This document shows positions 1 to 31,818 of a stretch of DNA of 31,818 nucleotides, piece by piece. The DNA comes from a virus. Position numbers and translations under genes: made by a program. How positions within the stretch are numbered: the stretch's first letter is position 1; every line of letters starts with the position of its first letter. The stretch covers positions 1 to 31,818 of the IMG/VR virus record IMGVR_UViG_3300010885_062701; one strand, given 5' to 3'. The notes under the pieces are model-generated. The model was given only the letters and a program-made list of their open reading frames with translations, did no database searches and had not been told where the DNA came from.

Positions 1-351
1 ATCCTCGAGGCCTCGACCTACTACCGCCCGAGCTACAGCATCGACGGCTCCGGCCAGGTCGGCGCTCCGTTCTCGATCGGCGCCGAGAAGGTTGGTACCC
101 TGAGCAACCGCTTCACGGTGTACAAGGATCCGTACTTCCCCCGCAACAAGATCCTTGTTGGTTTCAAGGGCGGAAGCTACCTCGAGACCGGCTACGTCTA
201 CGCTCCGTACGTCCCGCTGATTGTCACCCCGACGATCTTCGCGCCTGAGGACTTCACCCCGAGAAAGGGTGTCATGACTCGCTACGGCAAGAAGATGGTC
301 AGGTCGGACTTCTACGGTACGGTCACCTGCCTCGACCTCAACATCATCTGA
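1..351 (+). CDS. 23: major capsid protein, T4 gp23-like, C-terminal 116 residues (5' end outside window)
   Basis: The frame is open from base 1 to the TGA at 349-351, so this is the end of a gene that begins left of the window; the GTG at 118 is only an internal Val codon. The C-terminus carries the signature I associate with T4 gp23-type capsid proteins: a GFKGGS segment, then YAPYVPL, then F-x-P-R-K-G-x-x-TRYGKK. In T4 the equivalent stretch has a YKG element, YxPYVPL and a Q-P-K-I-G-F-x-T-R-Y-G element. The protein builds the hexamers of the head shell. A strong hairpin terminator follows within 30 bases, consistent with a highly expressed late gene with its own transcript end. The family is seen directly in the motifs; the gene number is by analogy with T4. 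Confidence 0.88.
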   Translation: MLEASTYYRPSYSIDGSGQVGAPFSIGAEKVGTLSNRFTVYKDPYFPRNKILVGFKGGSYLETGYVYAPYVPLIVTPTIFAPEDFTPRKGVMTRYGKKMVRSDFYGTVTCLDLNII

Positions 352-376
352 TGTAGGGGGTCCTCAGGACACTACG

Positions 377-409
377 CGGCCACCCTTTTGGGTGGCCGTT
401 GTAGTTTTC
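377..409 (+). terminator. intrinsic terminator after the capsid gene
   Basis: A perfect 9-bp GC-rich stem (CGGCCACCC, 377-385, with GGGTGGCCG, 390-398) closes a TTTT loop. It is followed by a T-rich tail, TTGTAGTTTTC. It lies 25 bases after the capsid stop codon and 66 bases before the next start, so it should end or attenuate the capsid transcript and lower expression of the downstream block. Confidence 0.85.
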
Positions 410-464
410 GGTGCACGCTTTTGCTCGTGAGCGGAATATGTATCCCTGTATGGAGAAATAACGT

Positions 465-1427
465 ATGAAGATTACCGAGGCGAGACTTCGCCAGATCCTT
501 CGTGAGGAATCACGTCGCGTTAGATTGTTTGAAGCACCTGCAGACGACGGTGATACAGGAACAGCGAGCGTATCTGCACCAGCACCAGCTCAAGCAGCAC
601 CAGCCGCGCCAGCAACACCGGCAGCGCCTTCCGCTCCCGTCGACCCTGCTGCTGCAGCGGACGCGCAGCTTGAAGCTGACCTCAAAGATATTATGTTCGG
701 CGCAGGTGGAACGGCAGAGACGGGTCGTGATTCAGCTAGCAATTCGACCCTAACGGGAACTGATCCACTTCTTTACTGTGATATGAATGTCGATGCGTTG
801 GGCCCACTTTCAGGTGGAATGGAGGGTCAAGACGACGGTGACCTTGATGACCTTCCGTCTGCTTACAAGCAGGAGATATTCGATCAAGTTCTCTCCGCTG
901 CTAAGTCTGGAACTCTCAATGCGGATAGCTTGTATAAGATCGTTAACGACAAGTACAAGGAAGCTTTCCCGGCTCTGGACAATCTAGAGAGAGAGGACAG
1001 AACGTACGCTCTGGGAACAGATTTCTTCTGGCGTTTTATTAGCGCGGCGATCATGAAGTGGAAAAAAGCGGGCGGGAAGCCCGGCGGCGCCGTCGCTCCG
1101 GCACCTTCTCCCACACCAACTCCAGGTCCTGGTCCGACACCAACTCCTGGAACGAAGACGTACACCGTCGTAAGAGGAGATACTCTGTCGCAGATCTGCC
1201 TTCGTTTCTACGGAAATGGAACCCCTCCAGCTTACAAAGCGCTTGCAGCTGCTCTTAACAAACCAGACCCCAACGTGATAAAAGTCAATGAGAAGCTGGC
1301 TCTTCCGACGTCTATAACTGTGAATGGTGCTGCTCTCCAACGCAGGGACACCGCACCCATAGCAAGAGGCTCAGGGGGTACATTGACGGAAGGCCGTCGG
1401 AAGATCTCGATCAACTGGGGCATCTGA
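465..1427 (+). CDS. LysM-domain protein with ITEARLRQILREE leader
   Basis: This 320-residue protein starts at ATG 465 after a GGAGA site at 452-456. Parts in order: a charged helical leader (residues 2-15, I-T-E-A-R-L-R-Q-I-L-R-E-E); an Ala/Pro-rich low-complexity linker (about 25-70); a globular region (about 75-200) I do not recognise; a Pro/Thr/Gly linker (about 208-230); and a LysM module (about 232-282) with the hallmark Y-T-V-x-x-G-D-T-L-S-x-I, then N-x-x-x-P-x-x-I-K-V-N-E-K-L-x-L-P. LysM domains bind GlcNAc in peptidoglycan. No lytic catalytic domain is evident, so a structural or packaged wall-binding role is more likely than a lysin. It opens a four-gene block after the capsid terminator. 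The leader recurs at 4785. The LysM call is firm; the role is inferred. Confidence 0.8.
   Translation: MKITEARLRQILREESRRVRLFEAPADDGDTGTASVSAPAPAQAAPAAPATPAAPSAPVDPAAAADAQLEADLKDIMFGAGGTAETGRDSASNSTLTGTDPLLYCDMNVDALGPLSGGMEGQDDGDLDDLPSAYKQEIFDQVLSAAKSGTLNADSLYKIVNDKYKEAFPALDNLEREDRTYALGTDFFWRFISAAIMKWKKAGGKPGGAVAPAPSPTPTPGPGPTPTPGTKTYTVVRGDTLSQICLRFYGNGTPPAYKALAAALNKPDPNVIKVNEKLALPTSITVNGAALQRRDTAPIARGSGGTLTEGRRKISINWGI
1113..1150 (+). repeat. short direct repeat in a Pro/Thr linker
   Basis: Two 14-base copies differing at one base, ACACCAACTCCAGG (1113-1126) and ACACCAACTCCTGG (1137-1150), encode a PTPTPG-type linker before the LysM domain. This is probably a coding repeat that varies in length by slippage, not a regulatory element. 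Confidence 0.6.
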
Positions 1428-1443
1428 GCTCAAGGAGCGTAAA

Positions 1444-2979
1444 TTGTTTAGCATCTCAAAGTTCATGTTCGGTGCTGCTCCCGTCAATGAGGGGGGCAAC
1501 ACCAGAGCACTCGTTCGAGACCCAGAGACGGGCCTAGTTTCGGGTCCTGACCAGGTCAGGCAGTTCCGCGGTCGATCTGCTTTTGCTGAAAAAATAGATC
1601 TTCGATCCGGCAGGATAAATCGTCAGGATCTGAGACGCGACGTCATTGAGATGCTTCAGGTCCTCGATGATGAGTTCAACAACGACCACGGTGAGCCGCT
1701 TTGGGATCGAGCCCAACGCGATGATGTCCTGGGTTCCGGATTCGCCTTTAACGGATCATCAGCGCATCTCTTCGCCCCTCCAGAGACTCTGTCGGACGAG
1801 AAGTTCCTAGAGTTTAAGCCGACAGTGGGGGACATCGACCTCACGGTTCCAGTTGATAAGATGAACGGGCTCTTTTCAACGCTCAACCGTCGTGAGGATG
1901 AGCAGCTCACCCCAAGAATTGCGTACGTCGGTCACAACAAAAAGAGCCCGGGTCAGCACCAGATCAACGCTCTCTTCGCTTACACATGGGATCCCTCCGC
2001 TCCTCCCGGTGAGGGGGATACGTTCTTTCAGATTGACTTCGAAGGATCTGAGTACGAGGGCGGTCGACCCTCTCCGTGGGCAAAGTTTTCATACTCGTCC
2101 TCCTGGAGAGACATCGAGGCGGGTGTGAAAGGTCTCGCGCACAAGATCCTTCTATTCTCGCTTGCTGCAGTTCGTTCTCCCCCACCCATCGATGCACGTC
2201 TTGCCACGGACGCAGCCTCGGCCGAGAATCCGAAGATCTCGATGACCAAGGACAGGAAGTACGTGCCACCCAGCGCCGAGGAGATCGAGAGCAAGATCCA
2301 GGCTCGTGCGTCCGAGATCGAATCACAGCAGCCTCGAATAAGCCCGGCGACCGCTCGCCGTAAAGCTGAGACCGAGGTCAAGGCTGAGCTCTCAGCAGCT
2401 GAGAAGAAGCCCGCTCGTTTGAGACCCATGAAATCCCTCGATCTTGTGACTGGATACTCCGACAGGTACAGGAAGCTCGACTGGCAGCACAACGGGAATG
2501 ATGTCTACAAGTACTTGAAACGAGTTGAGAGAACCCAAGCGATTCGTGATATCAGACAAATATTCACAGGGATGTTCGGAGATAATCCGCCGCCTACGGA
2601 AAAAGAGATGGAGGACTTTGGATCATTCCTCGGTACGCTCGATATAATGAAAAACAGGATGACTCCACCTGAAATTGTTAGGGTTTACGAGGAGATGGCA
2701 ATCAGGCTCTTCGGTGCAGTTGCCCAGCAAATTTCAGCAACTGACAAGAACGAAGATATGAGCGTCAAGGAAAAGATCCTTGAGGTCTTCAGGCAAATCC
2801 TTCCCGAAGCTGAATCCTCCACGATGGACATCGAGGGTATGAAGGCAAGCTTCTACGCGAAGTACAAGGTTCGTGGAGAGGAAGGATTCACTGAGGACGA
2901 CACAGCTCCAGGTGAAGTCGATGAATCGAAAGCTTATCGTCTCAATCGTCTCATAGAATCTGCAATCTGGGGAAGCTGA
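1444..2979 (+). CDS. Pol-beta-superfamily nucleotidyltransferase-like protein
   Basis: This 511-residue protein most likely starts at TTG 1444, because AAGGAG (1432-1437) sits six bases upstream and no better start is near. An N-GSS motif (in FNGSSAHLF, about residue 103) is followed by K-P-T-V-G-D-I-D-L-T-V-P, with GDID at residues 129-132. This is the hG[GS]...DxD arrangement of Pol-beta-type nucleotidyltransferases, whose two Asp residues hold the metal. I have seen similar short phage proteins in T4-like genomes annotated only as nucleotidyltransferase. The C-terminal 250 residues are Lys/Glu-rich and helical with no recognised domain, and end in R-L-N-R-L-I-E-S. An early VNEGGN segment resembles the start region of other marine phage relatives. 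It overlaps the next gene at TGATG, so the two are probably translationally coupled. Substrate unknown. Confidence 0.6.
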   Translation: MFSISKFMFGAAPVNEGGNTRALVRDPETGLVSGPDQVRQFRGRSAFAEKIDLRSGRINRQDLRRDVIEMLQVLDDEFNNDHGEPLWDRAQRDDVLGSGFAFNGSSAHLFAPPETLSDEKFLEFKPTVGDIDLTVPVDKMNGLFSTLNRREDEQLTPRIAYVGHNKKSPGQHQINALFAYTWDPSAPPGEGDTFFQIDFEGSEYEGGRPSPWAKFSYSSSWRDIEAGVKGLAHKILLFSLAAVRSPPPIDARLATDAASAENPKISMTKDRKYVPPSAEEIESKIQARASEIESQQPRISPATARRKAETEVKAELSAAEKKPARLRPMKSLDLVTGYSDRYRKLDWQHNGNDVYKYLKRVERTQAIRDIRQIFTGMFGDNPPPTEKEMEDFGSFLGTLDIMKNRMTPPEIVRVYEEMAIRLFGAVAQQISATDKNEDMSVKEKILEVFRQILPEAESSTMDIEGMKASFYAKYKVRGEEGFTEDDTAPGEVDESKAYRLNRLIESAIWGS

Positions 2980-4781
2980 TGTCAACCGATATCTCGATCG
3001 AAGATCTCAAGAAGGTCATGGTTCGTCCTGACGCGTCTCCACGCGCGCGGGCCAATGATATAAAGAAAGCCCAGGTGTTCCTGAGTGATCCCAGCATCAA
3101 GATCGTAGAGAAGATCGACGGCACGAAGCTCACGCTCCTCCGTCGAAACAACGCGTTCGATCCAGAAGATTACACCAAGAATTGGTACATCGCTTACAAG
3201 GGCAACGTCATCTATCCGGGTGAGGCACGCGGCCTTGCTGCACGCGAGGAGGAGGTTCGTTCAGGATCATCCGGAACAGCTCAGTACTCTCTCGTTCACT
3301 CTCACCTTGCGCAGGTTCATAGAAACACCGCTGCGATTCCTCCCGGGACCGAATTCTTTCTCGAGTTTGTTCAGCGGAAGCCAACGATCAGCCGTGAGTA
3401 TCCTCGGAAGCATGGGATCTTCCTGACCCTCTTCGGTCCTTCAAGGTACAAGGTGACAGGAACCTATCTTGTCTCGAACATCACTCCGCAGAACGATGAG
3501 GCAAAGCTCGAGGAGTATGCCAGGTTGCTCGGAGTTCAGACATATCCCGTTCTCTTCGAAGGTAACCTCGAGTCATTCCAGGGATTGAAGTCGGGCATCA
3601 AGAGCGCTTCCATCGAGCGACGGGCTGCCGACCTTGATTCAAAGCTAAGAGCAGCTTACGGAGACTCTGGTCCTGATCGAGTTCTGAAGATAGTCGATTC
3701 TATCTACGATTTATTCTCTGACTTCGATACATCGCTCTCAACAGAGAGCGAGCGCTCACCAGCAGAGGGATCTGTCTTTAGGACGTCGGCCACCCAGGCC
3801 CTGTACAAGGCACTTCGTTTTGACCAGCACGATGTTGAGCATCGACAGGCGATCAAGCAGAAGTTTAGGGCTGCGACGAAGGAGGACGAACAGGCTTACT
3901 GGAACGGCATCGTTAGCATCGCCAATGAGATCTCGTCTGAGCACGCTCCCGCCCAGCGTCGAAACGTGCCCGAGAGCGATCTCGATGAAATTTTCGAGAG
4001 GATCCACGCGGAGTGTTACTTCGACGCTGCGATCTCGAATCGATTGGGTGCTCTAAATCATCCGAAGACTCTCATACAACGTCAGGAGGACCTGTTCCTC
4101 ACAACGAAGACGCAGGTGATGAAGCGTCTCGAGATTGGGACGCAGAACGGAATCAGCATTGGAATCTTCGTAGTCTCTGGAAAGCCCGTCCACGCTGGTC
4201 ACTGGCAGATGATCAGCCTCGCATCTCAGGAGTGCGACGAGGCTCTCATAATCACTTCGACCGCTGGCCGCGATGAGCTGCCACCGGGCGTGATGATCGA
4301 CGCGTGGAAGGCGGTGCTGGAGCCCCAGTTTCACCGTGATTTTCCGAATGCGACCCTCATCATCTCACCGGAATCTCCGCTGAGCCTCGCTGTCGATAAG
4401 ATGCGTCAGCTGAAGAACGTTGTCAGCAAGTTCGTGTTCTACTCTGACGATGAGGACGCTCGGGTGAAATACTCACCCTCGAAGATGGCTGATAACATCA
4501 GGGATCCAGCTGTCATAGAGAAATTCGAGCAGCGTCCGGTATCGAGAGCTGAGACCGTCCAGATCTCAGGGACAAGGATGAGGCAGTTTCTCGCCGCCGA
4601 TGATAAGCAGTCATTCGACCAGTACGTGCCCCAGACCTTGAGTCCGGAGATGAAGGACAAGTACTGGTCCATCCTGAAGGGTGAGCACGGAGCGATTGTC
4701 GATTCCCGCAGAAGGTCATCTCTGCTTAAGATTCTTTTTGAAAGTGTCAAGAACAAAAATAAATACAAGAAAGGGAGATAA
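2979..4781 (+). CDS. fusion of ligase-like (KxDG) domain and HxGH nucleotidylyltransferase
   Basis: This 600-residue protein starts at ATG 2979, overlapping the previous stop. The N-terminal half has V-E-K-I-D-G-T-K, with K45-I-D-G48 matching motif I of covalent nucleotidyltransferases (RNA/DNA ligases and capping enzymes), then E-F-F-L-E-F (about 127-132) like motif III, and A-E-G-S-V-F (about 265) like motif IV. The C-terminal half has H405-A-G-H408, the (H/T)xGH nucleotide-binding motif of NMN/nicotinate adenylyl- and cytidylyltransferases, and I529-S-G-T-R-M-R535, close to their ISSTxxR motif. A ligase-type adenylyltransferase is thus joined to a Rossmann-type adenylyl- or cytidylyltransferase. 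A role in RNA repair or NAD-linked nucleotide metabolism is plausible but inferred. The tail is basic and ends with L-L-K-I-L-F-E-S and a Lys-rich segment. GGGAG for the next gene lies inside its last codons. Confidence 0.68.
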   Translation: MSTDISIEDLKKVMVRPDASPRARANDIKKAQVFLSDPSIKIVEKIDGTKLTLLRRNNAFDPEDYTKNWYIAYKGNVIYPGEARGLAAREEEVRSGSSGTAQYSLVHSHLAQVHRNTAAIPPGTEFFLEFVQRKPTISREYPRKHGIFLTLFGPSRYKVTGTYLVSNITPQNDEAKLEEYARLLGVQTYPVLFEGNLESFQGLKSGIKSASIERRAADLDSKLRAAYGDSGPDRVLKIVDSIYDLFSDFDTSLSTESERSPAEGSVFRTSATQALYKALRFDQHDVEHRQAIKQKFRAATKEDEQAYWNGIVSIANEISSEHAPAQRRNVPESDLDEIFERIHAECYFDAAISNRLGALNHPKTLIQRQEDLFLTTKTQVMKRLEIGTQNGISIGIFVVSGKPVHAGHWQMISLASQECDEALIITSTAGRDELPPGVMIDAWKAVLEPQFHRDFPNATLIISPESPLSLAVDKMRQLKNVVSKFVFYSDDEDARVKYSPSKMADNIRDPAVIEKFEQRPVSRAETVQISGTRMRQFLAADDKQSFDQYVPQTLSPEMKDKYWSILKGEHGAIVDSRRRSSLLKILFESVKNKNKYKKGR

Positions 4782-4784
4782 ATC

Positions 4785-5852
4785 ATGTTAATTTCTGAGT
4801 CCACGCTGCGTCGTATCATACGCGAGGAAGCTCACAGAGCGATGAGAGAGCAGGCAGCCACACGCACTATTTCCGGTGCGATCAAGGTCGGACAGGGAAT
4901 TCCCTTGGGAATGCCAGGTACCCCGATCAACGCTGGAAACTGGACGATTCCTGTGAGCCTAGCCGATAGGATGCGTAATGACCCGACGTTCCTACAGGTT
5001 CATGCTGGCGCCGGTGCAGGGCAGGGACAGGTCACCTTAAAGACCGGATCCAAGGGAACCGCTGTCAGCATCTATCAGGAGCTTCTGCAGCTTGCCATGA
5101 ACGCCTCAGGCATTCCACTGCCGAAAGGATTCAAGGTCGACGGTGACTACGGTCCTAACACTCAGAAAGCGACGATAGCCTTCCAGAACGCCGCTAGCCT
5201 TCCAGTGGACGGCGTCGTAGGTCGAAATGTTATTGCAGCTCTCATTGGAAAGCAGGCCGCGATCACGGGTAAGACTGGCATCGACACGGCTCCTGTGCAG
5301 TCGACATTGCAGGTTCAGGCGCCCAACACTCCGATCGGTCAGGATCAGACCGCGCGCGATGTGAACACGGTCATGAACCTGCTGGCAAGGTCGGTCCAGA
5401 CGGCGATCGATCAGTATCAGGATACCACAAACGGCAGAAACATCTTTGACCAGAAGATGCTGTTCGCCCGCGATAACCTGCGGTTCGCAGTCCTCCTCGC
5501 AAATGCAGCGCAGACGGCGAGATCTGTTGGAACCGTTGCGACCCGCAGTGAGTTAAGCATGATCATCCAGAAGCTGACCGAGATCAAAGTCCTATTCGCA
5601 AATCATCTAGGAGTTCCGGCTACAGGTGACATAACGAAGGGAGAGGACAGCGCGGTTGAGATGACATCTGGCACCAATCGTGAGGCTAGCAGATTCATCT
5701 ACATCGTCAACAACCCAACGGCTGACAGCCTCCTGATCCTTGCCAAGAAGCCGTACGCTCTGGGCGGTGGAACCATGGTCGGGGTTGCAGGTGCCATGAC
5801 CTCACAGTCCGCGAAGAAGACGTACTTGGCCAATCAGGCCAGCGTGAAGTAA
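4785..5852 (+). CDS. peptidoglycan-binding protein (PG_binding_1 type) with leader peptide
   Basis: This 355-residue protein starts at ATG 4785, three bases after the previous stop, with GGGAG at 4773-4777. Residues 2-16 (I-S-E-S-T-L-R-R-I-I-R-E-E-A) repeat the leader of the LysM protein at 465. Residues about 84-154 form a peptidoglycan-binding domain of the PG_binding_1 type: L-K-x-G-S-x-G-x-x-V-x-x-x-Q-x-L-L, then V-D-G-D-Y-G-P-N-T, then A-F-Q-N, then V-D-G-V-V-G-x-x-V-I-A-A-L. The remaining 200 residues are unrecognised and contain no visible amidase, muramidase or peptidase motif. It closes the accessory block and is followed by a strong hairpin. It may be a virion-associated wall-binding protein, or head or internal protein; the binding domain is firm, the location is not. 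Confidence 0.78.
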   Translation: MLISESTLRRIIREEAHRAMREQAATRTISGAIKVGQGIPLGMPGTPINAGNWTIPVSLADRMRNDPTFLQVHAGAGAGQGQVTLKTGSKGTAVSIYQELLQLAMNASGIPLPKGFKVDGDYGPNTQKATIAFQNAASLPVDGVVGRNVIAALIGKQAAITGKTGIDTAPVQSTLQVQAPNTPIGQDQTARDVNTVMNLLARSVQTAIDQYQDTTNGRNIFDQKMLFARDNLRFAVLLANAAQTARSVGTVATRSELSMIIQKLTEIKVLFANHLGVPATGDITKGEDSAVEMTSGTNREASRFIYIVNNPTADSLLILAKKPYALGGGTMVGVAGAMTSQSAKKTYLANQASVK

Positions 5853-5871
5853 GTTTCACACGTTGATCAAT

Positions 5872-5898
5872 GAACGAGCGGCTTCACGCCGCTCGTTC
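5872..5898 (+). terminator. strong hairpin, probable terminator, after the peptidoglycan-binding gene
   Basis: A perfect 11-bp stem (GAACGAGCGGC, 5872-5882; GCCGCTCGTTC, 5888-5898) encloses a 5-base loop. The tail CTATTTAAGG is only partly T-rich, so this may be a leaky terminator or an mRNA-stabilising 3' structure. It separates the accessory block from the neck genes. Confidence 0.65.
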
Positions 5899-5907
5899 CT
5901 ATTTAAG
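5899..5907 (+). promoter_or_regulatory. candidate late-promoter-like element CTATTTAAG
   Basis: This AT-rich element immediately follows the hairpin and precedes the neck gene start by 14 bases. It resembles AATAGTTAAG, found exactly twice before the second sheath gene and the tube gene. An AT-rich minus-10 element alone would fit the T4-type late promoter design (TATAAATA), but the sequence here differs, so this is a weak inference. Confidence 0.25.
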
Positions 5908-5921
5908 GTCGGAGACACTAG

Positions 5922-7094
5922 ATGTCAACATTCACGACCACCTTAAACCCAACTCCATTCGGTTTTTTCGATTCCGACACCGCGTTTCAGGCTGAAGCTG
6001 ATGCGATGGTGGCATTTGTGAAACGTCGTCTTGGAGATGACGTTCTGTCTGTCGAGTTGACGAAGAAGCAGATTTGGTCATGTTTCGAGGAAGCTTTCCT
6101 CGAATACGGATCGATCGTTAATCAGTACCAGGCGAAGAGCCAGCTGCTCTCGCTTCTCGGCATGCAGACTGGAAGTCTCGATGAGGCAACCCAGAAGCTT
6201 CCTCGTGACACCCTCAACTACATCGTGCGTTTGGCTGAGCCCTACGCCGTTGAGGCTGGTCTCGGTGGAACCTACAATGCAGTTTCGGGCGCGATTCAGC
6301 TTCGTCAGAATGTGCAGGATTATGATCTCTACACTGATCTTGTGGATCCATCGACCGGAACACCTGTCGTGAGCTCATCTCTAAATCCAGAGCATCGAAA
6401 GATGAGGATCTTCGAGATCATGCACTTCAACCCATCCGCAGCGTATCGATTCTTCGATACGACATCGGCCATCAACTACCTCAACAACGAGTTCAGCTTC
6501 GAGTCGTTCACGCCAGAGACCGTCTTTTATGTGCTGCCGGTGTTCGAGGACATCCTCCGTGGCGGTCAGATGAACATCTCGAACAGGGTCCGTCGTTCGA
6601 ACTACAGCTACCGTGTAACGGGAACGAAGATCAGGATATTCCCATCACCGACAGCGACAAACCCCCTGAAGCTCTGGGTCCGTGTGGGATTCGAATCCAA
6701 CCCGTTAAACCCATCGATACCGGATGCCTCGGTGTCGGGTGTCTCAAATCTATCCAACGTTCCCTACGGTAATTTCGTTTACGCGAGGGTGAATTCCATG
6801 GCTCGTCAGTGGGTCCGGCAGTACGCGCTTGCCCTCGCCAAGGAGCTTTTGGGTATGATCAGGTCCAAGTTTGGGTCCGTTCCGATCCCGGGGGGTGAGC
6901 TTCAACTGGACGGCGGAGATCTGAAGTCATCGGCGAAAGAGGAGAAAGATAAGCTTCGAACAGATCTCAAGGAAATGCTGGACTCGATGACTTACAACAA
7001 GCTCATCGAGACGAAGGCAGCAGAGGTTGACAATGTTCAGAAGATACTCAAGGCGACACCGATACCGATGGGTCGTGTCATAACGATCGGGTGA
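5922..7094 (+). CDS. 13: neck / head-tail connector protein, T4 gp13-like
   Basis: This 390-residue protein starts at ATG 5922 with GGAG at 5911-5914. The N-terminus has the helical pattern of head-tail connectors, V-K-R-R-L-G-D-D-V-L-S-V-E-L-T-x-x-Q-I-W-S-C-F-E-E-A, followed by Y-G-S-I-V. The C-terminus has Y-A-L-A-L-A-K-E-L-L-G-x-I-R-S-K-F-G-S-V-P-I-P-G-G and a Leu-Asp-Gly element, which I associate with the neck protein placed just before gp14 in T4-like marine phages. It would join portal vertex and tail after DNA packaging. It is longer than T4 gp13 (about 309 residues). Order (neck, gp14-like, gp15-like, sheath, tube) supports the call. The number 13 is by position and pattern, not proven. 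Confidence 0.62.
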   Translation: MSTFTTTLNPTPFGFFDSDTAFQAEADAMVAFVKRRLGDDVLSVELTKKQIWSCFEEAFLEYGSIVNQYQAKSQLLSLLGMQTGSLDEATQKLPRDTLNYIVRLAEPYAVEAGLGGTYNAVSGAIQLRQNVQDYDLYTDLVDPSTGTPVVSSSLNPEHRKMRIFEIMHFNPSAAYRFFDTTSAINYLNNEFSFESFTPETVFYVLPVFEDILRGGQMNISNRVRRSNYSYRVTGTKIRIFPSPTATNPLKLWVRVGFESNPLNPSIPDASVSGVSNLSNVPYGNFVYARVNSMARQWVRQYALALAKELLGMIRSKFGSVPIPGGELQLDGGDLKSSAKEEKDKLRTDLKEMLDSMTYNKLIETKAAEVDNVQKILKATPIPMGRVITIG

Positions 7095-7098
7095 TCAG

Positions 7099-7752
7099 AT
7101 GGCAAGACTTTTCATCACCCCTCGTGAGCTTGATCTCATAAGCGACCTCACGAAGGAGATCATCAAGGACGTCATCGGTCAGAAGATATACTACTATCCT
7201 ATCAGGACGGACGTCACCCAGGTTCACGATGTTTACGAGGAATCGACCGAGAAGGTGTTCGATCCTCCGATAGAGATCGATGCTCTCGTTGAATGGTCAC
7301 CCGGTGAGGTGAAGACGAGCAAGTTCGGAAGCGAGAAATTTCACTCGATCGAGGCCAGGGTGCACGCTCAGGATCTCACGGACCGAGGTCTTCGTATGAA
7401 GATGGGCGATTTCATGTCGTACGGATCCGTTTTCTTTGAGATCACACAGGTCGTGACGATCAGCAAGATATTCGGGCAGGTGGAACATGTCACCGGCTAC
7501 AAGCTCATGGGTAAGCAGGCAAGGCAGGATCTCATCAGCAGGACCGCTCCGGGTCCCGCCGCTCAGAATCTCGAGGAGGAAAAGATCACGCAGACGACGT
7601 TCGTTCAGCAACGAGGTGCAGCATCAAACGAGTCTGGCGAGACTGCGGACCGGCGTGAGCTGCAGGCTGACGGAAAACTTGAGGCCCCGCTCACCGGTCC
7701 GAAGAAGGTCGCACCCGATGGGATCAATTCATCTTTCTACGGTGACGAATGA
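7099..7752 (+). CDS. 14: neck protein, T4 gp14-like
   Basis: This 217-residue protein starts at ATG 7099, four bases after the previous stop; only a weak GGTGA-type site is present, suggesting coupled translation. The pattern L-T-K-E-I-I-K-D-V-I-G-Q-K-I-Y-Y-Y-P-I, then H-D-V-Y-E-E-S, then D-L-T-D-R-G, G-D-F-M-S-Y-G and I-F-G-Q-V-E-H is what I recall for gp14-type neck proteins in T4-like marine phages. The last 60 residues are polar and Gln/Glu-rich, probably flexible. In T4, gp13 and gp14 form the neck collar that closes the filled head. It overlaps the next gene by ATGA (7749-7752). Confidence 0.62.
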   Translation: MARLFITPRELDLISDLTKEIIKDVIGQKIYYYPIRTDVTQVHDVYEESTEKVFDPPIEIDALVEWSPGEVKTSKFGSEKFHSIEARVHAQDLTDRGLRMKMGDFMSYGSVFFEITQVVTISKIFGQVEHVTGYKLMGKQARQDLISRTAPGPAAQNLEEEKITQTTFVQQRGAASNESGETADRRELQADGKLEAPLTGPKKVAPDGINSSFYGDE

Positions 7753-9005
7753 GCACGAGATACTCAACTAGGAAAAAGTACGGCAGAGATTCGATCAGCC
7801 TTGGGTACGAGGGAACCTCAGTCCCCGAGGATATCACCGTACCATCATGTGGGGTGGAGGACGTTGATCGCGCGATATTCAGCCTGTTCGAAAAGGACCT
7901 TCCACTGATATACGCTCTCAAGGATGGAAGCACGAAGAAGGTTCCGGTCATATTCGCGACCGGTGAGCGCTTCGCTATCAACAGGAGAAAGGATCCCCTA
8001 CGTGACAAGAACGGTGCGCTTATCGTCCCTCTGATAACGATAGTGAGAAGCGGGATCGAGCAGCAGGCTGCGAAGTCGATAGAGATGGGAGATCTCGGAA
8101 CAATAGACATCAAGAGAAGGCTCTCGAAGGATGACCCGCTCTACCAGAGAATAATAAACGCGCAGGGTCTCAGAAACACGGGCATCGAATCTAGGAGACC
8201 GCACCTCGATCGTCCGGGAAGGACACTCGACGGTAGGCTACTTGAGCCGAACCTGGGGGCTGGAATATACGAGACGATCTCGATACCTGTTCCGAAGTTT
8301 TTCACCGCGAAGTACGAGGTTACTCTCTGGACCCAGTTCATGCAGCACAGCAACGACATCCTCACGACGATCATGAGTGGGTACCACAACGTCCGCGCAA
8401 GATCTTACAGGATAGAGACCCCGAGCGGGTACTGGTTCAATGCGATGTTCGACCCGGACATCTCCTCGGACACAACTTTCGACAACATGACGGATGATGA
8501 GAGGACGATAAAGCACTCCTTCACCGTCAATGTTCCCGCTTTTATAGTTCTGCCCACGTCCCCGGGCGTTCCGAACGGGCTGCGGAGGTTTGTCTCCGCG
8601 ACCCAATTCACTTTCGGTATCGTTGCGGGAGTCGATGACGAGCTGCCAGCTGGGAATGTCGACGATATGAGGATCGATTCAAGGATCCTGGACCCAATCT
8701 CGACTGTCGATGACCCGACAATCATGGGCATGACATCCTTGAGCTCCGCCCGACAAGCTGAAACTGCCGCGGGTGGTGTGGACAAGAGGCAGTCAGCCCA
8801 GCTCCCAGCTGCTTCAACCGCTGTGGGCGGTACCGAGTCATCCTCCATCTCATCACGTAGCACCACCAGGAAGCTCACAGAGGACCCTCTGACGGGAAAG
8901 CAGATGGACGTTATGGTCAAAGTGAGAAGTGTCTCCAGGGCCCACGGAGAGGAGATCCTGACAACGATAAACAACCCATTAAAATCGGACAGGGATCTAA
9001 AATGA
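7749..9005 (+). CDS. 15: tail completion / terminator protein, T4 gp15-like
   Basis: This 418-residue protein starts at ATG 7749, overlapping the stop of the upstream gene. The core K-Y-E-V-T-L-W-T-Q-F-M-Q-H-S-N-D-I-L (about residues 192-210) followed by a G-Y-W-F element (about 227-231) is the pattern of the proximal tail-completion/terminator family that caps sheath and tube (gp15 in T4, 272 residues). The C-terminal 130 residues are Ser/Thr/Asp-rich, with no recognised domain, and make it longer than T4 gp15. Its place between neck and sheath genes fits. The call rests on pattern and position, so moderate confidence. Confidence 0.55.
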   Translation: MSTRYSTRKKYGRDSISLGYEGTSVPEDITVPSCGVEDVDRAIFSLFEKDLPLIYALKDGSTKKVPVIFATGERFAINRRKDPLRDKNGALIVPLITIVRSGIEQQAAKSIEMGDLGTIDIKRRLSKDDPLYQRIINAQGLRNTGIESRRPHLDRPGRTLDGRLLEPNLGAGIYETISIPVPKFFTAKYEVTLWTQFMQHSNDILTTIMSGYHNVRARSYRIETPSGYWFNAMFDPDISSDTTFDNMTDDERTIKHSFTVNVPAFIVLPTSPGVPNGLRRFVSATQFTFGIVAGVDDELPAGNVDDMRIDSRILDPISTVDDPTIMGMTSLSSARQAETAAGGVDKRQSAQLPAASTAVGGTESSSISSRSTTRKLTEDPLTGKQMDVMVKVRSVSRAHGEEILTTINNPLKSDRDLK

Positions 9006-9070
9006 TGTCGTCGTTTCGCTTCCTTCGTGATACTTAGCTTTTGATTAGCCCATATGATTAGGAGCAACTG

Positions 9071-12000
9071 ATGTCGGAACAAATCTTTCGCTCTCCTGGA
9101 TTCTTTGAACGGGAGATAGAGCTTACCGCCCCGGGCGCGCAACCGACGGGCGTCCCAGGTGGGCTCATCGGAGCCGCAGCCTCGGGGCCGGCCTTTGTGC
9201 CGACGACCGTGTCGTCTTTTTCGGATTTTTCGGCTCGCTTCGGCGGCCTTGACCCGGATCGTCCTGCAACTTACGCCGCCAATGAGTGGCTGAAGCACAA
9301 GGGTGCCCTCACCTTCATCCGCGTCCTCGGCGCGGGTGCAAACGCGAGCATGTCCGACGTCGCAACGACCCTGACTCAGGGTGTGGTGCGCAACGCTGGA
9401 TTCAAGGTGACAGGATCAACCGTCGCCCTCCCGGCTGGCGACGCCCGTAAGACAGGAGCCGTGCAGTTCCTTGTCGCCCGTCACTCGATCCCAGCAAGCT
9501 CAACCACACCTTCTGAGTGGAAGGGATTCCCGATTTTCAGCGAGAACCCAAGCTTCAACCCGCCCTCCATCGGAGACACCCTGAACATCGTTCGTGGCGT
9601 TCTCATGTTCCCGACCGGTGCGCGAGGAATGGTTCTCGACATGACGGGAGCAAACTCCCAGTGGTCCGACGGCGGCTCGGTGATCGATGATGTTGCCTCA
9701 ACGGATCTCAATGCTGCTTCCTCGAACTACAAGAAGTTCAAGTTCGTGATCTCGAGCTCGCAGGGCTCATCTTTCGGGACGACAGACGGCTACAGCGGGC
9801 TTCGAATCCTGACAGCGTCTCTCAACCCGAGCGCGAATGATTACTTCGGTAAGGTCTTCAACACGGACCCGAAGAAGTTCCAGGCTGAGCAGCACGTGCT
9901 CTACCTCGACTTCCCGATCGAGGACGAGCTCGTCGGTCTCGATGTCACGGGTGACAGCTGCGTCGCGGTCGCCTCAGGATCGTCGAACACATACCTCCAG
10001 AATTTTGGGCGGTTCGACACACGTTACACGACAGCCCGGACTCCCGCGATCATCTCGCAGCCCTTCGGAAGCCTCGAGCATGAGCTCTTCTACTTTGAGA
10101 CTCTCACCGACGGAGAGTCAGGAAACGCTCTCTACAAGGTCTCGATCTCCAACGTGAAGGCCTCGACGGATCCGAGAAATCCGTACGGCACCTTCGATGT
10201 CAACGTTCGCGACCTGTACGACTCTGACACTTCTCCCCAGATTCTGGAGACCTTCGCAGGTTGCGACATCAACCCAGCGAGCCAGAACTACGTCGCTAAG
10301 AAGATCGGTGACCTCAAGGTCTCTTACAACTTCGACGCAAGCGACGAGTCCGAGCAGCGTCTTGTGATCAATGGAAACTTCCCGAACGCAAGTCGCAGGA
10401 TCAGGGTCATCACGGCAGCTGGTCTCACGACGGGTGTTGTTCCCGCAAGCGCCCTTCCGTTCGGATTCAAGGGTATCCCGGTTGTCAGAACATCGCAGAC
10501 CCTGACCGACACTTCCTCGGCTCTCACCGAGGGAACGAGAACCTACGGTGCTGGTGCGAACGCTCTCCCGAGACTTTACTGCAGCAGCTCCGTTGCGACA
10601 ACCCTCACGGGCTCGATCGTTCCACCGCTTCCGTTCCGCTTCAAGGCGACGAAGGGAACCGTGGACGGATCTGCCTACATCGGATCGCCGGGTCTCCTCG
10701 AGATTCCTGACTCACGCTACCACTGGGGCGTGAAGTTCGAGCGTCTGCCTGCGACAGCTTCCATCTCAAGCGCCGTGATGAACTCCAACGATGGGACCGA
10801 GTTCAATCCTCTTATCCTTTCCTACTCGAAGATGCAGGGAATCCAGAAGCTCTACGCTCTCGTGACTGGATCCGATGCCGATATCTTCAACGCGAATAAG
10901 TTCACTCTCGCTAGGGTCGCACTTTCCAACACATCACTAACGGATGTCACGGGAACTGTCGAAGCTCACATGAAGGAGACGGCTTACATCAGGAATGGAG
11001 TTCCGAGCACAACGGACTACAGGATCGCTGATGCCGCTCTTGGTGGAAGCCGAATCACCTTCGCCTCACTGCTTTCAGGTTCGGCGAACACATTCAACAA
11101 GTTCGCTGAGTACGCAAAGTTCTCGACGATGTTCTACGGTGGATTCGACGGAGTCAACATCCTCGACGCAGCTTCTGCGAAGCTCGGGGATCGTGCCACC
11201 TCAACGGAGTCCGGTGGGCTCGCGGCAGGTGGTGTTGAGCCGATCGCAAGATCAGGTCTCGGTTACGACCCGGCGGGCAGCAGCCTTAGCAACAACGCTG
11301 TGAACTCCTACAGGGTCGCTTCGAAGCTCATGACTGACAAGTACACCGTCAATGTCAATGTGATCGCAACGCCCGGCGTCCGCGAGCCGCTCGTGACCGA
11401 CTACCTCGCTCGCAGGCTTTCGTCCTACGCTCTTGGAATGTACGTTCTTGATGCTCCGGCTTACTCCGACGCAAATGTTAGAATCTTTGAGGATTCTGCG
11501 TTGAAGCCGAACGTCACGAAGACCGCTGACGCTGTTACCGCAAGGTCACTCAACAACAACTACGTCGCTACCTACTTCCCGGATGTGTTCGTCAATGATA
11601 CAACAACGAACAGAAGGGTCAAGGCGCCCGCCTCCATCGCTGCTCTCGGCGCTCTTGCGTACAGCGACAGAGTCGCCTACCCATGGTACGCGCCGGCTGG
11701 ATTCAACAGGGCTGCTCTTGACTTCGTCACCAACGTTGAAGTAAGGCTTAACACATCCGATCGCGACTACCTGTACGATAACAGAATTAACCCAATCGCG
11801 ACCTTCCCTGGTAACGGTTTCGTTATCTTCGGACAGAAGACACTCCAGGTTTCGAAGTCGGCCTTCGATAGGGTCAACGTTCGCAGGCTCTTCCTCGAGC
11901 TCAAGCGCGTTATCCAGGACGTGGCACGTGGCCTTCTGTTCGAGCCCAACGACGCGACAACGAGGCAGTCTTTCATCGATCGAGCCACCCCGCTTCTGAG

Positions 12001-12181
12001 TCTCATCAAGGCGCAGGCTGGTATCGAGCAGTTCAGGATCGTCATGGATTCAACGAATAACACTGCTGCCGATGTTGCCGCGTACAGGTTGAATGGTCGA
12101 ATTGTTGTGGTTCCAACAAGAGCGGTAGAATTCATCGCTGTCGACTTTATCATCACACCGGCGGGCGTCGAGTTCGTCTAA
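9071..12181 (+). CDS. 18: tail sheath protein, gp18-like, copy 1
   Basis: This 1036-residue protein starts at ATG 9071 with AGGAG at 9060-9064. The N-terminus (F-R-S-P-G-F-F-E-R-E-I-E, then G-G-L-I-G-A-A, then F-I-R-V-L-G-A-G) is the sheath opening. The C-terminus (A-F-D-R-V-N-V-R-R-L-F-L-E-L-K-R, L-L-F-E-P-N-D, then V-D-F-I-I) is the conserved domain that links subunits around the tube. It is far longer than T4 gp18 (659 residues); the extra length sits in the middle and probably forms surface domains. The 65-base gap upstream (9006-9070) holds only this ribosome site and AT-rich sequence with no hairpin that I can see. A second complete copy follows at 12221. Confidence 0.92.
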   Translation: MSEQIFRSPGFFEREIELTAPGAQPTGVPGGLIGAAASGPAFVPTTVSSFSDFSARFGGLDPDRPATYAANEWLKHKGALTFIRVLGAGANASMSDVATTLTQGVVRNAGFKVTGSTVALPAGDARKTGAVQFLVARHSIPASSTTPSEWKGFPIFSENPSFNPPSIGDTLNIVRGVLMFPTGARGMVLDMTGANSQWSDGGSVIDDVASTDLNAASSNYKKFKFVISSSQGSSFGTTDGYSGLRILTASLNPSANDYFGKVFNTDPKKFQAEQHVLYLDFPIEDELVGLDVTGDSCVAVASGSSNTYLQNFGRFDTRYTTARTPAIISQPFGSLEHELFYFETLTDGESGNALYKVSISNVKASTDPRNPYGTFDVNVRDLYDSDTSPQILETFAGCDINPASQNYVAKKIGDLKVSYNFDASDESEQRLVINGNFPNASRRIRVITAAGLTTGVVPASALPFGFKGIPVVRTSQTLTDTSSALTEGTRTYGAGANALPRLYCSSSVATTLTGSIVPPLPFRFKATKGTVDGSAYIGSPGLLEIPDSRYHWGVKFERLPATASISSAVMNSNDGTEFNPLILSYSKMQGIQKLYALVTGSDADIFNANKFTLARVALSNTSLTDVTGTVEAHMKETAYIRNGVPSTTDYRIADAALGGSRITFASLLSGSANTFNKFAEYAKFSTMFYGGFDGVNILDAASAKLGDRATSTESGGLAAGGVEPIARSGLGYDPAGSSLSNNAVNSYRVASKLMTDKYTVNVNVIATPGVREPLVTDYLARRLSSYALGMYVLDAPAYSDANVRIFEDSALKPNVTKTADAVTARSLNNNYVATYFPDVFVNDTTTNRRVKAPASIAALGALAYSDRVAYPWYAPAGFNRAALDFVTNVEVRLNTSDRDYLYDNRINPIATFPGNGFVIFGQKTLQVSKSAFDRVNVRRLFLELKRVIQDVARGLLFEPNDATTRQSFIDRATPLLSLIKAQAGIEQFRIVMDSTNNTAADVAAYRLNGRIVVVPTRAVEFIAVDFIITPAGVEFV

Positions 12182-12186
12182 TCAAC

Positions 12187-12196
12187 AATAGTTAAG
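12187..12196 (+). promoter_or_regulatory. candidate regulatory element AATAGTTAAG (copy 1)
   Basis: AATAGTTAAG lies between the two sheath genes, ending 24 bases before the start codon of the second. The identical 10-mer occurs at 15255-15264 before the tube gene. A late promoter is possible; a chance match between two AT-rich spacers is not excluded. Confidence 0.3.
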
Positions 12197-12220
12197 CGAA
12201 GAGATTAAGGAGTTCAACGA

Positions 12221-15200
12221 ATGGCTGCGCCAGGCATAACACTAAACGAGATCGATAGCACCGGTGGTGTAACGGAGGTTCAACCCTCGGGCCGCTCCGC
12301 CGGTGTGATTGGAACGGCAACGCAGGGAACGGCGTTCGTGCCGATCACCTTCGCGAATAACACACAGTTCACAACTGAGTTCGGCAATCCGGATGCGAAT
12401 TATCACGCTCCCTTTGCCCTGTACCAGTGGCTTAGCAACGCCTCAGCTGGAACATACGTCAGGGTTCTCGGCGCCGGAGACGGAAACAAGAGAACGACAG
12501 GCGCCACAAACGCAGGAAGCGTGACAAATGCAGGATTCGTGGTCGGCTCCCGGAAGGTTCAGGTGTCCAACGGTCAGCTCGGCAACAATCCCTACGCGAC
12601 TGCCGGCGGTCTGGAAGGTAGGACGTACTTCCTCGGATGCTACATGTCCGAGTCTGCGGGCTCCTGGTTACTTTCCGAGCCAGGAATCCAGACATCGACG
12701 GCAGCCCAGCCGATCGTTCGCGGCGTTCTTTTCGCAGCGTCGGGAGTTCAGATCACCGTATCAAGCTCAGCGCCGGGAGCGACATCTGATATCTACTCAT
12801 TAGCTGCGACGACTGCCAGCCCTGCAAAAGGCTGGTTCACCGGATCGCTCGATCTCCGGAGCGGAGAGCAGACATTCGTGCTCTTCCTGAACGGACACAC
12901 CGATTCCGCTGGTTACCCAAGCATCCTCACGGCATCATTCAACCCAACTTCCGACTCCTACTTCGGAGCAAAGTTCAACAGCAACCCACTTCTTCTCGAA
13001 GAGCACGGCTACGTCCTCTACAATCACTACGACGTTCTGGACGCTTTCGCAGTCCCAACTGGATCCGGAGTTGCAGCTGAGGCTGCGATCCGTCGTGTTA
13101 GCACGTCAGCCGCTGTCGAAGAGATCGTGTTCTGCCTTTCCGGCTCTCAGTCAAGGAACAACGGAACCACAACATTCCCGAACTACGACGGATTCGAGGA
13201 CAGGTACGGTCATCCGATGACCCCGTACGTAACATCCCAGAACTTCGGTGGGACTCGCTACAATCTCTTCAAGATCCACGCTCGTGGCGACGGTGCAGCG
13301 ACCAATGAACTGTACAGGGTCGCGATCGAAAGCATCAAGTACCCTGCTGCTGGCTCTTACGCTACGTTCACCGTGAAGATTCTTAGCTTTACCGGAGAGG
13401 ACGGCTACGCGACCGTATACGAGACATACTCTGGATGCGATCTTGATCCTGATAGCGACAACTTCATTGGAAAGAAGATCGGTGACCAGAACACCTACTT
13501 CGATTTCGATCGTACCGCTGATGCCCAGAAGATCATTGAGGAAGGACTCTACGGCAAGGTCTCACGTCGGGTCAGAGTTGAGCTCTCTGATGAAGTCATC
13601 AACAAGGTCATCCCGTCGAACACTATTCCCGTCGGTTCACGTGGTCTCTACCACCTAGTGACCTCTGGGTCTGGTTTCATGTCGACTGGTTCATCGGGCC
13701 CGTCGGCTCACCTCAACGTTCCCCTGACGAACGCGCGTGAGGCGCCGGTCTTCTTCCGTCGCAGCATCAACGTAGGAGACGTTGCCGGTGGCGCGAACGC
13801 CACGGGCGAGAGCAAGCTCTACTGGGGACCCCAGTTCGGCCTCTACAACTCAACGACTCGTCCTAACGATGGAGTCTCGACCTCCACCGAGACACTCGGT
13901 GCTGGCGGACTTTCAAGCTACACCAAGTACTTCCCGAAGTACCACACGACCTATCAGAACCCGTGGGTCGGTGACAATGATGGCGCAGCCACCGTCAACG
14001 GCTCCGTGGTGGACGCTGACCTCTTCAACAGGAACCTCTTTACGCTTGAGAACATCCAGGTTCAGACAAGCTCCGGCGGTACTCTCGACAGAGACCGTTG
14101 GGACGAGGCTGTGTACCAGAGGGACGGAATTCTTGACGCCAGCCTCGGTGGACGTTTCATCGACACAACGATCGATTTCCCGTCCAGTACTCCGTCATCT
14201 TACCTCAAGTTCGTGACCTTCATGCAGGGAGGCTTCGATGGTCTCAACATCTTCGATGCAGATAAATTCTACATGCGTGATGCTGCGGCTCGTCGAGAGA
14301 TGGACTACAGCAACCAGGGTCAGCTGAACGGACCGACGGTCGCTGCCTATCGCAAGGCGGTAGACATCATGGGTAACAAGACTTACTCGGACATCAGCGT
14401 CCTCGCGATTCCGGACACTCGTCACCCCGCGATCACCGACTACGCTCTCTCGGCGATGCAGACAAAGTTCGATGCTCTTTACATCGCCGATGTCGAGCTG
14501 AAGGACGATAACAACAACTTCGTGACTGCCTCCATCAACGCCGGGTCTTCATACCCCAACGTCAACGTCGCGTTCACATCAACGAGGTTCAAGAATCGCA
14601 GCCTCAACAGCTCATTCGGTGCTGCTTACTTCCCGGACGTGAACGTCAGCGTTGACCCGGGAACCGGCGTAGCAGTTAGCACACGCCTTCCAGCTTCGAC
14701 CCTGGTCCTCGGCGCCTACGCGCAGAACGATCGGATCGGATTCACTTGGAGCGCACCGGCAGGCTACACAAGAGCGGTTATTCCTGGAAACTCCCTTAGC
14801 ACGATACTCAACAACGATAACATCAACACCGTTTACGATGCTGGTATCAACCCGATCGTTTCGGTTCCTGGCGCGAATATCGTGATCAATGGACAGAGGA
14901 CAACTCTCGTTGAGGGCTCGGCTCTTGATCGTGTTAACGTCCGTCGTCTGCTCATCGAGGTTCGTCGTCGAGTGAAGGCTGTTGCTTACGGTCTTCTTTT
15001 CGAGCCGAACAGAGAGTCGACCATCGCTCGTTTCAATGCTGCCGTTACACCGATAATGAAGCAGATCCAGTCCCAGCGCGGTGTTGAGAGGTATCGCGTG
15101 CAGATTGACACCACCACCACCACACAGGCTGACATAGAGAATAACACGATTCGTGGTAAGATCTACCTGCAGCCGACAAAGACCGCAGAGTTCATCTCGA

Positions 15201-15238
15201 TTGATTTCGAGGCGACAAATGCTTCAACCTTTGTCTAA
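12221..15238 (+). CDS. 18: tail sheath protein, gp18-like, copy 2
   Basis: This 1005-residue protein starts at ATG 12221 with AAGGAG at 12207-12212. It is a clear paralogue of the protein before it: G-V-I-G-T-A against G-L-I-G-A-A, R-V-L-G-A-G in both, the central G-C-D-L/I-x-P-x-S-x-N and K-K-I-G-D in both, F-Y/M-x-G-G-F-D-G-L/V-N-I in both, and L-D-R-V-N-V-R-R-L plus L-L-F-E-P-N near the end. It therefore keeps both the N-terminal arm and the C-terminal linking domain and looks functional. The two copies have diverged widely outside these blocks, so the duplication is old. A mixed sheath, or different copies for different tail zones, is possible; which copy is the main sheath cannot be told here. 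Confidence 0.92.
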   Translation: MAAPGITLNEIDSTGGVTEVQPSGRSAGVIGTATQGTAFVPITFANNTQFTTEFGNPDANYHAPFALYQWLSNASAGTYVRVLGAGDGNKRTTGATNAGSVTNAGFVVGSRKVQVSNGQLGNNPYATAGGLEGRTYFLGCYMSESAGSWLLSEPGIQTSTAAQPIVRGVLFAASGVQITVSSSAPGATSDIYSLAATTASPAKGWFTGSLDLRSGEQTFVLFLNGHTDSAGYPSILTASFNPTSDSYFGAKFNSNPLLLEEHGYVLYNHYDVLDAFAVPTGSGVAAEAAIRRVSTSAAVEEIVFCLSGSQSRNNGTTTFPNYDGFEDRYGHPMTPYVTSQNFGGTRYNLFKIHARGDGAATNELYRVAIESIKYPAAGSYATFTVKILSFTGEDGYATVYETYSGCDLDPDSDNFIGKKIGDQNTYFDFDRTADAQKIIEEGLYGKVSRRVRVELSDEVINKVIPSNTIPVGSRGLYHLVTSGSGFMSTGSSGPSAHLNVPLTNAREAPVFFRRSINVGDVAGGANATGESKLYWGPQFGLYNSTTRPNDGVSTSTETLGAGGLSSYTKYFPKYHTTYQNPWVGDNDGAATVNGSVVDADLFNRNLFTLENIQVQTSSGGTLDRDRWDEAVYQRDGILDASLGGRFIDTTIDFPSSTPSSYLKFVTFMQGGFDGLNIFDADKFYMRDAAARREMDYSNQGQLNGPTVAAYRKAVDIMGNKTYSDISVLAIPDTRHPAITDYALSAMQTKFDALYIADVELKDDNNNFVTASINAGSSYPNVNVAFTSTRFKNRSLNSSFGAAYFPDVNVSVDPGTGVAVSTRLPASTLVLGAYAQNDRIGFTWSAPAGYTRAVIPGNSLSTILNNDNINTVYDAGINPIVSVPGANIVINGQRTTLVEGSALDRVNVRRLLIEVRRRVKAVAYGLLFEPNRESTIARFNAAVTPIMKQIQSQRGVERYRVQIDTTTTTQADIENNTIRGKIYLQPTKTAEFISIDFEATNASTFV

Positions 15239-15254
15239 GATTTCAACGATACGT

Positions 15255-15264
15255 AATAGTTAAG
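15255..15264 (+). promoter_or_regulatory. candidate regulatory element AATAGTTAAG (copy 2)
   Basis: This is an exact copy of the 10-mer at 12187-12196, ending 14 bases before the tube gene start. The tube gene usually needs very high expression, so a promoter here would make sense, but the evidence is only the repeat and its place. Confidence 0.3.
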
Positions 15265-15278
15265 GAACAGGAGACACT

Positions 15279-15767
15279 ATGGCCGAGACACTCTCAGTCA
15301 CCGATATGCTACCCAACAAGTTCGAACCGAAGAGGAAGAACCGATGGGTCTTTGCGGTCGAAGGAATCGATGCTTACCTCATCAAGTCGACGAAGCGCCC
15401 GAGCGTGAAGACTGAGGAGAAGGAAATTCCTTGGATCAACTCACGTCGTTACATCGCTGGAAAGACGACATTCGATACGATCGACGTTGTCCTCTACGAT
15501 GCTATCGCACCCTCCGGCGCCCAGCAGGTGATGGAATGGGTTCGTACCCACTTCGAGTCAGTCTCAGGCCGCGCGGGTTACGCCGACTTCTACAAGCGTG
15601 ACTGCCAGCTCAAGATGCTCGACCCGGTCGGCACGGTGGTGGAGCTCTGGGATATCAAGGGCGCGTTCATCACGTCAGCTGGTTTCGGTGACCTTGCTTA
15701 TGATGGCGACGATCCGATGGAAATCTCGCTGACACTCCGCTTCGATAATTGTGTTCTACAATATTGA
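15279..15767 (+). CDS. 19: tail tube protein, T4 gp19-like
   Basis: This 162-residue protein is almost the same length as T4 gp19 (163). ATG 15279 follows AGGAG at 15268-15272. Typical features are N-K-F-E-P-K-R-K-N-R-W-V-F near the N-terminus, K-R-P-S, then G-K-T-T-F-D-T-I-D-V-V-L-Y-D, A-Q-Q-V-M-E-W-V, and a final strand pair ending in S-L-T-L-R-F-D-N-C. This is the Phage_T4_gp19 family, which stacks as hexameric rings to form the inner tube for DNA passage. Its place after sheath and before the tape-measure region is standard. An HNH endonuclease gene now separates it from the next tail gene. Confidence 0.93.
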   Translation: MAETLSVTDMLPNKFEPKRKNRWVFAVEGIDAYLIKSTKRPSVKTEEKEIPWINSRRYIAGKTTFDTIDVVLYDAIAPSGAQQVMEWVRTHFESVSGRAGYADFYKRDCQLKMLDPVGTVVELWDIKGAFITSAGFGDLAYDGDDPMEISLTLRFDNCVLQY

Positions 15768-15774
15768 CGTGAGG

Positions 15775-15798
15775 ATTCGACAAAATATTTTGTCGAAT
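15775..15798. other. 24-bp perfect palindrome between tube gene and HNH gene
   Basis: The two 12-base arms ATTCGACAAAAT and ATTTTGTCGAAT meet with no spacer, seven bases after the tube stop. As RNA it would form a hairpin of about 8-10 bp that could mark the 3' end of the tube transcript. There is no T-run after it, so it is not a classical terminator. As DNA it could be an operator or an insertion scar of the endonuclease gene. Confidence 0.7.
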
Positions 15799-15807
15799 TA
15801 ATAAGTC

Positions 15808-15844
15808 ATCTGGTCCATGGTATATTTACTATCATGGACCAGAT
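15808..15844 (+). promoter_or_regulatory. 15-bp hairpin covering the HNH endonuclease start codon
   Basis: Arms at 15808-15822 (ATCTGGTCCATGGTA) and 15830-15844 (TATCATGGACCAGAT) pair over 15 positions with one G-U and a 7-base loop. The ATG at 15834 is in the right arm, so readthrough RNA from the tube gene would hide the start. No Shine-Dalgarno sequence is visible in front of the ATG. The loop region TATATTTA matches 6 of 8 bases of the T4 late promoter. A transcript starting inside the loop would lack the left arm and free the start. T4 intron endonuclease genes are controlled in this way. Confidence 0.72.
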
Positions 15845-16640
15845 TTCTTTTAAGTGCCCTTCTTGCGTAGACTATTCGACCGACAGCCTGGATTCGCTTC
15901 GAATCCACTGCCAGAAACGCCATGGAATCACCGCACGTGATCTCTACGTGAGCTTGTTTATTCCTGGCGGCCAAGAACCCACGTGCGGCTGTGGGTGCGG
16001 GACGACGACCAAGTTTAACTCCCTTCAGAAGGGATTCTCGGGGTACATTCTCGGACATGCATCTCGCGTCAAGAATAATTGGGGAAATAATAAGGCTGCG
16101 CTGGCTAAGAGCCTTGAAGCGCGTCGCAAAGAAGAGCGATGGGGTTGTAATCCGTGGAATCGAGGTAAAACGAAAGAAAATGACTCCGATTTCGCGAAGT
16201 TATGCGAAATTGCGTACGGATCTGACAAAGAAAGAAAGAGAAAGTCAGAAATGATGACGAGACATTGGCAGACCGGGGTCATCGTTCCGCTCACCGGCTC
16301 GGCTCATCCGCAGTGGAAGGGCGGGACATCGACAATCGGGACGCTGTGCCACGGCAGCTCGCGACTCTACAAGCTCTGGAAGTTCCCAGCCCTGCAGCGA
16401 GCAGGGTTCAAGTGCGAGCGTTGCGCCGCGACCGACGATCTCCACGTCCATCACAGCGAGGTTCGTATGGCGGAGATCATCCATCGGTGCGCCCCCACGT
16501 CGGATGAGATCAGCTGGGAGGATCAGGCAGCGTGGGTCGAGCGGGTGATCGACTGGCACGTTGAGATGATGCCCACCGCCGAGGTTCTCTGCCATCGCTG
16601 CCACGGTGAGGAGCACCCATCACTTAACTTTGATCCGTGA
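15834..16640 (+). CDS. free-standing HNH homing endonuclease with N-terminal zinc finger
   Basis: This 268-residue protein begins with a C2H2-type finger (C8-x2-C11-x13-H25-x4-H30), followed by a C-G-C-G-C element near residue 52 and G-H-A-S, common in phage HNH proteins. The middle (about 85-150) is Lys/Arg-rich and has N-P-W-N-R-G-K-T-K-E, like the DNA-binding NUMOD-type repeats. The HNH nuclease is C-terminal: C194-x2-C197, H204-V-H-H207, and C253-H-R-C256-H-G-x-x-H261. It would cut DNA of relatives lacking the insertion and spread by repair. It interrupts the tube to gp26-like gene order. By eye the middle part is more A-rich than the neighbouring tail genes, fitting horizontal origin. 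Cleavage site unknown. Confidence 0.86.
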   Translation: MDQISFKCPSCVDYSTDSLDSLRIHCQKRHGITARDLYVSLFIPGGQEPTCGCGCGTTTKFNSLQKGFSGYILGHASRVKNNWGNNKAALAKSLEARRKEERWGCNPWNRGKTKENDSDFAKLCEIAYGSDKERKRKSEMMTRHWQTGVIVPLTGSAHPQWKGGTSTIGTLCHGSSRLYKLWKFPALQRAGFKCERCAATDDLHVHHSEVRMAEIIHRCAPTSDEISWEDQAAWVERVIDWHVEMMPTAEVLCHRCHGEEHPSLNFDP

Positions 16641-16647
16641 TTTTTTT
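16619..16647 (+). terminator. weak possible terminator after the HNH gene
   Basis: A short stem ATCAC (16619-16623) with GTGAT (16637-16641) is followed by seven T (16641-16647). The 5-bp stem and 13-base loop are poor, but the T-run directly at the stop codon is suggestive. Confidence 0.3.
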
Positions 16648-16701
16648 ACTTGTCTCTCCTTTCCTTAAGAATTGTATTAGCAATTTCTAGGAGAGATTCA
16701 A

Positions 16702-17544
16702 GTGGCATCAGAGACAGATCGTAGTGCATTATTCGGCGGTGCAGTTCCGGCCGGTATCCAAACGAAGGACGTCATGCGTGACGATTTCGGTTTTGAGGTT
16801 CCAGTTGAGTCGATTCCACTTCCCTCGAACGGCGCAGTTTATCCGGCTGAGTCTCCCCTTCATGGAAGGGAGACGGTCGACATTCGGGCGATGACAGCTC
16901 GTGAGGAGGACATTCTCACATCCAGAGCTCTGATCAAGAAAGGAACAGTTATCACCGAGCTCATCAAGAGCTGCCTCATGGACAAGCGAATCAGCGTTCC
17001 CGACATGCTTGTCGGAGATCGCAACGCTCTGATGATTGCTCTTCGAGTGACTGGATACGGCGCCGAGTACAACGTTGAGGCTGATTGTCCGAAGTGCAAC
17101 ACTCGCTCCAAGCAGGAGTTTGATCTCGGAGCGCTTCCGATCAAGCGTCTTTCGATCGATCCCGTCTCTCCTGGCCAGAACGTATTTGAGTTCAAGCTTC
17201 CTGTCACCAAGAAGACCGTTCATTTCAAGTTCCTCACTGGTCGAGATGAGGAGGATATCAACGTTGGCCAGGAACGCGCGAAGAAGCAGGGTGCCCAGGC
17301 TGATAATATCATCACGACCCGTCTCCAATATGCTATCGTTTCAGTCGATGGTAAGACTGATCGCGGTGCGATCAACGGCTTCATCCGAAATATGCCCGCT
17401 CGCGACTCCATGGCCCTGCGTAAGTTTATCGATGCGAATGAGCCTGGCATCGAGATGAAGGGAAACCTTGACTGCCCATCCTGCAGCGAAGTAAGCGAGG
17501 TGCGGATGCCGTTGGGTGCCAGCTTTTTTTGGCCTGACACCTGA
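16702..17544 (+). CDS. 26: gp26-like baseplate hub / tail assembly protein with zinc ribbon
   Basis: This 280-residue protein starts at GTG 16702, with AGGAG at 16689-16693. The opening V-P-V-E-S-I-P-L-P-S-N-G and the later D-I-R-A-M-T-A-R-E-E-D-I-L-T are typical of the T4_baseplate (gp26) family. Two Cys pairs, C129-x2-C132 and C258-x2-C261, probably bind one zinc. T4 gp26 is shorter (208 residues) and acts in hub assembly without being clearly seen in the finished baseplate, so a chaperone-like role is reasonable. The 3' end overlaps another reading frame and contains seven T (17524-17530) ten bases before the final stop region; see the frameshift entry. It precedes the tape measure gene by two small genes, the slot normally held by tail assembly chaperones. 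Confidence 0.7.
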   Translation: MASETDRSALFGGAVPAGIQTKDVMRDDFGFEVPVESIPLPSNGAVYPAESPLHGRETVDIRAMTAREEDILTSRALIKKGTVITELIKSCLMDKRISVPDMLVGDRNALMIALRVTGYGAEYNVEADCPKCNTRSKQEFDLGALPIKRLSIDPVSPGQNVFEFKLPVTKKTVHFKFLTGRDEEDINVGQERAKKQGAQADNIITTRLQYAIVSVDGKTDRGAINGFIRNMPARDSMALRKFIDANEPGIEMKGNLDCPSCSEVSEVRMPLGASFFWPDT

Positions 17545-17794
17545 GGATCGAGAGATCTTCCTTGAGCAATCATTCTCACTGATGTACTACATGGGTTTCT
17601 CGTACTGGGAGTGTTACAACATTCCCATACGATATCGTGTCTGGTTCATCACGAGGTTGAACAAGGAGCTCCAGCGAGCAAGTGAGAAGGAAAACACACC
17701 GACGAGGGCCGCTCATCAGAACAGCCCGCAGGCTCGATCTTTGATGGGGCTGAACCGCGGTGAAACTCCAGCGCGCCTTCGTCGATTCACATAA
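17516..17794 (+). CDS. overlapping small tail protein, gp51 position; possible frameshift partner of the gp26-like gene
   Basis: The frame is open from 17495 and the only early start is GTG 17516, with no good ribosome site at a proper distance; the next ATG (17581) also lacks one. The first codons lie inside the gp26-like gene. The sequence is well-behaved protein: T-P-E-D-R-E-I-F-L-E-Q-S-F-S-L, Y-M-G-F-S-Y-W-E-C-Y-N-I-P-I-R-Y-R-V-W-F and a helical Arg/Lys/Glu segment, a pattern I recall from small proteins just before the tape measure in phages. In T4, gene 51 follows gene 26, so this could be its counterpart. It may be made alone (92 residues from the GTG) or only as a fusion by frameshifting. 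Protein reality is likely; mode of expression is open. Confidence 0.7.
   Translation: MPAFFGLTPEDREIFLEQSFSLMYYMGFSYWECYNIPIRYRVWFITRLNKELQRASEKENTPTRAAHQNSPQARSLMGLNRGETPARLRRFT
17521..17533 (+). promoter_or_regulatory. candidate programmed frameshift site (AGC TTT TTT TGG)
   Basis: In the gp26-like frame the codons are AGC TTT TTT TGG. The Phe-tRNA on TTT 17527-17529 can slip one base forward to TTT 17528-17530 with full re-pairing, after which GGC CTG opens the next frame. A +1 or -2 shift would join 276 residues of the upstream protein to 87 of the downstream frame (about 363 residues). No clear stimulatory structure was found by eye. Confidence 0.45.
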
Positions 17795-17817
17795 TTAGAG
17801 ATCGAGTTGGAGGTTTT

Positions 17818-18078
17818 ATGAGCAAAGAAGAAAAGGTGCTTGCGGAGATTTTTTCGGCCGCCGGTAGATACATCATCGAGGGTGGTACTCCCCCCAAGCT
17901 GGTGGGTGATCCGTCCCAGATGAAGATTATCCGCCGAGCAACTCTCGCTTCACGTCGTCTTTACGAGGCTCTCTGCGACGAGAATGCATCGCTTGCTGCT
18001 GTCGCAACGATGGTCGAGGAGAAGCGCCGAGCAGAGCGGGAGTTTCAGCGAGCTTTCGGTCGGGACTGGAGACTCTGA
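17818..18078 (+). CDS. small hypothetical protein before the tape measure gene
   Basis: This 86-residue protein starts at ATG 17818 with GGAGG at 17809-17813, a strong site. I do not recognise the family. It looks fully helical: an N-terminal helix K-V-L-A-E-I-F-S-A-A-G-R-Y-I-I-E-G-G, a short loop with P-P-K-L-V-G-D-P, then two charged helices ending R-A-E-R-E-F-Q-R-A-F-G-R-D-W. No Cys and no membrane segment. CATAATTA overlaps the stop codon of the gene before it (17790-17797) and may be an AT-rich promoter box. Position suggests a tail assembly accessory factor. Confidence 0.72.
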   Translation: MSKEEKVLAEIFSAAGRYIIEGGTPPKLVGDPSQMKIIRRATLASRRLYEALCDENASLAAVATMVEEKRRAEREFQRAFGRDWRL

Positions 18079-18122
18079 AAAATATGATCCGGCATAGTTA
18101 TTTGCTGGAAGGCGAATAAAGC

Positions 18123-21100
18123 ATGGATCCCGAATTACAGAAGCAGCAGCTTGAGTTAGCCAAGCAGATGCTCGAGGCGCTTCAGAGTCAGGAGCGCACG
18201 CTTAGAGCCATCCAGGAGCTGCAGGCCGGTCAATCAGGCATACATCAGGAGACCGCTGTCGCGATCGAAGAGCACGCGGACGCAATGTCACAGCTCAATG
18301 AGCAGCAAAGCGCCTTCAACGGAGTGATGGAAGAGGGCTCGAAGCAGAACGAAACGTTTACCCAGAGTCTTCAGGGTTGGTTGAACAAGGGCAACTCAAA
18401 GCTGACCGAGGGGTTAAGCCTTGCAGTTGGTCAGCTTTCAGAAAACTTCAGCATGCTGGCTGACGTTATCACGAATCCCCTGCAGGCATCGATGGGATTC
18501 CTGTCAACATTCTTTGATTACATATTTGAGCTTGCCAACGAGCGTATCCAGGATATGCTCCATTTCCGGGAAGCTCTAGAGAGGGTTCGTAAGGAGTTCG
18601 GAAGCTTCACCGAGAACACCTCAAAGCGAGTGAGGGAGACGTATGACGGCTTCGGAGCCAGCCTGAAACAGGCTGCCGGTGGCGTGAATGTCTTTGCATC
18701 AAAGTTTAACATGGGCATGGAGGGCGCGATCGAGCGTCTCGATCTCGTCCGCGAGCTTGCGGGCGCGATGGGTCCCACTCTCGATGTCCTCGGTGATGAG
18801 TTCAACGACTCTGCTGCGAATCTGTACGTCATGCGTGACGCGCTCCTTTTCAACGAGCAAGCGCTCAAGAATGTCTCAACAATGTCGATCCTGAGCAGCA
18901 AGTCGTTGAAGCAGTTCAGCGATGAGACCCTTGCCAGCGTGAATAAGATCGGCCGCCAGCTCGGTATCTCGTCCAAGGTCCTTGGAAAGGATGTCGGCGC
19001 GTTCCTCTCAAACTTCAAGTCGCTTGGTCGGATGACGGGAGATTACGTAACAGAGATCACCAAGGCCGCCGCTTACACCCGTAAGCTCGGTATCGAGCTC
19101 AATGAGCTTATCGGTCTGAACCAGAAGTTCGATGACTTCGAGACGGGAGCTGAGGCTGCGGCTCAGTTAGCCGCTGCATTCGGTATGGTGCTGGATCCTG
19201 TCAAGCTCATTCAGGCCCAGAATCCCGCTGAAGTTCTAGATGATCTTCAGAAAGCGTTCGCAGCGACAGGAAGATCTTTTGAGACACTTTCTCGTCAGGA
19301 TAAAGCTCTTCTTACGTCCCAGTCGGGTCTCACCGAGGAGCAGGCAGCCCTTGCATTCTCAGCCAAGGGTCTCTCGATGTCATACGACGAGGTGAAGACG
19401 GCCGCAGACGGGGCAATGAAGGGACATAAGACGCAGGAAGAGATCATGCGCGATCTCGCCGATAGCATCGAAAACGTGATAATACCCATTCAGAGATTCA
19501 CGAGCTTCTTCGATGCGTTCATCAAGGGCTTTATGGATGCCTTTGATCGTTCGAAACCCGTCCAGGACGCCGTCAACAATATCGCCAAGGCGCTGCTGGA
19601 AACTTATTACGCAGGAATGAGGACGTTCTCAGCATTCCTACAGGTGCCAGGCGTTACGAAAGCCCTCCAAGGTCTTCTCGACGTTGTCACAACGATCGGT
19701 GATATTTTCTCGAAGGTTGCTCTTGAAATTGAAAAATTTACAATAGCGATGTCAACGGATCCGAAGAACGCTGCAAAAAACTTGATGACGGGAATCACAT
19801 CCGTCATCACGGATGGTTTCAATGGTCTTTTCACCGGTAAAAACGGGCAACCCTCGATATTCGACAATTTGATGGAAGGTCTCACCCAGACGTTTCTCGC
19901 GGTCGCAGCAGCGTTGCCGGGAATCGTCCTCGGTCTCGTTCGATCATTGAAGACTGTGCTTTCGAATCTTACGAAAACAATGCGTCAGGCATTCACGAAA
20001 CCGGCCGACGGTTCCCCATCGATCGGTCAGGGGCTGCTGGAGGGCATAAAGGACGGTTTCAGTGAGCTTGTCAGGGAGCTTCCCTCCTTCATGCCGATCC
20101 TGATCGAATTCGGGTCCGAGCTCGTTGCTTTCCTGGGACGTGCCATCCAGGAGTTCCCGTTCGCGACGTTGTTCGTCACTGGCGGTCCTATTCTCACAGC
20201 AGCGTCTGGAATTTTCGGGCAGCTAAAAGATACTGTGATGGGCCTCTTCACCGGTGGCGGAACAACAGAGGAGATCTCTGAGGCTGCCCGGCAGGCGGAT
20301 GAGAGCGCCAAAGCCCAGAATGATCTTGCTGCTGCGCTTAACAAGCAAGGTGCTGCTATGACAGGCACGGGTCCGGATAGCTTCGGTGGACTGGTCGGCA
20401 TGTTCGGGGGCGCTGCGACAAAAGCAGCTGAGTACGGAGCTATTGCTCTCGGCATCTCATTGATAGGTGCATCGATCATCAAGCTCGTGAGATCAGTGCT
20501 GGAGCCTCCTGAGGGTGGCGGAAAAAGTCTCATTCAGCTTTTCGCTGACGCAGGAGCGACGCTTTCGACCGTGAATGCGGACGGGTTGCAGAACGCTTTC
20601 TTGATCACTGGGGCTGTGCTCGTGGCCGCTATGGGCGGCATAGCTGCGATCTTGATGGGAGTCGCGTCGATGGACAAGGGAGACCTGTTCGCGAAATTGG
20701 CAGGCGGCGCCGTTTCTGTCGCGGTCCTCGCTGGCATCTCGCATATCTTCGATGCGGTTATTCCGAAAGTTACGGCGATGATCTCTTCTATGACCACGTA
20801 TCTTAGCAGTCCAGAGTTTGCTGCTCAGCTGAAGAACATCAATTCTTTGGCCGCGTCCGTGAAACCCGAGGACATCGACGCAATGGGTAATCTCGGAAAG
20901 ATATTCTCGAGTGTTGGAACAATGATGGGAACGATGATAAAGGTCGCGACGGATCTTAACTCGCTTCCTGGCATTCCGACGGTGGTCGCGACAACCACGA
21001 ATCCCGACGGAACGATCACTGAGGTCATGGGCGAAGAATCTCCATCTTCAAAGATCGCAAGAATCATGGGATACATCTCTTCCATGGTCGGAAACAAGGA

Positions 21101-22418
21101 CGAGAAGGTCGGAATCGTCGGTGTCATAAGCAAGTTCGAGGATTCACTCGGTGGCGATCTTGCGACAGCAACACAGAAGTTCCAGACCCTAGCTCTCATC
21201 CTCGATCCGATGTCAAAGATGATGAGCACGTTCGGAACCGCAGGACTCGATTTCATCAAGACTTCGGCTAGTCTCGCAGCTGGTGGCTCCACGGCCACAG
21301 CCGAAGATTCGATGGACCAGGTTCGTAAGTTCATCGGCGCTGTCGGAGGCGGTGCGGTTGATATTCTCAACGACATTAACAGCAGGGTGAATCTATCGAA
21401 AGATCAGGTCGACGCTCTTTCTGGTAAGGTGAGCCTCATCTCCACAGTCGCTACATTCTTGGGCTCATTCGGAAAAAGCATAACTGAGCTCCTTAAATCA
21501 GTGCAAGCGTTTGATGTATCTGGAAACGTCGTTTCCGCGATGTCATCATTGAACTCTCTCCTGTTCGGAACGGGAAGCGGAGTCATCGAAACTGACACCG
21601 AATCGATCCCGGTCGAGGCATCCGACGGAATCATTCAGATGATGACGAAAGTCATCAATAATTTAGCGACAGCGTTGAACGATCCAGCAAATGCGATAGA
21701 TCAGACCCAAATCAGCTTCTTCACCGAGATATTTGCTCCCTCGGGCGCGCTCATGGGAATGATCTCGGCGATATCAGCGGCGTCCAAAGTTGCTACCACT
21801 GACATCGAGAGCGCTAAAACTTTCCTAGACACAGTCGCTGGTAACGGCGATCTCACGGCGAGCTTCCCAACCCATCTGTTCAACGCGCTCAACAGCTTCA
21901 AGGCTTTCGATGGTATCGACCTTGAAGCTCTCGCGAAAAGAGAAACCAACATGAAGGGTTCGTTCAACGTGCTCGGCACCTATATCGCGGGCATGACCGA
22001 AAAGCTCCCAGGCGACGTGGCAAAGCGTGTGAACGCGTCACTGGAGCAGCTCCAGCAGATCAAGGCTGCGATGGCGGAGACGGCCAAAGTGCTCGAAGCT
22101 CTCGATACTGTGAGACTCGACGCTGCTGTCGAAGGGTTCGGCACCAAGATGAACGTCGTGAAGAAGAAGTTCGACATAAACAACGGCGCTGTCTCGATCA
22201 CCGTCAACATGAACGTCACGATGAGCGCGCAGAAGATGGCGGAGACACTCGTCCTCGATGGATTCGTCAAGCCCAACGTTGAATTTGCCGATTATCTCCA
22301 GTCTCCGGACTCCGTGCGTAGCAACCAGTACGATTTCTACACGACAGAGTACAAGCCCGGAAGCCCGGAGAGCTTGCTCGAAACCAGAAGAAACGATGAC
22401 TCATGGAGAGGAGAATGA
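18123..22418 (+). CDS. 29: tail tape measure protein
   Basis: This 1431-residue protein starts at ATG 18123 with GGAAGG at 18106-18111. It is the longest gene here and has the usual tape measure layout: Gln/Glu-rich coiled coil at the N-terminus (residues 1-60), long helical stretches, a cluster of five hydrophobic segments (near residues 590, 677, 769, 825 and 860) and an Ala/Ser-rich helical C-terminal half. Tape measure proteins set tail length at roughly 0.15 nm per residue, so a tail near 200 nm is predicted if most of the protein acts as the ruler. The hydrophobic cluster may insert in the host membrane during DNA entry. No peptidase or muramidase motif was noticed. T4 gp29 (590 residues) is the functional counterpart. 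CATAGTTA (18093-18100) upstream resembles the AATAGTTAAG boxes. Confidence 0.9.
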   Translation: MDPELQKQQLELAKQMLEALQSQERTLRAIQELQAGQSGIHQETAVAIEEHADAMSQLNEQQSAFNGVMEEGSKQNETFTQSLQGWLNKGNSKLTEGLSLAVGQLSENFSMLADVITNPLQASMGFLSTFFDYIFELANERIQDMLHFREALERVRKEFGSFTENTSKRVRETYDGFGASLKQAAGGVNVFASKFNMGMEGAIERLDLVRELAGAMGPTLDVLGDEFNDSAANLYVMRDALLFNEQALKNVSTMSILSSKSLKQFSDETLASVNKIGRQLGISSKVLGKDVGAFLSNFKSLGRMTGDYVTEITKAAAYTRKLGIELNELIGLNQKFDDFETGAEAAAQLAAAFGMVLDPVKLIQAQNPAEVLDDLQKAFAATGRSFETLSRQDKALLTSQSGLTEEQAALAFSAKGLSMSYDEVKTAADGAMKGHKTQEEIMRDLADSIENVIIPIQRFTSFFDAFIKGFMDAFDRSKPVQDAVNNIAKALLETYYAGMRTFSAFLQVPGVTKALQGLLDVVTTIGDIFSKVALEIEKFTIAMSTDPKNAAKNLMTGITSVITDGFNGLFTGKNGQPSIFDNLMEGLTQTFLAVAAALPGIVLGLVRSLKTVLSNLTKTMRQAFTKPADGSPSIGQGLLEGIKDGFSELVRELPSFMPILIEFGSELVAFLGRAIQEFPFATLFVTGGPILTAASGIFGQLKDTVMGLFTGGGTTEEISEAARQADESAKAQNDLAAALNKQGAAMTGTGPDSFGGLVGMFGGAATKAAEYGAIALGISLIGASIIKLVRSVLEPPEGGGKSLIQLFADAGATLSTVNADGLQNAFLITGAVLVAAMGGIAAILMGVASMDKGDLFAKLAGGAVSVAVLAGISHIFDAVIPKVTAMISSMTTYLSSPEFAAQLKNINSLAASVKPEDIDAMGNLGKIFSSVGTMMGTMIKVATDLNSLPGIPTVVATTTNPDGTITEVMGEESPSSKIARIMGYISSMVGNKDEKVGIVGVISKFEDSLGGDLATATQKFQTLALILDPMSKMMSTFGTAGLDFIKTSASLAAGGSTATAEDSMDQVRKFIGAVGGGAVDILNDINSRVNLSKDQVDALSGKVSLISTVATFLGSFGKSITELLKSVQAFDVSGNVVSAMSSLNSLLFGTGSGVIETDTESIPVEASDGIIQMMTKVINNLATALNDPANAIDQTQISFFTEIFAPSGALMGMISAISAASKVATTDIESAKTFLDTVAGNGDLTASFPTHLFNALNSFKAFDGIDLEALAKRETNMKGSFNVLGTYIAGMTEKLPGDVAKRVNASLEQLQQIKAAMAETAKVLEALDTVRLDAAVEGFGTKMNVVKKKFDINNGAVSITVNMNVTMSAQKMAETLVLDGFVKPNVEFADYLQSPDSVRSNQYDFYTTEYKPGSPESLLETRRNDDSWRGE

Positions 22419-22651
22419 GCAGGCTTCTTAATATCATACAGAGAACTCCTCTCTACGCCTCGCTCCTTGAGCGTGTGCCGGAAGCTGAGCGTGAGGCTGC
22501 GATCGCAACCCTCGAAGCTGAGCTCAGACCGTATGAAGCTCTCATCACGGGTCTTCCGCAAGGAGCTCTCGATAACTTCCTTACGTCATTAAATAAGGAT
22601 GCGGCGGCTGATCCCAATCGCCCGACCCAACGCGCTCCAAGGAGGTTCTGA
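22415..22651 (+). CDS. small protein between tape measure and large baseplate protein
   Basis: The preferred start is ATG 22415, which overlaps the tape measure stop as ATGA and has GGAGAGGAG just upstream; ATG 22403 in the same frame is four codons earlier and has no ribosome site. This gives 78 residues. It appears helical and acidic in the middle (E-A-E-R-E-A-A-I-A-T-L-E-A-E-L) with a polar, Arg-rich tail. Family not recognised. Its tight coupling to both neighbours (ATGA before, TGATG after) suggests a tail or baseplate assembly role. Confidence 0.7.
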   Translation: MSRLLNIIQRTPLYASLLERVPEAEREAAIATLEAELRPYEALITGLPQGALDNFLTSLNKDAAADPNRPTQRAPRRF

Positions 22652-25600
22652 TGCCATCGACGAAGTTCACACCACCATATCCGTTAATCGACGCTGGGGG
22701 CGATGGAGTTCAGTTCGATGGGACCGACATTCCCGAAGAGCAGAAGAGAACGCTTGGATCATACCTCAGCTCCCTCACACACGGATTCACACCTGGATTT
22801 GACAGTAACAATCCGAACCCTTACACGGGACAAGATCCCCCAAATCATGCGAATCCCTATAGCATCGCAGAGGGTGATGCGACGCAGAATAGCTTCACAT
22901 CGGGACTCACGGGCGCAGTTCATGAAGCTATGGACCTGGAGACTCAGCCTTCAGCTCTTTTCGGAGATGTAAGTCAGATCGTTGACGTTTCTCCGAAAGG
23001 TCAGGCACGCTCCAACCACGTCGGCAGCGGACCTGATGCTCTCGATGGTGTTGTCGGATCACAGGGTCCTGGAACAAGCACCCGAGTCACGACTCCTAAC
23101 GCGTCGAGGTACGCGAAAACTTTGGGTGAAGCGCTTCGAGACAAGAACCTAAATTCGGGACAGACGATAGTCAATGATCTTGAGGTCTCAGCCGACAACA
23201 GCTTCTCGAGACACGAGGGGATCGAGACAGCCCGACGTGTTCGTCTCGGTGATTCTCTTGGAAAATCGTACGACACCGCCGACATCAAGCGAGTCGATCT
23301 TAAGGATCTTACGGGCGTTGCGCAGAGCCTGATGGCACGAGCGATGGGCGCTCCCATCACGGCAACAGGCCCGAATCAGGACGTAAGCAAGTGGCTTAAG
23401 GGTCCTTGGAAGCAAGAGCCGCTCAACGCTGCAACGTTGAGAGCAGCAGCAGCAGCGCCAGAGAGCCTCCAGGACCTGAATAGGACGATGGCGTCCGGCG
23501 GACTCGACGCGTTTGAGACCGGAGAAGCTGGGGAAGATCAGGGTCGTTATACCACGAAAGCGACCCCGGTCCCATACGGACCAGACGCTCCATATACAGG
23601 ATTCGACACGGGATCCGCTGCTTTCACCGCGTTCGTCACGAGCGGCGTATTCATTGGGGCTGTTCTAGCCGCCGCGCTGCTTGGGTCGGCCGGTTCATCG
23701 AAAGAATCGAAAGCAGCGATTCCAGCCGAGGTGAACTCGGGACTTAAAAACAACAGGAGACTGAAGTTTGGAAAGTTCAGGTACGAGGAACCACCCGGAA
23801 GTTTCGCTTCCGGGTTAACGAAAGCCCTCGATATCGCAAGCAACGTCACAGGTCTCACACTCACCAACCCGTTCTATTCTCCGACAAACCCAACCGCAAA
23901 TTATGGAGACTGCGTTGTCGCAGGCCTTGCTTCGTTTCTCGGAGTTTCATACGGAATCGACAAGGATCTTATTCTGGGAAGCGGTTTTTTCGTTCTCAAT
24001 GGAAACACCGCTGTTATTCTTGCTGAAACGACTGCTCGACTAACATCGGTTATTTTCGCTGATCCCGTTCAACGTCAGTACTACATGAACATCATAAGAA
24101 CGCTCAACCGTAATGCTTACGCTCTGGGTGATATTGTGACTGAACTGAAAAACGCAGGTCTCGATCTCATCGGAGCTGGCGGAGGCTCAAACAGCATCTT
24201 TGATTCGACCCTCTTCAAGTTTGTGAACACTCTCGCGCAGATCGGTGACTTAGTTTACACGCAAGCTGCTGCGATCGAGCATCGTGGCACTGACATTGAG
24301 ACCTCACCAGCATATGCTTATGGAACTTCAGCTGGATTTGATCTTTCGAAAGATAAAGGTGCAAGCGTCACCGCGAAGGGTTTCGCAGCTCGTCGTGTTT
24401 ACGGTGACAAGCTCGTCGGCCTGCGTGGAAGCACTTTAGGACTCGCTGATCTCCCATCGGCGCACTTGATTCCAGCCGGAAGCACGCAATCTTATCGAAA
24501 TCTGATGACGGGAAACGTCGCTGATCGTATGAAGGGCGTGGTCCCCAGCGATGTTGACGGTAAGTTAAGGATTTCTGCCGAGACGGTTCGATCGATAGAA
24601 TCAGCTCTTGACGCTGAGTACATGCCCTTCTATTTCCATGATCTTCGAACAAACGAGATCATCTCTTTCCACGCTTTCCTAGATGACATCACTGATTCTT
24701 ACACTGCGAACTATAATTCAACTTCGGGATACGGTCGCATTGAGAACGTTCAGACGTATAAGGATACAAAGCGCTCCGTTGCATGTACGTTTCACATTGT
24801 TGGAATGAACCCGCAGGATTTCGATTACATGTGGTGGCAGATCAATAAGTTGACAACGATGGTTTATCCGCAATGGTCTAAAGGCAGAGAGCTCAGCGGA
24901 AAGATAAACGACTCTGATTTCAAGTTCACTCAACCGTTTTCTCAAATACCCACTGCAACTCCGGTTATTCGCTTAAGAGTCGGAGACTTGATTCGATCGA
25001 ATTACTCGAGATTCAATCTAAAACGTATCTTCGGTTATCAGAGTAACGATTTCGGTCAATCTGTTTCTGGTCTTGGGGCTGGAATATCATCTTTCACGGT
25101 AAAGCCCGGAGAATATTACGCAGTAGACGCAATCACGGGTGTAGTTTCGGGTGAAATGATCAAGATCTTTAAAAAAGCGGAGAACGCTTCTGGAACTGTT
25201 GATCCCACAAACGGCGTAGCTACGTTGAGTATATTTGCGGAAGGTAAATTGGTTACCATCCTCGTAAATTACGACGAGTACACTCCCAAAACGTATCTGA
25301 ACTACGACGCAAATGGTGACATAAGAGATTTTTACGACGCAAAAAACAATTTCATCGTTCGCTCTTTCGAATCAGCTGCAGGCATGGGGCTCGCAGCCGT
25401 TGTCACACAGCTTGGCTTTACATGGAATGACGCTCTCTGGGGCGTTGGAGAGGATGGGCCCGGTAACAGAGCGCCCCGTTCTTGCAAGGTGCAAATGAGC
25501 TTTGAGCCCATCCACGACATCGCACCGGGCCTCGACCATGAGGGCTTCAATAGAGCACCGATCTACCCGGTCGGAAGACTCGTCAATGGAATCGTTGAGG

Positions 25601-25725
25601 GCGGTGAAAAAGAGCCTTACGGTGCAGGAACAACGAAGAGAACAGACGCAGCTCTCGATGCAGCTGAGAGCCAGATAGCTTACGAAGAGACATTCAAGCC
25701 TAACTGGTTAGGCAAATTGTTCTAA
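22651..25725 (+). CDS. large tail/baseplate structural protein (gp48/gp54 position)
   Basis: This 1024-residue protein starts at ATG 22651 with a near-perfect AAGGAGG at 22639-22645. The first 300 residues are Gly/Asn/Pro-rich and probably extended. Residues about 324-346 form a long uncharged hydrophobic stretch (A-F-V-T-S-G-V-F-I-G-A-V-L-A-A-A-L-L-G) that could cross a membrane. Residues about 650-760 contain F-Y-F-H-D-L-R-T-N-E-I-I-S-F-H-A-F and D-Y-M-W-W-Q-I-N-K-L-T-T-M-V-Y-P-Q-W, a block I recall from large virion proteins of marine myoviruses. In T4 the tape measure gene is followed by 48 and 54, the baseplate-tube initiators, so a similar role is likely but not shown. By eye, bases are more A/T-rich from about 24000 on than in the sheath genes. 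Confidence 0.68.
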   Translation: MPSTKFTPPYPLIDAGGDGVQFDGTDIPEEQKRTLGSYLSSLTHGFTPGFDSNNPNPYTGQDPPNHANPYSIAEGDATQNSFTSGLTGAVHEAMDLETQPSALFGDVSQIVDVSPKGQARSNHVGSGPDALDGVVGSQGPGTSTRVTTPNASRYAKTLGEALRDKNLNSGQTIVNDLEVSADNSFSRHEGIETARRVRLGDSLGKSYDTADIKRVDLKDLTGVAQSLMARAMGAPITATGPNQDVSKWLKGPWKQEPLNAATLRAAAAAPESLQDLNRTMASGGLDAFETGEAGEDQGRYTTKATPVPYGPDAPYTGFDTGSAAFTAFVTSGVFIGAVLAAALLGSAGSSKESKAAIPAEVNSGLKNNRRLKFGKFRYEEPPGSFASGLTKALDIASNVTGLTLTNPFYSPTNPTANYGDCVVAGLASFLGVSYGIDKDLILGSGFFVLNGNTAVILAETTARLTSVIFADPVQRQYYMNIIRTLNRNAYALGDIVTELKNAGLDLIGAGGGSNSIFDSTLFKFVNTLAQIGDLVYTQAAAIEHRGTDIETSPAYAYGTSAGFDLSKDKGASVTAKGFAARRVYGDKLVGLRGSTLGLADLPSAHLIPAGSTQSYRNLMTGNVADRMKGVVPSDVDGKLRISAETVRSIESALDAEYMPFYFHDLRTNEIISFHAFLDDITDSYTANYNSTSGYGRIENVQTYKDTKRSVACTFHIVGMNPQDFDYMWWQINKLTTMVYPQWSKGRELSGKINDSDFKFTQPFSQIPTATPVIRLRVGDLIRSNYSRFNLKRIFGYQSNDFGQSVSGLGAGISSFTVKPGEYYAVDAITGVVSGEMIKIFKKAENASGTVDPTNGVATLSIFAEGKLVTILVNYDEYTPKTYLNYDANGDIRDFYDAKNNFIVRSFESAAGMGLAAVVTQLGFTWNDALWGVGEDGPGNRAPRSCKVQMSFEPIHDIAPGLDHEGFNRAPIYPVGRLVNGIVEGGEKEPYGAGTTKRTDAALDAAESQIAYEETFKPNWLGKLF

Positions 25726-25743
25726 GATTGACGGGGAGAGAAA

Positions 25744-26037
25744 ATGGCCACCAGCAGGTATCAGAAAGATCAGATCATCGGGGCGCCTCAACGGCTCGCT
25801 TCCTCACAGGCGATCCTGCGAATTCGACAGGCAATCGCGAATGGTTCAATAGCGACCCGTGAGATCACCACCACCGAAGCGCAACGTCTCGATCACATCG
25901 CTGGTGATCTCTACGGAGATGGCAAGCTCTGGTGGGTTATCGCCATCGCTTCTGGGGTCGGCTGGTGGTTGCAGGTCCCGCCCGGGACTCGTCTCCTTGC
26001 TCCGACAAACGTGAACTCAGTTCTGGAGCTTGTGTAA
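25744..26037 (+). CDS. 53: baseplate wedge protein, T4 gp53-like
   Basis: This 97-residue protein starts at ATG 25744 with GGGGAGAG upstream (25733-25740). The core D-H-I-A-G-D-L-Y-G-D-G-K-L-W-W-V-I-A-I-A-S-G-V-G-W-W (split here by motif) and P-P-G-T-R-L-L-A-P-T is the LysM-like signature of gp53-type wedge proteins. T4 gp53 is about twice as long (196 residues), so this is a minimal form. It would join neighbouring baseplate wedges. The next gene starts two bases after its stop. Confidence 0.83.
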   Translation: MATSRYQKDQIIGAPQRLASSQAILRIRQAIANGSIATREITTTEAQRLDHIAGDLYGDGKLWWVIAIASGVGWWLQVPPGTRLLAPTNVNSVLELV

Positions 26038-26039
26038 CC

Positions 26040-29000
26040 TTGCCACGTTCACCACTTCTCAATGCTGCAACCAACGAGCTTGCTCAGTACTTCGGCGCGA
26101 TTACCGACGCTGATTACATCGACAGGACATGGGAGGCACGCCTTGTCGCCCGCGCGAATAGAAAAGCTGCTTCTACCACAACAAATCTACAGAGCTCATA
26201 TCGAACCGATCTCGATAAAATTAACGCGCTCGGGGACGTGATCAGGGTCGCTGCTGAGCCGAGGACAGGATCTCCATCAGCAGAGCATATCTCTGATCTC
26301 ATCAACGGAGCACTCAGCATCAGCGCCTTCCTCGGAAATGTGAATAATGTTGATCAATTGAGCGTCGAGGACAAGTACGGTTCACAGTTCAAGATCGCTG
26401 GTATCGGAGAAAAGAAGAGCATCTTTTCGGGCGCAAATTTCGAAAAGATTAGCGGAATCGGAGCTCCGAGCAAGATAAACACGTCCCCGACGGAACCCAC
26501 GAATCAGGCTCCGAACGTGTACGCTGTAGCAGTCGCGAATCCAGCTATGGGACCAGCGACGAGGGACATGGGACCGATCGAGGTTTTCATGAACGCGATT
26601 CCGACGCTTGAACTGTCGAAATGCGTTCCATATGTGAACGTTGAGCTTGTCACCTCACGTCCAGCGACGGGTGCGGATGGCAATACGGTCGCCCCGACTC
26701 TGCTCAGGTTTCTCAACCCACCGGGACTCGGGTCTGCCGACTCTGCGATGTTAGGCGCTCAAGCGACGCCAGTGGGATCCGAGGTTCTCGATTTTGGAAT
26801 CGGAACACGATCTGGCATGGAGCTTTTCACAGCTCCTCAGACGCTCGTCAACATGGACGCTCACGGAGCGGAGTACGTACCGGTTATCGATCGACTTCGC
26901 CCTCTCGCCTCCCTCGGTGAGCTTAGCGTCTCTGTTAAGATGCAGAAGAACACCTCATCATTCTCACAGATCAGGATGGAGATCACGGTACATGATCGAT
27001 CTCGACTTCGTGAGATCGCTGATCTCGTCCGACCTGATCTCTACGGAAGAACATTCATCGACGTCACTTACGGGTGGTCACATCCTGACGGGGGACTCAA
27101 ATCAAGCAACTCGTTCGGAAAGTTCCTTGACGCTTTGAAGGTGGAGGGTCGCTACAGGATTGCGACATCAAGTTACAACTTCGAGGAAGGCGGAGGAGTA
27201 AAAATCTCTCTAAATCTCTTTTCAGTGGGAAGCACGGATCTTCTAAGCTTATCAACCCGAGCAACTCGGCAGTGGCAGCATGATCTTGAACGCATAGTTC
27301 GGAAAGTGAAAGAAGCCCTAGCGCTCGTTCGAGCTTCGGGCCTCCCTGGTCCAGGGATGGCAAAGTACGATTTCGTGAATTCAATCACCGATCCAACATC
27401 ACTCATTAAAGCTGCGAGCGATAGCAGCTTCATGAATGCTCTTGACTCCCTTCAGGAGCAGAAAGGAAAGGGCATCACTATGGATAAGAGCGATGCCATA
27501 GTGAATGCTTTTGCTGACGCTTTCGGAGAGGTGACTCTGAGCAAGGGTGCGTGGAAAGCGAAACCAGGGACAAATGGCACAGTTTTTGAAATCGCTGATA
27601 AACTAAAGACAAGCTACACGGAGATGGTCGGAAAAATTCCAAAAATGGGAGATGATGGCATCTCAGATGATTTTTTCACGGATCTTGAGGGACGACGTGC
27701 CGGAGGTTGGTACGACTCGAATGGAGGCACGGCACAGCAGGCACTGGATTACGTGAAAGGTAAGAACCCGGCCGAATCGGGCGGTTTCTCATCGCTGGGT
27801 TCGATTTTTATGTCACTCGTCGCGAATCCGCTTGCTGATTCAGGTCAGTACGAGGAAGTTCAGGTCATCTTTTACCCTCTCAATGATTACGCGGGCGCTC
27901 TTCACGGCTGTCCCCTAAGCTGGTTTCCGATCAGCAAGAACAAGCTCAGCTCCTATGTGTCCGAGTTCGTGACCAAAAATCCAGAGATGTCGCTCCATCA
28001 GATGATTGAGCTGCTCAACAGTAGATTCGTTGGGTTTCCTGTCGACCCAGCTTACATGATGGCAGATTTTTACAACAAAGATAAGGCTTCGAAGGGAACG
28101 GCTGAGTTTGCCAAGGGCAAGAACGCAGCTTCATTCTTGGCGACCCAGGAGGAACGCTTAGAGAAAGTTGGTATCTACGAAAAGAAATTCATTCAACCGA
28201 AGCTTGGAATTTTCGTTGAGGGAGCTCCTCTTCTCGACGCGCGTGGAGAGAAGCTTCGCTACTCGGATGGAACAGCAAAGACAATAATAAAGATTCATGT
28301 CTTTGACTCAAGCGCAACAGCCACCAGAACTCTCGGTGAAATGCTCACGGCAGCTCGTGATGACCAACTCGGGGTGATAGTCGGACCGGTCTCTGATGCA
28401 ACACGTGAGGCAGTCGGCAGCCCGGGTAAGGAGTTCATCACTCAAAGACGTCAGGATCTCAATGCGGTCCTTGAAGCCGGTGAGAAAGCTGGATTGCTGA
28501 AAAAGCTTGACACCTCAAACGTTAAAGGAAGCGACGGAAAGCCCATTGAGGGTCTGCCACCGATGTACTCGGTAGCGGGAGACTACAATGATATCAAACG
28601 TCTTGTGTCTGCTGGAATGCCAACCTTCACCTACGGTTCGATGAACTCGGGAATAATCAACGCTTCACTTGCGAGCGTATCGAATGCCGGCTTTGGTAAT
28701 GCCATGATGGTAAGGTCATTTCAGGCTCCCGGCGAGGTGGCACCTGATGTCGTTGACGGCGGAGTTCCCATGCAGCTCATTCCAGGTTCACTGAGTCTCT
28801 CGACGTTCGGTTGTCCGCTCTTCTTCCCGATGCAACGTGTTTTCGTTGATTTCGGAACTGGAACTTCAATCGACAACGTGTACTTCGTGCAAGGAGCCGA
28901 GCATAAGATCGGTCCATCAGGATTTAAGACTGACGTCAAGCTCAGCTACGGTGAGGGCTTCGCGACCTACACAAGCTTGAGCCAGAATCTCGCGATGCTT

Positions 29001-29546
29001 GCCGTTCGGGTGAAGAATGCAATGTCAGAGAAAGCCCCGAGTGACGCTTCGCCGACTGCGCCACCCGCTCCCGTGAAACTCTCTGGTCCCCGGGAAGAGA
29101 AGAACGCGATTGATCGCGCAAAGATAAAGGAGCGCGAGTTCCTGCAGGCCGCTGGTCGCGCGATCGGCAAGTCACTCGCGCCCGCCGCACGCGTTGCAAT
29201 CGAAGTTCAGATGAAGATCGATGCTGAGCTGCAGAAGGTGAAGGACAGGATCGCGCTTGAGGTTGAGGAGGCAAAGGTCGCAGCCCAGGCGAAGATCGAG
29301 GCGATGATACCGGAGGAGGTCAAGATCGCCGCCGCTGAAGCGCAGAAGAAAGCTGCCGAGGTTGCTGCGAAGTACGCAGAGGTCCAATCTGACATCGAGC
29401 AGGCGAAGAGAATCGTAGAGCTCATCTTGAACGCTGACGAGTACATCGCCGCGATGGGAGCTGAAGCTGCCGGGATCGTCATGGCTGCTGCGAAAGAGGA
29501 ACTCGACCAGCAGCTGAAGGACAAACCGCCCAAGGCTCCGAAGTGA
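26040..29546 (+). CDS. very large baseplate hub-like structural protein with helical tail
   Basis: The frame is open from 25932, but that part overlaps the gp53-like gene and reads as shadow (Arg/Cys-rich). The likely start is TTG 26040, giving M-P-R-S-P-L-L-N-A-A-T-N-E-L-A-Q and 1168 residues; GGAG at 26025-26028 is somewhat far, so coupling to the upstream stop is likely. Residues about 315-350 have H-D-R-S-R-L-R-E-I-A-D-L-V-R-P-D and Y-G-W-S-H-P-D-G-G; about 935-955 has F-G-T-G-T-S-I-D-N-V-Y. I associate both blocks with hub-like proteins (gp27 or gpD type) of large marine myoviruses. The last 150 residues are Ala/Lys/Glu-rich and form a predicted long coiled coil. No lysozyme domain like that of T4 gp5 was noticed. 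Confidence 0.68.
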   Translation: MPRSPLLNAATNELAQYFGAITDADYIDRTWEARLVARANRKAASTTTNLQSSYRTDLDKINALGDVIRVAAEPRTGSPSAEHISDLINGALSISAFLGNVNNVDQLSVEDKYGSQFKIAGIGEKKSIFSGANFEKISGIGAPSKINTSPTEPTNQAPNVYAVAVANPAMGPATRDMGPIEVFMNAIPTLELSKCVPYVNVELVTSRPATGADGNTVAPTLLRFLNPPGLGSADSAMLGAQATPVGSEVLDFGIGTRSGMELFTAPQTLVNMDAHGAEYVPVIDRLRPLASLGELSVSVKMQKNTSSFSQIRMEITVHDRSRLREIADLVRPDLYGRTFIDVTYGWSHPDGGLKSSNSFGKFLDALKVEGRYRIATSSYNFEEGGGVKISLNLFSVGSTDLLSLSTRATRQWQHDLERIVRKVKEALALVRASGLPGPGMAKYDFVNSITDPTSLIKAASDSSFMNALDSLQEQKGKGITMDKSDAIVNAFADAFGEVTLSKGAWKAKPGTNGTVFEIADKLKTSYTEMVGKIPKMGDDGISDDFFTDLEGRRAGGWYDSNGGTAQQALDYVKGKNPAESGGFSSLGSIFMSLVANPLADSGQYEEVQVIFYPLNDYAGALHGCPLSWFPISKNKLSSYVSEFVTKNPEMSLHQMIELLNSRFVGFPVDPAYMMADFYNKDKASKGTAEFAKGKNAASFLATQEERLEKVGIYEKKFIQPKLGIFVEGAPLLDARGEKLRYSDGTAKTIIKIHVFDSSATATRTLGEMLTAARDDQLGVIVGPVSDATREAVGSPGKEFITQRRQDLNAVLEAGEKAGLLKKLDTSNVKGSDGKPIEGLPPMYSVAGDYNDIKRLVSAGMPTFTYGSMNSGIINASLASVSNAGFGNAMMVRSFQAPGEVAPDVVDGGVPMQLIPGSLSLSTFGCPLFFPMQRVFVDFGTGTSIDNVYFVQGAEHKIGPSGFKTDVKLSYGEGFATYTSLSQNLAMLAVRVKNAMSEKAPSDASPTAPPAPVKLSGPREEKNAIDRAKIKEREFLQAAGRAIGKSLAPAARVAIEVQMKIDAELQKVKDRIALEVEEAKVAAQAKIEAMIPEEVKIAAAEAQKKAAEVAAKYAEVQSDIEQAKRIVELILNADEYIAAMGAEAAGIVMAAAKEELDQQLKDKPPKAPK

Positions 29547-29581
29547 TGTGAAAAAGTAGGGTGGTCTCGTTAGGGTTGCTC

Positions 29582-30757
29582 ATGCTATCAATCTCGAGAT
29601 ACGCCCTTAACTCACCCAAGAACCTTGTCTTCGAAGGTGGTTCATCCCGTTGGGAGTCGGAGACTCAAGGATCCTGGATGTTAGGCGACCCTCAGGCATC
29701 GATGTCTGTTATCGCTCTCTTCGAGACTCTCGGGATAGAATCACCCGCACCGATCCCTCCGGAGTATGAGAGATCGATGGATGGCCTCGCGCGTGGCCAA
29801 GTTCCGTGGCCCCTTGTCATTCCGATCGGTGCGCTCCGGGATCACGCTGAACGTGTCAGCAGCATCCTCGAGGAAGCTCTGGAACGTCTCGAGGGCTACG
29901 CAGATGTCATGGCTCGCTCACGCCGCGTGCTCGAGGCCCTTCGACCCTGTAGGATCGATCTCGCAGCGCTTCGGATCTGCCAGACAGGATCGTCCTCTCA
30001 CATTCTTGATTCCTTCGAACCAGGACCTGATTTCATGGTTCAACCACCGGTCTACTCCCATGCGACCGCAACGGGTCGACTCACGGTGAAGGAGGGCCCG
30101 AGGATCCTCACGTTGCAGAAGGATCATCGTCGGATTCTGTCGAGCAGGTTTGACGGCGGTCAGATGATGCAGATCGACTTTGTGTCTCTCGAGCCCCGAG
30201 TCCTTCGCTTGCTTCGAGCTGGTGTTGCACCCATCGACATCTATTCCGACGTCTCAGAACGTCTCGGGGGGGCCGCGAATCGCAGGCAGGTGAAGCTTGC
30301 CACGCTGAAGATGCTTTACGGATCTTCACGGGCTGGTGTAGCCGAGGAAGTCGGAAATCTTAGCTCCAGCATGGTGAAGCAGATTGAGGATTACTTCGGA
30401 CTTTCAACCCTTCGGGCACGTCTCGCATCAGATCTGGGACGAAGTGGTATGATCAAGAGTCACTGGGGCCGGCCGCTCCCGGAAGCTCGTGACCAGCATC
30501 TTCTCGTTTCACACTTCACGCAATCCACAGCTGTTGACGTCGCGCTCGGAGGATTCGGTGACGTCTTGGAACGTGTCAAGGCACTGGATCTCGATGTCGT
30601 TCCCTGCTACGTCCTGCATGACGCGCTTCTTGTTGATGTTCATCCGGGCTCGATGGAGCAGCTGATGGCAATTTCTGACGAAGGAATAGATGTCGAGGGC
30701 TTGGGACACTTCGAAGTTTCCCTTTCACCGGCCTATGTATCACAGGAGACTGCATGA
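29582..30757 (+). CDS. polA: compact family A DNA polymerase (palm and fingers)
   Basis: This 391-residue enzyme is about the size of the polymerase part of Klenow. Motif A is D199-F-V-S-L-E204-P-R206 (E. coli DYSQIELR). Motif B is R234-R-Q-V-K238-x3-L242-x3-Y246-G247, giving equivalents of R754, K758 and Y766, with Leu in place of Phe762. Motif C is H346-D347. Other family A blocks are present: T-A-T-G-R-L before motif A, H-W-G-R-P-L-P and F-T-Q-S-T-A-V-D-V. D199 and D347 are the expected metal ligands, so it should be active. No 3'-5' exonuclease motifs are seen. ATG 29582 has AGGG six bases upstream; GTG 29561 in the same frame would add seven residues. T4 itself uses a family B polymerase. 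Confidence 0.88.
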   Translation: MLSISRYALNSPKNLVFEGGSSRWESETQGSWMLGDPQASMSVIALFETLGIESPAPIPPEYERSMDGLARGQVPWPLVIPIGALRDHAERVSSILEEALERLEGYADVMARSRRVLEALRPCRIDLAALRICQTGSSSHILDSFEPGPDFMVQPPVYSHATATGRLTVKEGPRILTLQKDHRRILSSRFDGGQMMQIDFVSLEPRVLRLLRAGVAPIDIYSDVSERLGGAANRRQVKLATLKMLYGSSRAGVAEEVGNLSSSMVKQIEDYFGLSTLRARLASDLGRSGMIKSHWGRPLPEARDQHLLVSHFTQSTAVDVALGGFGDVLERVKALDLDVVPCYVLHDALLVDVHPGSMEQLMAISDEGIDVEGLGHFEVSLSPAYVSQETA

Positions 30758-31194
30758 GCATTCGTGATAACCTGAAATCGAAGTACCGGAGCTTCGGAGA
30801 CAACCCACCACGATGGGCGGGAAGCGGACTCGGTCGTGCTGATCGTGACCCCGACGGATTGCTCAAAGGCTTGGGTCTTTCGAGATTCAGGGGTAAGGGT
30901 GAGGACGGACTTCAGGACATATACAATATCCTTGAGCTCGCGATAAGATCAAGCGTCCTCAACGGTCTCTACACTGGAATCAGCAAGCGTGAGAGCCAGG
31001 GACAGGTCATCGTTGAAGCTGCGGCTGATCTGTACCGCTTTGGTTCTGGCCAGGCTGTCATGATCAGATTCATCCGTGCCACGCTCGCTGCCGCTGACAA
31101 GCTGGGCTGGATCGCGATCCCCAGCGGTCTCAAGACGAACGTGACAAGCTCAGGAACAGGTGTCGTTATTAGTTGGGAAGGGTTTGCAAAATGA
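30754..31194 (+). CDS. hypothetical protein coupled to the polymerase
   Basis: This 146-residue protein starts at ATG 30754, overlapping the polymerase stop by ATGA, so they are likely co-translated. I do not recognise it. The N-terminal 50 residues are Gly/Arg/Asp-rich (W-A-G-S-G-L-G-R-A-D-R-D-P-D-G-L-L-K-G) and probably flexible; residues about 50-120 look like three helices with a mixed hydrophobic pattern; the C-terminus is a likely beta pair. No Cys, no membrane segment. A DNA-binding or polymerase-associated role is a guess from position alone. Confidence 0.72.
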   Translation: MSIRDNLKSKYRSFGDNPPRWAGSGLGRADRDPDGLLKGLGLSRFRGKGEDGLQDIYNILELAIRSSVLNGLYTGISKRESQGQVIVEAAADLYRFGSGQAVMIRFIRATLAAADKLGWIAIPSGLKTNVTSSGTGVVISWEGFAK

Positions 31195-31217
31195 ACGTCA
31201 TCCGCCAATAATAAGGC

Positions 31218-31802
31218 ATGATGAACGAACGCGAACTTACCGACCTCTGGACAAGCTACACCAAACTCGTTGACAAGATCGATCGCGGTGACGGTCTCAC
31301 TCGGATGATGGAAGATCTCGGTGAGAGACTCCTCATGTGTCCCGCTGAACCTCGAAATGACAGTCCCGGCTGCGAGCCGGGTGGTCTCATCCAGCAGGCG
31401 ATCACTGTCGCAAAGGGCATGAAGAAGCTCAATGATGGTTTCGGTATGGGAGCTTCGACGGAGTCCATCCTTCTTGTCGGTCTCCTCCACGAGCTCGGCA
31501 AGGTCGGCAACCTCAAGGAATCGTACTTCGTTCCGGAGGAGGAGAGCTGGCGTCGCGAGAAGCTCGGCGCTTTCTACAAGCCCAACGAGGGCATGTCACG
31601 AATGACGATTCCGGAGCGCTCGCTCTATCTCCTGCAGCATTACGGCGTCCATCTCACCGAGGAGGAGTTCATGGCGATCCGTGGTCCGAGCCGTCCGCCT
31701 GATTGGGTCGAAAGTCGTCTGGCTCCGACCGCCGAGCCAACGCTCACAATTCTCCTTCGCTCCGCACGTGATATTCTCGTCAGAAAGGTTGGAAGCGAAT
31801 AA
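31218..31802 (+). CDS. HD-superfamily-like protein with altered metal-binding residues
   Basis: This 194-residue protein begins at ATG 31218; the ATG at 31221 is equally possible and better spaced from AAGG (31213-31216). It has the frame of a phage HD-type hydrolase: P-G-G-L-I-Q-Q-A-I-T-V (residues 54-64), S-x-L-L-V-G-L-L-H91-E92-L-G-K-V-G, R-S-L-Y-L-L-Q-H-Y, and L-T-E-E-E-F-M-A-I-R-G. In active family members I expect G-L-I-x-H and H-D; here those are Gln60 and Glu92. If the alignment is right, two of the metal ligands are replaced and the protein may be inactive or use another chemistry. Relatives in phages are usually called HD domain or nucleotidase proteins. Confidence 0.62.
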   Translation: MMNERELTDLWTSYTKLVDKIDRGDGLTRMMEDLGERLLMCPAEPRNDSPGCEPGGLIQQAITVAKGMKKLNDGFGMGASTESILLVGLLHELGKVGNLKESYFVPEEESWRREKLGAFYKPNEGMSRMTIPERSLYLLQHYGVHLTEEEFMAIRGPSRPPDWVESRLAPTAEPTLTILLRSARDILVRKVGSE

Positions 31803-31810
31803 TTAAAAGC

Positions 31811-31818
31811 ATGAAGAC
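31811..31818 (+). CDS. possible start of a further gene, cut by the window edge
   Basis: ATG AAG AC at the right edge lies nine bases after the previous stop. Spacing fits the tight packing here, but there is no clear ribosome site and only two codons can be read. Confidence 0.25.

Follow-up and report, generated by a model that had tools for sequence, protein, structure and literature searches.

A shared N-terminal leader on unrelated proteins of uncultivated T4-type phages as a predicted gp21-cleaved capsid-targeting tag

Results

Leader-bearing genes downstream of a gp23-type capsid gene

The window analyzed here is IMG/VR record IMGVR_UViG_3300010885_062701, positions 1-31,818, with 22 called genes. 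It begins within a capsid gene truncated by the window edge, and a protease gene is absent from it; a protease of this phage is predicted from relatives. Four ORFs follow, at the positions that an earlier note on this DNA had given them (Table 1). The NTase-like protein contains a GSSxH...GDIDLT motif, presumably the mark of its class, which we recognized by eye, and a fold search with this protein gave no significant match. The EKIDGT motif of the 600-aa protein, read in the same way, is one that we take to be ligase-like, and Foldseek matches this protein to phosphopantetheine adenylyltransferase (E 4.4e-5). The peptidoglycan-binding protein has almost no relatives.

Table 1. Genes and predicted terminal segments in the window (arrow, predicted or possible cut)
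Feature	Position	Strand	Basis
gp23-type major capsid protein, C-terminal part, start outside window	1..351	+	Pfam Gp23 E 1.2e-22; PHROG major head protein
LysM protein, 320 aa	465..1427	+	ORF; LysM 21.6 bits vs cut-off 20.9
LysM protein, N-terminal leader MKITEARLRQILREESRRVRLFE, predicted cut after E23 (L-F-E↓A)	465..533	+	motif, site list, leader family
LysM protein, predicted C-terminal L-T-E↓G (residue 307) and tail	1383..1424	+	site list
NTase-like protein, 511 aa	1444..2979	+	ORF; phrog_19290
NTase-like protein, putative N-terminal propeptide MFSISKFMFGAAPVNE, predicted cut V-N-E↓GGN	1444..1491	+	relatives
NTase-like protein, putative C-terminal tag RLNRLIE↓SAIWGS	2938..2976	+	L-x-E kept in 13/17 relatives
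Ligase-like/nucleotidylyltransferase protein, 600 aa	2979..4781	+	ORF; EKIDGT motif; C-terminal nucleotidylyltransferase domain (PPAT/NMNAT fold)
Ligase-like/nucleotidylyltransferase protein, putative C-terminal tag LLKILFE↓SVKNKNKYKKGR	4722..4778	+	relatives
Peptidoglycan-binding protein, 355 aa	4785..5852	+	ORF; PG_binding_1 E 9.1e-10
Peptidoglycan-binding protein, N-terminal leader MLISESTLRRIIREEAHRAMRE, possible cut M-R-E↓Q	4785..4850	+	motif, site list

The earlier note had described a shared leader-like peptide on the LysM and peptidoglycan-binding proteins. The match is real, but the ranges assigned to it (residues 2-15 and 3-16) are wrong: the matching segments occupy residues 3-15 in both proteins, and thus the same register. 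With 8 of 13 residues identical, they form the top N-terminal pair among the 22 called genes; an identity of at least 8 was reached in 1 of 1000 shuffles of the N-termini (score 10) and by none of 1000 draws of internal 18-mers. A six-frame scan finds the leader motif at just these two places in the window. BLASTP of the two proteins aligns the leaders and, beyond them, low-complexity and unrelated sequence only, and the domains behind the leaders differ (LysM versus PG_binding_1).

A leader family in IMG/VR

The leader follows the consensus M-K-[IL]-T-x-x-x-L-[RK]-x-I-I-[RK]-E-E-L. Collecting proteins with this leader, as the earlier note had proposed, yielded 354 copies in IMG/VR, 319 of them mutually unlike downstream (loci L050-L124 and ORFs <45 residues excluded; the 319 include one from the window). 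A codon-scrambled control pattern gave 0 matches versus at least 120 for the leader pattern, and a backward pattern gave 0 versus 234 leaders in 38 contigs. Complete leader proteins of at least 80 aa (n=297) fall into 240 BLAST clusters, 202 of them singletons, and the Pfam matches among their bodies are to unrelated folds; LysM, PG-binding, pentapeptide and nucleotidyltransferase bodies are all seen behind leaders. Equal occurrence in clearly non-virion proteins, which the earlier note had named as adverse to a packaging role, is not what the collection shows: the leader is depleted from recognizable replication and metabolic proteins.

In one phage, up to 54 of the 279 genes carry a leader. 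Leader genes are mostly distant from the head genes and often form tandem arrays of unrelated small genes, and some leader-type proteins adjoin protease and scaffold genes. Among 64 leader proteins having a relative, 29 have at least one that is leaderless at its called start; several of these leaderless relatives are start-call errors and others are real. No convincing promoter words were found upstream of leader genes. The exact leader is absent from five isolate or named records (T4, RM378, immuto, Mel-JY01 and LR756508), two short tblastn queries against isolates found no T4-type phage, and bacterial genomes searched with the first leader pattern gave 0 matches. Looser L-x-E N-termini are visible by eye in immuto. 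The literature searched, mostly open-access and without preprints, held no description of the leader.

Predicted cleavage sites behind the leader

Conservation of the leader breaks off at about residue 22, and [LI]-x-E is strongly over-represented there. With its E at residues 18-26, [LI]xE occurs in 173 of 319 leaders, versus 28/319, 23/316 and 32/314 in later windows of the same proteins and 73 +/- 7 (maximum 97) in shuffles; the relaxed form [LIMVF]xE is present at this position in 224 of 319. The signal peaks at residues 21-22, with a smaller peak at residue 18. Asparagine is enriched 5.8-fold in the middle position of L-x-E, A and Q are enriched 2.4-fold after the predicted cut, and A, Q or G is the preferred residue there. 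Where N, D, Q or K stands in place of E, enrichment is weak or absent. Judged by sequence, the [LI]-x-E behind the leader is the cleavage signature of T4 gp21. Strict [LI]xE at residues 18-26 is missing in 146 of the 319, most of which keep an I-x-E within the leader that the search pattern itself imposes; because not all members carry [LI]xE, the gp21-type site is a property of the leader family and not necessarily of each single protein. In the window, the LysM protein has L21-F-E23↓A, and the M20-R-E22↓Q of the peptidoglycan-binding protein is the weaker site, comparable to YLME↓QA in a relative (L417).

Leader exchange at the predicted cut is seen in one protein body, which has another leader in front of it in a relative (L332 versus L016); we draw on this one pair, leaving L285/L164 (possible start-call error) and L241/L257 (poor alignment) unused. 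A second T4-like leader class (W..FLxE) was considered as a general feature and dropped, most contigs having no enrichment over internal positions. Counting N-terminal L-x-E across whole genomes, blind to the leader, gives a weak or absent signal and speaks against a simple reading: the odds ratio (OR) shows no increase in G006, G013 and G040 (0.9) and only a modest one in G010 (1.5) and in G005, G018, G065, G076 and G077 (1.6-3.1); four contigs lacking an S77 match give values of 0.7-1.2.

Terminal sites of the neighboring proteins

The earlier note had also likened R-L-N-R-L-I-E-S, residues 499-506 of the 511 in the NTase-like protein, to L-L-K-I-L-F-E-S, residues 582-589 of the 600 in the ligase-like protein. 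This likeness is weak alone, but the C-terminal sites become credible because they are conserved in relatives: beside the L-x-E kept in 13 of 17 for the former, [LV]-[FLYW]-E is found at the latter's C-terminus in 21 of 21 relatives having this end, although some rows are near-duplicates, so that neither this count nor the capsid count given below is fully independent. The N-terminal site of the NTase-like protein, [LIV]-x-E↓GGN, occurs in all 17 relatives having this end, the window included, and this protein thus has a conserved gp21-type site near both termini. These counts omit L035, a duplicate of L024; six loci without sufficient match were left out for the NTase-like protein, and for the ligase-like protein L409, which is an in-frame fusion, and L420, whose frame is broken, were removed from 23 C-termini. 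In structure models, residues 1-18 of the NTase-like protein have low confidence and a helix (495-509) sits on its low-confidence tail (484-511); the ligase-like protein has a helix at 582-598 behind a low-confidence linker (574-583). A relative (L403) has an M-L-S-E↓S tail similar to the C-terminal tail of the LysM protein. The earlier note had overlooked V14-N-E16↓GG in the NTase-like protein, L-T-E↓G at the LysM C-terminus and the probable maturation sites just behind the leaders.

gp21-type protease and gp23 capsid genes in leader contigs

Leader contigs of at least 100 kb encode a gp21-type (S77) protease in 34 of 38 cases and a gp23 capsid protein in 33 of 38; in the first 48 leader contigs of all sizes, each is present in 11. 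Unselected control contigs have S77 in 2 of 6 of at least 100 kb and in 5 of 50 overall, the control set being 50 of 91 loci (43 among the longest plus 7 others) obtained with a hand-chosen 14-mer. The protease of leader contigs matches S77 above its cut-off and keeps the His, Ser and Asp positions of T4 gp21. All 36 of the capsid proteins compared carry L-[KRD]-E↓[ASQV]; in L385, where the script anchor missed it, this site was read by eye.

Discussion

Relation to T4 and to phiKZ-like phages

T4 capsid-targeting sequences (CTSs) are 10-19 residues long with cleavage at L/I-x-E, Alt is processed by gp21 at both ends, and gp67, gp68 and gp22 are core proteins cleaved by gp21 (excerpts of PMC9026906). 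The CTS of IPI, IPII and IPIII, MKTYQEFIAE↓A, spans 10 residues on three proteins, whose genes lie away from the head cluster. Like it, the leader is a short N-terminal segment common to unrelated bodies and ends at L/I-x-E↓A (compared with excerpts of PMC9026906); as in the T4 system, a gp21 (S77) protease and a gp23 capsid protein are co-encoded and the tagged genes are mostly away from the head cluster. Unlike it, the leader has ~22 residues and the sequence LRxIIREEL...LNE↓A, can head dozens of proteins in a phage rather than three, and has predicted counterparts that are sometimes C-terminal. It may have diverged from the T4 CTS or be analogous to it in function. The NTase-like protein, with conserved L-x-E at both ends, resembles Alt in its predicted processing (excerpts of PMC9026906), although it is a different enzyme.

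In phiKZ and SPN3US, propeptides of head and ejection proteins are cut after x-x-E by a gp21-related S80 protease (excerpts of PMC5694885 and PMC10052503). The phages described here likewise combine many proteins with predicted propeptides and a gp21-related protease. In those same excerpts, however, SPN3US propeptides are mostly 111-254 residues long, two being short, the cleavage motif is not L-x-E, and a shared leader family is not described. An assignment to long S80 propeptides of this type was rejected, the leaders having ~22 residues and the protease being S77.

A candidate capsid-targeting tag and its alternatives

We consider the leader to be a T4-type capsid-targeting sequence that a gp21-type protease would remove, with cargo that would be packaged and ejectable (probability roughly 0.8); the best reading is that it forms a distinct leader family of such tags. 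Protease co-occurrence, L-x-E at a fixed distance and depletion from metabolic proteins all favor this proposal of the earlier note; the leader-blind count, flat in 3 of 9 contigs, does not. We infer a pathway in which the leader, a short amphipathic charged segment (~14-16 residues), would dock cargo to the prohead core, gp21-type cleavage at [LI]-x-E↓ would free it inside the maturing head, and the freed cargo would be packaged there and could leave the head together with the DNA at ejection. Phages of this clade may also place the tag C-terminally or at both termini, a plausible arrangement in view of the two-ended processing of T4 Alt and of the conserved C-terminal L-x-E sites described above. 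That all four window proteins are ejected effectors is a guess, which their Pfam and PHROG matches do not establish.

The alternative nearest to this reading accepts docking and cleavage but takes the cargo to be structural or core material of the head that is not injected, as the leader-type proteins next to protease and scaffold genes would suggest and as gp67, gp68 and gp22 exemplify in T4 (excerpts of PMC9026906). We regard it as unlikely, though deserving of weight: most leader genes lie in arrays distant from head genes, like T4 internal-protein genes, and LysM, PG-binding, pentapeptide and nucleotidyltransferase bodies resemble effectors more than scaffold. Leaders on 54 of 279 genes would make a large cargo for a single head, which counts against packaging; this number would suit an interaction helix that stays uncleaved and binds some other partner (host RNA polymerase, a replication compartment or the membrane), with L-x-E a mere continuation of the amphipathic pattern. 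Helix periodicity also gives L-x-E and could explain the smaller peak at residue 18, but hardly the peak at 21-22, which has Asn in the middle, is followed by A, Q or G and coincides with the end of conservation. An E that D, N or Q cannot replace, a protease that is nearly always present, and unrelated terminal segments sharing the same end site make such a helix improbable.

Common descent of whole genes, the leader proteins being remote duplicates of one ancestor and the leader no tag at all, would fit the tandem arrays; it is very unlikely given the 240 clusters of bodies, their unrelated folds and the body found with another leader. Conservation of DNA rather than peptide, in the form of a regulatory element or a site of recombination spanning the start codon, could account for the strong similarity of leader copies within one genome, but at fixed residues the codons vary freely among synonyms (six Leu, four Thr and three Ile codons), leaving that view scarcely tenable. 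Chance likeness of two N-termini, with 13 residues and 8 identities to explain, has a negligible claim: 8 was reached once in the 2000 randomized draws, hundreds of further copies exist, and the empty scrambled-pattern control refutes it.

Implications for environmental T4-type phages

The capsid-targeting reading can be extended, at slightly better than even odds, to a widespread trait of uncultivated T4-type phages: one portable, cleavable tag, placed at either end and exchangeable at the cut, would load tens of unrelated proteins per head, up to about one fifth of the genes. The list of predicted protease sites obtained here is testable against one virion proteome, and the leaders would be candidate new tags with which to bring cargo proteins into phage heads. 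Precedents for anti-defense and take-over proteins delivered together with DNA are T4 IPI and Alt. For the majority of environmental phage proteins the function is not known; if the reading is true, the tag would group hundreds of such orphans as head-packed and injected. Tagged proteins would then enter the host with the DNA, where anti-defense and take-over proteins act, and the injected arsenal of these phages, mostly proteins without a known family, would be readable from sequence.

A shared leader on unrelated proteins

Between its capsid gene and a head-tail adaptor gene, the window (a virus record of 31.8 kb) carries four same-strand genes, the first and fourth of which encode proteins with matching leaders. 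The match described in an earlier note stands, with 8/13 positions identical in the same register, and its coordinates are corrected to residues 3-15 in both proteins; at least 8 identities were reached in 1/1000 N-terminal shuffles and 0/1000 internal-segment draws. The bodies behind are unrelated, as claimed, with different domains in the two proteins. Downstream, a tandem pair of tail-sheath genes (~1000 residues each) matches tail sheath families and is also present in relatives. Among the tail genes, a 268-aa protein whose start resembles a C2H2 zinc finger, scoring just under the Pfam cut-off, is possibly a free-standing homing endonuclease; an L404 protein starts with a similar zinc finger.

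Features of the window and of other IMG/VR loci (L) and large leader contigs (G)
Source	Position	Feature	Remark
Window	1-351	gp23-type major capsid gene, 3' part	window opens inside gene
Window	465-1427	LysM protein	leader
Window	1444-2979	NTase-like protein	
Window	2979-4781	third protein (ligase-like/nucleotidylyltransferase)	
Window	4785-5852	peptidoglycan-binding protein	leader
Window	9071-12181	tail sheath	
Window	12221-15238	tail sheath	
Window	15834-16640	268-aa zinc-finger protein	
L404	613-2025	zinc-finger start	
L254	1706-2503	leader protein	weak SAM-lyase match
G076 (L514)	35846-36166	SAM-lyase-like gene	
L409	10001-12961	third protein fused to leader protein	in frame
L413	4209-4808	small protein	precedes scaffold gene
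G065	82-89 kb	second leader family	
G065 (L529, L530)	146.5-160 kb	run of leader genes	

A degenerate DNA pattern for M-K-x-x-E-x-x-L-R-x-I-x-R-E-E matched 38 IMG/VR stretches, several of them multi-copy, and two broader patterns matched at least 120 each; the same codons in scrambled order gave 0 matches in IMG/VR, and the first pattern gave 0 across bacterial and archaeal genomes totalling 257 billion bases. The collection of leader-sharing proteins that the note had called for came to 354 from the matched loci, of which 319 resemble one another by less than 50% beyond residue 22. Among the 297 complete proteins of at least 80 aa, the parts after residue 26 formed 240 BLAST clusters, 202 of them singletons. 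Codons at the fixed leader residues vary freely, and it is therefore the peptide that is conserved, not the DNA. Within the 38 leader contigs of at least 100 kb, a relaxed pattern has 234 copies over 37 contigs (maximum 20 per contig) and, read backwards, 0 copies; a slightly stricter form gave no match in 41 control contigs or in 5 named records.

In contig G065, 54/279 called genes begin with a loose form of the motif; in four control contigs lacking S77, 1-3 per 116-178 genes of at least 60 aa do. Because leader contigs were selected for having leaders, only the magnitude of these figures is informative. At one place in G065, more than 20 small genes with different bodies follow one another almost without a break, nearly all starting MKITKRQLRRIIKEEKARL[LM][NS]E or a variant close to it. 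The same contig holds another leader family, M[KN]LLREYIRxLLxE, elsewhere.

Pfam matches of the 100 longest complete leader proteins fell in 7 families with one member each (LysM, three pentapeptide families and DUF6745, plus SAM lyase and ParBc_2 below cut-off). Another 100 proteins, similarly long and encoded at these loci, matched 40 families; replication, nucleotide metabolism and tail proteins were represented, as was the S77 protease itself. Within the limits of annotation, the pattern is thus not equally common in clearly non-virion proteins; an equal occurrence there is what the earlier note had named as refuting its idea of a head-packaging tag. SAM lyases counter restriction; one leader protein (L254) matches them weakly (24.7 bits, cut-off 28), and in G076 a SAM-lyase-like gene scoring above the cut-off begins MSSGPEKWKSFLNE/S (slashes mark predicted cuts), resembling a capsid-targeting sequence.

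A prohead protease and its predicted sites

S77, the gp21 family, exceeds the Pfam cut-off in 34/38 leader contigs of at least 100 kb, and gp23 in 33/38; of the first 48 leader contigs, which are largely fragments, 11/48 had S77 and 11/48 had gp23. A small control used 50 contigs picked with an arbitrary 14-mer: S77 occurs in 5/50 and in 2/6 of those of at least 100 kb. The proteases encoded by four of the window's relatives can be aligned with T4 gp21, the first at 29% identity; the invariant positions include the serine of SSRG, an Asp and a His in the HP motif. In each of the 36 capsid proteins examined (one of them read by eye), L-[KRD]-E stands where the gp23 cut is expected, with A, S or Q behind it and V in a single case. 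Behind the leader E, too, the strongest preference is for A and Q, and Gln is uncommon enough to be informative.

The cleavage motif of T4 gp21 is given as L/I-x-E in PMC9026906. Although the search pattern constrains no residue after 15, leader positions 16, 19 and 20 favour hydrophobic residues and 22 favours E, beyond which conservation is gone. In 173/319 leaders an [LI]-x-E has its E at residues 18-26, versus 28/319, 23/316 and 32/314 in the three following windows, and versus 73 +/- 7 (highest 97) when residues 15-30 were shuffled in 500 trials. The motif peaks at E22 and E21, with lesser peaks at 18 and 19; its middle position is 5.8-fold enriched in Asn, and behind E there is a 1.7-fold enrichment of Gly and a 2.4-fold one of Ala and of Gln. 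Replacing E in the motif by N, D, Q or K left a small peak or none. The downstream site is rarer with a small residue 15 (21/54 versus 142/249 with E, p 0.017), where the I-x-E within the leader could itself serve as the cut site.

Terminal sites and modular bodies

The earlier note had also read a site pattern in the C-terminal segments of the two middle window proteins, and relatives conserve it. The NTase-like protein has L-x-E near its C-terminus in 13/17 sequences (I-L-E in two), and the segment before its folded part ends [LIV]-x-E/GGN in 17/17 sequences having this end, the middle residue being free (D, N, K, S, Q, V, T). The third protein, with relatives in 23 loci, including a contig encoding both capsid protein and protease (G005), has C-terminal [LV]-[FLYW]-E in 21/21; E588 is the final invariant alignment column in a tail otherwise free in sequence and length. 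Low-confidence regions of both structure models coincide with the predicted site-bearing ends. For the NTase-like protein (mean pLDDT 73) these are residues 1-18 and 484-511; for the third (mean pLDDT 69), a linker at 574-583 preceding a terminal helix at 582-598. The NTase-like protein has no significant fold match; the best-scoring ones were to small alarmone synthetases (RelP, E 0.02) and to DNA polymerase beta-type enzymes.

The fusion in L409 keeps both predicted cuts at its junction (A-L-L-E/S, leader, R-L-T-E/A), and L407 has a leader-like segment at a C-terminus. L332 (leader MKITNEQLKQIIKEELSAVLGE/) and L016 (MKLILERWNQYLLTE/) share a body from VAYSGVV onward, directly behind both predicted cuts, and relatives of the L030 protein have short N-termini ending L-I-K-E and L-V-L-E. 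A small protein preceding the scaffold gene (L413; orthologues L405, L410, L418) has an N-terminus variable in length and sequence, mostly ending [IL]-x-E/AN (MSRRKLSE/ANNPNYD, MSRQFRLKILE/ANNPNYD), and looks like an additional protease substrate.

The leader as a putative head-targeting signal

Several results weigh against the leader as a cleaved head-targeting signal. About half of the 319 leaders lack the strict downstream [LI]-x-E, and a leader-blind whole-contig count of N-terminal sites was not raised in 3/9 leader contigs. The downstream site is rarer with a small residue 15 (21/54 versus 142/249 with E, p 0.017), where the I-x-E within the leader could itself serve as the cut site. 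In the fourth window protein, M-R-E/Q is the sole candidate, and the one relative found is identical in sequence. Among 64 leader proteins with a relative at no more than 90% identity, 51 have a leader-bearing relative and 29 one that is leaderless at its called start; the latter are in part start-call errors and in part real absences. The exact leader was absent from the isolates tested, and no promoter signature tying leader genes to late expression was found.

By sequence the leader does not belong with the T4 capsid-targeting sequence; the likeness we propose is one of mechanism. No description of this leader was found in the literature searched. Judged from sequence, the leader is probably a cleaved head-targeting signal (probability roughly 0.8). 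That the cargo is also ejected would be a further step, less certain than cleaved head targeting.

Follow-up and report, generated by a model that had tools for sequence, protein, structure and literature searches.

A putative RNA end-repair module, possibly packaged in the head, among the head genes of a T4-like environmental phage

Host defences that cut tRNA act at an early stage; the usual picture of phage RNA repair is of enzymes made once infection has begun. In the RNA repair of jumbo phages, a Pol-beta-type nucleotidyltransferase, RlaP (RNA-ligase-associated Pol-beta, PF10127), stands next to an RNA ligase and is predicted to restore lost nucleotides; the RlaP-ligase pairs are not described as packaged (PMC7824862). 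In T4, gp21 cuts after (L/I)xE, and both CTS leaders and Alt C-propeptides are known (PMC9026906). NMNAT-like proteins have repeatedly been found in cyanophage virion proteomes, and two of them, S-SCSM1 ORF91 and S-CREM2 ORF154, are HIGH nucleotidyltransferases of T4-like phages seen by mass spectrometry (PMC9602691, PMC10665884).

The window analysed here, that is the whole stretch of 31,818 nucleotides, comes from a T4-like environmental phage in which two enzyme genes lie between the capsid and neck genes. The features are the following.

1..351, + strand: C-terminal end of a T4-like major capsid protein gp23, matching the gp23-like protein of L058-L060 at its C-terminus
465..1427, + strand: LysM-domain protein with the leader MKITEARLRQILRE followed by E, a candidate co-packaged neighbour
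1444..2979, + strand: Pol-beta-like nucleotidyltransferase, the partner of P0001; 511 aa from a TTG start codon, with a match to PHROG 19290 (function not known there)
1444..1491, + strand: putative N-terminal propeptide of the partner, MFSISKFMFGAAPVNE followed by GGN (pLDDT < 50 at residues 1-17)
2959..2976, + strand: putative C-propeptide of the partner, SAIWGS, after RLIE
2979..4781, + strand: ligase-HIGH nucleotidyltransferase fusion (P0001), 600 aa, matching PHROG 27149 (function not known there)
2979..3818, + strand: RNA-ligase-like covalent nucleotidyltransferase domain of P0001, about residues 1-280 (Lys45 codon 3111-3113)
3819..4136, + strand: helical linker, about residues 281-386 (Q283, R289, Y307 and D371 invariant)
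4149..4688, + strand: HIGH-superfamily adenylyltransferase-like domain, residues 391-570 (HAGH 405-408, ISGTRMR 529-535)
4734..4778, + strand: C-terminal tail of P0001, with a conserved hxE-x site (LFE-S, residues 586-588) and a putative 12-residue C-propeptide
4785..5852, + strand: PG_binding_1 protein with the leader MLISESTLRRIIRE followed by E, a candidate co-packaged neighbour
5922..7094, + strand: neck protein, head-tail adaptor Ad2-like

An earlier note on this DNA had read gene 2979-4781 as a covalent nucleotidyltransferase and an HxGH/ISxTxxR nucleotidylyltransferase in one polypeptide, and this reading stands. Its motifs are all at the positions it gave (K45-I-D-G48, E125-FFL-E129-F130, A262-E263-G264, H405-A-G-H408 and I529-S-G-T-R-M-R535). 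Structure prediction, a check that it had proposed, produced an AlphaFold model (pLDDT 88.5) with a ligase-like fold around K45 and an adenylyltransferase fold around H405, and Foldseek supports both folds, VIA-align and a profile search the second. Full-length homologues from IMG/VR contigs are 63-84% identical to P0001 and more distant ones 25-35%; a pattern-limited scan of GTDB genome contigs found no relatives. In the alignment, 34/34 relatives are identical at K45 (the motif I lysine), D47, G48, K50, T52, Y73, E125 and E129 (motif III), E263 and G264 (motif IV), V266, K277 (motif V) and H408; residue 405 is H or T in all 34, and R535 is kept in 26. Judged from the sequences, these motifs are not chance. 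The domain identities of the two halves of P0001 can be taken as close to certain.

The N-terminal part of the P0001 model resembles T4 RNA ligase 2 (Foldseek: 2hvr, E 7e-7, probability 1.0), and the matches of this domain also include a Naegleria RNA ligase and an archaeal RNA ligase. It was the relatives and the structure model that gave the domain signal, not the P0001 sequence by itself: P0001 alone had no match to Pfam RNA_ligase at E 1 and sub-threshold matches only to Pfam, NCBIfam and PDB sequences, its global alignment with T4 Rnl2 misplaces the motifs, and single-sequence hhalign against T4 Rnl2 was unsuccessful. Pfam RNA_ligase was matched by 8 of the 34 family members, and L022 (in G002), 65% identical to P0001, passes the curated cut-off of RNA_ligase PF09414 (27.5 bits vs 27, model positions 3-169 of 171). 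On inspection of the pairwise alignment, EKIDGTKLTL of P0001 resembles EKIHGTNFSL of T4 Rnl2. P0001 shares with T4 RNA ligase 2 (gp24.1, Rnl2) the N-terminal fold, the KxxGT of motif I, the EG of motif IV and one motif V lysine. Unlike T4 Rnl2, it has LYK in place of the KxK of motif V (only K277 is invariant, and residue 275 is never K in the 34 relatives), is joined to a HIGH nucleotidyltransferase via a helical linker, ends in an hxE tail and is coupled to a Pol-beta partner.

Residues 391-569 resemble PPAT/NadD (VIA-align Z 12.7), Foldseek of the P0001 model yielded PPAT/NMNAT matches with E from 4e-5, and a profile search reached the NMNAT 9x6f (E 1.4e-5). The domain has the (H/T)xGH and ISxTxxR of the HIGH superfamily on a Rossmann-type fold. 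PHROG NMNAT was matched by 30/34 family members and Pfam CTP_transf_like by 10/34. The curated NCBIfam NMNAT models were not reached (TIGR01526, 15.8 bits vs a cut-off of 341; PRK01153, 13.5 vs 127), and tblastn of the domain against isolate phages gave nothing useful. Foldseek also matches large cyanophage cytidyltransferase-like proteins.

The NMNAT profile matches would suit an NAD-centred enzyme, in which the HIGH domain is an NMNAT making NAD+ from NMN and ATP, either for NAD pools at infection or for an NAD+-using ligase. A role in NAD levels has been suggested for the NMNAT and NMNAT-like proteins of cyanophage virions (PMC9602691). Neither a fused ligase nor an accompanying Pol-beta gene is described for S-SCSM1 ORF91 and S-CREM2 ORF154, which differ from P0001 in this. 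VIA-align ranks PPAT, NadD and NadM equal for the HIGH domain of P0001, so NMN is one of several candidate substrates. A NAPRTase (NadV-type) match occurs in 1/14 genomes and Tpt1/KptA in 0/14, and the ISxTxxR arginine is lost in 8/34 relatives, with the ligase residues unchanged in all 34; NAD synthesis, one of the functions offered by the earlier note, is therefore improbable. By eye, the N-terminus shows no recognisable NAD-ligase Ia-type domain, and an NAD-recycling ligase was considered and rejected for lack of domain support. P0001 has a HIGH adenylyltransferase domain in common with the NadR/NadM enzymes of phage NAD salvage and, unlike these, has neither a P-loop kinase nor a Nudix domain and, in all but one of 14 genomes, no NadV-type partner. 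The HIGH site is decaying in several of the lineages and the ligase pocket stays invariant, so the ligase is the core of the fusion protein.

The upstream gene 1444-2979, which carries no annotation and which the earlier note had not recognised, is a Pol-beta-like nucleotidyltransferase. Its G104 and S105 (GS), D130 and D132 (DxD) and D198 (third Asp) are invariant in 31/31 sequences. All 50 VIA rows are X-family polymerases, at middling Z scores (7.3-7.9), and the best structural matches are DNA polymerases mu, beta and lambda and TdT; the best Foldseek E is 0.04, with none below 0.001. A PDB profile search with the partner family returned nothing relevant, and no Pfam family, RlaP (PF10127) included, matched at E 0.1 or better. 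The locus shares with the RlaP systems the theme of a Pol-beta-type nucleotidyltransferase beside an RNA ligase and differs in that its partner matches no Pfam family; RlaP itself was found in 0/7 genomes searched. Two more companions of RNA repair, Tpt1 and the PNK 3'-phosphatase, were likewise absent from the searched genomes, which speaks against an RNA-repair role.

The P0001 ATG overlaps the stop codon of this gene (TGATG). A Pol-beta gene accompanies the ligase gene in 36/36 IMG/VR loci that hold the flanks, upstream in 34, downstream in one and fused in one (a polypeptide of 958 aa). The Pol-beta domain that is fused in L031 has a homologue in 14/14 genomes. That the Pol-beta-like enzyme and the ligase form a functional pair is hardly in doubt.

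What such a pair works on has to be weighed. It could repair or protect the ends of the phage DNA once injected, by gap filling and sealing, as the resemblance of the partner to DNA polymerases would suggest; packaging alongside the genome would also suit work at DNA ends. We consider this unlikely, because the similarity of the ligase is to RNA ligases and to Pfam RNA_ligase, no family member matches a Pfam DNA ligase model, and Campylobacter phage CPt10 has an annotated DNA ligase as a separate gene. The Pol-beta fold is compatible with RNA work and alone leaves DNA versus RNA undecided, because CCA-adding enzymes belong to the same superfamily (PMC7824862). RNA end repair, another function that the earlier note had put forward, is favoured because an RNA-ligase-like ligase is genetically and physically linked to a Pol-beta-type partner; RNA rather than DNA is the probable substrate.

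The earlier note had also found the place of gene 2979-4781 among head and neck genes unusual. This place is real, and in the window lineage both enzyme genes follow gp23 and precede the neck genes. Three near relatives have a gp21-type protease 7-8 kb upstream and gp23 directly upstream of the gene block, and the prohead protease PF03420 is over its cut-off in 9/14 records. The location is best explained by packaging of the proteins into the head, which the note had not proposed.

Cleavage-type sites are found at the ends of both proteins. The Pol-beta N-termini read leader-hxE-GGN in 25 cases and Met-GGN in 11, with no genuine exception. Among isolates, the Pol-beta protein of Campylobacter Firehammervirus phages bears a leader that reads FILE-GGN at the junction, and Vibrio phages are leaderless. 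In the window the leader site is VNE, with V replacing the L/I of the T4-type (L/I)xE, and the gp23 of the lineage has LLRE-S aligned to FLTE-A of T4. It is possible that these enzymes form an ordinary intracellular RNA-repair module whose hxE motifs are unprocessed and whose head-operon place reflects chance in genome organisation: in distant lineages the module lacks leaders and lies away from the head cluster, and short hxE motifs are common, at a background of 2.1% per position. This is unlikely, given that hxE sits exactly before GGN in every leader-bearing lineage despite otherwise dissimilar leaders (MFSISKFMFGAAPVNE, MKLSELMFILE, MIEVAFESFFNSKYPLLE, MKTYLNE) and that [LIV]xE is kept in the ligase C-tail, 4-13 residues before the C-terminus, in 20/20 near relatives. 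A prohead protease may cut P0001 at the C-tail site, although LFE may instead be part of a helix that serves some other purpose. Packaging of both proteins in the window lineage is likely, on the evidence of gene order and motifs. The ligase CPT_0026 and the Pol-beta homologue CPT_0100 of Campylobacter phage CP220 are not among its 11 identified gel bands, for which only strong bands were sampled (PMC2853527). The PolA-like ORF 29561-30757 was considered as a carrier of the same leader (SISRY...VFE-GG) and rejected, as its homologues do not keep the leader.

The module resembles T4 internal head proteins and Alt in three respects: (L/I/V)xE closes a leader or C-tail, the genes belong to the head cluster, and a prohead protease is encoded. 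Unlike theirs, its cargo, deduced here from genes, would be an RNA-repair pair and not a nuclease inhibitor or an ADP-ribosyltransferase. We propose, with a probability of about 0.48, that 1444-2979 and 2979-4781 form a translationally coupled module for RNA end rebuilding and sealing that travels in the phage head and is injected. In the window lineage the two proteins would be synthesised as precursors from the head operon, enter the prohead, be trimmed at hxE sites by a gp21-type protease and reach the cell together with the DNA. The Pol-beta-like enzyme would add back nucleotides lost at a broken RNA end, and the RNA-ligase-like domain would activate the 5'-phosphate via lysyl-AMP (K45) and seal the break; the HIGH domain would play an accessory part as an NMNAT/PPAT-type adenylyltransferase. 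Breaks in tRNA or other RNA, such as those made by host anticodon nucleases, could then be repaired from the first minutes onwards. More tentatively, this may be a complete capsid-packaged kit of RNA-ligase-like, HIGH and Pol-beta superfamily enzymes, whose injection would allow tRNA or other RNA that host defence has broken to be rebuilt ahead of any phage gene expression.

If virion carriage is true, it would explain repair enzymes among head genes, and the pair would act before phage translation. The packaged kit would then be a counter-defence that works upon entry, its proteolytic leaders being gained or dropped as modules between lineages, and Met-GGN versus leader-hxE-GGN would be a readable rule for predicting packaged phage proteins. 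PHROG 27149 and PHROG 19290, without a function in the libraries searched, would each be offered one.

Packaging is not a general feature, because several lineages have neither propeptides nor the head location; in one of them, L027/G003, the protease lies about 130 kb from the module. In Vibrio phage phiKT1024 a CCA-adding enzyme gene lies near the module, and Xanthomonas phage X1 has all three enzymes as clustered but separate genes.

The product of window 2979-4781 (+), the ligase-HIGH protein, had been read in an earlier note as a ligase-like domain fused to an HxGH/ISxTxxR nucleotidylyltransferase; the ORF encodes 600 residues, and every motif of that reading lies where the note had placed it. 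Curated libraries searched with this product alone gave almost no signal; its identity emerged from relatives. Homologues were found in 41 IMG/VR loci and 21 isolate records (15 Campylobacter, 6 Vibrio). In the 34-sequence alignment used for conservation counts, Pfam RNA_ligase, CTP_transf_like and Citrate_ly_lig match 8, 10 and 17 of the 34 rows, respectively, and the RNA_ligase cut-off is exceeded by a family member with 65% identity to the window protein. The AlphaFold model (mean pLDDT 88.5) predicts both folds: its top Foldseek match is T4 RNA ligase 2 (E 7e-7), followed by PPAT/NMNAT enzymes, and residues 391-569 align to PPAT/NadD (VIA-align Z 12.7, rmsd 2.9, 152 aligned).

The ligase pocket (K45, D47, G48, K50, T52, Y73, E125, E129, E263, G264, V266, K277) is identical in 34/34 sequences. 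In the HIGH half, the second His (H408) is identical in 34/34 and the first position is always H or T (34/34), whereas the HxGH glycine is replaced by A or E in 5/34 and the ISxTxxR arginine by I or E in 8/34. Since the ligase residues never vary while the HIGH half does, we infer that ligation is the conserved activity of the fusion protein and that the HIGH domain plays an accessory part and may be inactive in certain lineages. A role of the module in NAD metabolism appears quite improbable. Assignment of the window protein to the Rnl2 family needs a caveat, since its motif V departs from the KxK expected of such enzymes. The gene is split over two frames in L044:5917-7569 and HM246721.1 (L048), by damage or sequencing error, and at L014:5998-8961 its reading frame continues through the next gene downstream, that of the wall-binding protein, to form a 987-aa ORF, a real fusion or a sequencing error.

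At another locus (L031), the HIGH domain of a single 958-aa ORF is followed by a further domain, which bears a GDIDI motif. A search with this domain revealed a homologue in 14/14 genomes or records tested, mostly encoded immediately upstream; in the window it is the product of 1444-2979, a partner that the earlier note had missed while recognising the fusion protein. The neighbourhood is as follows:

1-351, end of the T4-like major capsid protein gene
465-1427, LysM wall-binding protein, flanking the pair
1444-2979 (+), Pol-beta-like nucleotidyltransferase (511 aa)
2979-4781 (+), ligase-HIGH protein
4785-5852, PG_binding wall-binding protein, flanking the pair

The stop of the partner gene overlaps the start of the ligase-HIGH gene (TGATG). 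Considering every IMG/VR locus holding enough sequence (the remaining loci end at the gene), the partner is upstream in 34, downstream in 1 (L045) and fused in 1 (L031). Campylobacter phages carry both genes in the same genome but widely separated, and in Xanthomonas phage X1 a stretch of 3.4 kb holds a Pol-beta homologue (hmmsearch 1.3e-50), an ORF in which KLDG, EGVV and YKIV elements were recognised by eye, and a HIGH nucleotidyltransferase (7.6e-17), each as its own gene. The partner has no Pfam match, and its sole PHROG match is of unknown function. G104-S105, D130-x-D132 and D198, by sequence pattern a Pol-beta nucleotidyltransferase signature, are retained in 31/31 rows. For its AlphaFold model (pLDDT 86.5), all 50 VIA rows are X-family polymerases, but with middling Z (7.3-7.9), and Foldseek matches are weak. 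Two adjacent partner paralogues (L046, 3665-4681 and 4675-5877) lie upstream of the ligase-HIGH gene in one genome (G008), which additionally encodes an NAPRTase and, separately, an RNA_ligase protein.

In three long relatives the gene order is portal, prohead protease, core/scaffold, gp23, Pol-beta, ligase-HIGH, neck. T4 gp21 cleaves after (L/I)xE, internal proteins enter the T4 head via short N-terminal capsid-targeting leaders, and Alt undergoes trimming at the C-terminus as well (PMC9026906; PMC5694885). LLRE/S in gp23 of the window lineage corresponds to FLTE/A in T4 gp23 (slash, putative cut point). Members of the Pol-beta family share a constant start, GGN, which follows either the initiator Met itself (11 distinct cases) or a leader with [LIVMF]xE at its end (25 cases), against a background of 2.1% per position for the hxE tripeptide (an (L/I/V)xE-like site). 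No genuine third state was found: of two rows scored "other", one starts just after a stop codon, with no canonical start codon ahead of GGN, and the other match is internal. The leaders are dissimilar across lineages and the boundary is constant; pLDDT of the partner model falls below 50 exactly at residues 1-17. The C-terminal region of the ligase-HIGH protein holds [LIV]xE in 20/20 near relatives, within a variable tail, and several distant members have N-terminal leaders, e.g. MKRFSDLIFEAA and MNFRNYLIETA, ahead of the family-wide DISI start. Cyanophage proteomes give independent support for HIGH nucleotidyltransferases of T4-like phages in virions (PMC9602691, PMC10665884). That the module is not packaged seems rather unlikely. 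Since leaders are absent and the module is distant from the protease in jumbo-type lineages, e.g. L027, packaging would be a lineage trait.

An amphipathic N-terminal leader of the pattern M-R-I-T-E-x-x-L-R-x-I-I-R-E-E recurs on many ORF products of two relatives (G001, G002; L083-L094), on the 465-1427 and 4785-5852 products and on short proteins of the core cluster. It has the look of a second capsid-targeting leader class, one that terminates in an hxE site.

RNA repair is the most economical account of the module. The Pol-beta-like enzyme would restore nucleotides missing from an RNA end; the ligase would self-adenylylate at K45, activate the 5'-phosphate and seal. Against anticodon nucleases, delivery at an early stage would be fitting. 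In Vibrio phage phiKT1024 a gene for a CCA-adding enzyme lies close to the module, consistent with tRNA as substrate. Equivalent cooperation of RlaP and RNA ligase has been predicted in jumbo-phage surveys (PMC7824862), although the window partner is, by profile, not RlaP. Of the companion end-healing enzymes, which would bear on how 2',3'-cyclic phosphate ends are prepared, neither Tpt1 nor PNK3P turned up in 14 records. Repair of DNA ends by the module is improbable. Every part of the module falls in a known superfamily; in the literature searched, we found no description of the fusion with its obligate partner, or of an RNA-repair enzyme carrying a modular protease boundary.

Elsewhere in the window, two tandem tail-sheath-like genes (9071-12181 and 12221-15238) encode about 1000 aa each, far longer than T4 gp18. 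An HNH-endonuclease-like ORF (15834-16640), likely a mobile insertion, lies between tail tube and baseplate hub genes. After the baseplate genes, 29561-30757 encodes a 398-aa protein that matches phage DNA polymerase (PHROG 17) over the C-terminal part of the latter, with relatives in four genomes (G001-G004).

What the first reader, a model, noticed from the sequence alone, without database searches (positions are those of the whole stretch)
17495..17794. Candidate programmed frameshift joining the gp26-like gene to the next frame, a tail-assembly-chaperone arrangement in a T4-type phage
Seen: the downstream frame opens at 17495 inside the gp26-like gene, has no start with a good ribosome site, and lies in the +1 frame; seven T (17524-17530) inside the overlap allow a clean slip from TTT to TTT before a rare TGG codon. 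Known: many long-tailed phages make a tail assembly chaperone and its extension by frameshifting from genes just before the tape measure gene (lambda G/GT), which is exactly this slot. Inference: gp26 and its overlapping partner (gp51 position) would be the T4-type counterpart of that system, which I do not know to be described. A -2 shift would give the same frame.
Basis: partly seen in the sequence, partly recalled or inferred. Interest (0 to 1): 0.78.

Follow-up and report, generated by a model that had tools for sequence, protein, structure and literature searches.

The report
Forward frameshift makes phage tail chaperone
At the end of a T4-type phage tail gene, a nearly unchanging stretch (seven T's then GGCCT) makes some ribosomes skip one base, so one gene probably yields a short and a long tail-assembly helper; the strategy is classic, but the forward direction in this T4-type family appears to be a new variant.

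Summary
Of 115 distinct gp26/ORF2 junctions (gp26 identity down to 32%), 114 keep ORF2 in the +1 frame. All 115 carry TTT TTT, TTC TTT or TTT CTT, then TGG CCT, at the end of gp26. 62 of 115 have no ATG/GTG/TTG before the slip. ORF2 evolves as protein (dN/dS 0.06, +1 frame only). The variants exclude homopolymer error and polymerase slippage and fit +1 (tRNA moving from YUU to UUU, as in prfB CTTTGA), not -2. The product is a gp26 + T-domain fusion, by homology and position a G/GT-type tail assembly chaperone. A related Flavobacterium-phage clade is also +1 (51/51). Cyanophages and jumbo T4-like phages use a classic -1 T_TTT_TTC site in the same gene. T4 has a gp26 paralogue fused to the T-domain (gp51), already published (Vladimirov 2022; full text not available here). 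New here, as far as I could check: the +1 variant, the switch of direction within one gene family, and an unexplained Shine-Dalgarno-like hexamer conserved at synonymous sites about 25 nt upstream. Frameshifting itself is inferred, not measured.

The parts
16702..17544 (+). gp26-like gene (PF12322/PHROG_150), short form: G-like part of the tail assembly chaperone; GTG start
   Evidence: Pfam T4_baseplate E 2e-16, PHROG_150 baseplate hub 1e-20; AlphaFold model pLDDT 86.7 matches SP-15 and other gp26/hub-assembly proteins in BFVD, E down to 4e-21
17497..17502 (+). Shine-Dalgarno-like GAGGTG inside gp26, 24-25 nt before the P-site slip codon; role unknown
   Evidence: 6-nt or longer anti-SD complement at this place in 28/31 representatives versus 6.2 expected from synonymous resampling; codon counts
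17524..17535 (+). +1 slip site TTTTTTTGGCCT: P-site TTT 17527-17529, A-site TGG 17530-17532; +1 reading resumes at GGC 17531
   Evidence: invariant (T/C)TT TGG CCT in 115/115 junctions; 2 bits per base from -2 to +5
17531..17794 (+). T-domain reached by the +1 shift (87 aa plus stop); fusion of 363 aa with gp26
   Evidence: +1 frame in 114/115 junctions; dN/dS 0.057 beyond the gp26 stop; profile matches to cyanophage and jumbo-phage T-domains; relatives match DUF6760
17542..17544 (+). gp26 stop TGA, shortly after the slip codon, ending the unshifted product ...FFWPDT
   Evidence: sequence
17818..18078 (+). 86-aa ORF of unknown function between the T-domain and the tape measure gene
   Evidence: no Pfam or PHROG match
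18123..22418 (+). tail length tape measure gene, the expected client of the chaperone
   Evidence: PHROG_58 E 9e-9

Best explanation
Ribosomes translating gp26 reach TTT TTT TGG near the end of the gene. Most read on and stop four codons later, giving the 280-aa short form. A minority, waiting with Phe-tRNA (Leu-tRNA in CTT relatives) in the P site and UGG in the A site, slip forward by one base, re-pair with UUU, and continue at GGC into the +1 frame. This gives a 363-aa gp26+T-domain fusion. The two forms are most likely the short and long tail assembly chaperones (G and GT type): gp26 coats the tape measure protein and the T-domain recruits tail tube subunits. Shown here: frame relation, conservation, absence of starts, coding constraint, homologies. 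Inferred: that slipping happens, its efficiency, and the chaperone function.
For: 114/115 distinct junctions in the +1 frame. Slip site invariant in all 115 as (T/C)TT TGG CCT; the P-site codon is never TTC although TTC is 44% of other Phe codons in gp26; 62/115 have no ATG/GTG/TTG between the in-frame stop and the slip; the first start downstream is about 17 codons into the conserved T-domain. ORF2 dN/dS 0.057 in the +1 frame versus above 1.8 in the other frames. Immuto-like clade 51/51 in +1. Cyanophage clade 74/74 in -1 at T_TTT_TTC with a homologous T-domain (profile match E 5e-6). The slot between tube and tape measure genes is the lambda G/GT slot. prfB uses CTTTGA and TTTTTGA as +1 slip sites. 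T4 gp26 and gp51 are profile homologues and gp51 carries the T-domain.
Against: No protein or ribosome-profiling data. No conventional +1 stimulator: the SD-like element lies about 25 nt away instead of 3. Downstream RNA structure is unremarkable (z -1.8; little covariation). The A-site codon is a sense codon, not a stop. A few relatives have an independent second gene. The T-domain has no solved structural relative, so tube binding rests on analogy.
Confidence: 0.88

Rival explanations
1. ORF2 is an independent gene started at GTG 17516 by translational coupling or internal initiation, not a fusion.
For: An in-frame GTG exists in the window, and an SD-like GAGGTG lies upstream; 53/115 junctions have some ATG/GTG/TTG before the slip; a few distant relatives do have an own ATG.
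Against: 62/115 junctions, 20 of 35 representatives at 70% identity, have no such codon before the conserved GL motif; no ATG occurs in the +1 frame between -26 and -10 in any of 115; GTG/TTG there is not conserved; the slip site would have no reason to be invariant.
Confidence: 0.05
2. The shift is -2 rather than +1, giving the same frame with one extra Phe.
For: A run of seven T allows it in the window; the CTT variant could re-pair on UUC.
Against: In the TTC TTT variant (11 junctions) -2 would put Phe-tRNA on UCU with a middle mismatch, whereas the four bases needed for +1 (YTT T) keep their pairing in all. Other +1 relatives (TTT_C possible in SP-15, BRock, LR756508; TTT CTA TGG in L204, L215, L226) also fit +1.
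Confidence: 0.04
3. Homopolymer sequencing error or RNA polymerase slippage on T7, so that one continuous gene or mixed mRNAs explain the frames.
For: T7 is a typical place for both.
Against: The frame relation is the same in 114/115 junctions from many assemblies, including those where the run is broken (TTCTTTT, TTTCTTT); no relative is in one continuous frame.
Confidence: 0.02
4. The frameshift is real, but the proteins are structural hub parts or something other than a tail assembly chaperone.
For: The family is annotated baseplate hub; older T4 work placed gp26 in the hub (PMC3004832).
Against: Slot, G/GT-like short and long forms, T4 gp26/gp51 listed as hub assembly chaperones, and the 2022 identification of T4-like TAC genes cited in PMC10885494.
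Confidence: 0.1

Closest known systems
Lambda G/GT tail assembly chaperone frameshift (also P2, Mu)
   Same: Short and extended protein from overlapping frames between tube and tape measure genes; T part has no own start
   Different: Direction +1 here, -1 in lambda; G part is a T4 gp26-type protein with paired CxxC motifs; sequence relation to lambda G was not tested
T4 gp26/gp51 chaperones (Vladimirov, Gautam and Davidson 2022, cited in PMC10885494; full text not held)
   Same: Same gp26 family; gp51 = gp26-like part (hhalign 96.7%) plus T-domain (94% with cyanophage T-domain)
   Different: T4 makes the long form from a separate, divergently placed paralogue; here a +1 frameshift makes it from one gene
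Poly-T -1 sites in gp26/TAC genes of cyanophages, jumbo T4-like phages and Vandenendeviridae TAC (PMC12846349)
   Same: T-run at the end of the G part, coding Phe-Phe in the gp26 family; T-domain follows
   Different: Those shift -1 at T_TTT_TTC or GTTTTT; this clade shifts +1 at YTT_TGG C
prfB (RF2) +1 site CTTTGAC
   Same: YTT T slip, with CTT and TTT forms; one base from the CTTTGGC variant
   Different: Sense codon TGG instead of TGA; SD-like element about 25 nt away instead of 3 nt; no release-factor autoregulation expected
Myovirus HSTV-2 tail chaperone, very likely +1 (Atkins review PMC5009743)
   Same: +1 frameshift inferred in a tail chaperone of a myovirus
   Different: Haloarchaeal phage, not known as T4-type; site not compared here

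Membership tests
[quoted passage not shown]
   one 86-aa ORF lies in between
G/GT-type tail assembly chaperone by programmed frameshift | Conserved slippery site in the overlap and no independent start for the second ORF | tested here: met
   115/115 sites, 62/115 without any start codon
G/GT-type tail assembly chaperone by programmed frameshift | Frameshift product made at a low, fixed ratio | not testable with these tools
   needs reporter or mass spectrometry
G/GT-type tail assembly chaperone by programmed frameshift | Binds tape measure and tube protein, absent from virion | not testable with these tools
   bench work
T4 gp26 family (PF12322) | Score above the Pfam gathering cut-off | tested here: met
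   60.8 bits versus 24.5
T4 gp26 family (PF12322) | Same predicted fold as other gp26 proteins | tested here: met
   BFVD hits to gp26/hub assembly proteins, E down to 4e-21, SP-15 rank 3
RF2-type +1 frameshift site | YTT T slip in the P site | tested here: met
   prfB motif from PMC12421855
RF2-type +1 frameshift site | SD-like element 3 nt upstream of the slip codon | tested here: not met
   SD matches between -20 and -6 are rarer than expected (6 versus 11.3)
RF2-type +1 frameshift site | Stop codon in the A site | tested here: not met
   TGG in 115/115
DUF6760 (PF20546) | Significant match to the Pfam model | tested here: inconclusive
   31 of 46 relatives match at E <= 5, best 1.1e-7; the window's own T-domain gives no match

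The most novel reading that the evidence does not exclude
This +1 site uses a stimulator of a kind not described: an SD-like hexamer held about 25 nt upstream of the slip codon, outside the 3 nt (+1) and 10-14 nt (-1) spacings known to work. The same gene family in cyanophages carries its SD-like string about 11 nt upstream of a -1 site, so direction of slipping and SD position changed together in one gene.
Probability: 0.25. Interest if true: 0.75.

Novelty: new variant of a known kind. Interest (0 to 1): 0.6.

Why it matters
A 2016 review states that G-T frameshifting is conserved in long-tailed phages 'except T4', and the 2022 work on T4-like phages argues, by its title, for a mechanism other than frameshifting. 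The data here show one gp26 chaperone gene expressed in three ways: -1 shift (cyanophages, jumbo phages), +1 shift (this clade and Flavobacterium-type phages), and gene duplication (T4). That makes the evolution of frameshift direction, and the swap between recoding and duplication, open to direct experiment. It also corrects annotation: the T-domain is unannotated, truncated or listed as a separate gene in the deposited relatives looked at.

Tried and rejected
Foldseek against PDB found nothing significant for either part. Downstream RNA structure as stimulator: weak z-score, almost no covariation. Close SD (RF2 spacing): absent. Internal zero-frame start after the SD-like string: ATG in only 51/115, so not conserved. 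T4 gene 51 as the positional equivalent: on the opposite strand in T4. DUF6760 in two MAGs and 14 control genomes: no match anywhere, so uninformative. L102, the one junction not in +1, has a one-base difference downstream of an intact slip site and is treated as an error or mutant. Vladimirov 2022 could not be read.

Full report
What is in the window. The gp26-like gene runs 16702-17544 (GTG start) and is a clear PF12322/PHROG_150 member. A second frame is open from 17495 to 17794, in +1 relative to gp26. The overlap holds TTTTTTT at 17524-17530, read in frame 0 as TTT TTT TGG CCT GAC ACC TGA. An 86-aa ORF and the tape measure gene (PHROG_58) follow.

Relatives. IMG/VR scans with gp26 and with ORF2 gave 160 hits. 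Together with the window and Microcystis phage Mel-JY01 these give 115 distinct junctions. In 114 of them ORF2 lies in +1; the exception, L102, has an intact slip site and a one-base difference downstream. At the end of gp26 all 115 read TTT TTT (92), TTT CTT (12) or TTC TTT (11), followed by TGG CCT. Pairwise gp26 identity goes down to 32%, median 61%. On a gp26 tree the three forms need 6 changes.

Why +1. The P codon and next base are always YTT T, while the base before them varies. The TTC TTT form cannot sensibly slip -2, since Phe-tRNA would face UCU. The interrupted runs rule out polymerase slippage on T7 and a homopolymer error. The P codon is TTT or CTT and never TTC, though TTC makes up 44% of the other Phe codons in gp26. 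CTTTGA and TTTTTGA are the +1 sites of prfB (PMC12421855), so the site resembles prfB with a sense codon in place of the stop.

Why not a separate gene. 62 of 115 junctions have no ATG, GTG or TTG between the last in-frame stop and the slip (20 of 35 at 70% identity). The first such codon after the slip is typically 17 codons into the conserved T-domain. Beyond the gp26 stop, ORF2 has dN/dS 0.057 in the +1 frame and above 1.8 in the others, and substitutions pile up at +1-frame third positions, 2837 versus 926 and 396.

The wider gp26 family. Flavobacterium phage immuto and its IMG/VR relatives: 51 of 51 distinct junctions in +1, mostly TTT CTT TGG or TTT TTT TGG. In three of them (TTT CTA TGG: L204, L215, L226) only the first codon, TTT_C, can slip. 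SP-15, LIS04, GXN1, BRock, Alone3 and LR756508 are also +1 with a TTT_Y slip possible. PA5oct, CBB, Atu_ph07, RaK2, PBECO4, Munch and other jumbo phages have T_TTT_TT[C/T] and the T-domain in -1. Cyanophage-type relatives: 74 of 74 in -1 at T_TTT_TTC; their T-domain is what is annotated gp51 in S-SSM7. L365, L369 and megaphage LR756511 seem to have an independent ATG. Profile comparison joins the T-domains (marine with immuto E 1e-15, with cyano 5e-6, with jumbo 1e-7), and T4 gp51 with gp26 (5e-10) and with the cyanophage T-domain (2e-7). T4 thus has a gp26 paralogue fused to a T-domain. PMC10885494 cites Vladimirov et al. 2022 for exactly that arrangement in some T4-like phages, and PMC12846349 cites it for poly-T -1 signals, so neither point is claimed as new.

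A candidate stimulator without an explanation. Upstream of the +1 site, 28 of 31 representatives carry a 6-nt or longer complement of the anti-SD within -38 to -24 of the A site; synonymous resampling gives 6.2 +/- 1.9, maximum 13 in 100 runs. The Glu codon there is GAG in 111 of 114 against 57% elsewhere. The immuto clade has AAGGAGG at a similar distance in another amino-acid context (10 of 13 versus 5.4 expected). Cyanophages have GGAGG about 11 nt before the P site, the classic -1 spacing, but only modestly above expectation (17 of 26 versus 11.2). Known spacings are 3 nt for +1 and 10-14 nt for -1 (PMC3673220), so 25 nt fits neither. It may cause a pause a few codons before the slip, or serve something unrelated; a conserved internal start was not found.

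Function. The gp26 model (pLDDT 87) matches gp26/hub-assembly proteins in BFVD, and nothing in PDB. The T-domain model is helical (first 50 residues pLDDT about 84) with no PDB match; 31 of 46 T-domains match DUF6760, weakly to clearly. Chaperone function is inferred from slot, two-form expression and the T4 genes, not tested.

Verdict. Programmed +1 frameshifting giving a gp26/gp26-T pair is strongly supported by comparative evidence; frameshift efficiency and chaperone function remain to be measured. It is a new variant of the G/GT strategy in a family whose chaperones were recently recognised.

Noticed in passing
window 17497-17502 and -38..-24 of the slip in relatives: SD-like hexamer inside gp26, conserved at synonymous sites about 25 nt upstream of the +1 slip; role unknown.
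   Followed up: partly
window 9071-12181 and 12221-15238: Two tandem tail-sheath genes of about 1000 aa, 31% identical to each other.
   Followed up: partly
window 15834-16640: A 268-aa ORF with zinc-finger-like and HNH-like motifs sits between the tube gene and gp26, possibly an inserted homing endonuclease; Pfam hits only weak.
   Followed up: no
window 465-1427 and 4785-5852: Two ORFs with similar N-termini (KITEARLRQILREE, LISESTLRRIIREE), one with LysM, one with a peptidoglycan-binding domain.
   Followed up: no
window 29561-30757: ORF resembling part of family A DNA polymerase, 398 aa, below the Pfam cut-off.
   Followed up: no
L161 (Flavobacterium phage immuto), L160 (Mel-JY01), L164, L166: T-domain unannotated, truncated or listed as a separate hypothetical gene in deposited genomes.
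   Followed up: yes
T-domains of alignment A2 (window relatives): Many relatives match DUF6760; I recall this family from extracellular contractile injection systems but did not test that link.
   Followed up: partly
L365, L369, L167: Relatives where the T-domain gene seems to have its own ATG in another frame, so the frameshift is absent.
   Followed up: partly

Follow-up and report, generated by a model that had tools for sequence, protein, structure and literature searches.

The window, by which we mean the whole 31,818-nucleotide stretch of DNA analysed here (a 31.8-kb IMG/VR record with T4-type capsid and tail), encodes a 391-amino-acid family A DNA polymerase, called mini-PolA below, in a frame that runs from an ATG at position 29582 to a TGA ending at position 30757. 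The window stops short of the genes for the FEN-type nuclease and for DNA polymerase III (Pol III), and both were read from relatives. Gene order was taken from G003, which is 99.99% identical to the window across 21 kb and extends further, and from the 142.9-kb relative G001. Residue numbers in mini-PolA were related to those of E. coli Pol I by alignment with the protein taken from NC_000913, in which the numbering was verified. The features of the locus are as follows.

25932-29546, + strand: large upstream gene with a 1204-aa frame, assigned to the baseplate region by its position; hypervariable edge of the cassette (38% identity to G001)
29582-30757, + strand: mini-PolA, a 391-aa, exonuclease-free family A DNA polymerase of the divPolA1 type (frame, alignment and model)
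29582-29776, + strand: N-terminal ~65 residues of mini-PolA, a probable stripped remnant of a 3'-5' exonuclease domain with no DEDD residues (structural alignment; boundary approximate)
30176-30199, + strand: motif A, DFVSLEPR, with the metal ligand D199 (D705 in E. coli) and the steric gate E204 (E710), both invariant in 45 homologues
30281-30322, + strand: motif B or O helix, RRQVKLATLKMLYG, with R234, K238, L242 (the 762 position) and Y246 (homologue conservation, model and E. coli mapping)
30617-30625, + strand: motif C, HDA, with H346, D347 (D882) and A348 replacing E883 (homologue conservation and E. coli mapping)
30754-31194, + strand: small, fast-evolving ORF of 146 aa, whose start overlaps the mini-PolA stop as ATGA
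31218-31802, + strand: HD-type metal-dependent phosphohydrolase-like protein of 194 aa, a conserved cassette member (weak match to phrog_28876, E 0.0026; 90% identical in G001)

The gene order in G003 and G001 is baseplate-region genes, mini-PolA, small ORFs, the HD-like protein, a gp32-type single-stranded DNA-binding protein (SSB), UvsX, the FEN-type 5' nuclease, the DnaB helicase and ribonucleotide reductase (RNR). The order SSB-UvsX-FEN-DnaB downstream of mini-PolA recurs in G008 and in Flavobacterium phage vB_FspM_immuto (immuto), and mini-PolA was present at 31 of 31 helicase loci, counting loci with at least 7.5 kb of upstream sequence. The structure of the 146-aa ORF was predicted with a pLDDT of 92, and the model had no match among solved structures (best Foldseek E 0.4; Z 6.1), a result that does not show a new fold; despite the high pLDDT, the same values led us to reject the ORF as a known processivity factor. 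The RNR large-subunit gene of G003 (L022, 26195-29152) contains an in-frame insert past residue ~295, which is intein-like and has an HNH-like motif.

Alignment with E. coli Pol I paired R668 with R166, D705 with D199, E710 with E204, R754 with R234, K758 with K238, F762 with L242, Y766 with Y246, Q849 with Q314, H881 with H346, D882 with D347 and E883 with A348. The two metal ligands, Asp705 and Asp882 in E. coli, are thus kept as Asp199 and Asp347, and the equivalents of Glu710, Arg754/Lys758/Tyr766 and His881 are present as well, which places the protein in family A by its motifs. A previous sequence-only reading had described a 391-residue family A polymerase with L242 at the place of Phe762, and both the alignment and the Klenow/Taq-like structural model bear this out. 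Its statement that motifs A, B and C are intact holds for D199, E204, R234, K238, Y246, H346 and D347, but not for the E883 position, which is A348. Profile searches gave matches of different strength: mini-PolA matched the phage DNA polymerase profile phrog_17 with E 1e-13 and Pfam DNA_pol_A (PF00476) with 24.0 bits, under the curated cut-off of 34.3, and the relative L009 reached 63 bits with PF00476, above this cut-off.

An AlphaFold model of mini-PolA, built on a 42-row homologue alignment, had a pLDDT of 94.4 and a pTM of 0.92. Its top match among solved structures was the Taq Pol I large fragment (3lwm; Z 23.6, 355 residues aligned, rmsd 4.3), and the Klenow fragment 1kfs aligned over 381 residues with Z 22.0 and rmsd 4.2. 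Residues 234-245 form one helix at the place expected for the O helix. As judged from the model, mini-PolA has the right-hand polymerase fold of Pol I. With E. coli and Taq Pol I (Klenow) it shares the palm-fingers fold (Z 22-24) and motifs A, B and C; unlike them, it is only 391 aa long, has no FEN domain and a stripped exonuclease, and carries Leu at 762 and Ala at 883. The absence of exonuclease motifs noted earlier was confirmed, as no DEDD residues are present. Because the whole-length structural alignment pairs model residue 1 with Klenow residue 352, the N-terminal ~65 residues of the model suggest a leftover of the exonuclease domain, which would have been stripped rather than being simply absent. 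For the thumb, the comparison covered length alone: 165 residues precede R166 in mini-PolA and 344 precede R668 in Klenow.

Homologues were gathered by IMG/VR scans using the mini-PolA protein, its alignment and the neighbouring helicase. The scans yielded ~45 distinct homologues, nearly all of them 350-430 aa long when complete. R166, R183, D199, E204, Y221, R234, K238, Y246, G247, R297, Q314, S315, H346 and D347 were invariant in these ~45 sequences. Position 242 was Leu in 35, Ile in 7 and Met in 3 homologues and never aromatic, and position 348 was Ala in 42, Ser in 2 and Glu in 1. The dN/dS ratio of close pairs was ~0.05-0.15, a rough value as dS exceeded 1, and by this rough measure mini-PolA is under purifying selection. 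Since ~45 homologues retain the catalytic residues without exception and dN/dS is this low, mini-PolA is not a chance occurrence. In one homologue (L140, 3686-4894), a single in-frame stop splits the gene into 302- and 100-aa pieces; a sequencing error, a pseudogene and recoding are candidate causes.

Among the replication genes compared between G001 and G008, mini-PolA was the least conserved (46.5% identity, versus 81% for Pol III alpha, 89% for DnaB and 82% for UvsX), and between G001 and L089 it was 52% identical, compared to 83-95% for SSB, UvsX, FEN and DnaB. When the window was compared with G001, the upstream gene was 38% identical and the genes downstream of the polymerase ~90%. The upstream baseplate-region gene, mini-PolA and the 146-aa ORF (25932-31194) make up a fast-diverging block adjoining these ~90% identical genes, and this block is possibly a recombination hot spot. 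As mini-PolA sits at its edge, part of the divergence of the polymerase may be due to recombination instead of relaxed constraint.

In a family A tree, the 42 aligned mini-PolA rows formed one clade (SH-aLRT 99), separate from bacterial Pol I, T7, HMO-2011, SPO1-type PolA and the 777-aa PolA of immuto. The tree took in the mini-PolA-like proteins of immuto, Microcystis phage Mel-JY01 (HMM match E 5e-13) and LR756508, and left out the published divPolA1 genomes LR796625, MK892584 and MK892784; immuto, Mel-JY01 and LR756508 formed a clade of their own (SH-aLRT 100), and its sister link to the mini-PolA clade was weak (SH-aLRT 78). The PolA proteins of the podophages HMO-2011 and CRP-1 were among the best phage PolA sequence matches (26-28% identity). 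In contrast to mini-PolA, they are ~680 aa long, have an N-terminal region (annotated as a 3'-5' exonuclease domain in HMO-2011) and Phe at 762, and belong to another phage type with ~55 kb genomes.

The lineage that carries mini-PolA consists of widespread aquatic T4-like viruses of bacteria. The description of the genome as T4-like was confirmed by a Gp23 capsid match in the window (E 1e-22) and by Portal_T4 (gp20; 3e-77), a T4-type terminase (Terminase_6N) and a gp21-type protease (Peptidase_S77) in G001. On this gene content, the window virus is a T4-like myovirus of the Far-T4 type. We did not file it as a close relative of T4 because no virus record searched contained the gp43-type family B polymerase (DNA_pol_B, PF00136), a search for which had been suggested in the earlier reading. 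Scans of bacterial genomes returned only three loci: two mini-PolA homologues on contigs of metagenome-assembled genomes (MAGs), and one bacterial Pol I. The 108.9-kb contig PBIO01000013.1 (L035), binned as a Halobacteriovorax MAG, is a phage of the mini-PolA lineage; a host clue and a binning error are both possible.

The sequence-only reading had proposed that the lineage either replaced gp43 or has an additional polymerase. G001 encodes a DnaE-type (family C) Pol III alpha of 1222 aa with PHP, palm, finger and HHH domains. Pol III alpha was also found in G008 and, among 19 additional relative records of which some had been picked for carrying it, in 15; at least 11 records encode both Pol III alpha and mini-PolA (G001, G008, G016, G017, G019, G020, G021, G022, G023, G024 and G028). 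The Pol III alpha gene lies ~15-28 kb downstream of mini-PolA, among nucleotide-metabolism genes. The metagenome that yielded G003 also contains a 65.6-kb contig that shares 143 nt, at 95.8% identity and within the RNR gene, with the end of G003. This contig encodes a Pol III alpha that is 90% identical to the G001 copy; because of this overlap, Pol III alpha is most likely encoded by the phage of the window too, or by a strain very close to it. No Pol III was seen in G009, G018 and the Halobacteriovorax contig, but these records end ~14-24 kb downstream of mini-PolA, so this absence is not informative. In G025 (the 68-kb L155 record), which contains mini-PolA and 59 kb downstream of it, no Pol III, PolB or second PolA was found. 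Since Pol III alpha is co-encoded, we conclude from gene content that mini-PolA is an additional polymerase, and we rejected the replacement of gp43.

Proofreading had been expected from another protein. A stand-alone DEDD exonuclease can be rejected for this function as far as Pfam profiles reach, which leaves room for divergent exonucleases: PF01612 was found in 0 of 18 records and PF00929 in 1 of 19 (G021 only). The motif HHDHEH[C/H]DH is a criterion for an active PHP domain (PMC12926913). All 8 full-length copies of the phage Pol III alpha retain it intact as HHDHEHCDH, and the palm residues of this enzyme are intact too. The PHP domain is thus likely to be the proofreader, an activity deduced from the motif. 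The parallel drawn with Rhodothermus phage RM378, a distantly related phage (tail tube 36%), holds in that its polymerase and exonuclease are separate genes. It fails for the family, since the RM378 enzymes are of family B (PF00136, 2e-33; PolB-type exonuclease PF03104, 3e-14), and we rejected RM378 as a family A precedent.

Taken with its neighbours, mini-PolA is probably an accessory, proofreading-free polymerase of a Far-T4-type lineage, namely the polymerase half of a split Pol I, filling gaps together with FEN while Pol III alpha copies the genome; we regard this reading with reasonable, not high, confidence. Copying of the genome would most likely fall to the DnaE-type Pol III alpha that the virus encodes, whose PHP domain would proofread, and mini-PolA, the FEN-type 5' nuclease acting in trans and the gp32-type SSB would work as a split Pol I: mini-PolA, presumably active, would extend 3' ends into short gaps and FEN would trim the 5' side. 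Such gaps would arise at Okazaki fragments, in patches left by excision repair and in the recombination intermediates that UvsX makes, and the stripped exonuclease region and shortened pre-palm stretch would fit short, distributive synthesis. Because FEN is separately encoded in the same cassette, gap filling by a split Pol I is the simplest mechanism. In bacteria without Pol I, a solo FEN is almost always present (PMC12926913). As in the bacterial division of labour between Pol III and Pol I (PMC12926913), these viruses encode a DnaE-type polymerase with an intact PHP motif, together with a PolA and a FEN; unlike in bacteria, PolA and FEN are separate, virus-encoded proteins, and the PolA has no proofreading domain.

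Genes for repair speak for gap filling as well, since G001 encodes the UV endonuclease UvdE and an Fpg-type glycosylase (15833-16849 and 56917-57726), whose products need filling. Several observations count against it: the FEN and Pol III genes were read from relatives of the window, G025 has no second recognised polymerase, the scanned subset of G001 proteins yielded neither a primase nor a ligase, and UvdE is rare (3 of 18 records), for which reason we rejected UvdE-coupled repair as the main role of mini-PolA. The nearby UvsX is equally compatible with recombination and with Okazaki work, which also weighs against the gap-filling reading. G001 further encodes ThyX, ThyA, thymidine kinase and a glutamine synthetase-like protein.

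Two proposals that give UvsX a larger part are unlikely, and we rate them alike. In one, mini-PolA would be a recombination polymerase that extends the 3' ends of UvsX D-loops, starting recombination-dependent replication or break repair before the replicase follows. The presence of UvsX and a gp32-type SSB in the cassette favours it, as does a 1042-aa protein of G001 (111110-114238) that joins a metallophosphatase to an SMC/Rad50-like ATPase, like a fused T4 gp47 and gp46, that is, Mre11/Rad50-like. However, the cassette also contains FEN, which D-loop extension does not need, and T4 performs this extension with gp43 itself. In the other, similarly doubtful, mini-PolA would be a dedicated fork-starting polymerase that extends the 3' end of a UvsX D-loop or of a primer and hands over to a swappable replicase of family A, B or C; if true, this would account for the constancy of the cassette across changes in replicase family.

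That mini-PolA is itself the main replicase in place of gp43, with Pol III alpha as the auxiliary, seems improbable to us. It heads the conserved cassette of SSB, UvsX, FEN and DnaB, Pol III alpha lies ~15-28 kb off, G025 has no other recognised polymerase, and the divPolA1 account of Yutin et al. 2024 (PMC11348598) remarks that the role of the regular polymerases is less obvious in view of their genomic context. Against this, mini-PolA has no proofreading domain, a DEDD exonuclease in trans is missing from nearly all records, and the protein diverges far more rapidly than Pol III alpha and the helicase do. Moreover, among isolates whose cassette is related, the larger polymerase changes family (a 777-aa PolA with exonuclease in immuto, PolB in Mel-JY01) and the mini-PolA-like gene stays, so a helper with an exchangeable partner fits better than a replicase. 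Least of all do we expect a translesion or error-prone polymerase for damage tolerance, for which the lack of proofreading, the aliphatic residue at 762, Ala at 883 and the repair genes UvdE and Fpg in G001 could be cited, since Leu at the 762 position of Taq Pol gives higher fidelity and a lower rate (PMC6302109) and the steric gate E204 and the key O-helix residues are invariant.

This type of polymerase, as far as the divPolA1 section of Yutin et al. 2024 (PMC11348598) describes it, is already known as divPolA1, first reported in 2024: a divergent PolA of 14 phages of 155-190 kb, immuto included, encoded beside a regular PolA, PolB or PolC, with conserved palm catalytic residues, an inactivated exonuclease and a truncated thumb. 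Mini-PolA resembles the divPolA1 of immuto, so described, in its place upstream of the same SSB-UvsX-FEN-DnaB genes, in being additional to a regular polymerase (for the window's own strain, only via the adjoining contig) and in its inactivated exonuclease, of which an N-terminal remnant with no DEDD motif is left. It differs from the immuto and Mel-JY01 proteins in that its clade keeps E710, R754 and H881 and has Leu, Ile or Met at 762, whereas in those two proteins position 710 is His, 754 is changed, 881 is Tyr and 762 is Phe. Because positions 710, 754 and 881 are altered, the Mel-JY01/immuto branch may have lost or changed its activity, which also weighs against the gap-filling reading. 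In Mel-JY01, the mini-PolA homologue (20398-21624) is annotated as hypothetical, and the protein annotated as "DNA polymerase I" (L169, 25793-26833) is a FEN-type 5' nuclease (PF02739).

What this analysis adds is a much wider sampling, a signature at positions 762 and 883 and a link to a PHP-bearing Pol III alpha. Measured against the 14 genomes in the published divPolA1 section, which does not discuss residue 762, divPolA1 becomes a lineage-wide gene with ~45 sequences, whose active site carries a definable signature of Ala at 883 together with an aliphatic 762 position. Leu at 762 has been associated in the literature with slower, often temperate phages (PMC6302109), an association that the sequence-only reading had invoked. 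The association itself stands, but we rejected a temperate lifestyle for this lineage, as no tyrosine integrase (the one type searched for) was found in 18 records. Leu762 is fixed here in what is probably an accessory enzyme. Leu at 762 in a metagenomic PolA thus need not mark a replicase or a temperate phage, and since the PolA of these viruses is probably not the replicative enzyme, ecological inference from this residue calls for caution.

Some further features of the window lie outside the replication genes. Two tandem, very long tail-sheath paralogues of 1036 and 1005 aa (9071-12181 and 12221-15238) are both present in relatives too. Between the tail tube and the baseplate hub lies an HNH endonuclease-like ORF (15834-16640), which looks like a mobile insertion because the corresponding stretch is much shorter in G001. 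Near the capsid gene (465-5852), LysM and peptidoglycan-binding proteins surround a 511-aa and a 600-aa protein with weak nucleotidyltransferase matches; the G001 counterparts of these genes had no match in G009 or the Halobacteriovorax contig.
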